A stretch of 64,000 nt of DNA from Amyelois transitella (taxonomy: Eukaryota > Arthropoda > Insecta > Lepidoptera > Pyralidae): contig NC_083522.1 in the NCBI RefSeq assembly GCF_032362555.1, positions 3,016,001-3,080,000 of the forward strand, in the 5' to 3' direction. Shown here piece by piece: positions 1-64,000 of the stretch (positions within the stretch are counted from its first letter, which is position 1; the number at the start of each line of letters is the position of its first letter). A program made the translations under genes and the position numbers. The notes beneath the pieces are model-generated. The model had not been told where the DNA came from, did not search any database, and saw nothing but the letters and a program-made list of their open reading frames with translations.

Positions 1-122
1 GCAGAAGAAGAAGATTTCTAACGCTAATAAGAATATGCAGTACCTCGCATCTAATTATTTGTGTCAAGTGTTCTTTATGACAAGTAAACAAATTAATTTG
101 TGTGATGTGCTCTTTGTTTTAG

Positions 123-3100
123 CAATTTGTAGTGAAGTATGTGCTAATGTTGTTGAAGTTCAACTAGGGGAAGAGAGAGCAAAAATTGTAGTTCTCAAGC
201 AGCAAATTCAGAGTTTACAGGTATGTTCTTTTTTTTTCTAATATAACCAATATATGTAGAATAATAAGGTCGTGAGAAATGTTAATAATTAAAATAAATT
301 ATTTTGTTATAGGAACAGTTATACGACCTTAATAGGAAAAGTGAAGAGGAAAAGCAATCCTTAGAGAGAGTTGTTTCTGAAAGAGAAAATGAAATTTTCA
401 ATCTGAAACATCGAATCAATGAGGAGATTGAAGAAAAAAACAATTTAAAGGCTCACTTCAGTGATCAAGTAAGCGGGCTTAACAATGAAATGAATGAACT
501 CGAACAGAAATTGACAAACAACACAGAACACTCCAGAAGAATTATTGAAGAAAAGATGCAGGATATTCAAACACTTCAAGAAGAAAAACTATCTTTACTC
601 CAAAGCCTTTCTAATGAAACCACCAAACTTAATGGAATTATAACAAATCTGGTATCAGATTTAGACTCAGAGAGAATATCCAAGGCGAATATGAGAGACG
701 ATTACGAGAATAAGATCATGAAACTAAATGAGAAAGTTTTGAATAGGAATAACGAGTTGGTTGAGCTACAGAACAAGATTTCTGAGGCAGGTGAACGACT
801 AGAGGATCTCCATGCAGATCTTCGTAGAGAGAGACAAGCAAGACAAGATACTATCGAAAAGTATGACATAGAATTAAAACAGGTAAAGGAACAAAATGCT
901 GTCATTGAAAATTTATTGCAAGAAAAAACAAAAGAAGTTGAAGGATTATCTAAGCAGCTGATTGATATTAGTCAATGCAAAGATGAACTTGACAAAACCT
1001 TTGATGAATGTAAACGGACTATTGCCGGCCTTCACGAAAATTGTAAACAACTAGAAGAAACTAAAATTGCCTTACAAAATGAAATAGAATATGGTAATAC
1101 CAAGGTTGAAGATATGCTAAAAGATATTGAAAACATGAGAAAGAAGTTCACTGAAGAAAGGAACAAACTTATGCAAGACATCGATGAGAGAAATGCTACC
1201 ATTAACACTCTCCATACACAACTGCAAAATGAAATCGAATACAAAATGAAAATTCAGCATGAACTAACTTCTTTACAAACATCTAAAATATCTCTATTAG
1301 ATGACATCAACAGTTTGAATGATAAATTGTCAAAATTAAAGAAAGAGATTCAAGATAAAGACCAAACTATTGAAGGTCTAGATTTGTACTTGAAAGAAGA
1401 AAAACATGAAAATGAAAAATTGAAAACTAACTGTGAGAAAATTGATGAAAAGCTAAAAACAGCCAATAATGAAATTATTATTAAAGATAATCACATAAAA
1501 CAAATGCAAAGCACCCTACATAAGAAAATGCAGTATTATGAAGACGAAATACGCAAATATAACCAAAATTTCCAGCTTGAACATAATAAATTACTTACTG
1601 TTATAGAAGAAAAAGGTAGTGTCCAAATTGAACAAGAGTATCTGGCTAAGGAAAAAATTCGGTTAGAGAATTGTTTAAGTGAACAATCTGACGAAATTTT
1701 ACAGTTGCGTTCCGAATGTGAAAACTTTATGGAATTCGTGAAGGAAAACAAAATGGGTATGTAGTTCTCGAATAATAATAGGTATATTATGTTCTATCTA
1801 TACTAATATTATAAAGCTGAAGAGTTTGTTTGTTTGAATGCGCTAATCTCAGGAACTACTAGATCGAATTGAAAAATTATTTTTGTGTTGAATAGACTAT
1901 TTATCGAGGAATGCTTAAGGCTATATAACATAGCTAGCTATATAACGCTGCAACTATTAGGAGCGAAGAAATAATGGAAAATGTGAAGAAAAACGGGGTA
2001 AATTATTCATCCTTGAGAGCTTCAATGATGCCCAAAATAACTATTCCACGCGGACGAAGTCGCGGGCACAGCTAGTTACGACATATAATCTTATAGAAAG
2101 TTATTTATTATTTATTTTTTCAGTGATTGAGTCTTTGGAAAAGAAATTGGACGAAGAAACTGCGCGCCGCATCGAAATAGGCATGGAATTTGATACCGAG
2201 ACGTCTCGTCTAATGGCCAGACTTAATGAAACGGAGAAAACTATGAAAGAGCTCAAATTTAAATCAAACAAATGTATCGAGGAAAAGGAATTAGAGATCC
2301 AAACTCTCAATGTAGAGTTAGTAAAGCTACAGAAGACGATAGCTACTAGTAGGGAAAAAATACTTATTTTAGAAAAAGAAAAAATCGCATTATCAAGTAA
2401 ATTAGACGATGAGGCAGAATACACGAAGAATTTAGAGAAGGAATATCAAAATAAATGCATTACCATGTCAGAAGTCACTGCTGAGCTGAATGGCCAGATT
2501 GATAAGTTTAAAACTGAAAGTGAAAATCTTTTAAAGACTGTGAATGATAAACAAAAAGGTAAATTACTGTTTTTCTTTTTTTTTAGCTTTTATAAAGTGA
2601 ACCATACTAACCTTTGTATTTGCTTTCAGAAATTGTTACTCTTGAAGAGAAGGTGTCTCTACTAAATGAGGAACTTAAAAAGGAAATTCAACATAGAAAA
2701 GAAGCAATTGAAATATTAGAACAAGAGAAGGAGCAGTTACATTTTGTTCTTGAAGATGACAATAGTAATCATGAGGTTATTTTAAAAGAAAAGGATGCTA
2801 TTATCGAACAATTAGAGGATGAACTTAAACTTGGATCACTTCAGTTAGATTCTTTACAGAAAGATTATGAAGAGACCGTATTAACATTTGAAAAATACAA
2901 AGTAAACACACATGAAACTATAGACGCAAAGGATAATCACATTAAGGAATTAGAGAATAGTATTGAACAATTGAAATTGGCTATTGATTCCAACTCCAAT
3001 GAAATGAAAATCATGGAAATGCAGATGACTCAACAAATAGAAGGGCTTCTGAAAGATATAGATAAATGTAAAAGTGAACTGGTTGAGGAAAAAGCCATAA

Positions 3101-6100
3101 AAGATACATTAGAAAGTGAGAAAGCTTCATTGCTTGGTAACAAAGACTTGTTGGAGCGGCAGTTGAATGAAGTGTTTACCGACATTACTGTTATAAAGAC
3201 AGATAAAGATTCACTTGGTAAAACTAATGATATGTTAAGTCAACAGGTGATGGAAGAGAAATCTGCTCGTGCATTTGTAGAAGAACAAATGAAAAGTTTA
3301 CAAGTTGAATGTATAAATTTACAGCAAGAATTAGCGAAAGAAGTTGCCGTTAAAAGGCAGCTCGTTGATGATAATGAGTGTTTGATGCAACAACTGGTTG
3401 AAGAAAAATCTGCGAAGGAACTCGCAGAGCAAGAAAGACAGATTGTACTAAAAGCAAAAGAAGAGTTTGAAAGTAAATTCTCGCATGATAAAGATAATTA
3501 TTCTAAGCAAATAGTCACATTGCTAGAGAAGCATGCTCTTTTAAACAAGGAGCTTGAAAGCGAGAAGATTGCTAAGCAAGCATTAGAAAAAGAAATAGAA
3601 AGATTAGTGCAAGTGTCTAAAGAGCAGTCGCTTTTGAATGAGAGAATTGTTGAAGAAAATGAAAAGTTACGTAAATCGAACAATTCCCTCATTAGTGATG
3701 TAGACGGATATAAGCTTAAATACGAAAATTTGACTGACGAACATCGAATGCTGACTGAAGAGAAGAAAATAATTGAAAAGGTATCAACTGAATTGAATGA
3801 TGCTTTAGACGAAATAAAACGGGATAAGATAGTTGTGGAACAGTTATTTGCCGAAGCGCGTGAAAGGAATGAACAGTATGCCTTGGAAATTAAAGAAAAA
3901 CTGGCTAAACTGAGTGACCTTGATCAGCAGATAAACGAATTGATGCAAAAATGTCAAGGTAAGTTATGATCATATGACTTGTTAAATACCAAGTCATAAC
4001 TAAATAGTTATGCCTGGGTTTTTTTATTTACGAAAATTATTTGTAATAATTTATGTTAAAACTGCATGTTTTATTTTTACAGACAAGGAAGAGATGAATA
4101 CTCAACTATCAAATATGTTAGAAATGGGAATAAAAAAAATATTTGAAGATATAAAAAAGGAACAACTACAAAATGAAGTGTTACAAAAGTTGATTGGTGA
4201 AGAATTTAAAAGCAATCATGACAAATGCGAATGTTTGATCGCTATAGCTGAAACACTGACGACAGAATTATCGCGTCTGAAGAAGATAGGAAAGTCTTTG
4301 AAAGAAGAAAATTCTTCACTTATCGAAATTAAGGACTCGGTTCGTCAGAAGGAACTTATTATACATGAGTTACAGAACGACAATAAGAAACTTCATAATA
4401 TGTTGGACGAAAAGAAAATTGGTCAGTATATTTCCTTTTTGACAGCATTTGCCTTCAAAAATTGAAACTTGACACTAGAAAACTGGACGTGTAACTGTGA
4501 TCCCATTTACTTATAAATTGCTTGTTTTTAAAACTTACTCAATCTAAGATCGAACCACGATGTTATAATCGTACCCCGAATTTTTCAGAGAGGCAAGGAT
4601 TTAACGCTTTGAGCATGATAATGATCTTTACTTTATGTTTTACTGAAGGTCGTCATATGAAAAATGTACAACTTTTTTGATTTCAGAATTAATGAGTCTA
4701 TCTGAAGCGAATACCACTCTAGAAAGCAAGCAGAGAGATTTCCAGAAATTACAACATGAAAATGAACATCTACACAAGGAGTTTGACGATGTGAAAGTAC
4801 AATTAGAAATTGAAATACAATCATTAAATGATAAAATTATTGACAAGGAGATTGAGACTGACAAACTGAAAAAAGACTTAGAATCAAAGGAGTTCGAACT
4901 AAGAGAGTCGAAAAAAGAGAAGGAGATTGAAGTAGAAAAGATGAGGGAACAAGAGTTAGAACTGGAGAAATTGATGGAATCAAAGAAGTTTGAAGTGGAA
5001 CAGTTGAGGAAAGAAAAGGAGTTAGAAGTAGAGAGGTTGAAGGAAACAAAGAACTTAGAACTGGAACGGTTGAAGGAAGCGAAAGAGCTTGAGGTGGAAA
5101 AATTGAAACAGAATTTAGAGATAGCACAGCTTGCTGATAATATAACACACAAGCTGCAAAATGACTTAGAAGCAAAAGAGCTAGAAATGGAAAGGTTGAA
5201 AGAAGTGAAGGAGGCGGAAGTTGCGAATTTGAGACAGAAGTTAGAGACAGTAAAAAGTACTGAAAAATTAAATGACAAAATAAAAAAAGACTTAGAAGCA
5301 AAAGAGTTAGAACTGGAAATGTTAAAGGAAGCTAAAGAAGCGGAGGTGCAAAGGTTGAAACAGAAGTTAGAGGCGGCAGAACGCGCTGCTGATATGACCG
5401 AAATACTGAAAAAAGACTTGCAAGCAAAGGAGTTAGACCTAGAAAAGTTGAAGGAAGCAAAAGAAGTAGAAATGAAAATGTTAAAACAGAAATTATTAAC
5501 AGCAGAACATGCTGAAAATTTGGTAGACAAACTTAAAAAAGACTTGCACGCGAAAGAGATGGAAGTGGAGATGTTAAAACAGAAGTTAGAGACGACAGAA
5601 AATGCTGAGCATATGACTGATATTCTTAAAAAAGAATTGGAAGCAAAAGAGTTAAAACTTAAATGTTTTAAGGAAGCGCATGAGGCAGAAGTGCAGAGCT
5701 TGAAACAGAAATTAGAGGCAGCAGAATGTGGTGAAAAATTAACTGATAAACTGAAAAAAGACTTGGAGGCGAACGAGTTTGAAGTGGAGATGTTAAAACA
5801 GAAATTAAAGAGGGTAGAACATGTAGAAAATATGACTGACAAACTAAAAAGAGACTTGGAAGCGAGGGAGATACAGATGGAAAGGTTGAAGGAAGCAAAG
5901 GAGTTTGAAGTGGAGAGGTTAAGAGAAGAAAATGAGTTAGAACTGGAAAGGTTGAAGGAAGTAAAGGAGATTGAAGTGCAGAGGTTGAAACAAAAGTTGG
6001 AGATGTTTGAGCGTGATGAAGCGGCAAAGGCGCTGAGGAATGAAAAGGAGGCGTTGGTTAAAGCTGCAGGAGGTCACGTCGATACATGTAAGTTATTTAA

Positions 6101-9100
6101 CCCGGTTTAATATAATAAATATGATCGTATCTCTTTCCCGGAGAGGTAGACAAAGACAACATCTTTCACTTATTGCTGTTCCTGCTTTTAAAAATAATTT
6201 TTATTTCAGACTTTGTCGTCTCCTACGAGAAGCCATCCTCCAAATTGTCGAGCTCTGGCGAGAGGGACGCGCACCATAACCAGGTAGATAACACATCAGA
6301 CTACACACAATCATCCATGGAGAGCTTTAAAACCATATCCGACTTAGAAAAGATCATACACGACAAGAACAGGACCATAACAACACTTCAAAGTGACGTT
6401 ACCTACATGAAGACATTGTTGGCGGAGTCTGAGAACAGATTACTGGATGTGACGAAAGAACTCGAAATATCCAAAGAGAACTGCTACCAGCTGTCCACTC
6501 AGTTGAAGAAAATAGTCCATCAGAAGAACGAGGAAATCGCCGAACTAAAAAAACAGGTCTCCAAGATGAGCGTCACGGAAAACAGAGCGACGCAAATAAT
6601 CAAAGTGTCGGCCAAGTATCAAGCCATCATACTGAAGCGGATAGCCGAAATTAAAAACAATACCGTGTTGAAAGAACTGACCAATTACGGTAACAGCGCG
6701 AACTGCGACAACGATCTGCGACGAAGTCTCACAGCGGGGACGATCACGATGGAGGACTTGGAAAATTTTTTGGAAACAACCGAGCGGCATATCAGAAAAT
6801 GTTCGGAAAAGCAGCAGGCCTTGCAAAAAGAACGCGACAGACTTACCGAGGTCAACAGAATTAACGAGTCGGAGATAATCGGCTTGAAGAAGTTCTTGAC
6901 TGAGCTTTCGGTCAGCTATAAAACGTTTAGTAACATCAAGGAATTGTACGCTCGGAAGTTGAGTGGTGTCGTGTCCATACAGAGGACCGTAAGGCGGGAG
7001 ATACTGAGTTTGGACGGGCACGTGACAGACGCCACCATGTGTAAATTAGAAAGGGGTTACGCGGCCGTGATGCAGGACCTTTCAGAGTGTTGTATGAATA
7101 TGGAGAGATGGGTGGAGCGGTGCTTAGGCAGGACTATATCGCCGGAGAAGATCAAGCAGGCGTTTTCTAGCGACAGCGAGCGCGCTTCTCTCGCCTCTAC
7201 CACATTCCAGAACGCCAGTCTCGAGGTCCAGTTAGACGAGATGGAGAAATCCTTCCAGAGATTGTTGGAAGAAGTGATCCGGGCGCGGAAGGGGGAAGGC
7301 GCTAAAGAAGCCCAAGCCGTGACAGTGATGGAAGTACGGGCGGAATACGAAGACAAGCTCAACAGAATGAAGGCTAAAATGGTCAGTATACTCCCTCTAC
7401 TGTTATTGATATTGCTATATCAGATCGTGTGGTGGTTTTACCTTCAAATGGATTATTAAAGTGTGGCTTTTTATTTATTGTTATGACTTTGAAGTCAGTT
7501 TGTTTAATAAATGTTTTAATGGATACTTTTTGTTTTATTTTTTAGTTTTCAGTCGCTTAGTGTTCATTAAAACATGTAGTTTAGTCCCGCTTGCAGATGA
7601 CAAGGTAAAGACTCAAATATAGGCATGCCCGCACGTCTGTCGCATGTTTTTGGCTTGGCATGGTTTTTTTTTTAATTTCTTTCGAACATGCAGTAAAAGA
7701 ATTGTCTATGTTCCAGAAACAACTATACCAAGAGCAAATAGCGGTGTTCCAAGAGAAACAGAAACAGGAAATACGAGATTTGGAGAGGGAGTTGCAAGCG
7801 GCTCGGAATAAGTTGGCGGATTCGAGCAAAGCGTATGAAGAGCATATCCGTGGTTTGACAATGGAGCTGTGGGACGTGGGGCAGAAGTTCCTGGTGAAGA
7901 AGGACGAGGCGGAGTGGCTGAGAAGGAAACAGCAGTCCGGCTCGCTCATGTCCTTACAGCACGTGCATTCTGTAAGTTTACTTTTTTATTCGTCGCCTGT
8001 TCCCAGTTGCACCCTTAGTCATTATGAACCTTCCGTGAAGGTTCTGGGAGTTTTTCTCCACATTGACTGGTGTGCCGCATTTTCAGCTTTTGTTATTATA
8101 ATCCTCAACCTGCGTGACACTCAATCCGTTATGTGTTAAAAATAATAAGATAAAATCAATATGTGCCGTGTGGTTCCCGGCACCAATACAAAAAAGAATA
8201 GGACCACTCCATCTCTAAATCCATTTTTAAAGATTCATCTTTTATGCGATGGGCTAGCAACCTGTCACTATTTGAATCTCAATCCTATCTTAAAGCCAAA
8301 TAGCTGAACGTGGCCTATCAGTCTTTACAAGGCTGTAGGTTCTGTCTACCCCGCAAGGGATATAGACGTGATTATATGTATGTATGTATGTAAAATCAAT
8401 ATTTGGTCAGTTAAACAAGAAATTTCTTAAAACTAGTGTTAATTGATAGACATAGTATAAAACAACTAGCTCACGCCCACAGCTCTCGCTTGAAGAGAAG
8501 GTATATGTCCTTTTCAGTACTCCACACTATAAAATTTCATGAAGATATCAGTAGAGTGGTTTTGACATGAAAGACTAAAAAACAAAACCGTTTTCATACG
8601 GTAATTTTAATTTAAATGATTTAAATAGATTGTGAAGGTGTGAAGGAATAAAAGTTGGATGTCATTTGAGAAGGTCTAAGTTCAGTGGACGTCCTACGGC
8701 TGTTATGATGATTGTGAAATAAATTATTGTACGTTTGTTTGATTGCAGTCCGGTCTAGTCCCGCCTTCAGAAGAAATCTCTTCGCGGCCCTCCGACACGC
8801 ATTCCCTGCGATCTCTCCCCACCACTCACAACGCTAATACCAATACGAACAGTAAACGTGGTATGTATATTTTTCTTTTAAACACATACATATGTATGTA
8901 ATCACGACTTTATTCCTTGCTGGTAAGATAGAGCCAAGAGTCTTGAAAAGTCTTGAAAAAAGTCTGAAATACCGCGTTCAGCTGTATGGCTAAATGATGA
9001 AATTGAGATTATAAATAAATATTAGAAGTACAATAGGGGATAACTTTGTTCGCGCGTTCAAATGGCGCTCCCTATAGGCTCAACAGAATAAATGTTTTCG

Positions 9101-12100
9101 CGCACAATACACAAATATGATTTCAGGTGCTAACTTACATCGGTGTAACTTACAAGTGGTAATACAGTTTGTAATGCGAACTGACACCGATTTACAGAAG
9201 GTCGCGGCCTCCACATGTCCGACGAAGAAGGGGAGGTGTTTGATAACCGCTGGCTGAAAGAGCTGTCGTCCACCCCTCGCCGGCCCCCCTCACCGCGCGA
9301 ATCCGGCCTCAGACTCTCGGAACTCCGCTGGAGAAATTCTTTGTGTCCACCACATCTGAAGAGCTCGTACCCAGCTGAGACGCAGTTCGCGCCAGTGATT
9401 GATGAAGAAGATATCAAGGTAACTGATCGCCATGCCATTTTCAGATTATATACTCGTAGCGGGAGTGATGTTTCAGGGCCAAACGCCACAAATGGAAGAT
9501 TAAGCCAAGGTAGGTCCCATACCTGGGAAACCGCGGCTCCGACGATGTTAAAACTGAGGTTGTATTTATGCCCCATAAGTAAACTGATTGCGCAGTTTAT
9601 AAATTTCGCTGCTATTGGTTGAGCGCGTCGCTTTTTTTGCTGTGATTGGCTAATGCCGATGACGTGTGACGTTTGTGGTTGATGAAGAAGATAAGAATGT
9701 AACGGATCGCGATTTTGGCATAGGTGCCGTTTGTAACGCCAAATATGAAAGATCGAATAGGATTTGCAATTGATTCAAGTAAACTTTTTAAGCTTTCTAC
9801 GTCCTATAGTTTCGGTCAAGAGTACCCGAAACCGATGAATTATGAATGTGGATGAGGCGAAGGAAGTATGCAGAGATCGTGGCAAGTGGAAAGATGTAAT
9901 CTCTGCCTACCCCTCCGGGAAAGAGGCGTTATTGTATGTATGTATGTAGTTTCGATTGAGCCTAATTGGACTATATTGTAATCATATATTTTGATGAATG
10001 TTTCACAGTGCGTTGGCACGTCGACGAGACAGCAGCGCAAGGAAGTGGGCATCACAGCCTACAAGAAACCCGGACCGCCCACGCCTAGCAAGCAAGCCGG
10101 CAGACTTTCCGCTACGGTCAGTTATTACTTTTTCTTTGATATACATTTGCTGTCCTATATTTGTTATCATTATCAATTCAATTATTTATTTGCTTTTTAG
10201 ATGTTCTGTACTACCACTTTAATATGTCGACTCAGCAATATTCGAAGGCACAGAATAAAGCAACCTACCGCCAAATCAAACCGAATGATAGCTCAATAAA
10301 ATAAAAACCTTATTACGAGTACATTAACCTTAAATCCATAATAAAATGCCTTCTGCTATCTCGCTCGTAATAACTGACGGTTCAATTTGCGCCCTCTTTA
10401 TATTTTCGCGCCAAATAAAAAAAAAATTAACCGTTGGTACAGCGATGTAATTTACAAAACTTATAATATTGTATGCATCTGTTACATTACATATATAATA
10501 TGAAACCTGATGGGCGTCGTTATTTCCAAATAAATATAAATGGAAAAGGTAACTTGCAGGCGGATTTATGTAGTCTAGGGAACTTGAAATTTCACTTATA
10601 GGTGCTATAAGTGGGCTTGCACAAAGAGAGGACCAGAATTTACATTTCACAGAGCCGCGGACGCTCTATTAACCGATTCATTGCGGATGGCACGCCTGCC
10701 GTGCCATTACTTTCTTTTACGTGTGGCGTAGGGCGCGGGAGCCGTGTCATTTTTAAATCGATGATAACTCCTTCAAATTAGGTTTTAGGGAGATCTACCC
10801 AGAACAAAATTGTCGCTATTTTTCATCTAAATGGTCGTAGCCTTCGTTTCTGGTAATTGTATGATTTTATTAAAAGCAGGTGTAACCAACCTTTTCAGAT
10901 GCTTAAAATTGCAATTTAATAATACCTAGGCTACATGACTCAATTTTGTTTTGTTTAAATATGGAAACACCTCTAAAAATAAGCCCACTAGTAAAAGAAA
11001 TACCATGATTACTGAAGAACTCTTTGACATAAAGTCACACTTTTTTGGCGAGTCCAAAACGTTCCATAGAGAAGGCTACCTAGGTGTGACGTCACTTCTA
11101 AATAATATGTATTTCGTAGGACACGTGCGTGAACTTTATATGATAACTATGTAAAATATTGTGTTTATGGTATAGGCCTCTTAATAAAAGTTGCTTTGAT
11201 TTTAATAAGTTACCTTATGATAATACAATTTTTTGCTTTTTCTATAGTTTTAAAATGGACTTGCCCAACTAACTTCAAATAATCTTTAATATAAAAATGA
11301 ATCGCTAAATGTGTTGGTAAGCACTGTGGTAAGCGCATAACTCAAGAACGCCTGGACCAATTAGGCCAATTCTTTTTTTTTAATATTCTTCGTAGCTCAA
11401 GGATGGTTTTTACGGCGAGAAAATGTATGTACCTCGGGCGAAGCCGGGGCGAGCAGCTAGTAGTTACAAAATTAAAAGTGTGATTATTAGTTTCGGTTAG
11501 GTAAAAATTTATGTATTATGAAACATTATTTCCAAAACTCTACTCCTGTCATGTAGCCTATTAGTTATGGAAAAATACCACGTGCGGTTCAATATGGCTA
11601 ATATGAGTCTTATTGCACACGACACTTCATGTCCTAAACAATGGAGGATCCCTGCCGGAGAGATAACAAATTGCATGTCCCTACGAAGTACCAACAATGT
11701 AAAATGACCAGTACGTTTTGTACAATATGGTCCATTTTTGCGTGGACAGATAAGAAAAAGGTCCTAAAAAATTCGAAGGTGAATGTTTTCTCATCTTTTG
11801 TGAATTAGTTCTGTTTTGCTATCCTTGGTGATCAGATCTGCGTGCGTATCGATGACATTGAGATCGTATATCTGGGCTTTCGACATTTGTGTTGTGAGGA
11901 CTGTGTTACTGTGCTCTGATCTTCGTAAAAAAACGACTGCTGCTTGTATAACTGGACTCCGTGATCTGCCAATGTGACGACTCAGCCTGTGTACATAAAT
12001 CTCTGCTTGCCGTAAACTTCATGTAAGTAATTTTTTCATGCCTAATCTGTAGTGTATAGTTAAAAATAGTATATTAATAAAGAAATTGTATTCTAGTAGA

Positions 12101-14061
12101 TACCGTATTAGGTACTTATTGGGTAAGTTACTCTTATTGGTACTCTTTTGAACTCCTATAAGAGCACACTATAAGGTAGGTACTCTTTTGAACAGAGTAA
12201 ACTTTGTTCAAAAGAGTACCTATCTATGTATCCAATGGAGGGATCCTGTTTGTTCTCATGATTAAATTTATCATAATATGGTTTGTCATAAGGCCTTTCT
12301 CATAATTTTTCTAACATAATAATTGATTCACATAAAGTTTATTGCTATAATGCTTGTGTAGGCATAATGTTAGTTTATAATAATGAGTTTTGCTATAAAA
12401 TAGTATATCATAATGGGTTTGTCATAACAGTTATAGTCATAATCATAGTTTATTATAATTTATTTAGTTCATAAATTCTATTCTAACTCTATTTTAAACC
12501 CTTATAAGTGGCTAAAATTTGAATAAGTTTTTTCATAAGATTTTCTAACGAGAAAACGAGAGAATTTTGTTGATGGTTTCCTGAACCTGAAAATGTAAGA
12601 CATTAACATTTCAATAAGTATTTTCACTTTAAATTACTTAAAAACACTAGTATAGGTTAAGGTACATATAAGTTTGATAATTTTTCCTTTGGTAAATTCA
12701 GAGAAAAATTGATTACCGCCGAAAGTGGCCACTTTTGGCGGTAATCAATTTCCCTCGGCGGTTTTGAAAGGAAAAAATATGAAACTGCGAAAAATACTAT
12801 GTGTTATTTACTATGACACTATGGGATTAGATTTTTAAAATATGATACGGAATTTATAGACGAGTGGCGCTAGTTTCGCTGCACTAGTCGTCTTAATGAC
12901 TTAATGTATCATATGACAACCATACTAGTAGTATTATAAATGCGGAAGTTATCATGCTTGTAATTTTGTGAATTTGGATGTTTGTTCTCAATCACGCTGA
13001 AACGGCTGAACTGATTTGGATGAAATTCTGAACGGGAATAGTACAATCAACTTAAGCTTAGACAATGTATAAATTTGAACGCGGGCGAATTGCGGGAAAA
13101 AAGCTAGTATTTTTAATAAATATATACCTATTAAGTACTAAATCAAACTTGACAGTTTATCATTACGTAGTGTAAATAAGTTGAAATTTCTTGTGAGCAA
13201 AACCAAAACAATAATTACAGAACTAACTTAAAACCTCATTTAGTCAAGCCCACATTCCTATAAAACTATTCAAACCATTAGGACTTAAAAATAAGTTCAA
13301 AAGGTTTTGCACACCTTCATTAGAAATGTCACTTACCTTCCATTTTCAAAAATACACTTGTTATGCCACTTATAATCACTTGAAACAACGTTTCTGTATG
13401 TTCGCGTTAGATTTCGAATGTCAACTAAAAGTATGTAAGCCTAAAACATGTAAAAACTGGTTGAAATACTGTATTCTTTTCCACATGGCTGAAGACACAG
13501 GAGGCGTGTCATGTAATCGTATGGCGCTTGACCCGGCAGCCGTGTCACATAGTTTTTGTTGAACGCCATTAGTAAAAGTTTGCAAAATTAGGCATCGCAA
13601 TGAATCGGTTAATAATAAATAATTGAAATTTGAAATGATCGTAGGACTCCGAGCTACGCGAGTCACTCCGGGTGGAGTCCGACCCGTCTCGGAAGAACAA
13701 CACGCCGCCCCGCAAGACTAGCACCCCGTCCAGGATCCGCGCGCTTTTCAAGAAACACGACACCACCGATGTAAGTTTATTTCATTTTTACCGACACCAA
13801 AAAGGTTCTTTTACACACATTACCTCTTTTTATGTATTAGATTCTATTCTCAGAAAGGTTCATATGTATAAATGCTATCCGTGCGAAACCGGGGCAGATC
13901 GCTAGTCATTAATAATGACAATATTTTTTTGCACAATATGACGTTGCAGCGAGTCATCAAACTTTAAAGCATACTTCTTTTGTTACAAAGACTAAAAATA
14001 CGTTTTTTTTTTTCAGGGTACTCCTCGCACCAAACGACTAAGTATTTTTCGGAAGAAATAA
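123..14061 (+). CDS. NuMA/Mud-like giant coiled-coil spindle protein, 3' part (13 exons)
   Basis: The 5' end lies outside the window. Exons: 123-220, 313-1756, 2124-2558, 2630-3958, 4083-4421, 4687-6087, 6210-7381, 7717-7971, 8749-8860, 9198-9418, 10009-10116, 13645-13770, 14017-14061. All join in frame with GT-AG sites and give about 2360 residues ending in TAA. The first ~2000 residues are almost pure Glu/Lys/Leu coiled coil. The last exons are basic and Ser/Pro-rich. Exon 9198-9418 reads LRWRNSLCPPHLKSSYPAE, matching the LGN/Pins-binding segment of vertebrate NuMA (ELQQRNRVCPPHLKTCYP). The next exon has TSTRQQRKE, like NuMA TTRQQRKR. The family links dynein and cortical LGN/Pins to spindle poles. 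The tail ends in small basic motifs (RIRALFKK, RLSIFRKK). The N-terminal domain cannot be checked. The coiled coil alone would also fit CENP-E or myosin-like proteins; the C-terminal motifs decide for NuMA. Confidence 0.82.
1797..2075 (+). mobile_element. Helitron-like non-autonomous element
   Basis: The element starts TCTATACTAATATTATAAAG and ends in a short GC hairpin followed by CTAG, inserted between A (1796) and T (2076), as Helitrons do. Related copies lie at 27052, 29323 and 46446 (reversed). It sits in an intron of the NuMA-like gene and has no coding capacity. Confidence 0.8.
5133..6015 (+). repeat. Coding repeats of 42 and 31 residues in the coiled coil
   Basis: Within exon 4687-6087 the protein consists of degenerate repeats built on the pattern LKKDLEAKELELEMLKEAKE then AEVQRLKQKLEAAE. 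Full units are 42 residues (six heptads). At least two units are 31 residues and lack an 11-residue block covering the KEAKEAEVQRL part. Units are joined by a variable AExLTDK-like linker. The repeats look like recent in-gene expansion compared with the non-repetitive coiled coil around them. Confidence 0.8.
6126..6168 (-). mobile_element. Short RTE LINE 3'-end fragment
   Basis: The sequence CTCTTTCCCGGAGAGGTAG and its flank match the reverse complement of the last coding part of the RTE element at 47322-49808. Only about 40 bp remain, in an intron of the NuMA-like gene. Confidence 0.5.
8163..8390 (+). mobile_element. SINE-like retroposon, full length, with target duplication
   Basis: This is a near full-length copy of the most common repeat in the window. 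It starts GTGCCGTGTGGTTCCCGGCACC and ends CGTGATTATATGTATGTATG. It is flanked by an exact 12-bp direct repeat TAAAATCAATAT at 8151-8162 and 8391-8402, so both ends are firm. No ORF. It lies in an intron of the NuMA-like gene. Confidence 0.85.
8884..9005 (-). mobile_element. SINE-like retroposon, 3' half
   Basis: A diverged reverse-strand fragment of the same (ATGT)n-tailed family. The tail at 8884-8900 is followed by the conserved AATTGAGATT-containing part, and the SINE 5' half is missing. It lies in an intron of the NuMA-like gene. Confidence 0.6.
9198..9418 (+). CDS. NuMA-like LGN/Pins-binding exon
   Basis: This exon of the coiled-coil gene encodes an acidic stretch (MSDEEGEVFDN), a Pro-rich linker, then the conserved peptide LRWRNSLCPPHLKSSYPAE, followed by an acidic DEEDIK end. 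In NuMA the corresponding peptide binds the TPR groove of LGN/Pins and couples spindle poles to the cortex. It enters in phase 1 and leaves in phase 0, and both splice sites are consensus. It is the strongest evidence for the identity of the whole gene. Confidence 0.82.
9815..9946 (+). mobile_element. RTE LINE 3'-end fragment, 5'-truncated
   Basis: This matches the last ~130 bp of the RTE element at 47322-49808, including CTACCCCTCCGGGAAAGAGG and the (ATGT)n tail. A direct repeat TAGTTTCG at 9807-9814 and 9947-9954 looks like the target duplication. It is an intronic insertion in the NuMA-like gene. Confidence 0.7.
11283..11460 (+). mobile_element. Helitron-like fragment
   Basis: It begins near TCTTTAATATAAAAATGAA and ends CGGGCGAAGCCGGGGCGAGCAG then CTAG, followed by T (11461). 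The 3' hairpin and CTAG end are typical of lepidopteran Helitrons. No coding capacity. Confidence 0.65.
12177..12222. repeat. Hairpin-forming inverted repeat
   Basis: Arms of 22 bp (12177-12198 and 12201-12222) are reverse complements with one mismatch and only two bases between them. The core is TAGGTACTCTTTTGAACA. A third partial copy (GGTACTCTTTTGAAC) lies at about 12139-12153. Confidence 0.75.
12706..12751. repeat. 46-bp near-perfect palindrome
   Basis: Two 23-bp arms meet at TGG^CCA with no spacer and differ at one base. The arm core is ATTGATTACCGCC. It is non-coding and lies in the large intron of the NuMA-like gene; no function can be read from it. Confidence 0.8.
12929..13107 (+). 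mobile_element. Helitron-like element, decayed
   Basis: It contains the family-like opening ATTATAAATGCGGA and an internal AACGGCTGAACTGATTTGGATG segment, common in lepidopteran Helitrons, and ends GAACGCGGGCGAATTGCGGG...CTAG followed by T. The left end is approximate. Confidence 0.55.
13850..13905 (+). mobile_element. Helitron-like 3'-end remnant
   Basis: Short 3' end only: AAATGCTATCCGTGCGAAAC, a GC stretch, then CTAG at 13902-13905 followed by T. It sits in the last intron of the NuMA-like gene. Confidence 0.45.
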
Positions 14062-14098
14062 TAAATGAATCATTTTGTTTGTATTAACGAAATTGTTG

Positions 14099-14104
14099 AA
14101 TAAA
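14099..14104 (+). terminator. Poly(A) signal of the NuMA-like gene
   Basis: AATAAA lies about 40 bp after the TAA stop at 14059-14061, followed by T-rich sequence. It fits the normal distance for a short 3' UTR. Confidence 0.7.
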
Positions 14105-15012
14105 CCTAATAATTTATTTTTATTTTGAATTTTATTTTAACACTAAGATTTTCAGTTAAAAGTAGCATAGGTCACTCACACACTGCTGAAAGTCTATTGA
14201 ATCCTCAATATAAGTTTTTTTTTTCAAAAGTAATAATATGTATAAACGTCTTTTTTGATATGTGAAGAATTTGCAAAAAGCAAAAACGAACAATGGGAGC
14301 GTCGCAATCGGACTAAATCTAGATCGAGGGCTCTTCAAAGTAACTGCCGACCAACCTTATGTTTAACCGTTCATTCCTCACCTCGAGTGAGGAAATTCCT
14401 GATGATGAGGGCGCCGGAGCCGAGAAAGAAAGAATAAAACGGCATAAGTAGAAATAACTTATGTTTGTAGAATATTGGTTTTTATTTAATTCGCCATTCG
14501 ATATTTTACAAATTATTTACAAGTAGTGGGTAAAAAAATTGTTATAACTTTTGTAAAAAGGGAACAGCCTCTTATCGACATCCTTTTTTTTGAAGTCGGG
14601 TAAAATTAAGAAAACCTCTTTCAAAAATTTCTTAAAACCGCAGCAAAATCAGTTCAGCAAAACGCGATAACATACATACATACAGGTCAAACTGAGAACC
14701 ACTTCTTTTTGAAAGTGGTTAAGAACGAAAATCGGTGGACTTTATAATCTTAAAAAGTAGTGAAAACATCAAAACCCACCAAAAACATTGTAAAAATACA
14801 AAATTAGGCCCGTGTGGGGATCGAACTCGCTTTGTTTATCGTAATTTTATCTATGTATTTGATAATCTCGGAAAGTTGGGAACTGCTTTTGTTCCTGTTT
14901 GAAATGTTGTAAAGCCAGAACAGGTTGCTAGTATTTAATAAATCTCACTTTTTATTCACATACATTTAAATAATGGAGGACATTAAGATACTTTTCACGC
15001 TGGCTTAAGCTA
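14105..15012. other. Intergenic region between NuMA-like gene and NUDT2
   Basis: The two genes converge here. I see no exon. There is a small Helitron-like remnant at 14868-14931 ending in CTAG and a repeat-like segment with CATACATACATACA at about 14670-14690. The NUDT2 poly(A) signal lies near its right end. Confidence 0.6.
14951..14956 (-). terminator. Poly(A) signal of NUDT2
   Basis: TTTATT on the plus strand, AATAAA on the gene strand, lies about 57 bp after the NUDT2 stop codon (15013-15015). Confidence 0.6.
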
Positions 15013-16804
<1,792 letters not shown>

Positions 16805-17350
16805 TTAGCTACAAAGTTACTACCTACCTACCTAGGAATATATACCTACACTTATAAGCGTTTATTTACTATCTACCTAATTAGGTACCTAGTTTTCTTT
16901 ATACACTGGTAATAAACTTTGTAAACAGTAGTGTTGCATTGCCAACGATAGTTTATCTATAGGCTATCAATAGTTCTGAGTAAAAGCAGTACAATAGTAT
17001 CGATAGCGCAGTTACAGTGGATAAATAACATAGAGAACCCGCCAAATAATTGAATTGACATCTAGTTTAGAGATTTGCTCCGATGCGAAATATTGAGAAC
17101 CGGTGAAATTAACCGGCTTTTCAGCATTCACCTGTGATTAACTGCAGATCACCGATTTTAGCGTAAAAAAAAAATAGAATTTTACTTTTAAACGGATTTT
17201 TGATAAAAATCAGATAGGATCATTAATTATTAAATCAAAAATTTGCATCAGAATATAAACAACAATAAAAGATGATTTTGATTAAAAAGCATAACATTTC
17301 GACAACATCATTATGCAATATTCTTCTCCTGACATTTAGGACATAGTTAC

Positions 17351-17396
17351 ATACATCTTAAAATGACGCCTCTTTCCCGAAGGGGTAGGCAGATAC
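17351..17396 (-). mobile_element. RTE LINE tail fragment
   Basis: ACGCCTCTTTCCCGAAGGGG and its flank are the reverse complement of the RTE 3' end seen at 49765-49800. Only about 45 bp are kept. Confidence 0.5.
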
Positions 17397-17568
17397 ATCA
17401 TTTACTAGTTACGATCTCTGTAATCTTGACATCAGCGACAACCTGTGTCAGTGTTGTTTGACGGTATTGTACCGAGCTGGTTTGACCATGGAGCGCCGCC
17501 CAGAGGTTCTTTGCATCTCGGACTCAAGTGGAGCCGCTGGGTACATGAGGTCTTTTCCGAGCTGTGTT

Positions 17569-17815
17569 TTTCCAAGGCTCAGCACTCAAAGAAAATGAAG
17601 AAAAACAATTGCCAATATTGTACTCCTCAAGATCTAGGCTAAATTTCATCAAATTCGTTGTAAAATCATTAAGTAATGGTTTACCAATAACTTAACGACC
17701 ATATTTTTGATTTTCCATTGATACCAATAACTTAATAACTAAACGCTTTGCTGGGGTACATAGTGGCCACCATTTGTCCCCTCAGAAACTCAGAAAATCT
17801 GCTCGTCTCAGCCGT
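17569..17815 (+). repeat. Dispersed repeat, copy 2
   Basis: Same family as 15322-15567, in direct orientation. It ends in the same CCACCATTTGTCCCCTCAGA and AACTCAGAAAATCTGCTC segments. In both cases a SINE-like copy lies close downstream. Confidence 0.65.
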
Positions 17816-17923
17816 TAATCTGTTACTGTTAATCTTATAAATAAAATACTTGAGGCCTTTTCCGCGCTGTGTACTCATAGTATGAACTAGCTAAATATAA
17901 ATAAATGAATCAAATAATCAACC

Positions 17924-18178
17924 ATGTAGTGCCCGGCACCAATGCAGAAAAAATAGGACTACTCCATTGCTTTCCCATGGATGTCATAAAAGGTGACTAA
18001 GGGATAGGGTTATAAAATTGGGATTTTTCTTTTAGACGAAAGGCTAGCAACTTGTCATATTTGAATCTCAATTCTATTATTATGCCAAACAGCTGAACGT
18101 GGACTCTCGATCTTTCAAGACTATTGGCTCTGTCTACCCCACAAGGGATTATATAGACATGATTATATGTATGTATGT
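17924..18178 (+). mobile_element. SINE-like retroposon
   Basis: Forward copy of the family at 8163, from GTGCCCGGCACCAATGCAG to the (ATGT)n tail. Flanks AATAATCAACC (17913-17923) and AATTATCAACC (18179-18189) look like an 11-bp target duplication with one change. Confidence 0.75.
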
Positions 18179-18565
18179 AATTATCAACCTTATCACACAG
18201 AAGCATATGAAAATCATGTTTAAAACGGATCATTATTTATTAAATTAATTTAAATAAGTAACCCGGAAACCGGTGAAGAACCGGTTCTTACAAGTTTTTT
18301 TTCACCGGTGAAAAACCGATAAAACCGATTTACTGCTCCGAAGCAAACCTCTATGACTGTCATTTTATGAACGTCAGTTGGGAGCCGTAGCCAGCCGTTT
18401 TCGCAGTATTCGCAGCTGTAATTTGAAGTACGAGTACATAATAAGAGGTGTTTTCGGGTTTCTTCGTGTTACCATAGTATAGATAAGAATAAGAATGATG
18501 GCCTGAAATTATTTTCGCCGGCGGAATATTCCTAGTGATATTTTCCCAGCAATATCCTTAATATC

Positions 18566-21500
18566 ATGGATTCTTCTACCCAAGATGATACGGAAAAGAC
18601 TGTTTCGCCAAATTTAAAGCAAAAGTCCCGTGGAATAAAGCGGAAGCGGTTTGTATATTTCAAACATTACAATACATACACAGATCATGTCTTTATCACT
18701 AATGCGGCAAACAAAGCCAACAGTTTCAAAATTACTTGAAGGCCAAGTTCATCTGGATGGCAATGATGAGTAGATTCAAGAGAGAGACAGATTGCTTGCC
18801 TATCGCCTAAAAGAGGAATTTCAAGTTTAGAAACTTTCATTACGTATGTACGGAAAAAGAAGCAGCGCTGGCGCACTCTGCATGTTAGACTTATTAACAT
18901 ACGAAATGGATAAATAGAGATCAGATAAGAATAATTTATTTATCTTATAGTCACATTCATTATGGTTGTGACACAATTCATCCCACACTAGTCAACACTT
19001 GTATCTTCGGAATCATGAAGTTGCTCATTAAAAACAAACAATTTTAATAATAATCCCTGTTGTCATGATGTACTGCCGCTTCTTCTTCACTTGTGCTTTG
19101 AAAGGTAGAAAAAAATTAACTAAGTTATGTTGACATCATTAGGCAATACCTGTACCATGTTTTAAATATAAATCTATTTCTTTTTCATAGCTGATTTTGT
19201 GTAAAAGGTTGTGACATTAAGATCTATTTACAGTAAATCCAGTGGCAGCAGCAGTTCAGATATAGATGATGTGCTTCCAGAAAATACTCTTGAAGTTGAG
19301 AACAACCTACATATGTCAGCAGTTAAAAATAATTTGGATGATACAAGTGTTAAGAAGATTTTAAAAGTAAGCTCATAAACATTAAATAAAATCTGTGTGA
19401 GAGTAAGATATGAAATTAATGATGAGTTTGATCTTATATATTACTTTTGTCGGATCTGATACACTCTGATATATTTTCTATTTATTTTAAAATAAAATAG
19501 ATTCAGTAGGCCATCAGATTTGGATAGCTGCTAGCTAGCCCATCACCTTAAAGAAGAATCCCAAGTTTATTAGCACATACTTTTTCAGAAATCAGTTGAC
19601 CTTACCTGTTCAAATGTAAAGATATATATCTATTTTCAGAAAGTAGTCACCAACACCCATGTTTTGGCGTTAGTCAAGCTTCAAGAGGAGGAGGAGATGG
19701 GGACCAGTGAAGATGGTGGTCACATTCCTAAACTGACTAGGTCCAAAGTAAAGTGAGTAATCTATAGAGATATATAACCCAAAAGAACCCAAACCCAAAC
19801 TTCTGGGTTGAACGGGTGAGGTGAAATTTGGCATACAAATATTTAATTTAGATATAGGCTTTCTAAAATATAGGATTTGCAAAATTCTCGCGGGAATGGT
19901 CCACATTCTATTCTAAATTTGGATAATTGTGAAGTTGACATTGTTGAAGAAAATGCTGCAGTGCAGTTTGTTACCGCTTCTTCTGCACTGACGCCTTGGA
20001 AGCGGCAGTAAACTTAGTTTTGAGTAATTTATTTGACGTCAACCAATGTTGTGAAACCAAAAGTTTTGACAATTATAAAGAGATATGAAGTATCCTATAA
20101 TAATGAATAAAAATTTTGAATTTGAATGGACCCACATACTGCAGCAGCAGTTCCAATAATAGAGTGAGATGCAAACTGATTTTATAAAGAAATATGAGCT
20201 GGAAAGATATTTGTTTCAATATTACAGGCTAAGAATGACTTTCTGGTTTCTTTATGTTTGTAAATGGCATTGACTTCTGGTGAAAATGTTGCAGCATAGT
20301 AGATATAATCATTCTTATGTTAACATCGTTAAGCAATACTTTGTATCCTATTTTGGAAGTAAATCTGTTTCATGAACTCAAACTAACTATGTACATAACT
20401 CTACTAACTACTACATAAGCAATGTACATGGCCGAAGTGGGATTACAACGTGTTCCTCTATGCGCGCCAAACATTTTGATTGGACACAATGATTATATGT
20501 ACACCTACATATGTAAATGCATGAAATGTTACAAGGCACCTTCTTTACAGAGAGTTAAAGAAAGTATCATCAGGCAAGCCGGCTTGGAACCTAGACAACT
20601 TGGAGCTGACGCCGATCAAGCACATCCCCGTGAAGACCAGGCCGGAGGTGAAGGCTCTGATCGCTCAGGAGTTGCCAGAGGACGAGGATGATGATGAGTA
20701 CCAGCCCACACATGATGATGTACCGGTATTCATAATCAATTATATTATTTTATAGGTGGTAATGGAAAAGATAGAATAAAGCGGCCGTTGCCCACTGGCA
20801 TATTAGATTGATTTATTGGAATAAAACCAAAAATATATAAAATGAGATATTTTTAGCATTAGTCCCAACACTAATGAATGGGAGCGAGAATTAGGTGTGG
20901 CAGAAGAGGCATGAAAAGATCTCTTCGCCACAAGTCACAACAGCCATTCGCACTTTCAGTCAATAACAGCTAGGAGTCTTAATCGCGCAAGCTAAGATTT
21001 CACGGATTAGACACAGATTAGGCATGACATCTACGACCGTCCGTCGACCCCAAACTATCGCTTCCGCTACAGTCGTGAGTTCGTGACCTTGACCACATCA
21101 TCAATTCTATTTGTACCTGCATTCTCATTTCCATCCATCAAATTTCGCCTTTGGGCATCCGTTATTGCAGAGTGACGACGATCAGACCCTGGAGTCATGT
21201 AGCGACCTGGACTCGCAACCAAGGACTCCGGCTACTCCCAATAATCAGCAGCCTGTGAATAGCCCTCGTGTAGTGAAGGACGGCCCATTTGTAGTGCCTC
21301 AAGTAAGCATGCAAACGTCACATAACATGGAACTACCATGTCTATAAGAAAAATAGAATTTAAAATTACTTCTTTTATTTATTCTGAAGATTAATCTTAA
21401 ATAACTTCTTTTCATGCATTATATCTTTTTTATGCGGCTAAGCGGTCGGGTAGGTGCTGAGAATTTAAATGTTGCGGACTAGTCATTAAAGTTTACTATG

Positions 21501-24500
21501 AAAAAATTAACAAGAATGTGGCGACCACGCAGCGGCTGCTCGACAACATTCATTTATATAAATGCGCCCTTATTCAAACGACTAGATGTTACTATCTCTG
21601 GATTTTAATGTCATCAGGTTATTGTGTGGGTATTGTCTTTGCTACTTTTCCTACTAATAAACATTTATATGGGTGATTCTCCACTATCGGGAAAATCAAT
21701 GTCCTGAGCAATTTTTAGAATTGTGTGTGGCTATGTTTTTCAAACGATCATTTAATAAGATAGTACAATAAAAGTTCTTTCTAAGCTACCAATTTGTAAA
21801 TAAAAAGAGATTCCCGATTTTTACGAAATATCTTTTCAAAAACCCCAAAAACAGTCCCCTGACCTGTCCCCATTCCAGATTTACAGTTTCTACCAAGACT
21901 TTTTTCTAATTTTGTCCAAAATATGTAGTATTCACAAATACTGTTCTAATGTATGATAAATGAACATAATAAATATTCTGGAATATATTTAAATTTAAGT
22001 TAAATAATAGAAAAATTTTAACTCTAAAGTTTGTCCTAACAATTTGTGAACAGTACCCTGTCATGAATAAAACAAACGAAAAAAAATAATCTAATAGAAG
22101 TAACATATTGCGTTAGCGTGGAACGGAACGACATAGTTGTGAAGTTCGTCCGTATAACAAGTTTGTGTGACCAGCCGCCATCTTCCTGTAGTGCGAAGCA
22201 AGTGTTGAGGCGAACACGTGCCGCGGCCGGATCAAATAACAGTCCCTTGGGTATGTGTTTTATTTTATCATTTTGAAAGATAAGTTAATGAATTATTCGT
22301 AATTATTATGTCATAATCTCTTGTTGAATATGATATTTCGCAATTTTTAAGTAGTACAATGCTATTGCAAATAATCCGAATTTTAGGTTAAATAACCAGT
22401 CCCCTGGCGACAGTCCCCTGTATATTTGAGCGACAGGGGACTGTCTTATTACACAGGGGACTGACTTTAGTTATTTTTTTCTCAGGTAAACTTCACAATG
22501 CCGCCTCAAAAGAAGACTAGGGAAGAAGTATTAGAAAGGAAGAAAGAATTAGAACGTTTAAGATATCAGCGCCTTAAAAATGATCCCCAAAAGAGAGAAG
22601 AAATGAAAGAAAAAGAACGTCTTAAGTATCAAAAGAAAAAAGAAAAAGGCTTAAGAAAACTCGTACGAGACATGACTCCACGTGAACACAGAACTGCAAA
22701 AAAAAATTGGAAAAAACATTGTACTGATTATCGGGCTAGGAAAAAGACATTGAAGGAAACAACTAATGCTTTTGTGAGAGACAACACTCCAAGTTCAGAG
22801 ACTGAGATTTCAGCACCTCCTACAACTGACAATTCTGCAAATAAAAAGAGAAAAAGACATGCGAAGCTATTAAGAGAAAAAGCGAATAGAGACAAAGACA
22901 ATAAGATACTCGAATATAAAAGAAAAGTCGAAAAGTATAAAAAAAGACTGTCAAGACTCGAAAAAACTATAAACCAAAATAAAGATGAAACACCTAACAC
23001 GAAAATTAACAGAATGATTGATGATTCTAACTCGAGAAAAGAAATTGTGAAAAAAGCATTGTTCGGCGAGGTGATGAATAAACAATTGAAAGAAAATTAT
23101 TCACAATTAAAGACCCAAAAAGACAAACAAATATTTTCAAAAGTTGTTGCTGGGACATCAGTACATAAATACAAACTATGGACTACCAAAGACAGTGCTA
23201 TTAACTATAAAATGACAAAAAAATGGAAACCATCTCCTTCTTTGGAAATGCCTAAACGAACACGAATTGACAAAATTTCGAAGAGATGTGCAAAAGTGAT
23301 TAGAGAGTTTTATGAGGATGACAGCAATAGCAGACTAGGTGCTGGAAAAAAGGAATTTATTACAAGAAATTCAATCAAGCATCAAAAACGCTATCTACAA
23401 GATACAGTGCTGAGCTTGTACAAGAAATTTGTAGCTAGTAATTTCAAAATAAGCTATCAAATGTTCTGTCGTTTGCGTCCTTTCTGGGTTGTCAAGCCAA
23501 AAGCTCAAGACCGTGACACTTGTCTTTGTGTCACTCACGCCAACATTGACTTAAAGCTGTCTGGTTTACACGCGGCAAAAATATTGTCGTATAACAGCTA
23601 TCAGAAGTTACTAGAAAATTTATGCTGTGATCGCTATAATGTGGAGTGTTTGTCAAGAAAATGCCTAGTGTGCAATAACAGAACCCCTGCCTACAATGAG
23701 TTTGATGACAACAAACCTATACAATACAAGAAATGGGTATCTGAAAAACAAGAATATTTGGATCCAAAATCTAAAAAGCCTAAGCTAGTGACTAAACACC
23801 TTAAAAAGACTTTGACGCTGCGTCCGCGAGAGTTGATACATGAATTGCATGCTGACCTAGACAAGTTCTTTTGCCACCAAAGAAACATTGTACATCAATT
23901 CAATGCAATCAAACATTTGAAGGAAAATCTTGGCGAAGAAGATATTTTGATACACATGGACTTCTCCGAAAATTATTGTACCAAATACGGAGAAGAGATT
24001 CAACCCTTCCACTTCGGAGGATCTCGAACTCAAATAAGTATTCACACAGTTGTTGTGTATCTCAAAAACTCAATACAATCCTACGCCACCATTTCCAAAA
24101 ACTTGACGCATTCACCCTCAGCTATTTGGGCGCATTTGCAGCCAATTTTCCGAGCAATACAACCTGGAATTAAATATGTTCATTTCCTTAGTGACGGGCC
24201 GGTTACACAATATCGGAACAAAACTATGTTCTTTGTTTTGGCCTCGAGATTATCCAAAGATATTCCAAATCTACAAGGATTTTCGTGGAATTACTCGGAG
24301 GCCGGACATGGCAAGGGTGCACCAGATGGTGTTGGTGCTACTTGCAAGAGGACTGCGGATGCTGTTGTAGCTGCTGGAGGTGATGTCGATACCCTGGAAC
24401 AATTTGTGGAAGTCATCCAAGCTAGATGTCCTGGGATTATTTTCCATACAATAAATGACGAAGATATTCAATCAATTACTGATGCCATTGAAAAGACTTC

Positions 24501-27500
24501 CAAACTAAAAAGTTTTAATGGAACATTAAAGGTGCACCAGATCACTGGAATATCTACTTCCCCAGCAGTTTTGACAATGAGAAGTTTAAGCTGTTTTTGC
24601 CCTAATACCTGTCAACATTATAAAATTGGAACAATTAATTACAACCAGAAAATGAAGCTTCGTGTTCAAGACATTTACACCGAATCTGAAACCTCTTCAT
24701 CCGAGGATGATAATGCCCTTGATATGTTTGAAATCGAACCTTCATATGCGACCAAGCCACGAACTGATAGTCCTGTGGAAGAAATGGAAGCGGGACCTTC
24801 CCGAGATAACAACGACAAGTATAATTGTGGAGACTATGTATTAGTTAAGTTGCAGAGTAAACATACTGAATACCGTTATGTTGCGGTCATAAATAAAATT
24901 GATGAAGAAGATGGTGAATTCACTGTCACGTTTTTAAAACTCTGTGATAAAGAAGGACTGACTTTTAAAGTAGACGAAGAAGATGTTTCTGATATAGCCT
25001 TTGAGCAAATTATTAAAAAGTTGACTAATCCGGACTTGATCCTAAAAGGGAAAAGAATCTTTTATAAATTTAATACACCGGTTAATATTTTTGAACAGTA
25101 ATGATGATACATGATAATTATAGGATTTTCAAGAGCTGATCTCTAAGATAACTCACTTAAATTGAGACTGATTTTACTACTTAGAAGGTGTAAAAATTAA
25201 AATAAGCATAAAAGCAACTGATGTCAAAGACCAGAAATTGAAATTTTAAGACTGATTTAACTACCTGATACTAGTGTATAAGAGAATAAGTCAATTAACA
25301 ATGATAATTATATGTTGTTTTGTTTCATTGATCTCAATTTAAAATGCAAAATATTAGTTACTAATTGATAGATGTAAGAAGAAAATGTTGATTATAAACC
25401 TATGATTCGAAGAACGTTTAAAACGTTTGCCAAAAAATATTTAAAGCAAAGTGAAAGACTTAGTTAATTTCTTTGAAGTTTATGAGAAGTTTTTTTAGTT
25501 TATGTTTATTTGTTCTTAATTGGATGTTCAATTTCTAAAATAAAGTTTATTTGTAATGAAAACTATCTTGCTTTTGTGTAAAAATCATTCCCCTGTCATA
25601 TGTGTCAGTCCCCTGTCATGATTTTTCATTAAATCGTGGATAATTCCTAAAATATAAAAAAAATGAAGTGGTTGTCAATTATATAGTTTAAAGCTTGAAT
25701 AAATTTAGCTTTCTATGTAGGAAAAACTATCATTTAGCAAAAAAAAGTATCAGGACAGCTTTGTATGGGCCATTTTCCCATTAGTAGAGAAGTACCCATA
25801 TATTTACGAGGGAAATACCCGTCAGATAGAAATACACCACAGCTCACAGACTCGCTGCAAGTTGTGCCTCCTATAACGCACATATAAAGTTTATAGAGTT
25901 CGTTAAATATAATGATAATGAGTAATATTTTCCTACGACTATATATAAAATTCTCACAATGTTCATTCCCGAAACGGCTTGACCGATTCTCATGAAATTT
26001 TGTTAGAATATTGAGTAGGTCTGAGAATCTGCCAACATCTATTTTTCATACCCCTTAGTGATAAGGGTTGTCCACCCGTAACATTTTTTTTACTAGAAAT
26101 TACTTAAAAAATATTTATATGGCAAAAGAACGTATGCCGGGACAGCTAGTAATATGTAATAACTGCTTATTATCCAGGAAACACCTGTCAAACGTAAACC
26201 AGAGTCGGACAAAGAGGAAGCGACAATAGCCCTCCGGACTCGATCCAAATTGAGTCTTTCCGAGACTCCCATAGAGCATATAGAGAGCTCGTTCGTTCCT
26301 CCCGACGACATCCCCGGCCCGGTCGATGACCTCTGGAACCAGTTCCTGGCGGAGTGCCTGGACCCCGGGCAGGCGGCGAGGCACGAAGATGATGATGAAG
26401 CGGATCCCGAGTACAATGTGGCCGCCGATCCTGATGCGCGTGAGTTTCAATACGAACATAGCCATGATCTTAAAACAACATCAGTTAATAACATGATAGA
26501 ATACATACATACATACATATAATCACGTCTATATCCCTTGCGGGGTAGACAGAGCCAACAGTCTTTTAAAGACTGATAGCCACGTTCAGCTATTTGGCTT
26601 TAAGATAGAATTGAGATTCAAATAGTGACAGGTTGCTAGCCCACCGCCTTAAAGAAGAATCCCAAATTTATAAGCGTACCCCTCGATAGAATACACGTTA
26701 TTAAAAACAACATCACGTAATTTTTTATTTTTGACGCCACAAATGTTTTGTATTAAATGGATGTCGTAAAAGGAATAGGCGCACATTCATCTAATGCTAG
26801 CTTCTACGCTGGTCTAATAGCGAAAAGAAAACGTGTGTGCTAACTGTTAATAACTGGAATTCAACATTTAGGTAATGGGCTAGCAATCTGTCACTATTTG
26901 AATCTCAATTTAATATTTGGGTCATACAGTTAAACATGGCCTTTCAGTCTTCAACACTGTTGTCTAATCACATACAAGAGATGCTAAGGCAGTAACAAAA
27001 GTCGTAGTTCTGTTATAACTTTCAGTGCGACCAACTTGCGGGTGAGATGAATCTATACTAATATTATAAAGCTGAAGAGTTTGTTTGAACGCACTAATCT
27101 CAGGAACTACTGGTTATAATTGAAAAATTCGCGTTTAATTGACCATTTATCGAGAAAGGTTTTAGGCTATATAATATCACGCTGCAACTTTAAGGAGCAA
27201 AGAAATAATGGAATATGTGAAAAAAACGAGAGAAATTATTGATCCTTGAGGGCTTCAATGATGCCCAAAATAACTATTACACGCGGACGAAGTCGCGGGC
27301 ACAGCTAGTAATAAATAAAAGCATATAGATAACAGAATTATTGTTACGGCCTTAGCTTCTCTTGTAGGTGATAGTGAAGATTTCAATAGCTTTATTTTAA
27401 ATGTTCCGCGAAATGCATGTATGTATTTATGTATGTGTCTTAAAGATGACGAAGATGAAGAGGCGCTAGAGAACAACATCATCAAGATATCTAGGAAGGA

Positions 27501-30500
27501 GCTGAACGATCTGGTGACGGAACTGTTCAGCGTCATGCCGGAGGACGTGGAAGACTGTCTTACGGAGAAAATGGTGGAGAATGTGCTCGGTGTTGGGAAC
27601 AAGACGGTGAGTCATGTTGTTTGTTTGTATGTGATATCTTTATTGCACAGATATTTACACAGTTACAAGAAATAGTACATTGTTATAAAAGAAATTAATC
27701 ACTTGCAATGGCGGACTTATTCCATGAAGGTATCTCTTCCAGTCTACCGGCAAACAACAAAAGAACTAGATAATTAAGTATAAAGGCGGCAAGTCGCTGT
27801 TTTATTAGTAGAATGGGCCGAGTACTCGGTTGATACTTGGTAGGTACTCGGCGGGTTTTTTGATACTCGTACTCGGCCGAATAACTCGGTTTGGATGCAA
27901 TATATTTAGGTAGATATAATTAGTACTACACTCAGTAAATCGTTTATTAAAACTTTTCAATTACAACAAAGATAATTTGTATTGTATTGTTACACAATAA
28001 TTGTTGCCAGGCAAACCAGTGGGAAGGCAAAAATGAACCCCAATCGGACGAAGATACCACGTACACGAGCAAAAGGATATCTGACAGGATTAAATTCGAA
28101 GGGCGGGACAACGCTGGGTATTCTATAGGCAAAATGGAGCCTCCTGATGAAGAAGAGGAACGCCACTATTTAGAAATAGGGGCTTTGCCAAAGGAAATTC
28201 CAATTAAACCAGCGAAAGACAAAGATTCTACGGGCAGCAAAGTGGATCAGTTGATAAGTGAGACTGTGGAGTCAGATATGACCTACCCGCCGAATACGAT
28301 CGCTAATATGGTCAAAGTGGTTGATGGGTGAGTACAATATGCGGCTTGATTACCTGCTATTGAATCATAAAAATGTTTCTAGGCAAGTTGATGGAAAAAA
28401 GGAATATAGTAGGCCGCGTTCATGCCAATTTTTACTTTTTTATTTGATGCTACAACACACATTAAAAAACATAATTATATGAGAATCATAATTTTTGACT
28501 GTATACACCGGACGAGTTATAAAACGATAGGGAGAAATATTGTCATATAATTAATTTATATTTCTACAAAGTATTTCATTTATTAAATATGTACATTTAA
28601 CAATATATAAATATTATGTCCAAATATAATACGACAAAACTTGTTATTCATTAATCTATTCAGCATAATAGCCGATATAAACCTGCCCGCCGCTCCATGT
28701 TATTTTAAAGTTGCGATGACCGACACGCAGGATTCATAATGTACCTACTTGTAAGAAGTAACTGTAATTCAACTAATGTACAAGAACTATATAATACACA
28801 TACATACATACATATGATCACGTCTTTATCCCTTACGGGGTAGACAGAGCCGACAGTCTTGAAAAGACTGATAGGCCACGTTCATCTGTTTGGCTTAATG
28901 ATAGAATTGAGATTCAAATAGTGACGGGTTGTTAGCCCATCGTCTAAAAGAAGAATCCCAAGTTTATAAGCCTATCCCTTAGTCGCCTTTTACGACATCC
29001 ATGGGAACGAGATGGAGTGGTCCTATTCTTTTTTGTATTGGTGCCGGGAACCACACGGCACTACGGAACTATATAATATGCAATAAATATTTCAAATTGA
29101 AAGTCTCAACCCCTATCTCTTCATACAGACAAGCCAGTAACGTGGTGAACATAGTGGTCGGCCAACAAGCAACTAGGGTGCAGATCCCTTCAGCGCCGCT
29201 GCCGCTGCAGAAGATGCAGCCGCGGAACAGGAGAGCTTCTCCCCGGAGCAAGTCCAAGATAACCAGGGTCGAGGTCCATATGGGTTCTGGACTGTGTGTG
29301 AGTATCAAATTGCCAAGGTTAATCTATACTAATATTATAAAGCTGAAGAGTTTGTTTGTTTGAACGCGCTAATCTTAGGAACTACTGGTTCGAATTGAAA
29401 TTTTATTTTTGGGTTGAATAGACCATTTATCGAGGAAGGTTTTAGGCTATATAACATCACGCTGCAATTATAAGAGCGCAGAGCAGAGAGTGAAAAAAAC
29501 GGGGGAAAATATTCATACTCGCGGGCTTCAATGATGCCCAAAATAACTAACTAAAAAACAAGCAACCCCGGCTTTGCACAGATAGTTGAAACTTTCACCC
29601 GTCGTGTTAGTTTGTTTGTAATATATTTATTGCACTGAAATTTACTCATACAACAATGTTGTATATAATTGTTACAGATTCTGCCGGAACAGGTCATCAT
29701 TCTCCAGCAGCAGCTGAGGCAGCACATCCAACTGGCGGCCTCCAACTTCCTCCAGCTCTTCGTCCACCCCCTGAACTACGGCTTCGGACCGACATACAAG
29801 GGTTTCATAGTAGGTTCATATCACTTTTTATTGACATTTGATTTCAGGAAAGCTTGGTACAGAACTAGGCTTATTCTTAGCAATAGGTCATGTCAAACAG
29901 GGCTGGTGACAATGATGATGCCTTATAAATCTCCGTGAATACACCCTCTGGTTTGTTCTCTACTTGGAACTGTAAAGTGACATTTGATTTCAGGAAAGCT
30001 TGGTGCAAATGGCCGACAAGACACCCAATTCGGTGGTGGAAGTGTGCAATCTGAGGCCCGCGATGGAACTAGTCAGCGGTTGGGAGGCTAAAGTGTCGCA
30101 AACGACGCCAGAAAACACAGAATATATACAGTAAGAAATGAATACATACAGTAAGAAATAAATATATACAGTAAGAAATGAATATATACAGTAAGAAATG
30201 GACACATTACTTTCCTCTTCCTCCTGGCTTTAGCCGTAGTTCTTATTGCGTGTGTGTGTGACGTAAGTAGCCATCATATCGTGAAGGATTTGTAAGCAAA
30301 ATTAGACTACGAAGATACATACATACATATATATTCACGTCTACGTAGACTGAGCCAACAGTCTTGAAGAAACCGATTGGTTATGTTCAGCTGTTTGGCT
30401 TAATGGTAGAATTGAGGTTCAAATAGTGACAGGTTGCTAGCCCATCGCCTAAAAGAAGCATCCCAATTTTATATCCCTTAGGAACCACACGGCATTACCA

Positions 30501-33500
30501 CTATGAAGATACGAAAAGGTTATTGTACAATATGACATAGTCTCGCACATACACACACAAACTCACATACTCAAACACACCACAAGCCCACACCTCACAG
30601 AATTATATAATAAAAGTACCCTAGATAGTATAATAAACTCGAAATTATGTACATTAGTTTGAATACCAACTGATGCTCTTACGGCGAGGGAAAACATCGT
30701 GAGGAAACCTGCACATTCAGGCAACTGGATGTGTAACCAAGAACGATATAAATTAATGTCATTTCGAACCAGTTCCAATACAGTTAATAATATTACTCTA
30801 CTACCCACGCCAAAGCATATTTCATAATGTTTGATTGATATTTCTCTTTTCATTCCAGATACATTCAAGACGACTGTCAGAAATGGTAAGTCCCAAAGAC
30901 TTTTCCTTGCACTTGTTATCCTTTATATATATATTATAATTATAACTAGCGTTTGCCCGCGACTTCGTGCTGTTTTTAAAATTTCCTTAATACGTGTTTG
31001 AAATAAAATTTTTCTCTGCATTTCACCCGCAGGGCGAATTACATGGCACGTAATAACTACTACCTGGGCGATTTTCATGACATGTTCAAGAAGGCGATTG
31101 CTGAGAGCCCAGTGTTCCTATATCCTTACCTCCTGCCTCCCAGACCATATCACAACAGGCAGAGACGGAGTAACTACCTCATGAGTGAAGACGAGTGAGT
31201 ATTATATATTTATATAGAATAAATAACTCTGTAGAATATTTGTGACATACATAATAGCTTTATATATCTGCCGTGTGGTTCCCGGCACCCATAAAATAAA
31301 AAGAATAGGACCACTCCCTAACTTTCCCATGTATATCGTAAAAGGCGACTAAGGGATAGGCTTACAAACTTGGGATTCTTCTATTAGGCGATGGGCTAAA
31401 TCCTGTCACGATTTGAATCTCAATTCTATCATCAAGCCAAAAAGCTGAACGTGGCCTATCAGTCTTTTCAAAACTGTTGGCTCTACCTACCCCGCAAGGG
31501 ATATAGACATGACTATATGTATTTATATATCTCAATTAATTTCAGACTAATAGCCTTGGGCCTGCACCAATTCCGGCAGTACGTAATGGACAACCCCAAG
31601 ATGTATAAGAAGTCGAAACACAAAGACACAACGCGCTGGTGGCTCAACGCCGCGTTGGAGTTGATATGCAAACACATGTTACCATTTTTCACCATAAGGA
31701 TGCTAATGTCACATCTCGCCAATGTGAAGAAGTACCACGACCAAGAGAATCCGATTAATGTAAGTTAATTTTGTTACGTCCTGGTAAAGGGTCAGGTCAA
31801 AAGTACCCGTAACCGCCGAGCTTGCATGAAGAGAGTTATGAATTGAAGCGAAGGAAGTATGCAGAGATCGTGGCAAGTGGAAAGAGGTAGTCTCTGCCTA
31901 CCCCTCCGGGAAAGTGGCGTGATTTTATGTATGTATGTATGTATGTAATTTTGTTAAGGTCTTAAGTGCTGGGAACCACACGGATAGGACTACGTCGTAT
32001 CATTCCCATAGATGTCGTATCGTCCAATAAACTTAAAACTGACACTAATTGAATCTCAGTTCCATTATTATGCCATAATTATTAAGCAATACAGCTGAGC
32101 TGAACGTGGTCTTTCAGTATTTTCAAGACTCTTTTTATCTACCCCGCAAGGGATATAGACGTGATTGTTTGCATTTTTGGTATGGTATGTAAGTATTTTA
32201 GTCAAATGATTGTAACCTTTCTTCAATATACAGATGTTACTGTCGCATTTCGCCAATGTGAAAAAGTATTTGATCAAGAGAATATCTTCACAGTTTATCA
32301 TCCATATCTTCTTAAAATTTTGGGAATATATAATGGGAATCTGGAAAAAACATAGGGTCGCTTAAATCCCGGTAAATACTAAAGTTCCCATGGAAATTGC
32401 GGAAAATTCTTTTATAGTTAGCGTTGAACTCGGACGGAGCCGCGGGTATAAGCTAATTGTATTAATCATAATTCAGATTTAAAGGGTGTGAATTCCGTAA
32501 CTGAAATGGTTTTAAAATTATTTCAGAGGTTCTTCGAGACGTACGAAGTATTACCGCTTGAACACCAGATATTGCCTTTCAATCCGAACATGACATTAGA
32601 ACATCACCCCGTTGAAGAAATGCCCCGGGTTTGGCTGTGGTACCTCGCCAAAATAAATCCCATATTTAGGGTAAGTCACATTGATTTAACAAGAAGTTCT
32701 GTCGTTTAGTATTTTTATTCATCATTATAAGATTTAAAGTTTCATACTTATATTATGTTTACTCAAATCTCAGTCATCATTCAAGCTACAGCCTTGCCAA
32801 ATGATCCGGCTTGAAGGACCAGACATAATTTTCAAACGTTCCTTTTCAGAAATTCTACTCTCGGTACAAAAACCAAGCAGGCGCACCTCCCGCCGGCATT
32901 CCCCTCCATGTTAATTTAGATCCGAATGCACCAGTTATGGAAGTTCCAACGCCTTTAGAATTTACTAAAAAAATAACCGTTCGGAAACTGAAACCTAAAG
33001 ATCCAAACGCGGCTCCTAACGACAATAAACAAGACAATCTCGATTCGGAAGCACCTAAAGATAATGTTCAAACGCCAGGGGTCTCCACCAATGTGGTGCC
33101 CCTTCAACCTATTGTTGGGGAAGGTATATATACAATAGATAATACTGGTATAACCAACCAATTAGTACCACTAATTATACAGATGAATTCTGCCGAAGTG
33201 AGCAGTTCTGTTGTCACAAATACTGCACCTGTCAGTGAACAAATTACATCTAATGATGGAACTGTAGCTAAAAATATTACTTCGACAATACAACCTAATA
33301 CTACAATTTTAGAACCTACAACTACTACTTCACCGATAGAACCTGTAACAATTGATCTTACAGAAAATTCCAAACACACAGAGACTAAAACAGATAATAA
33401 TATAAGAACGGCAACTGTCACAGTCAATTGTAACAATTCTCCAATAACTTCAACACGATCTAGTATTCCGCATAGTATAAGTTCTACAGACCAACAATAC

Positions 33501-36500
33501 CCTTGCAACAAAGCTTTACCGAAAAAGCCGAATCACTGTCAATGCTGCGTTTTATTAAGAAAAGTATGCAAAATACAGACGAAAATAACGGATTATTTCA
33601 ATAGGGATAGAAGGAAAACCAGATGCTTTTGTAAGAATATAACATACCCGAGAATTACGAAGAAATTGATACTTTTGGTGAACACATTCAAGGACCCTTA
33701 TAAGACAGCGATGGAAACTTTCTCCGCAAATTTGGATGAAGCAAAGAAACTCGCGCGCAGGCGTATGTCTGTTAGGAACCTGGAGAATAAACTGATGGCA
33801 AAGAAACATCAAATAGAAGAGTCTAGAAGTACGGACGTGGAAGATTTCTGTGAGTATATAATATTTATTATTGTCTTCATCCAGCATCAGATCAGATATA
33901 ATACCAGGATTCTCGCAAATCCATCGCTTAAGACAAGAATCTAAAGTTGAAAGTCTTTCTCTTTGTTTTTTTTTGCTACCAGACACTAATAGAAGCTTGT
34001 GCAAGCATTATCTAGTGCTAGACGATCGTGCTTAATCTTTTGAAACAGAGGAGTTGTCTTATGATCTTAATTGCCACATATTAAGATACATACATATAAT
34101 CACGTCTATATCCCTTGCAGGGAAGACAAAGCCAACAGTCTCGGAAGTGACTAAAAGGCCACGTTTAGCTGTATTATTGTATTGAAATAGTGACAGGTCG
34201 CTAGCCAATCTCCTACCAGAAAAATATCAACTTAGTCTCCTTTTACTTTTTTAGGAAAGAGAGGAGTTCCCCTACTGTCTAAATGTTAATAAACATTTTA
34301 TTTATATTTCAGCGTACGTAATAGGTTACAAAATGAAGCTAATGGCGAGACTAGGGACCAACATAAGTCTTAAAGCTAAAGTACATTCCATATTTTCCAA
34401 CTTCAACACGAATACGGACGATCCTCTCACTCTCGCGAAGTCCTTGAACGAAACGTTGACGGGGATTCACTCGTCGTTATTTAGAGATTTCCTGCCGTTC
34501 CTGACTAAGGATCAAGCGGCAAAAATAGGAAGGTTCAAGGATTACTTCGCGGTGGTATGCGTTGCTGACCTTGTTCAAATGGTCCAGGTAAATATACGAA
34601 ACTTTGTAGGTATATGACTAAGAACTGTAATGGTGAGATGGAAGACAAATGCCGTAACAATAATAGAATAAAATAAAATTTAAGCATATTATATTTTTGT
34701 GTGTTCAATGTATTTCTCTGAAACGTTTCCACATCTGTTTTCAGATGAAATTAAATGTGATAGATATTATGATAATATAGAGACATTATTTTTTTTTACT
34801 CGGATTGTACAATGGGCATAACAACAAAATCTTATTTTCTGAACATTTAAAAGGAAAAGGTGGCATTTCCATTGATGTATAGTCGAAACCATTGATTCAT
34901 TTCCTTTACTCAAGAAGGTTTTATTAATGACATAATGTAGGTATTTGCTCAGGATGAAATTTCATAATTCCAGTCACAAAACCAATACAGTACAGTATTA
35001 TCACTTTTATAACTTACATCGATGTACCTGCGCAGTTTATTTTTTTATGGCGCGAAATATTTGAACCCGCCAACTGAACTGTCACATATGAGAGAAATAG
35101 TGGGAACCATTTTGTTTTCGTATACAGTAGTTTTTTTTTATTGAGTTTTCATTCAGCAAATATCACCGTGCCAGTATTGTAAAGATTTGAAAAATTTCAG
35201 GAAGAAGTCGTACGAGTGAGAAGTCGTCGCACGGTCCTACAGAGGATGTACAAAGTACTCACCGCCACCGGCGAGCCCGCGGCTTGCGAGATCTGCGCAC
35301 GATTGTTGCCTACATTCAACGACTACCCGCATTTGGCTGAGAGAGTGTTTAAGATGTTCCCTCACCATTTAGCCGTGATTGAGGAAAGGTAAAAAAAAAC
35401 CCATACGTACATCGGATCTCTCGCTTTTTTATAAAGAAAAATTTAAAATTTATTTTTTTTAATTGCCGCAGTGTAGTTTGTCCGCTGCTTCTTGCACATG
35501 CGCTTTGGAAGTGGTAGTAGCTATAATTAGATTTAAGTGATGTGACGTCAATAAGTGATACCTTGTATCCAATTTTGCAAATAAATCTATACACAATTAT
35601 CTCGCCAGCATGCAAGCTTTAAAACATACATAGAGTATGATTGGGAACTTTGTAATGGGAAGGCGACGTCTAGACGAGCGTACCATGATCAAATGGGAGT
35701 ACCCAACCGACGACCTTGTACATACATATTGCTGTTTTCTTCAGTATTTTTACCAATAATATTTAAAATCGACTTGTTTTGTTAATTATTCGATAATCGA
35801 TACATATAATTTTAATAAATATAAGGCAACATCCCAATAATTGCACAACACGAACATGTAACCATTCATGTATCCAATCATGAAGCGTCGCGCCATTTTA
35901 GATCAGCCAATAAGATTCCAACCTGTTGTATTTTTTATTTTAACCATTAAGCTTCACTTGTCAAATACCATCACGCCTGCCTCTCATTTGGGTAGGCGTG
36001 ATGGTATGTATATATCTATATATGTGATGGTATGTATGTTGTATGTAATGATGAAGATTTTATCTTTTAGTCTAATTAACTGGTTGGGTTTTTGGTGACC
36101 ACAAATCTGATATAATGTGAATTGTTTTAGGGCTGATAAGAACACAGGTCCCGTACCACCACCACCAGCATCTAATAACTCGACGCAACCGGTTCCAGTC
36201 ATCCCCCACGTTATAGCTCCGAGCAGGTGAATATCATTACAAATTTAAACGTATAACACACATTTTGTAAGCTTTTTAATTTTTAGCATTGATGATGAAT
36301 TTGCATTCAATACCAGGCCATGCCTGAACACGTTAAGTGAAAAATAAATAAAGTATAATTATTAAGAAGTACATCGCATTGGGCGACTTTAGTTGTAATA
36401 ATTAACTGGTTTGATTTTTTGATGATCACCAATCTGATATATGTGATTTTTTTTAGATATAACTCAAACTTAATTTCTTGAAATGTGTAATGACGTAAAA

Positions 36501-39500
36501 ACGTGGCTGTGAAGGCCGTATTTTCTGATTGGAATATTGTTTTCTTAGGGCTGATATAAATACCGATCCCGTAGCACCAGTATCTAATAACACGACGCAA
36601 CATGTTCCAGTCATCCCATATGTCATAGCTCCGAGCAGGTGAATGTTTTTATTATTTATTTTTTATTTATATTTTATTTATTATTTATTTATTTACGCCA
36701 AAAATACAACGGTATTAGTACACCTCTTACAGTATTTGGCAAAAAGTATAACAAAATAAAATCTTGACAGTCTTCATTTCAAATAAAAGGACAAATAATA
36801 AGTATAATATGGGTAAGAAACAAAGAAGTTACTTACAGAAACAAACAAGTTGAAGAACATTCACCTTAATATAATGTGAAACGTATAACACTTTTATTGC
36901 ATGCTATATTTTATTAAGCTATATATTTTTATCCTCGTTATACTTATTCACATTCACACTATTAATAAAGACAAATGATTTGTATGTTTGTAACGAATAA
37001 ACACAATAACTGCTGGACTGATTATCACGAAATTTGATACAGATATAGAATAGACACACGGAAGTGAAGACAGACGAAAGTAAAAGCCCGCGTAAAAGCC
37101 AGTAGTTTATAAGGCGTTAAGGCAACCTTTTGTGTTTCACTGTTGTATTTTTTTTTTCTTTCTAGTAAGTTCTCTTGTGCCATTGGTAATAAAATAACAC
37201 TTAATACTCGCTAATTTCGCTTAATTAATTTATAACGTTTACATCAGATGGCAAGTGTGATAGTGATATTGAAAGGAGAGTGAACGCGGGGAACAGTGTG
37301 AATGGAGCTTTGCATGCCTTTATGAGCAGTCAGAAACTATCCAAAAAGGCTCGACTGCCTGTGCATAGGGGCGTGTTGGTCCCGACATTAATGTATGGGA
37401 GTGAAAGTTGGGTATGGCAAAAGAAGCACGAAAGCAGAATAAATGCAGTGGAAATGAGAGCGTTAAGGAGTATGTTGGGTGTGAAATTGAGTGACCGGAT
37501 AAGGAACAGCGTGATAAGGGAATGTTGTGATGTGAAAGAAGATGTAGTTACAGGAATAGAAAAGGGTATGTTGAGATGGTTCGGTCATGTGGAGAGGATG
37601 AATGAAAACAGGTTGACTAAGCAGATATACATGGAGGGTGTGGAGGGAAAGGTCGGAGTGGGAAGACCTAGACGAACGTATCTTGATCAAATTAAGGACG
37701 TCCTGGTAAAGGGTCAGGTCAAAAGTACCCGAAACCGCCGAGCTTGCATGAAGAGAGTTATGAATGTGGATGAAGCGAAGGAAATATGAAGAGATCGTAG
37801 CAAGTGGAAAGAGGTAGTCTCTGCCTACCCCTCCGGGAAAGAGGCGTGATTTTATGTATATATGTAATTTATAACTGTCTTCATGCAAACTCGTCGATAA
37901 AGGGTACTGACCTGACCTTCTGCCAGGAGGTCCAAACGAATGTACTTAGGTACAATTCAATCCAGATTTAATCAGACCTTGGTACATTTGTCTGGACCTT
38001 ACCCTATCAACGTTCCCAAAATTATGATTATAAAAATGCTGGTCTGTTCTATTTTGGATTGTTGTTTTTTCTTTATAAATAATAATGTTAGTCTTATAAC
38101 AGTGTATTTATTTCTAGTGCCGACCAATACATAACAGTTCTTACACTGCCCAGCCAACCTCAATCTCTGACATTAGGAGTGCCGAATGACAACACACCTC
38201 GGGCAGAAATCAACTCGGATCAATCGTGCAGGTATTTCTTTATGCATTTAATTAGTTAGGAGGTAAAACAATCTTGAAATGTTTTTATGAGAAAAATACA
38301 TAAATAAGCTATAGTTAAAAGTAAAAGTAGGACAGACATCTGTTATTTTGCCTTATAACCATAAAAAAATACTTAATAGGACACTTTGAGACGAAAGATG
38401 AAATGACCTATATTTTCTAATTAAAGGCACAATTTACCAACTTTTATATTATCTAATCTATCTATTTCACGGCCTCTGTGGCGCAGCGGTAGTGCGCTTT
38501 TCTGTGTCACCGGAGGTCCCGGGTTCGAATCCTGGCCAGGGCATGATGAGAAACGAACTTTCTCTGACTGGCTTTGTCAGAGAAAGTTCGCTGAACTTTG
38601 TCTTGGATGTTTATCTATGTATATAAGTATTTATTCTAAAATATATCTAGTATCGTTCAGTTACTATCTCGTAACACAAGTTTCGAACTTAATTCGAGGC
38701 TAACTCAATCTGTGTTATTTGTCCCGTATATATTATTATATATCTTAATAAAACTTTTCATAGGAACTCGCAAACATCTCAAGTTACAAACGCAACGCAA
38801 GAGCTCGCTCCACGCTCTCAAATACCAAATGCGACTGACACCGTGCTTAGTAAAGGCCACACATCTTGCAGTGACGACGAAGAAAATATGCCTCTGCATA
38901 GAGTTAAAGCTGCGCTTTACCACGAGAGATCTCAAGGTAAATGCGATAATGCGGTGAGCGACCCGTGCCAAGACAAATTTGGAGATTCTGGTAATGATTC
39001 TGATGCAACACTGTGTAGTGATAAGTCTTGTAAACGAGAACATATTGAGGAATCAGGTTGTGAACAAGAAATGGATACTTGTGAACAAGAAATGGATACT
39101 TGTGAACAAGAAAGGGTTACTTCGGCCAATGAAGAAAGAATTTGTGAAGAAAAAACAGATGCTCCGCTTTGTGCAGACAAAACTTGCGAACAAGACTTGG
39201 ATGCTACGCTGTGTGAAGACGCAACTTGTGAACAAGAACAAATGGATGTGACGCTAAAAGGTGATGATCAGATGCAAGTCGATTACGAGGCTGATCATTC
39301 GTCAAGGTAAATTTCTTTGCTTATATAAGAAGAATTTTCTGACCACCCTAGGCTAAATGGCGCTATTAAAGTTTTTACGGATTGGAGAGTAAATACAATT
39401 TCGTTTTTACAATTGAATCGATATTATGGTAGGTCGTTATATTTTGAAAATTTTGCTTTATAGATATATGCCTTTAGCTCGAACATGATAAATGTGATAA

Positions 39501-40554
39501 AAATAGTGTTAACCCAAATTTGAGAGCTCTATTTTGACTTACCTACCACCTAACCTAGTATCAGTAACCTAGTACTTAGCATACCTAATATCTTAGTTCA
39601 GTTGGAATCTGAAGCTGCTCTTATTTATAAAACAATATAAATTTTAAAAAACAAATTAATGTTGTAATGATTAAAAATGTGTTGTCTCGTATTATTAAAT
39701 TTTCAGTGGTGAAGAAGAAGAAAACGCTAGTGACACGGAAAGTCGGCTCGTAATTAAAGAGGAACCGGAGGAAGAAATGGGAGATGTATACGGAATAGGG
39801 AGCAACATACAAATTTTCATCAGTGACGTTAAATCTGTAAGTACATCCATACTAATATGATAGTCGATAGATGAAAAAATATAGTAGATTAGTTTAGTCC
39901 ATGTGGTTCCCGACATTTTAGAATAGGATCACTCCCTCTCCCATGGGTCTCGTAAAAGACGCAAATAAAAATGCACAGCTGATAGCATGAAGCCTTCTAT
40001 TAACAGTCTCGAAAAGACCATGTTCAGCTGTTTTGCTTTATGATAGAACTGAGATTCAAATAGTGAGAGGTCGGTAGCCCATCGCCTTAATGCGTAATAA
40101 CATGCCTATTCCGAAGTCGTGTTTTACGACATCCATGGGAAAGAGATGGAGTGGTCCTATTTTTTTTTCTATAAGTGTGGGCAACTATAAACACGGCATA
40201 TTTATATTCATACTAAGTTTATTTTCACAGGAGCAAGAATCAGACGACTATAGTGCTGTAGAAAACCCAGAGGCTGCGAAATATGAAGAATCTCATAGAG
40301 ACGCCATAGAGTCTGATGACGGAACAGTCAAGTCAGAGACTGCAGAGTGGCAGAGAGACGAAGATAAAGTAATTTTGCAAGTCATTAGAGATAATATTGT
40401 GATGGGAAACTTCGGAGACAAGACTATTGTGGAGTTACTTGAGGAGAAACAAATGATACATTTGCTATCGGAAAGTTTGACTCACAAATCACCAAATGAA
40501 ATTAGAAATAGGATAATTTATTTAATAAAAATGCTTGCGATAAATAATAATTAG
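18566..40554 (+). CDS. GON4L: GON4L/Mute-like chromatin and transcription regulator
   Basis: 24 coding exons: 18566-18648, 19234-19366, 19640-19752, 20551-20725, 21171-21302, 26178-26439, 27446-27606, 28011-28327, 29129-29297, 29678-29809, 29994-30130, 30859-30885, 31033-31194, 31546-31759, 32527-32670, 32850-33849, 34313-34587, 35201-35388, 36131-36226, 36549-36638, 38118-38231, 38764-39306, 39707-39836, 40231-40554. They sum to 1707 codons with every phase agreeing. Family landmarks: LELTPIKHIPVKTRPEVKAL then DEDDDEYQPTHDDVP (exon 4), the glutamine-rich LQQQLRQHIQLAASNF helix (exon 10), the LIALGLHQF block (exon 14), a PAH-like region with LFRDFLPFLTKDQA (exon 17), and a C-terminal SANT/Myb-like domain (WQRDEDKVILQVI). 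The human homologue acts with YY1, Sin3 and HDAC1; Drosophila Mute is a histone-locus-body protein. The start is the first ATG in the frame of exon 1 (MDSSTQDDTEK). Exon 12 is a 27-nt microexon. Confidence 0.93.
18688..18827 (-). mobile_element. SINE-like retroposon, decayed fragment
   Basis: A diverged reverse copy: AAAGCCAACAGT, then CGCCTAAAAGAGGAAT. Both ends are lost. It lies in the first intron of GON4L. Confidence 0.4.
19499..19583 (-). mobile_element. SINE-like fragment
   Basis: GCTAGCCCATCACCTTAAAG, then AGAATCCCAAGTTTATTAGC, corresponds to the middle of the SINE family at 8163. It is intronic in GON4L, between exons 2 and 3. Confidence 0.4.
22397..22463. repeat. Cluster of CAGTCCCCTG repeats, two direct and two inverted
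   Basis: CAGTCCCCTG at 22397-22406 and 22411-22420, and its reverse complement at 22434-22443 and 22454-22463, lie just before the transposase start. Other copies are at 21852-21861, 22240-22249 (one change), 25586-25595 (CATTCCCCTG) and 25606-25615. The arrangement resembles subterminal transposase-binding sites. Confidence 0.75.
22498..25101 (+). CDS. Putative DDE transposase (867 aa) of the intronic transposon
   Basis: Intronless ORF with ATG in context TTCACAATGC. Residues 1-180 are Lys/Arg/Glu-rich helix, probably DNA-binding or nuclear-localising. A Cys-rich segment begins at C342 (CLCVTH) and continues with CCDRYNVEC and CLVCNN, possibly binding zinc. The core carries HMDFSENY (D488), LSDGPVTQYRNK (D566) and WNYSEAGHGKGAPDGVG (E601). 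These are spaced D-77-D-34-E, as in RNase H-fold transposases and integrases. A short CFCPNTC motif follows, then an acidic linker, and residues 777-867 form a separate mostly beta C-terminal domain (CGDYVLVKL). I know this HGKG-x2-DG protein type only as uncharacterised proteins in animal genomes and cannot place it in a named superfamily. Catalytic roles are inferred from spacing only. It is not a GON4L exon. Confidence 0.8.
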   Translation: MPPQKKTREEVLERKKELERLRYQRLKNDPQKREEMKEKERLKYQKKKEKGLRKLVRDMTPREHRTAKKNWKKHCTDYRARKKTLKETTNAFVRDNTPSSETEISAPPTTDNSANKKRKRHAKLLREKANRDKDNKILEYKRKVEKYKKRLSRLEKTINQNKDETPNTKINRMIDDSNSRKEIVKKALFGEVMNKQLKENYSQLKTQKDKQIFSKVVAGTSVHKYKLWTTKDSAINYKMTKKWKPSPSLEMPKRTRIDKISKRCAKVIREFYEDDSNSRLGAGKKEFITRNSIKHQKRYLQDTVLSLYKKFVASNFKISYQMFCRLRPFWVVKPKAQDRDTCLCVTHANIDLKLSGLHAAKILSYNSYQKLLENLCCDRYNVECLSRKCLVCNNRTPAYNEFDDNKPIQYKKWVSEKQEYLDPKSKKPKLVTKHLKKTLTLRPRELIHELHADLDKFFCHQRNIVHQFNAIKHLKENLGEEDILIHMDFSENYCTKYGEEIQPFHFGGSRTQISIHTVVVYLKNSIQSYATISKNLTHSPSAIWAHLQPIFRAIQPGIKYVHFLSDGPVTQYRNKTMFFVLASRLSKDIPNLQGFSWNYSEAGHGKGAPDGVGATCKRTADAVVAAGGDVDTLEQFVEVIQARCPGIIFHTINDEDIQSITDAIEKTSKLKSFNGTLKVHQITGISTSPAVLTMRSLSCFCPNTCQHYKIGTINYNQKMKLRVQDIYTESETSSSEDDNALDMFEIEPSYATKPRTDSPVEEMEAGPSRDNNDKYNCGDYVLVKLQSKHTEYRYVAVINKIDEEDGEFTVTFLKLCDKEGLTFKVDEEDVSDIAFEQIIKKLTNPDLILKGKRIFYKFNTPVNIFEQ
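25931..26149 (+). mobile_element. Helitron-like element
   Basis: It contains CTATATATAAAATTCTC near the start and CATACCCCTTAGTGATAAGG inside, and ends ATGCCGGGACAGCTAG followed by T (26150). This is a second Helitron type, distinct from the one at 1797. It lies 28 bp upstream of GON4L exon 6. Confidence 0.65.
26506..26684 (-). mobile_element. SINE-like retroposon, 5'-truncated, with target duplication
   Basis: A reverse copy lacking its 5' third, flanked by an exact 11-bp direct repeat GATAGAATACA (26495-26505 and 26685-26695). Truncation at the 5' end with intact flanking duplication fits target-primed reverse transcription. Confidence 0.85.
26756..26983 (+). mobile_element. SINE-like retroposon, decayed
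   Basis: Forward fragment with GGATGTCGTAAAAGG and GGGCTAGCAATCTGTCACTA, interrupted by unrelated sequence. It lies in GON4L intron 6. Confidence 0.5.
27052..27308 (+). mobile_element. Helitron-like non-autonomous element
   Basis: Close relative of 1797-2075. It starts TCTATACTAATATTATAAAG and ends CGGACGAAGTCGCGGGCACAG then CTAG, between A (27051) and T (27309). Confidence 0.8.
28797..29065 (-). mobile_element. SINE-like retroposon with target duplication
   Basis: Full-length reverse copy of the family at 8163, flanked by an exact 13-bp direct repeat GAACTATATAATA (28784-28796 and 29066-29078). It lies in GON4L intron 8, close upstream of exon 9. Confidence 0.87.
29323..29585 (+). mobile_element. 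Helitron-like element with altered 3' end
   Basis: It starts TCTATACTAATATTATAAAG like 1797 and 27052, but after GATGCCCAAAATAACTA the usual hairpin is replaced by a diverged CAACCCCGGCTTTGCACAGA segment. It lies in GON4L intron 9, only 25 bp after the splice donor. Confidence 0.7.
30121..30200 (+). repeat. Four tandem 20-bp units, each carrying a splice donor
   Basis: The unit AATATATACAGTAAGAAATG is repeated four times with few changes. The first unit contains the real exon 11/intron 11 junction (ACA|GTAAGAA, donor at 30131). Matching donors follow at 30151, 30171 and 30191. Confidence 0.85.
30319..30501 (-). mobile_element. SINE-like retroposon, shortened
   Basis: Reverse copy with an (ATGT)n tail at the left and internal deletions. 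Flanks TACGAAGATAC (30308-30318) and TATGAAGATAC (30502-30512) resemble an 11-bp target duplication with one change. It lies in GON4L intron 11. Confidence 0.7.
31270..31521 (+). mobile_element. SINE-like retroposon next to a splice acceptor
   Basis: Full-length forward copy with an exact 11-bp target duplication TTTATATATCT (31259-31269 and 31522-31532). The right duplication ends only 13 bp before GON4L exon 14 (31546). Confidence 0.87.
31777..31945 (+). mobile_element. RTE LINE 3'-end fragment next to a splice donor
   Basis: About 170 bp of the RTE 3' end including the (ATGT)n tail, flanked by an exact 11-bp duplication TAATTTTGTTA (31766-31776 and 31946-31956). It starts 17 bp after the end of GON4L exon 14. 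Confidence 0.85.
31968..32170 (+). mobile_element. SINE-like retroposon, decayed
   Basis: Forward fragment with GGGAACCACACGG at the left and CTACCCCGCAAGGGATATAG at the right. The middle is rearranged. Confidence 0.5.
32233..32283 (+). pseudogene. Decayed duplicate of the end of GON4L exon 14
   Basis: Within the intron after exon 14, this segment repeats the last ~50 bp of that exon (31698-31749). It shares TCGCCAATGTGAA and CAAGAGAAT and is preceded by a pyrimidine tract and CAG. A one-base deletion in the AAGTA.. part shifts the frame compared with the exon, so it is not a usable alternative exon. Translated, the first 11 residues still resemble MLMSHLANVKK. Confidence 0.7.
34084..34270 (-). 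mobile_element. SINE-like retroposon, decayed
   Basis: Reverse copy with ATAATCACGTCTATATCCCT at the left, and AATAGTGACAGGTCGCTAGCC inside. The 5' part of the SINE is missing. It lies about 40 bp upstream of GON4L exon 17. Confidence 0.6.
36073..36638 (+). repeat. Tandem duplication containing GON4L exons 19 and 20
   Basis: Exon 19 (36131-36226, 96 nt) and exon 20 (36549-36638, 90 nt) encode near-identical peptides (ADKNTGPVPP.. and ADINTDPVAP.., both ending IAPSR). The upstream intron segment is copied too (36073-36130 and about 36400-36456, sharing AATTAACTGG and ATCTGATATA). The second copy has about 90 extra bases between the duplicated acceptor and exon 20. Confidence 0.8.
37237..37864 (+). 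mobile_element. RTE LINE, 5'-truncated, with target duplication
   Basis: It corresponds to the last ~630 bp of the RTE at 47322-49808 and differs at few positions. An exact 11-bp duplication TAATTTATAAC flanks it (37226-37236 and 37865-37875). Its reading frame has an early stop where the full copy reads VCRDRGKW. It lies in GON4L intron 20. Confidence 0.87.
38470..38660 (+). mobile_element. tRNA-derived SINE
   Basis: The first ~70 bp are tRNA-like with an A box (TGGCGCAGCGGTAGTGCG) and a B box (GGTCCCGGGTTCGAATCC). A unique body with a 14-bp hairpin (GAACTTTCTCTGAC) follows. The acceptor-stem ends do not pair, so it is not a tRNA gene. A reverse copy lies at 63390-63535. It lies in GON4L intron 21. 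Confidence 0.75.
39055..39115 (+). repeat. 21-bp coding tandem repeat in GON4L
   Basis: Three consecutive units of about 21 bp encode CEQEMDT, CEQEMDT and a changed CEQERVT. Looser CEQDLDAT and CEQEQMDVT units follow in the same exon. The region is acidic and Cys-rich and looks unstructured. Confidence 0.8.
39897..40200 (-). mobile_element. Rearranged SINE-like copy
   Basis: The left part (39897-39960) matches the 5' end of the SINE in forward orientation. The rest (40003-40200) matches the reverse orientation. It may be a fold-back or two nested copies. It lies in the last intron of GON4L. Confidence 0.5.
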
Positions 40555-40582
40555 TAAAACTTAAACATTGTGTTTGTTTTTA

Positions 40583-40588
40583 AATAAA
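40583..40588 (+). terminator. Poly(A) signal of GON4L
   Basis: AATAAA lies about 30 bp after the GON4L stop codon (40552-40554). Confidence 0.65.
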
Positions 40589-40605
40589 GGCTGTACCTAT
40601 TATTT

Positions 40606-40995
40606 TTAGTATTCCGTAACTAAAAAGTAAAAACGGCACTCCATTACTAAGCCTCCGCTGTCTGTCCATTCGTCCGTCACCTGGCTGTATCTCATAACAG
40701 TCATAGCTGAAATTTTCACAAATTATGTACCTATTTCCGTTGACGCTATAAAAAATAAAATAAACGTTTCTTTTTCGTATTTTTTTTTCAATATTTATAT
40801 CGGTAACAGAAAGACGCTTAAAATTTTCACAAAATATAATTTAGTAATAATGTTATACCATTCAAAATAAATAATTAAATGAAAATAGAGTTATTAATAA
40901 AGAAGTGCTCCCACACAACAAACGCATTTTATATACCTAGATAATAGTACGGCACCCTTGTGTGCTAGTCTCACTCGCACTTGGCCGTTTTTTTA
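40606..40995. mobile_element. Probable non-autonomous DNA element
   Basis: Starts near ATTCCGTAACTAAAAAG and ends near CTCACTCGCACTTGGCCG followed by a T run, a pattern of widespread lepidopteran repeats with CGGAACCC-type ends. No ORF. Ends are approximate. It fills most of the gap between GON4L and CENPX. Confidence 0.45.
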
Positions 40996-41429
40996 AATAC
41001 CGGTGCATGTAGGTATATTGCTTTTCAACGTTCGTAAACAAGGTTTCTGATTTAGAATTTTTTATCAAAATAAGATGCACAAATTGTTTTCGTATCTATA
41101 AATCTATTGTTTGTTATACATGAAGACCTGATTTTAGAACATACTATATTGTTTACTTAGTTATTCACCTGTAAAAACCACAGGCACCACAGCCAAGAAC
41201 TACCGACTAGACAGTCTAGTCTTCTGACCAAACTTGCAACCCCTAAATATTTTCTTTCGGAAACGTAGGTAGTTGCCGAACGATTTTCTAAATCCTTTAC
41301 GTCAATGTCAATGCTGATTGTCAAGTCTAAATTGTCACGCGCGCACAGTTGTTTATTTTTGTCGCCTGAGTTGAATTTAAATTTAATTTAATTGAAGCCA
41401 ATTTGTAACAATTTTTACATTATTTCACC

Positions 41430-42047
41430 ATGGCTCGCAACTGCAATGAAAACGACGATGAAAGTATAGACCCCACTTCAATAACATCAAACGTAAAGAG
41501 CTCTGTAAAGCAAGTAAGTTTTCACAAAATTTGTACCTATGTTTTTAACAGTTTCCTTTAAATTTGGACTATTTATTGAGCAATTTTGTAATCTTTTAGG
41601 ACATTATAAAAGAGCTCCTGCAGGGGTCATTCCAAGATAATAAGACAAAACTTGGCAACGATGCTCTATCTCTGATCGTGGAAGTTGCCAAGTGCCTGGT
41701 GACTGAGACCTGCCTGCGAGCATCCAACCAAGCTCTGCGCGAGAACTGCGACAAGGTTGAGTTGGAACACGTTGAGAAGTGCCTTCCGCAACTGGTAAGA
41801 TATAAATAAGTGATGAAAACTGATTTGATGATGACATGAACCTTAATAAGTTAAAATATTATGAGTACTTCCTCATATTTATATTGAGATATTTCACTGA
41901 TTACTTTTAAAAAATCCTGTACCTTTCATTAAATCTCTGACTATAAAATATATACCAAATTTTCTTTTGTATTAATTTTGTAAACCTTTTTGGCATTTTT
42001 TACATTTTAAGAAAGCTTTTCATTTTCAGATGCTGGATTTTCCATAA
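41430..42047 (+). CDS. CENPX: Centromere protein X / MHF2 histone-fold protein
   Basis: Three exons, 41430-41513, 41600-41794 and 42030-42047, give a 98-residue protein, all phase 0. After an acidic N-terminus (MARNCNENDDES) comes a histone-fold like human CENP-X: ELLQGSFQDNKTKLGNDAL, then LIVEVAKCLVTE, and the end VEKCLPQLMLDFP matching LEKVLPQLLLDF. The last exon encodes only MLDFP and stop. CENP-X pairs with CENP-S. The pair binds DNA with FANCM at stalled forks and, in organisms that use it, joins CENP-T-W at kinetochores. It is a short gene lying head-to-tail with GON4L. Confidence 0.93.
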
Positions 42048-45000
42048 GGAGGTTTATATAATCCGAACATGACTTTGTGACTCTTCTGTCTTTGGACACC
42101 TAAGTGTCAAAGCACTGTGGGCTGAAAACTTTCATATCTTGCATTTCCATCTGATTCAGTATATTGAAGTCTGCACTTGCACAAGTATTCAATGTGTATT
42201 TGATAAGAAATATACTTGAATGAGGTTTGATGGCACTGGTAGTAAAAAGTTGGTCTTCTTGTATTGGCACTTGCTGTTAGGAAGCTCAGTCATTTAATTA
42301 ATAGGCTTAGTAGCCCATTGAATTTACTCTAACAATTCTAAGAATATATTCTTGTTACCTAGCTAATTAAAACAAAAAACTTGAATTTAATTAAAAACAT
42401 GTTTGAGAAGTATTTATTAATGGTATGTACCTATTATTTAGTATGTATGAATCTTGTGTTCAATTTTAGAAGTTTATGTACAAAACTAGCCTTTCAAGGG
42501 AAATCTAATGGTCTTAACAAACTCCTATTCTTAATGCAGATTTTAAACATTGTAAGCAAGTTAAAATTTTAGTACAAATATCAGAATTTATAAATAGTTA
42601 CTAAAGTTGTAAAAGTAGTTTCTACTACATGACAATATGGTTGAAAATAATCTGCGCCAGAATGCCACAAATTTTTTGATTGAATATAATGTTCATCTTT
42701 CTTTTTTTAATTTGTATCATATACAATCTTTGTACCAAGTCTTTTTATTTAAATGTTTTTAGATTTTAAAGCTGTAAGTACACATTTCCCAATTGATAAG
42801 AAATGTGAATAATTTATTTGAAAATTTGTAAAAAGCAATATATTCATCACTGCAAAAAGTTATTTTAATTGTTGAGGACAATCCTCAATCTTATTCTTTA
42901 AAAATTACAAGTGAACTTTGTGGCGTTTTAGTAAAACGTCGCAAGTAAGAGAAATGAAATAATTAAAAAAATATAAAATAAAGACACTTTATTAGGACTA
43001 GTGTTTTTTTAAAGAGGTTGTTGGTAGAGCCATTGACACGAGATCCAGTAAGTAGCTGCTACAGGATAGCAAGCTACTCAACTTAGTGAATGCTGATAGT
43101 CCAAAGGTGAAGAAGACCCGGGGCGCGCGTGCGCACTTTAATAGGATTAATAGGCTGTGAAGAAGGGGGCCGGGGAGACCAAAGCGGCATAATGTCACAA
43201 CCTATTGGGACAAAATGGTCCCATTTGTCCCACTATGACACTATGAGACACACGCCTAGAACTACAGTGGGCTAGACGGAAATCTCCCCCATAGCAAGCG
43301 GTAATAGATCGTTACCAAATACGCAGCTCTTTAAATAGTCCTTGGAGAATAGAAACGGTTCAGAAAAAAAAGTCCAACAATATTATGAAATTTTTTATTG
43401 CCAAACTAAACATACAAAGGTTGGCAACTATCTACTATGTTACAGGCATCTCTTCTGCCAAATCTTCCCGCAATTGTCAACTTCTAGAATAAAAAACAAT
43501 TCACAAGACCAGGGTGTCTATTGTTATGTTACAATATGCACCTTTCGAAATAATATGATCATGAGATTTTTACACTTGACAAAAATTACTTATTTAAAGT
43601 CAACCAATCCACAGGTCTTAAACATTATTTAGAAAATAAGTATTAACCCAGTTTCAAACTTCGAGCATTCCGCGAGGCTGTTTATCAATTTATAAATACA
43701 AAAACAATTCATTAACGACACTTTCCAATATTTTAAAGTACACAATAAAATTTGATGGCAGTTCATCTAATAAGTTTGAGTACTGAGTTATTATATTTAA
43801 TTTTGGACGATCAACTTCTCAACGACTGCCATAATTTCCATGATCCAATATGAAAATACTTAGCACACTTTACAAAGATGCTACCATAACCGAGTTATTA
43901 TTGTCTACTCTATGATTTTAACAGGCAGTTTTTTGAATTAAAGACACAGATTTTATATATAAAAATATTTTATAGGCGGAAGTGAACACAACGCCCGATT
44001 CATATCGTAATTTTTTATGTTTTCAACTCACAGCATTTTTAATAAAGTATTTTGTCTATAATGGTACATATTAGTAATCTTGACAGTATTTTGATATTAG
44101 AGATCAACTAGGCAAAATGTCGACATTATTCAGTCTAAAAATGTGGATAAAGAAATTTAGTGCCCTTCGTCTTGCCAAATAAGTAAGCATGAATTAATGC
44201 AATACTTGAAAATATTTACATCTCAATTACTATTTTGACTAAAAATTTAAGTTCAAAAATATAAGATCATCAAGCTCTTAAAGAAATTGTTGTTTGGGAG
44301 TAACGAATTATTTCACAACATAAAAAGTAACAATAACTTGCTGTGGGTCCCATATCCCATGACTCTTTTCTGTGTTTCTATAAATTCGTTTGATCGCTAA
44401 CCGACTCTTTTACGGCGAGGAAAATCATCTTGAGGAAACCTGCATATTCAAACAAGTAACAAACACCCAGTGTCTGAATATGCATGCAGTATATAGTATA
44501 GTACTATTAATAATTCTGTGATGTAAACAAGATTCCATGGGTAAGTTCTCTTGCAAAATCGCGAGATCAGACAGAAGTTGTTTTTTAGTAGTTCAGGAAT
44601 TTATCCATTCCAGGATCAAGCTCTTCCGGAGAAATGAGGACGCAACCGGGACGAACACCAGGAGTAATAATTAAGTGGACTCCAGGTAGTTTTAGCAAAC
44701 AGTAAAGAATGCAACTAAGGTAAACCCAAGATTAAAAATCTTTAAACAGCTGCTCATTTAAAAAATCCTTTGGTATAAAATCAAAGGTTGGTTAACTACT
44801 AGGTAGAGGTTAAACTTACAATTAGTTCCTTAATTAATACTTAATCGGGGTAAGGTTAGGGTTTTAAACATAGGCCAGTCATCTGCAGTATTTGCTCACA
44901 ATCAATGCTACCCAAGAAGTTGGTCTAATAATTATAGATTCAAGAATGATTTTATTATGTGCGTAAGTAAATATTTTATTTAGATTTAAAGCCCTTTTAA

Positions 45001-45314
45001 GAAGTAGTGGACAGGAGCACCGCCATTGTTTTTAACGTTACTTAGACGATATTGTCACCAATGTTAAGCTCAATCAAGGGAAATGAAAATTATGCTTATG
45101 GTAATCGTCAACAGTGTAAAAATATCTCAAAGTGTAATGTGTTTTCACATTACACTTTCAACAAGACAAAGATGACCTTATTTGTATTTAACTTCACAGC
45201 AAAAGAAACCTTCATCCCTGGTAATACGAGCTGCGAATCCACTGTTAATATTAGATTGCGAAGCTGTCGCACTAAATTCACCAATCACGAAGCACCGTAT
45301 CGTCCAATCACAGC
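42048..45314. other. Intergenic region between CENPX and PHAX
   Basis: The two genes converge here. I see no convincing coding exon. A possible CENPX poly(A) signal AATAAA is at 42977-42982. Possible PHAX signals (AATAAA on the minus strand) are at 44951-44956 and 44975-44980. A common repeat segment with TTTTACGGCGAGGAAAATC lies near 44408, related to one near 30680. The rest is AT-rich with no structure I can name. Confidence 0.55.
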
Positions 45315-48300
45315 TTAGAACATGTCCATGTCATCGTTGCACATCACTTCTAAGTAGTCGTCGTCGTCGTAGTCCTGCAGAGGGCGCTCCGTTCGGTCCG
45401 GCAGCGGGGAGGCGGGGCGCGCGGGGGACGGGGCGCTCGCGTCGTGCGGGCCGTCCGCGTGGCCGTCAGTGTCGCTCGAGCAGTCGCGGGCGTCGGTCGC
45501 GGGCGACGGCGGCGGGTTGGACCCGTGCTCCGACTGCACTGTCGCCTCGCCTCGAGATAGCAGTGAGGGTAGTTCAGAATCTGTTAAAGACACGCATGTT
45601 AGGTTATCAAATGGCAGAATGTTGTTTGATGGGTATGGAATGTAAGAATTAGAACATTAAATAAAAGCGAAACAACGATAGTTTGTCGCGCGATAAAGAC
45701 TGCGTCGCGCGTGCCAGCTACAGGGGCAAGTTCTCATTTGTCTTGTCTACTTACAACTGAGGCATGATTTTGTCGCTGCTCCAAGAGTGAGAGGCAATAA
45801 CTTATTATCCTCATGCTGGCAATTAGGTTTGAAAAGTTGTCGTTATTGAAGAAAATTCTGAAGTACAGGGTATTATTGCTTCTTCTGCACTGACGTTTAG
45901 GAAGAGGTAGTAAACATAATTTTAAGTAATTTATTTGATATCAACCAATATTGTGGAACCAAAATCTATGACAATTATTAAGTTAATATGTTTGATAAAT
46001 GTTCCATAATAATGAATTTTTTTTTTTTTAAAGGGAAGTTTGTTTACCTTATCCCCTATTCTAGGGAGGGTTAACGATACACGATAAAGAGAAGTATATA
46101 AAACTGCATGAACCTGTAAGACTCTGCTTCAACTGCTCCATGACTTTCTGGCGGCTCTTGGCGCGTGCCTTCTTGATGCGGCGCGCGGTTTCCCTGCGGT
46201 CTTCGTTGAAGATCTGATTCACCATCTCCTGAGAGATGTCCACGTCACGTTTCAACAGGAAGAAGTACACGCCACCTGGTGTACGGCGACGCGTGCCGTT
46301 CTGTATTTAAAAATTTTTCAAATCATCTAAATGTTCCATACTGTACAGAGTCGCGGTTAAAATTCGTGATGCGCAAAAAGGAACAGGGTCAAATCCCACG
46401 TCAGCCATGTACCAATGATTATTTTCGAATTTATATATGTATACACTAGCTGTGCACGCGACTCCGTCTGCGAGAAATAGTTATTTTGGGCATTATTGAA
46501 GCCCTCAAGGATGAATAATTTTCCCTGAAAACACATTCTTTATTTCACATTCTTTATTATTTTTTCGCTCCTAATAGTTGCAGCGTGATGTTATATAGCC
46601 TAAAGCCTTCCTCGATAAATAGTCTATTCAACACAAAAAGAATTTTTTAATTCGAACCAGTAGTTCCTGAGATTAGCGCTTTCAAACAAAGAAACAAACA
46701 ATCAAACAGACAAACTCTTCAGCTTTATAATATTAGTATAGATTTGTTTGAATACTAACCGATGCTTCCATGGTGGGGGAAAACATCGTGAACCTGCATT
46801 TTATTATTAGCCTGCATGCATAGCATTTTTTTTATTAATCTACATAGTGAATGTGTTATATTAGGCCACTTACCACCACCAGCATGCCTCCATCTGCTTC
46901 CACCCTTTGTGTCTCTTTATATATTTCCATAGCTTTGTGGGCACCAATTACTTGAACAATCCTCGCTGTAACAAGATAAATATAATAACCATTTGTTTTA
47001 TTATTTGCTAATGTGAAGATATTTCTACATTCTGCTGAGGAAAATTACAGGAAATGCAATTTAATTATAAATACCGTAATTAGGCATGTTTGTTTCTTAG
47101 ATGTCCCGAAATTTTCGCGGGAAAACAGGTCATTGTGCGTACGAATTCACGGGCAAAGGTTATCTTAAGAACGCCTAAGCCTTTAGGAGTAGAGAGAAGA
47201 ACATTAGTACTTAATAAATGGGTGCGTTTCAGCCCAGTCCCATCAGGACGAAATGCATAATGACTCAGAACAATAGTCAATTTAATATTGTATGGTTAAT
47301 TAATAAAAGTGTTTGGTAAATGGGTCTGGTAAGTGGGATCTTTTTGTGTCGAACTCAATGTTTCAACATAAAGAGATCCACACCTACACAAGAGTGGAAG
47401 GTATTTTAAAAAGTATGATAGACTTTGTGATTGTAGATGAAAGATTGAAGAACAAAGTGCTGGATACCCGTGCATATCGCGGTGCTGGCATTGACTCGGA
47501 CCATTTACTGGTGATATCCCGGATAAGGGGTATCTTCAATCGCTGGCGGCACAAGGTAAGGGAGCAAACCAGCGCTTTGGAAAGAGTAAAAGTAGAAAAT
47601 TTGCAAGATATGGATGTAGGTAAGAAGTATATTAATAGAATGAAGGATGAATTTGAATATTTAGATGAAATGAGCGATATTGAAGATGGATGGAAGGAAT
47701 TTAAAGAAAGAATTGTGAAAGTAGCTGTTGAAGTGTGTGGTGTAAGTAGAAGAAGGAAAGGAAAAAATCACAAAAATGCGTGGATGAGTAAAGATGTGCA
47801 AGAACTTGTGCGATTAAAGAAGAAAGCATGGCTGGATTTGTTAGCAGCAAAAGCTAACTTAAGAATGCAAGAGGTTATAGATGAAGATGTGAATGAAGCA
47901 CGTAAGGAATATAAGAAAATGAAAGATTTGGTTAAGAAAGCTGTGATTAGAAAGAAAGAAGAGTATAAAGAGGATTTTGATAAAAGGCTATCAGAAGACT
48001 TTCAGTCAAATCTGAAAGTATTCTGGAAATCCGTAAGGTCAGCCCGAGGAAATACTATAACCAGAGAGCTGACTAGGATCAGATGCCAGGATGGTAGCGT
48101 TGTGAAAGGAGAAGAATGTGTACTAAAGATATGGAAGGACTATTTTGAAAGTTTATTTGAAAAAAAGGAAGGAAATAAGAAAGATTTCTGCTATAGCGAA
48201 GAAAAAGAGAATGAGATGGAAGGCGAAATTGAAATGTTCGAAATTGTGGAAGCACTTAAGAGTATGAAAGCGGGAAAGGCTGCTGGGTGTGATAGAGTGT

Positions 48301-51300
48301 CGGTCGAGATGCTTAAAGCAGGAAAAGGCGTAGTAGCTAGTCAGTTGTACTGCCTTTTCAATTTGTGTTGGAGAAGCGGCCGAGTACCAAAAGATTGGTG
48401 TAAGGCTGTTATCGTGCCACTTTACAAAGGAAAAGGGTCACAGCTGGACTGCAAAAATTATCGTGGTATAAGCCTGCTTAGCGTCGTCGGCAAATTGTAT
48501 GCTAAGGTATTGATTAATAGAGTCAGGAATGAAACTGATGACAAAATATGGGATGCTCAAGCGGGATTTCGAAAGGGAATGGGATGTACTGATCAGGTCT
48601 TTTCCTTGCGGTGCATAGCCGAAAAGTTTTTGGCCAAGAGTCAAAAAGTCTATTGCACATTCGTAGATCTGGAAAAGGCCTATGACAGAGTTGAGAGGAA
48701 TGAATTGTGGTCAGCACTTTCTATGCATGGGGTGAGCAGTCTCTTAATACGAGCACTGAAATCCTTATATGAGGATTCGAGTGCTTGTGTCAGGATAAAC
48801 GGAGCGCACACTGAGTGGTTTAAGATTGAGAAAGGCGTTAGGCAAGGATGTGTTGCGTCACCGTGGCTGTTCAACCTATTTATGGATAGCTGTTTGACAG
48901 ATTTGAAAGAGTCTAAAAGTGGATTAAGGATGAATGAGTTACTCGTCAAATGTCTGCTCTATGCCGACGATCAGGTTATACTGGCGTCATCAGCGGAGGA
49001 GTTACAGGAGATGGTAAACTGTATGCATGAAGCTTTAAAAGAGAAAGGAATGAAAGTGAACGTAAGTAAAACTAAAACACTGGTTTTTGAAATGGAGAAA
49101 GAAATGACAGCATGTAATATTTTGATTGGAGGAGAAAAAGTGGAGCAAGTGAAAGAGTTTGTATATCTAGGATCAAAGTTTACATCAGATGGCAAGTATG
49201 ATAGTGATATTGAAAGGAGAGTGAACGCGGGGAACATGGTGAATGGAGCTTTGCATGCCTTTATGAGCAGTCAGAAACTATCCAAAAAGGCTCGACTGGC
49301 TGTGCACAGGGGCGTGTTGGTCCCGACATTAATGTATGGGAGTGAAAGTTGGGTATGGCAAAAGAAGCATGAAAGCAGAATAAATGCAGTGGAAATGAGA
49401 GCGTTAAGGAGTATGATGGGTGTGAAATTGAGTGACAGGATAAGGAACAGCGTGATAAGGGAATGTTGTGATGTGAAAGAAGATGTAGTTACAGGAATAG
49501 AAAAGGGTATGTTAAGATGGTTCGGTCATGTGGAGAGGATGAATGAAAGCAGGTTGACTAAGCAGATATACAAGGAGAGTGTGGAGGGAAAGGTCGGAGT
49601 GGGAAGACCTAGACGAACGTATCTTGATCAAATTAAGGACGTCCTGGTAAAGGGTCAGGTCAAAAGTACCCGAAACCGCCGAGCTTGTATGAAGAGAGTT
49701 ATGAATGTGGACGAAGCGAAAGAAGTATGCAGAGATCGTGGCAAGTGGAAAGAGGTAGTCTCTGCCTACCCCTCCGGGAAAGAGGCGTGATTTTATGTAT
49801 GTATGTATGTTTGGTAAATTAACCTGGCCAGTGTTTAACAGGCTGCTTCTCATTGGATATAGCCCATGAAAATATTTCAAGAGTACTCACCTATTAAATC
49901 TTTCTTCTCCTCATCAAGTTTTACAGCAATATCACTGGCAACTCCATCTATCGAGTCCTCAGTGGTAACGGACAGATCTGGCAAATACCTAGGCTTCTGT
50001 TTCTCCTCCAAGTGCCTGTGGCTGTTAATTCGTTTGCCGAGCCTTAATTTCACATTAGACCGTTCTTCATTTGTCCTCTTATTCGATGACCTTTCCCGAT
50101 CATCACTACTATTGGAAAATACTTTCTTAGATATATAGTCATCATCTAACCTATACTTAATAGTATAATCATAAGATTCAACGCCGTATCTGCTTTTTTT
50201 TGACACATCACAGGTGACCATATCTTCCGTAAGTAAGTCCTCCTGGAAATATTATTGTTATGTTAATCTGGTTCTTTTCATATCTCACTAACCAAGAGGA
50301 TAATCTGGGGTTGCCTTATTTAACAAGATCGAAAAATTAAGGATTTCTTTTGCTTTACCTTCTTCTGGCAACTACTACAAGTTATCAATTAATTTGCATG
50401 TAATTAATTGACTGATAAATTTTTTATTCTAAAGCTGTCATTACATAAAGTGAAAAGTAAACATATTAACTTACACCTTCCTAGTTAAACGTCATGATCA
50501 GTTTTGAAAAATAATAACTAAAGATAAAAAAGATACAATAGATAAAAGAATACAACCACTCCATCTCTTTCCCAAGGATGTCATAAAAAGCAACTAAGAG
50601 AATAAGCTTATAAAGTTGGAATTCTTCTTTTAAGCAATGGGCTAGCAACTTGTCACTATTTGAATTTAAATTCTATCATTAAGGTAACCACTGAATGTGG
50701 CATATCTGTCTTTTCAAGACTGTTGGCTCTACCTACAAGGAATAAAGACATTATATGCGTGTTATTACTAAAGACAACAATTTATACCTGCAATGCTGTG
50801 CACCAAACATTATATTTGTTTTTCTTTTCTTGCTGTGGCGGTGGTTGTGGTCGCCGCGGACGAACCTTCAACCGCTTAGGGCGACGCCGGGGTTCGTCAT
50901 CTGACTCCGATCCTGACGACTCCTGCGGCGACGCCTCGTCACTCTGCTCATCTTGGATTTGCATGTGAACTAACGATGGAGGATTGAACGTATCTGGTCG
51001 CTCCAGGGGTATATAAGCACCCTCTTCAACGTCGGAATCATCCAACTGGAAAAGAAAGAAGGCATTAGCAACTTTTTTAACAACCTACTTATTACGACGC
51101 AAAAATAATTTTTATCATATAATAAAAAGTTATTGTTACGATGTTTGGTAAGTGAATTACTAAGCATTACTTATACTTTAATTTTAAAGCGGTAAATAAG
51201 TTATTCGATAGAAATACTGGAAAAAAAATCTATGTTCAAAGCAAATCTGTAAACCATTAATCTAACCTCCCCATCCTCTCGTTCGTTACTGATTTCAACA

Positions 51301-51329
51301 TCCAATTCACCTTCTGTAGTAGACATCAT
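45315..51329 (-). CDS. PHAX: PHAX, phosphorylated adaptor for snRNA export
   Basis: Six exons on the minus strand: 51267-51329, 50788-51045, 49891-50242, 46874-46965, 46114-46300, 45315-45580. They join to 405 residues (human PHAX 394). The N-terminus is acidic, then a basic stretch (RRRPKRLKVRPRRPQPP) and NVWCTALQ. The third exon has the TEDSIDGVASDIAVKLDE segment. Exons 4 and 5 form the RNA-binding domain: ARIVQVIGAHKAMEIYKET, then DGGMLVV and NGTRRRTPGGVYFFLLK, the family signature. The tail ends NDDMDMF, like human DHDLDIF. PHAX bridges capped U snRNAs, the cap-binding complex and CRM1 for nuclear export. Two ATGs are adjacent at the start; the upstream one is used here. Introns hold an RTE LINE and a Helitron-like element. 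Confidence 0.95.
46446..46742 (-). mobile_element. Helitron-like non-autonomous element, reversed
   Basis: Reverse complement of the family at 1797. On the minus strand it starts TCTATACTAATATTATAAAG and ends CTAG (46446-46449), with the expected A and T outside. It lies in the PHAX intron between exons 4 and 5. Confidence 0.8.
47322..49790 (+). CDS. RTE LINE endonuclease/reverse transcriptase, N-terminally truncated
   Basis: About 820 residues in one uninterrupted frame. The first ~50 are the end of the endonuclease (MIDFVIVDERLKN, then GIDSDHLLV). The reverse transcriptase follows: FVDLEKAYDRV (motif A), GVRQGCVASPWLFNLFMD (motif B), LLYADDQVILA (motif C, YADD). A C-terminal region has MLRWFGHVERMN and VGRPRRTYLDQIK, typical of this LINE group. 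The endonuclease catalytic N-terminus is absent, so this copy cannot move by itself. The lack of stops or frameshifts indicates a young insertion. Confidence 0.88.
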   Translation, partial: GSGKWDLFVSNSMFQHKEIHTYTRVEGILKSMIDFVIVDERLKNKVLDTRAYRGAGIDSDHLLVISRIRGIFNRWRHKVREQTSALERVKVENLQDMDVGKKYINRMKDEFEYLDEMSDIEDGWKEFKERIVKVAVEVCGVSRRRKGKNHKNAWMSKDVQELVRLKKKAWLDLLAAKANLRMQEVIDEDVNEARKEYKKMKDLVKKAVIRKKEEYKEDFDKRLSEDFQSNLKVFWKSVRSARGNTITRELTRIRCQDGSVVKGEECVLKIWKDYFESLFEKKEGNKKDFCYSEEKENEMEGEIEMFEIVEALKSMKAGKAAGCDRVSVEMLKAGKGVVASQLYCLFNLCWRSGRVPKDWCKAVIVPLYKGKGSQLDCKNYRGISLLSVVGKLYAKVLINRVRNETDDKIWDAQAGFRKGMGCTDQVFSLRCIAEKFLAKSQKVYCTFVDLEKAYDRVERNELWSALSMHGVSSLLIRALKSLYEDSSACVRINGAHTEWFKIEKGVRQGCVASPWLFNLFMDSCLTDLKESKSGLRMNELLVKCLLYADDQVILASSAEELQEMVNCMHEALKEKGMKVNVSKTKTLVFEMEKEMTACNILIGGEKVEQVKEFVYLGSKFTSDGKYDSDIERRVNAGNMVNGALHAFMSSQKLSKKARLAVHRGVLVPTLMYGSESWVWQKKHESRINAVEMRALRSMMGVKLSDRIRNSVIRECCDVKEDVVTGIEKGMLRWFGHVERMNESRLTKQIYKESVEGKVGVGRPRRTYLDQIKDVLVKGQVKSTRNRRACMKRVMNVDEAKEVCRDRGKWKEVVSAYPSGKEA
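47322..49808 (+). mobile_element. RTE-type LINE, 5'-truncated, with target duplication
   Basis: An exact 11-bp direct repeat GTTTGGTAAAT (47311-47321 and 49809-49819) brackets the insertion. The open frame runs from inside the APE-type endonuclease to the stop at 49788-49790, and the 3' UTR is only about 20 bp of (ATGT)n. Very short 3' ends with simple repeats are typical of the RTE clade. Several 5'-truncated relatives are in this window (9815, 31777, 37237, 54203, 58718). It is antisense to PHAX, in the intron between exons 3 and 4. Confidence 0.88.
50528..50760 (+). mobile_element. SINE-like retroposon, diverged
   Basis: Forward copy with CCACTCCATCTCTTTCCCAA and GGGCTAGCAACTTGTCACTA. The 5' start and the (ATGT)n tail are eroded. 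It lies in the PHAX intron between exons 2 and 3. Confidence 0.6.
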
Positions 51330-52578
51330 TCTCTAATAAAAAGTAAGAGGAACAATTTAATGATCTTTAAAATATATTAGATACAAATAGAAAATAAAAA
51401 CTGTTCCGCCTATTTAGTAGTCGCTTCACCAAATGTCATTTTCTTGTTTGACGTTGACAGTTGACCATAAAGTATAAGTAAATTAAACTGTGTACTCACC
51501 GGGGTTTCGTTGGTCCGGTATGTTCATAGCTTTACATTATCGTCGCGTTTTTGTTGTGTGGTATTACTGAAAAGACTAATTTTGTAAACATACTCGTCCT
51601 TGAATTGAGTACGAGACTAATAAGTAAATAAAAAATCCGTTTCATGTTTATGGAGACTTTTTCTGAAAGTTTTTCACCAATTTGATGTTCTCATATTATT
51701 CTGAAGATTTCTTGGGCAGAGTACATGTAGAATTAATTCCTTTCCCACTTCTCTGTTCTCTGATTTGAACCACTAGGAATCGAATCGACTGAAATAAGAG
51801 TGAATAACTTATTGTCTATGAGGCAGATTGAGATCAATCGCACTTAAATTTTCAATTGGAAAAACATTTAAATATACATTTCTCTTATCCGCGCTTTATG
51901 GCGCAGGCGCGATAGTTATGGAGAAATAAGTTTTCTAAGCAACGTAAAGTTTATTAGTTCTTAGTTCTTCTTTTTTCAAAAAAGAACCTGTGAAAAAACA
52001 TACGAAGAGAAGAAGAAGAGCTTGTAGCGGGAGCGATGATTCAGATGATGATAATATAAGGCATAAGCATACTATTACCTAATGATTGATTACCCAATTT
52101 CTTAGCTCAGATTTTTTATTTATTTTTTTATTTCATAATTAATCCTCCTTGAAATCGTCCATCAGGATAAAATAAGAATTTGTCAATGTTATAATAACTT
52201 ACACGGCATCAAGTCTTGGTTCCTTTTCTTTCTTAATATTATTCCTGTGATAATTTGTAAATTTATACATGGGATTATGTAATTGGTTTCCTATTTGTAT
52301 AGGAAAAGACAAAAATTATAATAATTCCTATAATTACACTGGTTGTTTTATAACATAGTTACTATTATTAAAAATACAAAATGTAAATATTTGCATCTGT
52401 ACAGTATTTTATAATATTAGAGCTTAATATACACTAGAGTAATAAACGGCCTATATGTTAATAATCTTGTAAAGTTTAATCCAAGTCAGCAAAAATACAT
52501 ACGTAATGTGAAATCATTACACATTAGGTGCAGTATTAATAATTAATAACCAAATCACAATGTCTAACTTCTTTTTAG
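51330..52578. other. Shared 5' region of PHAX and the SLC36-like transporter
   Basis: The genes diverge from here. The region must contain the PHAX promoter and at least one missing 5' exon of the transporter, because the first recognised transporter exon starts in phase 2. I could not place that exon. No repeat of known type is evident. Confidence 0.5.
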
Positions 52579-55500
52579 GGCTGCTTTTGAAGGTGTAAGC
52601 AAAGTTAATATACAGACACTTGGAAGTCTTATCTCGATTGTAGATACAAGAAAAGCTACATTGCCTGAAGGAAATCTACACCTTGGTACGCCTGAAGGGA
52701 GATCGCCTTTTGACCCACGTCGCCACAGGGAACCTAGAAAACCTATCAGGTTTGACCTGTATCATTTGATTTTATTGGAATTTTATTATTCATCTGGATT
52801 TTATCCCGCATTGTTTCCCCTGAGGAAGAGTCCGAGGTAGGTACACCTATATCCATGCCCCATCAGGGTCTCAAATTCTTACCCTTACAAACATAAAATC
52901 ACACCTCTTATTAACTTTCATTTATTCCAATTTTCTATTCTACTAACAGCCCAAAAATGGCCTATTTTAACGTAGTGAGGACATGCTTCGGGGCGGGATC
53001 TCTGGGCCTCCCTTTAGCAGTCAGTCAAACAGGCATCGTTCTTGGACCAATACTATGCATATTAATAGGAGCATTAATCATCCACACACATAAAATGCTG
53101 GTTAGTACCGATATTTCATTATTGTAATTTGACTAGAATATACCCTTGGCTTCGTCCGCCATCAGTGAAAATTTTTGTTATTCGGTAGTCGAAAGTAGTA
53201 AGTAAGTATGTTTATATTTTATCCATATAGGCTAAAACTGGTTTAATTAATGTACCTAACATTTAAATTTTCTTAGCTGGAATGTCTTAATGAAATCAGT
53301 CGACATTTGAGGATACCACACATATCTTATCGATATGGCTTTCGTATTGCACTACTTCATGGTCCGCCAGTTTTAAAGTGTGTTGGAGAATATGGACCGT
53401 AAGTTAATAAGTACCTAAGGAAAATAATATCTGATAAAGTATTTAGCTGTACAAATAATGGTCAATCAGTAAAAGCAGACGTAACATTTAGAAAATTTTA
53501 TTTATCTCTAGAGTTATGGCCTTGTTTCCTACCCTAATGCTATATTTTTTTTTTTTTACAGTGCCATCATTGCAGTATTTATGGTATTAAGCCAGCTTGG
53601 AATCTGTTCAGTCTTCGTTATTTTTACTGCTGATAGCTTGAAAGATGTATGTAGTAGATATAAATAAGTAATTTTTAGAAAACGTGTAAAACAGTTTTTA
53701 TCATTATCCTCATGATATTTATTTTTCTCGATTACCTTTCTGAATTCATAACCGATATCCACCAATAACCACGATCCAGGAGTGAATGAGAGAAAAATAA
53801 AGACAAGTTTGAGATTGATTTACAAATCACAAGTAACCAGAGTACCTACTGTTTTAAATAATGTTAAACCTTCGTGTGTATTATTCTGATCTAGTTATAT
53901 CTATTATTGTAAATTTTACAATAATATCCATCAAGGAAAAATAAACATATTTAAGTAGGTATATTCAGTGTTTAAAAACTTTCGCATCACTACATATTAT
54001 AAAATCCCCTATTTTCTCTGTCTGCATGTATGCGCTAAACCCGGAAATTTGTGGACGGGTTTTGTTCCTATTTGAAATGTTGTAAATAAGGTTTTAAAAG
54101 GAAGTTTTATATCTGTAAATGCTACCCGCGAAAAGCCAGGGTAGTCCGCTAGTTTATAATATAGTTAAACCATGACGATGAAGAGTCTGCTAAGCTAGTA
54201 ATTAATACATACATACATAAAATCACGCCTCTTTCCCGGAGGGTAGGCAGAGACTACCTCTTTCCACTTGCCACGATCTCTGCATATTTCCTTCGCTTCA
54301 TCCACATTCATAATTCTCTTCATGCAAGCTCGGCGGTTTCGGGTACTAGTAATGAATGATGAATATTTTTCTAGATAATGGACTGGACGAGTATAAACTA
54401 CGCATTAGCAGCTTTGTTTATACCATATTTGTTACTGGAATTTTCAATGAAGAATTTAAATATAGTCAGTTACGTTTCGATGGCTGGTGAGCTAAATTAT
54501 TTTCTACTCGCTCTTTACTGTATGTAAAATCAGAGTTAAAATAAAGAAATTAAAAAGAACAAATATGTACTCTAAAATATTTTCCGTTTAAAGAAAAAAG
54601 GTACTATTAAAAGAGGTTCATTAAATTTCAGGAAACTTGATGGCTATGATAGGCATAATTCTGGTATTCTATCACATATTCGCGGATCCTCATGGAGAAT
54701 ACATTGCGGTGAACTTCAGCCCTTTCTCAGTTTTGTTCTCGATTGGAACATTTTTCTTTAATATGTCCGCAGTGGGTGTGGTAAGTAGTACAATAGTAAT
54801 TATTAGACTTAAACGATTACTGTTACCCAAGCAAAGTTACTGTACCTGTTAATAGTTTGCGGAAAAGTCGATGAATTTTATAAAGTAAAATCCTACTGGG
54901 GTCAGTCTACAACGACGACACGCATGTTTCTTTTTAAACTAGAATTATTTTTGAAAATGTAGGTACTCTCTATGGATAAGAATCTCATTAATCCAGACAT
55001 AATGGTGTCCCGCTACGGAGCTATTAATGTGTCTGGGACAGTAGCCGTGTTGGTTTGTACGATTTTCGGTGCTCTGGGCTACTGGTCTTTTGGTGTTATG
55101 GAAGAAAACGTCCTTCGCTCTTTACCTTTTGATGATAAGTAAGTATGTAATTTATTATTTATACATATTTGAGTATGTTGTGATATAGGTGTATGTATCA
55201 TCTACTAAGTATATAAATCACAGTCAGAAAATCAATCGCTATATTTATTGTCGGGACACAATTACAATTTCAAAGCAGACAGACGCAAGCACGCACGTAA
55301 CAATGCCGGCGTGACGCGTTCAAATTGCTAACTTTGCGTACCTACCAAATAAAATTCAGCTTCTATCTATATTAAAAAAGGTTTTCTATAATTATTGAAA
55401 CTTTCGTTTTTCATTTCTTACTTTTTCTTTTCTTTCAATAGCTCGGCTATGGCTGCTATAGGTTTATACCTCATTGCCATTGCATTTACCTACCCACTTC

Positions 55501-56290
55501 AGTGCTACCCTGGAGTACAGATCATGATAGAGGTTTTAAGGAATTATGAAGATAGACACCAATTAAGTGACGCAAACTTTAAAGTCATCGAATATATTGC
55601 CAGACCCGTATTCGTATTGATGACATGTGAGTGGCTGAAATACTTAAGTAAAAAAATATATTTAGTTTACAGTTCAGAATAGTTTTTTTACTTGTAGCTA
55701 AATAAACATGGTTTCGAATAGCGACCTAACTCAGCATTGTTGTTTTCTCGTGAAAGATTACCAACGCAGTTCTTCCGTCGGCACCTCAATCAAGAGTAGC
55801 AACATTTTAGATCTCTTAAGTTTATTTTAGATTAACATGAAAAAATTACATACATGCTACCTTACAAGCGCGGCTTGGCCCGCGTGAAATTACCCTATGT
55901 CTTCGTACTCCACACTACATGTATGAAAATTTCATGTAGATAGGTTCAGGGGTTTAACGTTTTCGTGGTAAACAAAGCGTTATTAAAGTTATCCTTTTAC
56001 TACTTTACGTTTCAGTTTTCATCTCATACTGTGTGCCGTTTCAAGGACCGTTTGTGGCATTTGTTGGAAATCTTTGCACTACACTTCTATCAGTGGTGTT
56101 TCCAGCGGCAATGGAGCTCTGCCTTATGTATCCGGAGAACTTCGGAAAATACCAATACTATTTAGTGAAAAATCTCATCATAATAATTCTGGGCGTAATA
56201 TCCTGGGTATTCGGAGTGGCCTTCAGCATTTACATCATCTACGTCAGAGTACTATCGTCAAGAACCGAAGATGAATTTACTTTTGTGTGA
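52579..56290 (+). CDS. Proton-coupled amino-acid transporter-like protein (SLC36/AAAP family), first exon missing
   Basis: Nine exons: 52579-52749, 52950-53100, 53277-53398, 53562-53646, 54375-54486, 54632-54780, 54963-55138, 55442-55626, 56016-56290. They join in frame to about 475 residues. A hydrophilic N-terminus (FDPRRHREPRKP) precedes a series of hydrophobic segments consistent with about 11 membrane helices. Landmarks of the family are CFGAGSLGLPLAVSQTG in helix 1, IFGALGYWSFG, and ALYPLQ-like TYPLQCYP. The helix-1 GAG-x-LGLP stretch is the usual substrate-binding break. Members move small neutral amino acids with protons across plasma or lysosomal membranes; the substrate here is unknown. 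An upstream exon with the ATG must exist. Poly(A) signal ATTAAA is at 56324-56329. Confidence 0.88.
53995..54152 (+). mobile_element. Helitron-like remnant
   Basis: Contains GGACGGGTTTTGTTCCTATT and ends GGGTAGTCCG then CTAG (54149-54152) followed by T. A shorter relative lies at 14868-14931. It lies in the transporter intron before exon 54375-54486. Confidence 0.5.
54203..54345 (-). mobile_element. RTE LINE 3'-end fragment
   Basis: Reverse complement of the RTE 3' end, from the (ATGT)n tail to the AGCTCGGCGGTTTCGGGTAC part. CTAGTAAT at 54195-54202 and 54346-54353 is the likely target duplication. It ends about 20 bp before a transporter exon. Confidence 0.75.
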
Positions 56291-56323
56291 TTTTTATTAG
56301 TTTCAGTCATGTTATATTACTAA

Positions 56324-56329
56324 ATTAAA
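56324..56329 (+). terminator. Poly(A) signal of the SLC36-like gene
   Basis: ATTAAA lies about 33 bp after the stop codon at 56288-56290. Confidence 0.55.
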
Positions 56330-56643
56330 GAATATACTCATTTGTATCGTAAAGCTTTTTGTTATTGTTTTAAATGGTCACAGACATAACATAGGCACAG
56401 AATTTAAATAAAGTACAAGTGAGAGGTCTTGATTATGAAAACACCTTTTCGCCGCTTAACATTTCAATCAAATAAGGTTTCTTCCTATTCAAAAAACTAA
56501 ATTTGACCCAGATATGTTTAGGAGCAACATAATGAGCTAAAAAACTTGTTTATCCAAAAAATGGAAAAGCCCATAGTAACCTATTGGCAAATTATAATTG
56601 GCTGTACATACCTACTATTTGTACCTATAGATATACTCGAATA

Positions 56644-56822
56644 CTAGCGACCCGCCCCGGCTTCGCACGGGTGCAAAATTCGGAAAAAATTATACATAAA
56701 AACCTTTCTCTTGAATCAACCTACCTGTTACAAAAAACCGCATCAAAATCCGTTGCGTAATTTTAAAGATTTAAGCATACAGACAAACAGACTAAAATAG
56801 CGACTTTGTTTTATACTATGTA
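56644..56822 (-). mobile_element. Helitron-like element, reversed
   Basis: Begins on the plus strand with CTAGCGACCCGCCCCGGCTT, the reverse of a typical lepidopteran Helitron 3' hairpin and CTAG, and ends near TTTATACTATGTAGTGATAA. No coding capacity. Confidence 0.65.
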
Positions 56823-57822
56823 GTGATAAGTAAAAAATGTATGATTACAAAAAAATTTTAGCCTAATTCATGTGGCCCCGCATTGTAACCTATATTTTAC
56901 TTTAAGCTGAGAATCGAAGGCTACATTCAGCTAGATGATTTTTTGATGAATTAAGATTGAAATAGTGACGGTTTTTTCGCTCCAATGCCTACCAGCATGG
57001 TTGTTTGCACTAGATGAATGTACTTGTTTCCTTTAACGCCTTTTAGGACATCCATGTGTATTATATCGATATCCAAGCTTATCATGGCAATTCCTATTTT
57101 TAATATCAAACTAGTTTCAACCTGCGACTTAGCTTCATAATATTAATCGAGCCTTTATACCTTACGAGATAGACAGAGTCCAACATTGTTTGCAAAATTT
57201 CATGGCGATATTACATAACAACTTAAGTTATTTTCACTTTTACTATATTAATTGGGTTAAGATGACATTTTGGTTTGGGAATTGGGATAATCGTCGGTCG
57301 TAATCGGTCTTTTCTTTCTGTCTTGTAATTTCGTGCCCGGCTGCCTGCTTGCCAGTTGACCTCTTTACGCCCTATGTTGTGGTCGTGGCTTAACAGATGA
57401 GCCTTTAAGTAGGTATAAATGGCAGCGCAGCACAGGAAGTTAGGAAATGGAATTGTTCTTGGAAAAATAAATTGTCTATGGCTGATCTTGTGTATCATCA
57501 CCTTTATATTATTTTAAAAACGTTTTTCAACACTTTTATATATTATTGTTTTGAGAATTCTTTGGTTTGCATAATGATAACGCAACCGCAATAATTAAAT
57601 CAACTTCTATTAGCAACAAAATGTATAAAAATTGCATAAAATAAATAAAGTTAGGGCCAGTTTACACACTCATTTGAAAACAATAAATATTGTCTATTGC
57701 CAATGTGGCTGCCGTGCTGCTGTCGTACAAGCGTCAAGTGAAGCTATGGCATTTAGTGAAAGACATTCGTAAATTTATGAGAATATTTAAATGTTAGTGT
57801 TAAATTTTAAATAACTATTAAT

Positions 57823-57860
57823 ATGAGTAGATATTACGATTACGGTAACGCGATATCATG
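57823..57860 (+). other. Candidate 5' exon (uncertain)
   Basis: ATG at 57823 opens MSRYYDYGNAIS and is followed by a strong donor (ATG|GTAAGTTAAG at 57861). If spliced to the acceptor TTTCAG before 61105 it would meet a stop at once, making a short upstream ORF in a PIAS 5' UTR. It could equally be the first exon of another transcript or a chance match. Confidence 0.25.
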
Positions 57861-58717
57861 GTAAGTTAAGTTATTTTTTATATGTGACATCCATATTGTT
57901 TATTGAGTTCTAACGTTTTGTTTAATTTATTATTACTATGTATGTATTGATTTTTAATCAGTGGTTAACTTTAAAATAATGATACCCCTTACTACTTCGA
58001 AAGCTATCTTTGCCTTGTAAAATATCGGTCTGTACATCTACAATAAGTATGTACTTACACTACACCTGCTTTCATGAATTTTAACGTGGTACATCTCTCA
58101 TCACAGTATTCTTGTTATAAATAATGACAATAATCTCAATGTATTGATTTTTACAAGACGTAAAGGACTTATTCATACCGGGGACCGGCTAGTTCATTAT
58201 TCATTTTATAGCAAGAGTTCCCCCTCCCCATGCCTATTTTTTATGTTGATAAACTCAGAATCTACTAAGTAAAAAAAAATAATTATGTGTTCACAAGTAA
58301 AAATAGATTGATTTACCAGGAAGATTAAGGGTGTATCAATTACACGCGTGCTTAGTCTACAAAAGCAAATATAAAAATCTGTTCAATTACACTTGTTAAA
58401 TACAGATACCAAAAAAAATTAAATAATAAGAATTGAGAATTTACTCCTTTTTATGAAGTTGGTTAAAAAGATAAACAGCACACTTAGGCTATATTCAGCC
58501 ACTTTAGGGTCGACAGAGCCGATAGTTACAAATCTGGAAAGCCATATTTATGTGGCTGGATGTAAATAAAATTTAAGAAAATCACATCTATATGTACCTT
58601 TATGTGTGTAGATGTGGTTTTTTAAATTTTATTAGCCCATAATAGGTTCAATATACATATTGAACCTTTGAAATTTAAAAAAAACTATGTATGTCCTGAA
58701 TAATGAAATGCATTATT

Positions 58718-59515
58718 AAAAAGGCCTATGACAGAGTAAACTGCAATGAATTATGGTCAGCACTAGATATGTATGGGGTGCGCAATGCCTTGATACAAGC
58801 ACTGAGAAAGCTATATTTAAGGATTCAAGTATTTGTGTAAGGAGTAACAGAGTGTACACTGACAGTTATAATATCAAGAAAGGAGATAGATAGGGGTGTG
58901 TTGCTTCACCTTGGCTATTCAGTTTATTCATGGATAGGTTTTTGATAGATTTAAAAGAGTCTAAAGGTGGATTAGAATGAATGCTAGAAATTATGCTGAC
59001 AATTATGTTATACTGGAGTCATAGGCTGAGGAGTCACAGGAGATTGTATATATTTATGAGCTTTGAATAAGAAAAGATTGATGGTGCTTAAGTAAAATGA
59101 AAAAGTGGCAAAATTACAGAATGTATAGTTTTGATTAAAGGAATAAAGTGGAAAGAAAGCAAGTGAAAAAGTTTGTATATCTAGGATGAAAGTTAACACT
59201 AGATGAAAAATTTGATAGTGATATTGAAAGGAGGCTGAATGTGGGGAACATGGTGAAAGGAGCCTTGCATGCCTTTATGAGCAGTCAGAAACTGTCCAAA
59301 AAAACTCACTTGGCTGTGCATAGAGGCATGTTGGTCCCAACACTAATGTGTGGGACTGAAATTTGGGTGAGGCAGAAAAAGCGCGAAAGTAAAATAAACA
59401 CAGATATAGTGTAGTGATAGGAATAGAAAAGGCAATGCTTAGATGGTTTGATCAGGAATAGGAATGTTGGAATGGAAAGACCTAGACAAACAATAGTTAT
59501 GCCAAAAAATGTCTT
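58718..59515 (+). mobile_element. RTE LINE, heavily decayed copy
   Basis: Matches the RT domain of the element at 47322 from the motif A region (AAGGCCTATGACAGAGT) onward. It has many stops, frameshifts and an internal deletion after 59400, and the 3' tail is lost. It is an older insertion than the other copies. Confidence 0.75.
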
Positions 59516-61132
59516 AATGTATGCTGTGTAAATAAGTATTTATGTACTTTACGATTTTGGTCCAAAATGAGGCTAATCTGAGGAAAACCCAGTGAAGTTC
59601 TTAACTTTAGTAGGAAATCAAAAAAGATAATAAACTTGATTTAAGTAAGTTAATATTGTTAGTATGATTTTTATTCAGAATAAAAAAAGGCTTTTAAGTG
59701 TGCTGTAAATTTCATTTCAAAACCAACTAAAACAAATGCATGTACCTACTTCTAAGAATGTATGTCTCTTATCTTAAAATATACGGAATTCATTAATAGC
59801 TTATTTTAGTCTAACATATTAGTTTCTATTATTTAACTTGTAGTTTATTGTAGAACTAGAGAGCGCCCGCGGGTCCGCCCGCTTCAAACGAAACATCTAA
59901 TTTACTTCTGTTCCCGCGGGAATTTTGGGAAATCCTCCTTAGTGAACTGTAAAGGGTTTCAGCTGTGTGTTGTCTGTTATTTTTCATTCAGTCATGGAGA
60001 GTATATATTTTATTTGTTTAGGGCGGGTCTTTCAGTTGAACCATATTGGGTCCCATATATTTTTAGGGCATAAAATATTGGTATTAAATGTGTCCGTTAC
60101 ATACTTTTATTTTATCTCGGACATTTCAAATCATGTTATAATTGAGCGACTGACAACCACCACTCCACCATAATACAGCCATGATATTTTACATATGAAA
60201 GTTGTGTAAAATGAAGATTATGCCAATAATACTTTATGCAGTTAGGTATATAACGTTAATGATGCTCTATACAGTATGGACTTGAAACCACAAAATGAAT
60301 GTGGAGTGGATAGTCAGTTGTGTATAGGAAAGAAAATATAGATGTATAAAACTTATCATAAAAACAAAGTTAAAAGTCAATTGATCATTAAAAAACATAA
60401 ATTTTACTAATATTTTCCTAAATATCTTATTATAATGAATTTCCCTTGTGGTTGTTCAATTCCTCCTCCAAAAAACAAATTGACTTTTATATCACATAAA
60501 GTTAGTTATTTTAATCAAGGGCTTATTTATCAAATAGATATTTCAGTCACAATTTCATGTTGGTCATTCAGATATATAGATGTAAGATTCTATGTTGTAA
60601 CAAGTTCCTCTCAACATCTCAGGTTACTTGTTGGACTAACTTGTTGTCTTGTCAGTTTTCTGGAAAATTTCAAATGACAGGACTTATTTCTCTTACAAGT
60701 TAACTCCTACTTCCAATGCCGTGTGGGTTATTGAAACCTGTTAATACACTTTCTTTCCTTAGCTATGCTCCTTCACAGCTGCAGTGGAATAATTTGTCAA
60801 TACAAAAACAAAGAGACCGCCAACACTGTTCCCAAAAAAAATGCTTCAATTATGGACATTTCTTGGTTTGTTTAGATAATAAAAAGCTGTAAGACATGTT
60901 TTAACCATTGACGACTAAAAATTGGTAATTATTCAATTGCAGATGTCATATCGAGCCCCTTTCCCTTTCAACTTTCAAAGCGTAAGAGAAATAAGACGTC
61001 ACGGTGCTGAGACATACTCAACTTCGAAGAAATTTTCCAGAAAACTCTTTACAATTCCACTGTTTTAAGATAGCTTCTGTCCGTTTTCGGACTCGTGAAT
61101 TTCAGTTGACATGAGACGGTCGCACGTCAACA

Positions 61133-64000
61133 ATGGTTAAAACACGGTCTTCAGCGAGAGTAGGGAATGCGGCTACGAGTGCTCCCGCTGAGAATGGGAC
61201 TTCCGAACTTAGAACACGTCTCAAACCCACTGAGAACGGACACCGCTCGCAAAAGAGCAGCAGTAACAATAGGCAAGTGTCTGTTCTTCTCGCGTTTGGC
61301 TCGCACCTAGCTGTGAGCATGACTGCTTCGTGCTTGGCTGCGAGGGTTACTTAAGTGTGGGCGGTCTACGATCAAGTCAACAAGACAAATAGCTTCCTAG
61401 GATTCCTATAGAGGGTCGTTCTAACATCTTTCTAATGTAATTTTTTTGTTTTCTTTGATGTAATGTTTGTCTTCTTGGCTTGATTATCTTTGTCTATGGC
61501 GCATCTCAAACCTACCTGCACGGCCAACTTTTCAGATAAGATTCTGAATCAATTGATTGATCAATTGAACTGATCATAGAAGATTAGTCTATGATGCATG
61601 ATGGGATACTGGTGATGGGTCTTAGCTTTTAATAACAGCAGCTAACTTGGGAGTAGCTGTAAGTTAGTCAATCTCACAGGTTTAAATTATAAGAGGTGTG
61701 AGTCTGCATTATAAAGGGGGTTGTTGATGTTCAATGGAACTAGATGGTGTTACTTTTGTCATTAAACAAATTCAAAATACAGTAAATGTTTTACAAATAA
61801 AACAACATTCACACCAATGACAAAATTACCACCAACTTTTGAACAAACTCAACAACGCTTTAATAAAGTAAAGTAATTAAGACCTCATTTTCTCTATAGG
61901 AACAATCAGGCATTACCGTCGAGTGGGTCTGGGCACGGCGCGGGTTCACAGGGCAAGGACCCACTGGCACCGGCGCTGCCCGGCTCCAGGAACATGTACC
62001 AGCATCCCGCAGTCACCGGGTACAACCCACAGGACGCCAGGGGCCAGGGCATGCCCGTCACTGTAAGTCGTGTCTATTATCATTATCACCATTATATAGC
62101 ACTATTTGAAATATTTCAATTACGGTTACAAATGGTGGTACTTTTCGGTCGAGCGCGGTCTTTATTACCGAATACATATTACTTGTTAATAATGTTAAAA
62201 TTTAATAATTTCATTACTATATTTATCTATGCATGGGTAGTTACTGCATAACTGAGACTGCATGCATATTTTTTTATAGCAAAATCATAATTACGCATAT
62301 TTTTTTATTAGTCCGTAAAACTTAATGCAAAAAATTATTATGTCAAAAAACAGACATATACAATATACATACAGACATATTGTTAGCATTCAAACAAATA
62401 AAAATAACTTCGAAATAATCATTGGTACATGCATGGCATTGGTATGTTACTGCTTAGTGTGAGAATGTAATGGCATGCAACTGTGCTCAGTAGCTGTAGA
62501 GTGATTAAGCCAAATGAAGCAGAAGCACATTGACAGGCGCGGCAGAACCCGATGTACGCGGGGGGCATGTACCACGGGTACGCGCACGGCGGCGCGGGCG
62601 CAACCCTCACGTCGATGCCGTCGCCGTCGCCCACCGCGCCCCTGACCCCCTTTCCGGTGCATCCTGATGTTAAATTTAAAAAGTAAGTGGATTTGTTTCC
62701 GCTCTTTCGCTTGTTTTATTAGTGAGTTCACCATTGACATTGTATAAAGGAAATTAAACCCTATGAGATAGTGGTACACAAACAAGTGTACACATAGAAT
62801 TGTAGCTGTTGGAATACAGTCTGATGGACCCCTCTATCTCTTTCCCATGGATGTCGTAAAAGGCGACTAAGGGATAGGCTTACAAACTTGGGATTCTTCT
62901 TTAGGCGATGGGCTAGCAACTTGTCACTATTTGAATCTCAATTCTATCATTAAGCCAAATAGCTGAACGTGGCCATGCAGTCTTCAAGATTGTTGGCTCT
63001 GTCTACCCCGTAAGGGATATAGACGTGACTATATGTATGTATGTACATTGTTTGAAATATGTAATTAATATGTTCTCCACCCCAGGCTTCCCTTCTACGA
63101 CGTGTTGGCGGAGTTGATGAAGCCGTCCACCATGATGCCCATGCAGGCGGGCCGCATGCAGGAGGGCACCTACATCTTCCACCTGACGCCGCAGCAAGCC
63201 ACTGAGATAGCATCCGGGAAGGACATAGTCGGGACCAGCAATAAGCTCGACTATGTGATACAGGTAGGAAACTTACAACTTACTTGGTAAATATTATTAT
63301 AGTTTATCACTTATGGGGTATACAGAGCAAAAAAACTTGAAGTTAGTAGCGAGTTAGAGGATGAAGTACTCAACGATACTATATTTTGTAATTAATTCTT
63401 TTATGTAGATAAACATCCAAGATCCAGGCCCTTTAGAAAAAGTTCATTTCTCATCATGCCCTGGCCGGCATTCGAATCCAAGACCTCTGGTGTCACAGAC
63501 AGCAGTATCGCTGCGCCACTGAGGCCGTCAATTCTACAATGTTTTTTTTTCTTACAGGCACAACTGAGATTCTGTCTTCTGGAGACGTCATGCGAGCAGG
63601 AAGACTATTTTCCACCTAGTGTTAATGTTAAAGTAAACAATAAGATGTGTCCACTACCAGTAAGTTTCTTGTTTATCATATTTATTGATATCATATAATA
63701 TTGTCATAGCATTCAAAGATAGCCCCACGGTCTTTTTAATTACATAATATTATACAAAGAGTAAGTTCAAATCAATTTATCTGCTCTGTAGTTCGGCAGT
63801 TTGTGCTAGAGTAGGTGTCATGACTGCTTACGTTGAGGTAAAACATGAATTTAAAAGGAATATAGATATGATCAGTCTCTCAATCTCTTAATGCAAGATG
63901 AGGCCTTCATAAGTCTAAATTACCATTCACTGCTACTTTTTTAAGATGTATCTATAATACCTTTAATATTCAACAGAATCCAATACCCACAAACAAACCT
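61133..64000 (+). CDS. PIAS/Su(var)2-10 E3 SUMO ligase, 5' part
   Basis: Exons 61133-61272, 61900-62062, 62537-62682, 63086-63263, 63558-63659 and 63977-64000 (running off the end) join in frame to 251 codons. The first is MVKTRSSARVG, from ATG in context TCAACAATGG. A low-complexity Gly/Pro/Ala region follows, then the PINIT domain: LPFYDVLAELMKPSTMMP, FHLTPQQATEIASGKD, LRFCLLETSCEQED, KMCPLPNPIPTNKP. PIAS proteins attach SUMO to transcription factors and chromatin proteins; the SP-RING lies beyond the window. The N-terminal SAP domain usual in the family is not seen upstream, so this may be an alternative start. The first intron uses a GC donor (AG|GCAAGT). PINIT identity is firm. Confidence 0.93.
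62818..63043 (+). mobile_element. SINE-like retroposon, slightly 5'-truncated
   Basis: Forward copy of the family at 8163, beginning near CCCTCTATCTCTTTCCCATGG and ending in GACTATATGTATGTATGTA. It lies in the PIAS intron 43 bp before exon 63086-63263. Confidence 0.8.
63390..63535 (-). mobile_element. tRNA-derived SINE, reversed
   Basis: Reverse copy of the family at 38470. On the minus strand it has CCTCAGTGGCGCAGCGATAC (A-box part), a diverged B box (GGATTCGAATGCCGGCCAG) and CATGATGAGAAATGAAC. It ends just upstream of PIAS exon 63558-63659. Confidence 0.7.

Follow-up and report, generated by a model that had tools for sequence, protein, structure and literature searches.

A 4127-bp stretch of the 64-kb DNA analysed here (the window) carries inverted ends around a long open reading frame, and was proposed in a preliminary description to be an intact DNA transposon of a possibly undescribed superfamily, nested in the gene GON4L. 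The locus thus raises the question of whether this element is complete and mobile, to which group it belongs, and how its transposase might recognise its ends.

An intact, recently active cut-and-paste transposon

The window element is a cut-and-paste DNA transposon that is intact and was recently active. The host genome holds ten full-length copies, that of the window included, and one internally deleted copy. The proposed boundaries proved exact to the base, as host-genome copies span positions 1-4127 of the same coordinates:

21671..25797, + strand: complete transposon, 4127 bp; ten full-length host-genome copies, bases 1-4127, at 99.8-100%
21671..21696, + strand: left terminal inverted repeat, GGGTGATTCTCCACTATCGGGAAAAT; 21/26 identical to the right end
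25772..25797, - strand: right terminal inverted repeat; 21/26 identical to the left end
21667..21670, no strand: left target duplication ATAT, equal to the right flank
25798..25801, no strand: right target duplication ATAT, equal to the left flank

The imperfect 26-bp inverted ends were likewise confirmed, with 21 of 26 bases matching. Within the window, a terminal pattern common to both ends, allowing up to three mismatches, is confined to these two ends, and it occurs in 0/100 shuffles, and exact terminal inverted repeats in the host genome amount to 22 ends, or 11 pairs. Collecting further copies fixed both the ends and the target duplication: in 11/11 copies the ends are as predicted and the 4-bp duplication is perfect, where the chance of identical 4-bp flanks, from base composition alone, is approximately 0.005 per copy. 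The duplicated letters are ATAT, as proposed for the window, in eight of the 11, and ACCT, ACAT and AGTT (not AWWT) in the others, with ANNT common to all copies of the family. For one insertion an empty site was found in a repeat, the sequence continuing through a single AGTT. The ten full-length copies differ pairwise by a mean of 1.80 substitutions, and the 867-aa frame is whole in eight, shortened to 864 aa in one and frameshifted in one.

Related families behave similarly. Identical 4-bp flanks were found in 12/12 copies examined from five other multi-copy families (L029-L032, 4/4; the L043, L037, L040 and 1116-aa families, 2/2 each), and the duplications of two deleted derivatives, L068 and L069, read GTAT and ATCC, respectively. 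An alternative with T...A ends and a duplication of 2 bp is ruled out by the duplications CTGT, AGAA and CAAA in sister families. Multiple copies and sister families of like design therefore uphold the intact, autonomous cut-and-paste reading, as well as the postulated link between protein, inverted ends and target duplication. Nesting in GON4L was not confirmed, the sole support found being a sub-threshold Myb-domain match at 40078-40551.

A distant full-length relative, L014, was found by a sequence pattern that matched two loci in genome contigs, the other of which (L013) is a chance match. The ends of L014 are similar, yet its flanks have no matching 4 bp; at L035, ends were looked for and not found. 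Protein searches detected no relative in genome contigs or, combined with alignment, in viral contigs, and tblastn detected none in plasmids and phages. Twelve viral loci that matched one protein pattern were rejected, since tblastn identified none of them as relatives (best E 0.44), while the pattern that found L013 and L014 matched 0 loci in viral contigs, and one further sequence pattern matched no loci.

The transposase and its candidate catalytic residues

Residue conservation was read from a 15-row alignment of the window protein and its relatives:

22498..25101, + strand: transposase gene, 867 aa; open reading frame whole in 8/10 full-length copies
23521..23673, + strand: Cys/His cluster C342, C344, H347, C377, C384, C389, C392; all seven in 15/15 rows
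23959..23961, + strand: D488, putative first catalytic aspartate; 15/15 rows
24193..24195, + strand: D566, putative second catalytic aspartate; 15/15 rows
24298..24300, + strand: E601, third residue of the preliminary description, less likely catalytic; 14/15 rows, alanine in L014
24325..24327, + strand: D610 in HGKG-x2-DG, more likely the third catalytic residue (predicted); 15/15 rows

The Cys/His cluster (C342-C392) is probably zinc-binding. D488, D566 and E601 all lie where they had been placed as a candidate triad, but the third catalytic residue is more likely D610 than E601, because D610 is invariant and sits two residues ahead of a predicted helix in a low-confidence core model, whereas E601 is replaced by alanine in L014 and falls in predicted coil. 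Conservation, with the modelling serving as no more than a hint, suggests that the catalytic triad is probably D488-D566-D610, and not D488-D566-E601. E638, tried as a third residue, is ruled out as it is not conserved. The core model, at its low confidence, runs from a strand bearing D488 through further strands and a helix to a strand bearing D566, and then to a helix after D610; this order fits what the DDE/D enzyme class requires according to the available part of PMC5718144, with acidic residues on strands 1 and 4 and close to the helix that comes next in an RNase H fold. The quality of the two structure models is poor (pLDDT 40, and 42 for the core model), and the fold searches run with them are uninformative, the core model giving no significant match. 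Pfam, NCBIfam and PHROGs profiles and PDB sequences likewise gave no significant match to the 867-aa protein.

Subterminal sites and their spacing across families

New here is the presence, in several related families, of family-specific 10-bp motifs at fixed distances from both ends. In the window element, nine subterminal copies of CAGTCCCCTG (at most one mismatch) all lie within the element, with none elsewhere in the 64 kb:

21852..21861, + strand: site 1, 182 bp from the left end
22051..22060, + strand: site 2, 381 bp from the left end, one mismatch
22240..22249, + strand: site 3, 570 bp from the left end, one mismatch
22397..22406, + strand: site 4, 727 bp from the left end
22411..22420, + strand: site 5, 741 bp from the left end
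22434..22443, - strand: site 6, reversed, 764 bp from the left end
22454..22463, - strand: site 7, reversed, 784 bp from the left end
25586..25595, + strand: site 8, 203 bp from the right end, one mismatch
25606..25615, + strand: site 9, 183 bp from the right end

The preliminary description does not include these nine sites. The outermost are nearly equidistant from the two ends (182 and 183 bp), some pairs are separated by about 20 bp, equivalent to two helical turns, and the long steps between sites, of 154-199 bp, come close to the length of a nucleosome.

Within its two arms, each family has a 10-bp motif of its own, the letters of which differ from one family to the next. In five families, left sites lie at about 182, 381, 570, 727, 741, 764 and 784 bp from the left end, and right sites at about 203 and 183 bp from the right end; these positions agree within a few bp, with few exceptions, although the intervening DNA is nearly unalignable. 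A position test, using all sites of the commonest 9-mer per family, was applied against ten other families with known ends. Five agreed at P <=0.003 (L026 and L029, 1e-5 each; L028, 3e-5; L027, 1e-4; L040 family, 3e-3), two were marginal (L037 family, 0.011; 1116-aa family, 0.047) and three were not significant (L038, 0.15; L043 family, 0.20; L014, 0.38); these tests are not independent because the families are related.

Such fixed distances may represent a spacing code for the transposition complex. Alternatively, they might reflect an order inherited without constraint, from shared ancestors with few insertions or deletions, which we consider unlikely. Inheritance would be consistent with the window/L026 and L027/L029 pairs, where between-site identity is raised (0.39 versus 0.30 shuffled) and a few short stretches, mostly at sites, can be aligned; for the remaining eight of the ten family pairs, however, identity is 0.28-0.35 versus 0.30 shuffled, and the sites still agree within a few bp over 785 bp. 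Moreover, the left end lies 828 to 1156 bp from the start codon across the five site-sharing families, and length changes therefore occur outside the site region. We give similarly little credence to a role for the motifs in transposase transcription, as promoter or in self-repression, in place of the transposition complex. Seven of the nine sites are upstream of the ATG, and the reversed pair (764 and 784 bp) is absent from both deleted derivatives examined, L068 and L069, which would be consistent with such a role, but the other two sites sit close to the right end, 3' of the gene, and distances are kept to the element end and not to the ATG. These derivatives, which match at most 46 residues of the protein and are unable to make it, nevertheless keep sites on both arms, including those 203 and 183 bp from the right end.

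In our preferred reading, the 867-aa protein would fold as an RNase H-like transposase using D488, D566 and D610, excise the element at its GGGT...ACCC ends, and insert it into targets opened by a staggered 4-bp cut. It would recognise the family-specific 10-bp motif at sites fixed relative to both ends, which could give transposase subunits a fixed geometry in which to assemble on the two arms, such that the motif letters may drift along with the transposase while the distances stay. Near-equal outer distances, pairs of about 20 bp and nucleosome-length steps suggest a large complex on arms of fixed geometry, perhaps built on nucleosomal DNA. Taken as a whole, this reading, in which the cut-and-paste element is autonomous, was recently active and belongs with the Sola2 transposons discussed below, seems likely to us. 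More tentatively, and with somewhat less than even confidence, we propose that Sola2-type transposons measure their own ends, through ordered sites held within a few bp, the letters of which are replaced family by family with the transposase. We know of no Sola transposon that has been studied at the bench. Since eight nearly identical host-genome copies retain the full frame, the group is testable in ordinary cell assays, and the site spacing offers a concrete, cheap test of co-change between transposase and binding sites under fixed complex geometry.

Comparison with known superfamilies

The window element probably belongs to Sola2, to which it was matched by published descriptions. Sola1 and Sola3 differ in their ends and target preferences. 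At the superfamily level, the element resembles these two in its 4-bp duplication and predicted DDD transposase; the available part of PMC10741241 gives Sola a DDD transposase, a 4-bp duplication and a size of mostly 2-9 kb, compared with three invariant aspartates (catalysis predicted) and 4127 bp here. For Sola2, the accessible text of PMC3627910 specifies an 888-aa transposase, ends of 12-21 bp, and 4-bp duplications AWWT, ATAT, AAAT and ATTT, compared with 867 aa, short inverted ends of 26 bp (21 matching) and 4-bp AT-rich duplications here, ATAT occurring in both. This fit is close, by description only, and the earlier suggestion of an undescribed superfamily was not sustained. In one respect the element differs: fixed-distance, family-specific subterminal sites are not mentioned in the available portions of the Sola descriptions (PMC3627910, PMC10741241).

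That the superfamily is still undescribed, and has its 4-bp duplication in common with Sola by coincidence, strikes us as distinctly unlikely: the Sola and Sola2 descriptions as excerpted fit the protein in its length and its three invariant aspartates, and the element in its short ends and its AT-rich duplication of 4 bp, although the protein goes unnamed by Pfam, NCBIfam, PHROGs and PDB, and Sola was compared by description only. Membership of a known non-Sola superfamily with the C/DxxH signature (hAT, P, MuDR, Kolobok or Dada) is very improbable, as Pfam finds none of their domains and none of these groups is known to make 4-bp ANNT duplications as a rule. Beyond the second aspartate lies an invariant histidine, H604, a feature of those groups according to the available part of PMC9587614, but three positions before this histidine 14 rows have E and the remaining row has A, with C or D in none, and the downstream E638 varies. 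The integrase (rve) domain of Ginger found no match in the Pfam search of the 867-aa protein.

The P element, which has 8-bp duplications and a THAP domain, also carries binding sites or repeats in its interior, placed at set distances from its ends; the window element is like it in having inner sites at set distances, and unlike it in having no Pfam match. The same difference separates it from piggyBac and piggyBat, the target of which is TTAA. The activity of piggyBat is restricted by its own ends, according to the title of PMC11707139, and that paper contains the words 'subterminal repeats'.

Copies and relatives of the element

The 4127-bp element is a real and precise transposon that has been active recently. 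Its inverted ends, noted in the preliminary description, are identical at 21 of 26 bases, and their common pattern recurs neither elsewhere in the window nor in any of 100 shuffles. Across the host genome (327 Mb in 33 contigs, with the window on contig C18), presumably that of a moth or butterfly to judge by its sequence, a scan with this pattern allowing up to three mismatches returned 29 matches versus five for the reversed control; exact matches numbered 22, making up 11 pairs, and the left 530 bp of the element, used as a query, recovered the same 11 locations. Bases 1-4127 are present at ten host loci including the window, and L034 is an eleventh, internally deleted copy. The proposed 4-bp target duplication (ATAT at the window copy) is borne out by identical flanks in all 11 copies (ATAT in eight, then ACCT, ACAT and AGTT). 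The AGTT-flanked copy, L024, lies inside a repeat, another copy of which is element-free and continuous through one AGTT. Substitutions between the ten full-length copies average 1.80 per pair, with a maximum of four (45 pairs). The 867-aa frame is preserved in eight of these ten, the other two carrying an in-frame 9-bp deletion, which leaves 864 aa, and a frameshift; one copy, L017, has an extra base upstream and a whole frame.

Features in and around the element (window positions)
22251-22485: possible 5' untranslated intron, GTATGT...TTTCTCAG, seen by eye only, directly before the transposase start; it would contain four subterminal sites
22498-25101 (+): 867-aa transposase frame
37229-37789: fragment resembling, by eye, the frame at 47307-49790
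40078-40551: below-threshold Myb-domain match, the sole hint found of GON4L, the gene proposed as the location
47307-49790: long frame containing a Pfam RVT_1 reverse transcriptase domain (E 2.5e-41)

Searching the host genome by protein yielded at least 59 matches, and at least nine further families share 30-62% protein identity with the window element. Frames among these sister families span 819-1167 codons. As several are present in near-identical copies, more than one may have moved recently. Where comparison between copies revealed the ends, matching 4-bp flanks were found in four of four copies of L029-L032 (ATAT three times, CTGT), in both copies examined of the L043 family (ATAA, AGAA) and of the 1116-aa family (ATAT, ATTT), and in two of two of the L037 family (CAAA, TATT); the L040 family has ATAT flanks in two of two, a case in which copy comparison cannot separate the flanks from the element ends. 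Non-ANNT duplications among the sister families are CTGT, AGAA, ATAA, CAAA and TATT. Exact ends of these sister families were set by eye, from inverted-end symmetry within the shared block. The single-copy L026, L027, L028 and L038 were found by a search whose criteria included a matching duplication, which in them is hence not independent evidence.

When a collection covering 84,980 prokaryote species was scanned for the motif, two matches appeared, of which L013 was rejected as chance. The other, L014 (JAAEPJ010000558.1), is a contig assigned to a bacterial MAG, probably through eukaryotic contamination, and encodes a relative of 690 aa (27% identity over 402 aa, E 9e-30). It carries a full-length relative of the transposon, with inverted ends starting GGGCAATTCCAT and a subterminal motif of its own; its flanks, checked for a 4-bp duplication, did not match.

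Predicted catalytic residues

The triad was initially read as D488, D566 and E601. The first two residues are constant across 15 aligned proteins, as are D610 and seven Cys/His residues within 342-392, while E601 is replaced by A in L014 and is E in the other 14, and E638 is unconserved. This alignment leaves out near-identical copies, the broken copies L036 and L042 and unfetched matches, represents L028 by the part after its stop only, and includes L075 and L078, identical in the stretches shown, so that its rows are not all independent. In a low-confidence core model built from two sequences (pLDDT 42), D488 closes a strand, D566 lies just past another, E601 is in coil, and a helix begins two residues beyond D610. 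Published practice expects the third acid on or near that helix (PMC5718144). Because D610 is constant and adjoins this helix, and E601 differs in L014 and is in coil, D-77-D-43-D is preferred over D-77-D-34-E as the predicted triad. Fold searches with both structure models returned nothing at E 0.001 or better.

Spacing of subterminal sites

With one mismatch allowed, the 64-kb window contains the motif CAGTCCCCTG nine times, always within the element, versus 1.2 expected; none of 100 shuffles attained nine. When arm 9-mers were counted irrespective of position in seven elements with known ends, six had a 9-mer present at least four times and L038 three only, the maximum in 200 resampled controls each being two to three. 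Site positions are shared by five families, although ungapped identity between sites is 0.28-0.39 versus 0.30 when shuffled (~630 bp, ten family pairs), and the start codon lies at a variable 828-1156 bp from the left end.

Site positions in the window, L026, L027, L028 and L029 families (family motif, up to two mismatches)
Left arm: 182-184, 380-381, 569-571, 725-728 and 740-743 bp from left end
Left arm, reversed: 760-765 and 780-785 bp from left end
Right arm: 202-204 and 182-184 bp from right end

As exceptions, L028 lacks sites at 381 and 741 and has an additional one 164 bp from the right end, sites at 224 and 244 bp from the right end replace 203 in L027, and in the window element, L026 and L029 a total of four two-mismatch matches fall within the reading frames.

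In a position test on the ten other families whose ends are known, all exact sites of the commonest arm 9-mer were taken (one of several tied in the L026, L037 and 1116-aa families), and those within 6 bp of window positions were counted against random placement, 1e-5 being the lowest attainable P.

Sites at window positions in ten families
L026: 7/7, P 1e-5
L029: 6/6, P 1e-5
L028: 4/4, P 3e-5
L027: 4/6, P 1e-4
L040 family: 3/5, P 3e-3
L037 family: 2/3, P 0.011
1116-aa family: 2/5, P 0.047
L038: 1/3, P 0.15
L043 family: 1/6, P 0.20
L014: 1/6, P 0.38

With up to two mismatches, the L043 family also has sites at 180, 567, 721, 735, 778 and 796 bp and, near its right end, an array in steps of ~20 bp, that end being placed two bases too far out; L014 likewise carries a site 183 bp from the right end, and its pair distances include 14 and 21 bp. 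The spacing pattern is weaker for some families after this test, and stronger through two deleted derivatives, which on balance leaves the odds as they stood. L068 (host C20:9230594-9232095; 1502 bp, GTAT duplication) is non-autonomous, its protein match covering 46 residues only, with left-arm sites at 182, 374, 563 and 719 and two right-arm sites, 203 and 183 bp from the right end. L069 (host C19, end at 5832763; 1357 bp, ATCC duplication) is a deleted L026 relative with no protein match; its left-arm sites lie at 182, 380, 570, 725 and 740, and its right-arm sites, 1145 and 1165 bp in, correspond to 203 and 183 from the right. Retention of spaced sites on both arms with little or none of the protein argues that these act in cis during transposition. 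The reversed pair is absent from both derivatives, and is perhaps dispensable or regulatory.

Probable affiliation with Sola2

In partial coverage of the literature on Sola and on subterminal-repeat spacing, PMC3627910 included, we found no report of fixed site spacing, and it is this spacing that deserves follow-up. The suggestion of an undescribed superfamily is not supported; the element probably belongs to a known group. Sola2 is described with an 888-aa transposase, ends of 12-21 bp and 4-bp duplications AWWT, ATAT, AAAT and ATTT (PMC3627910), and Sola with a DDD triad, a 4-bp duplication and a size of mostly 2-9 kb (PMC10741241). Given its fit to these published descriptions, Sola2 is the likely home of the element.
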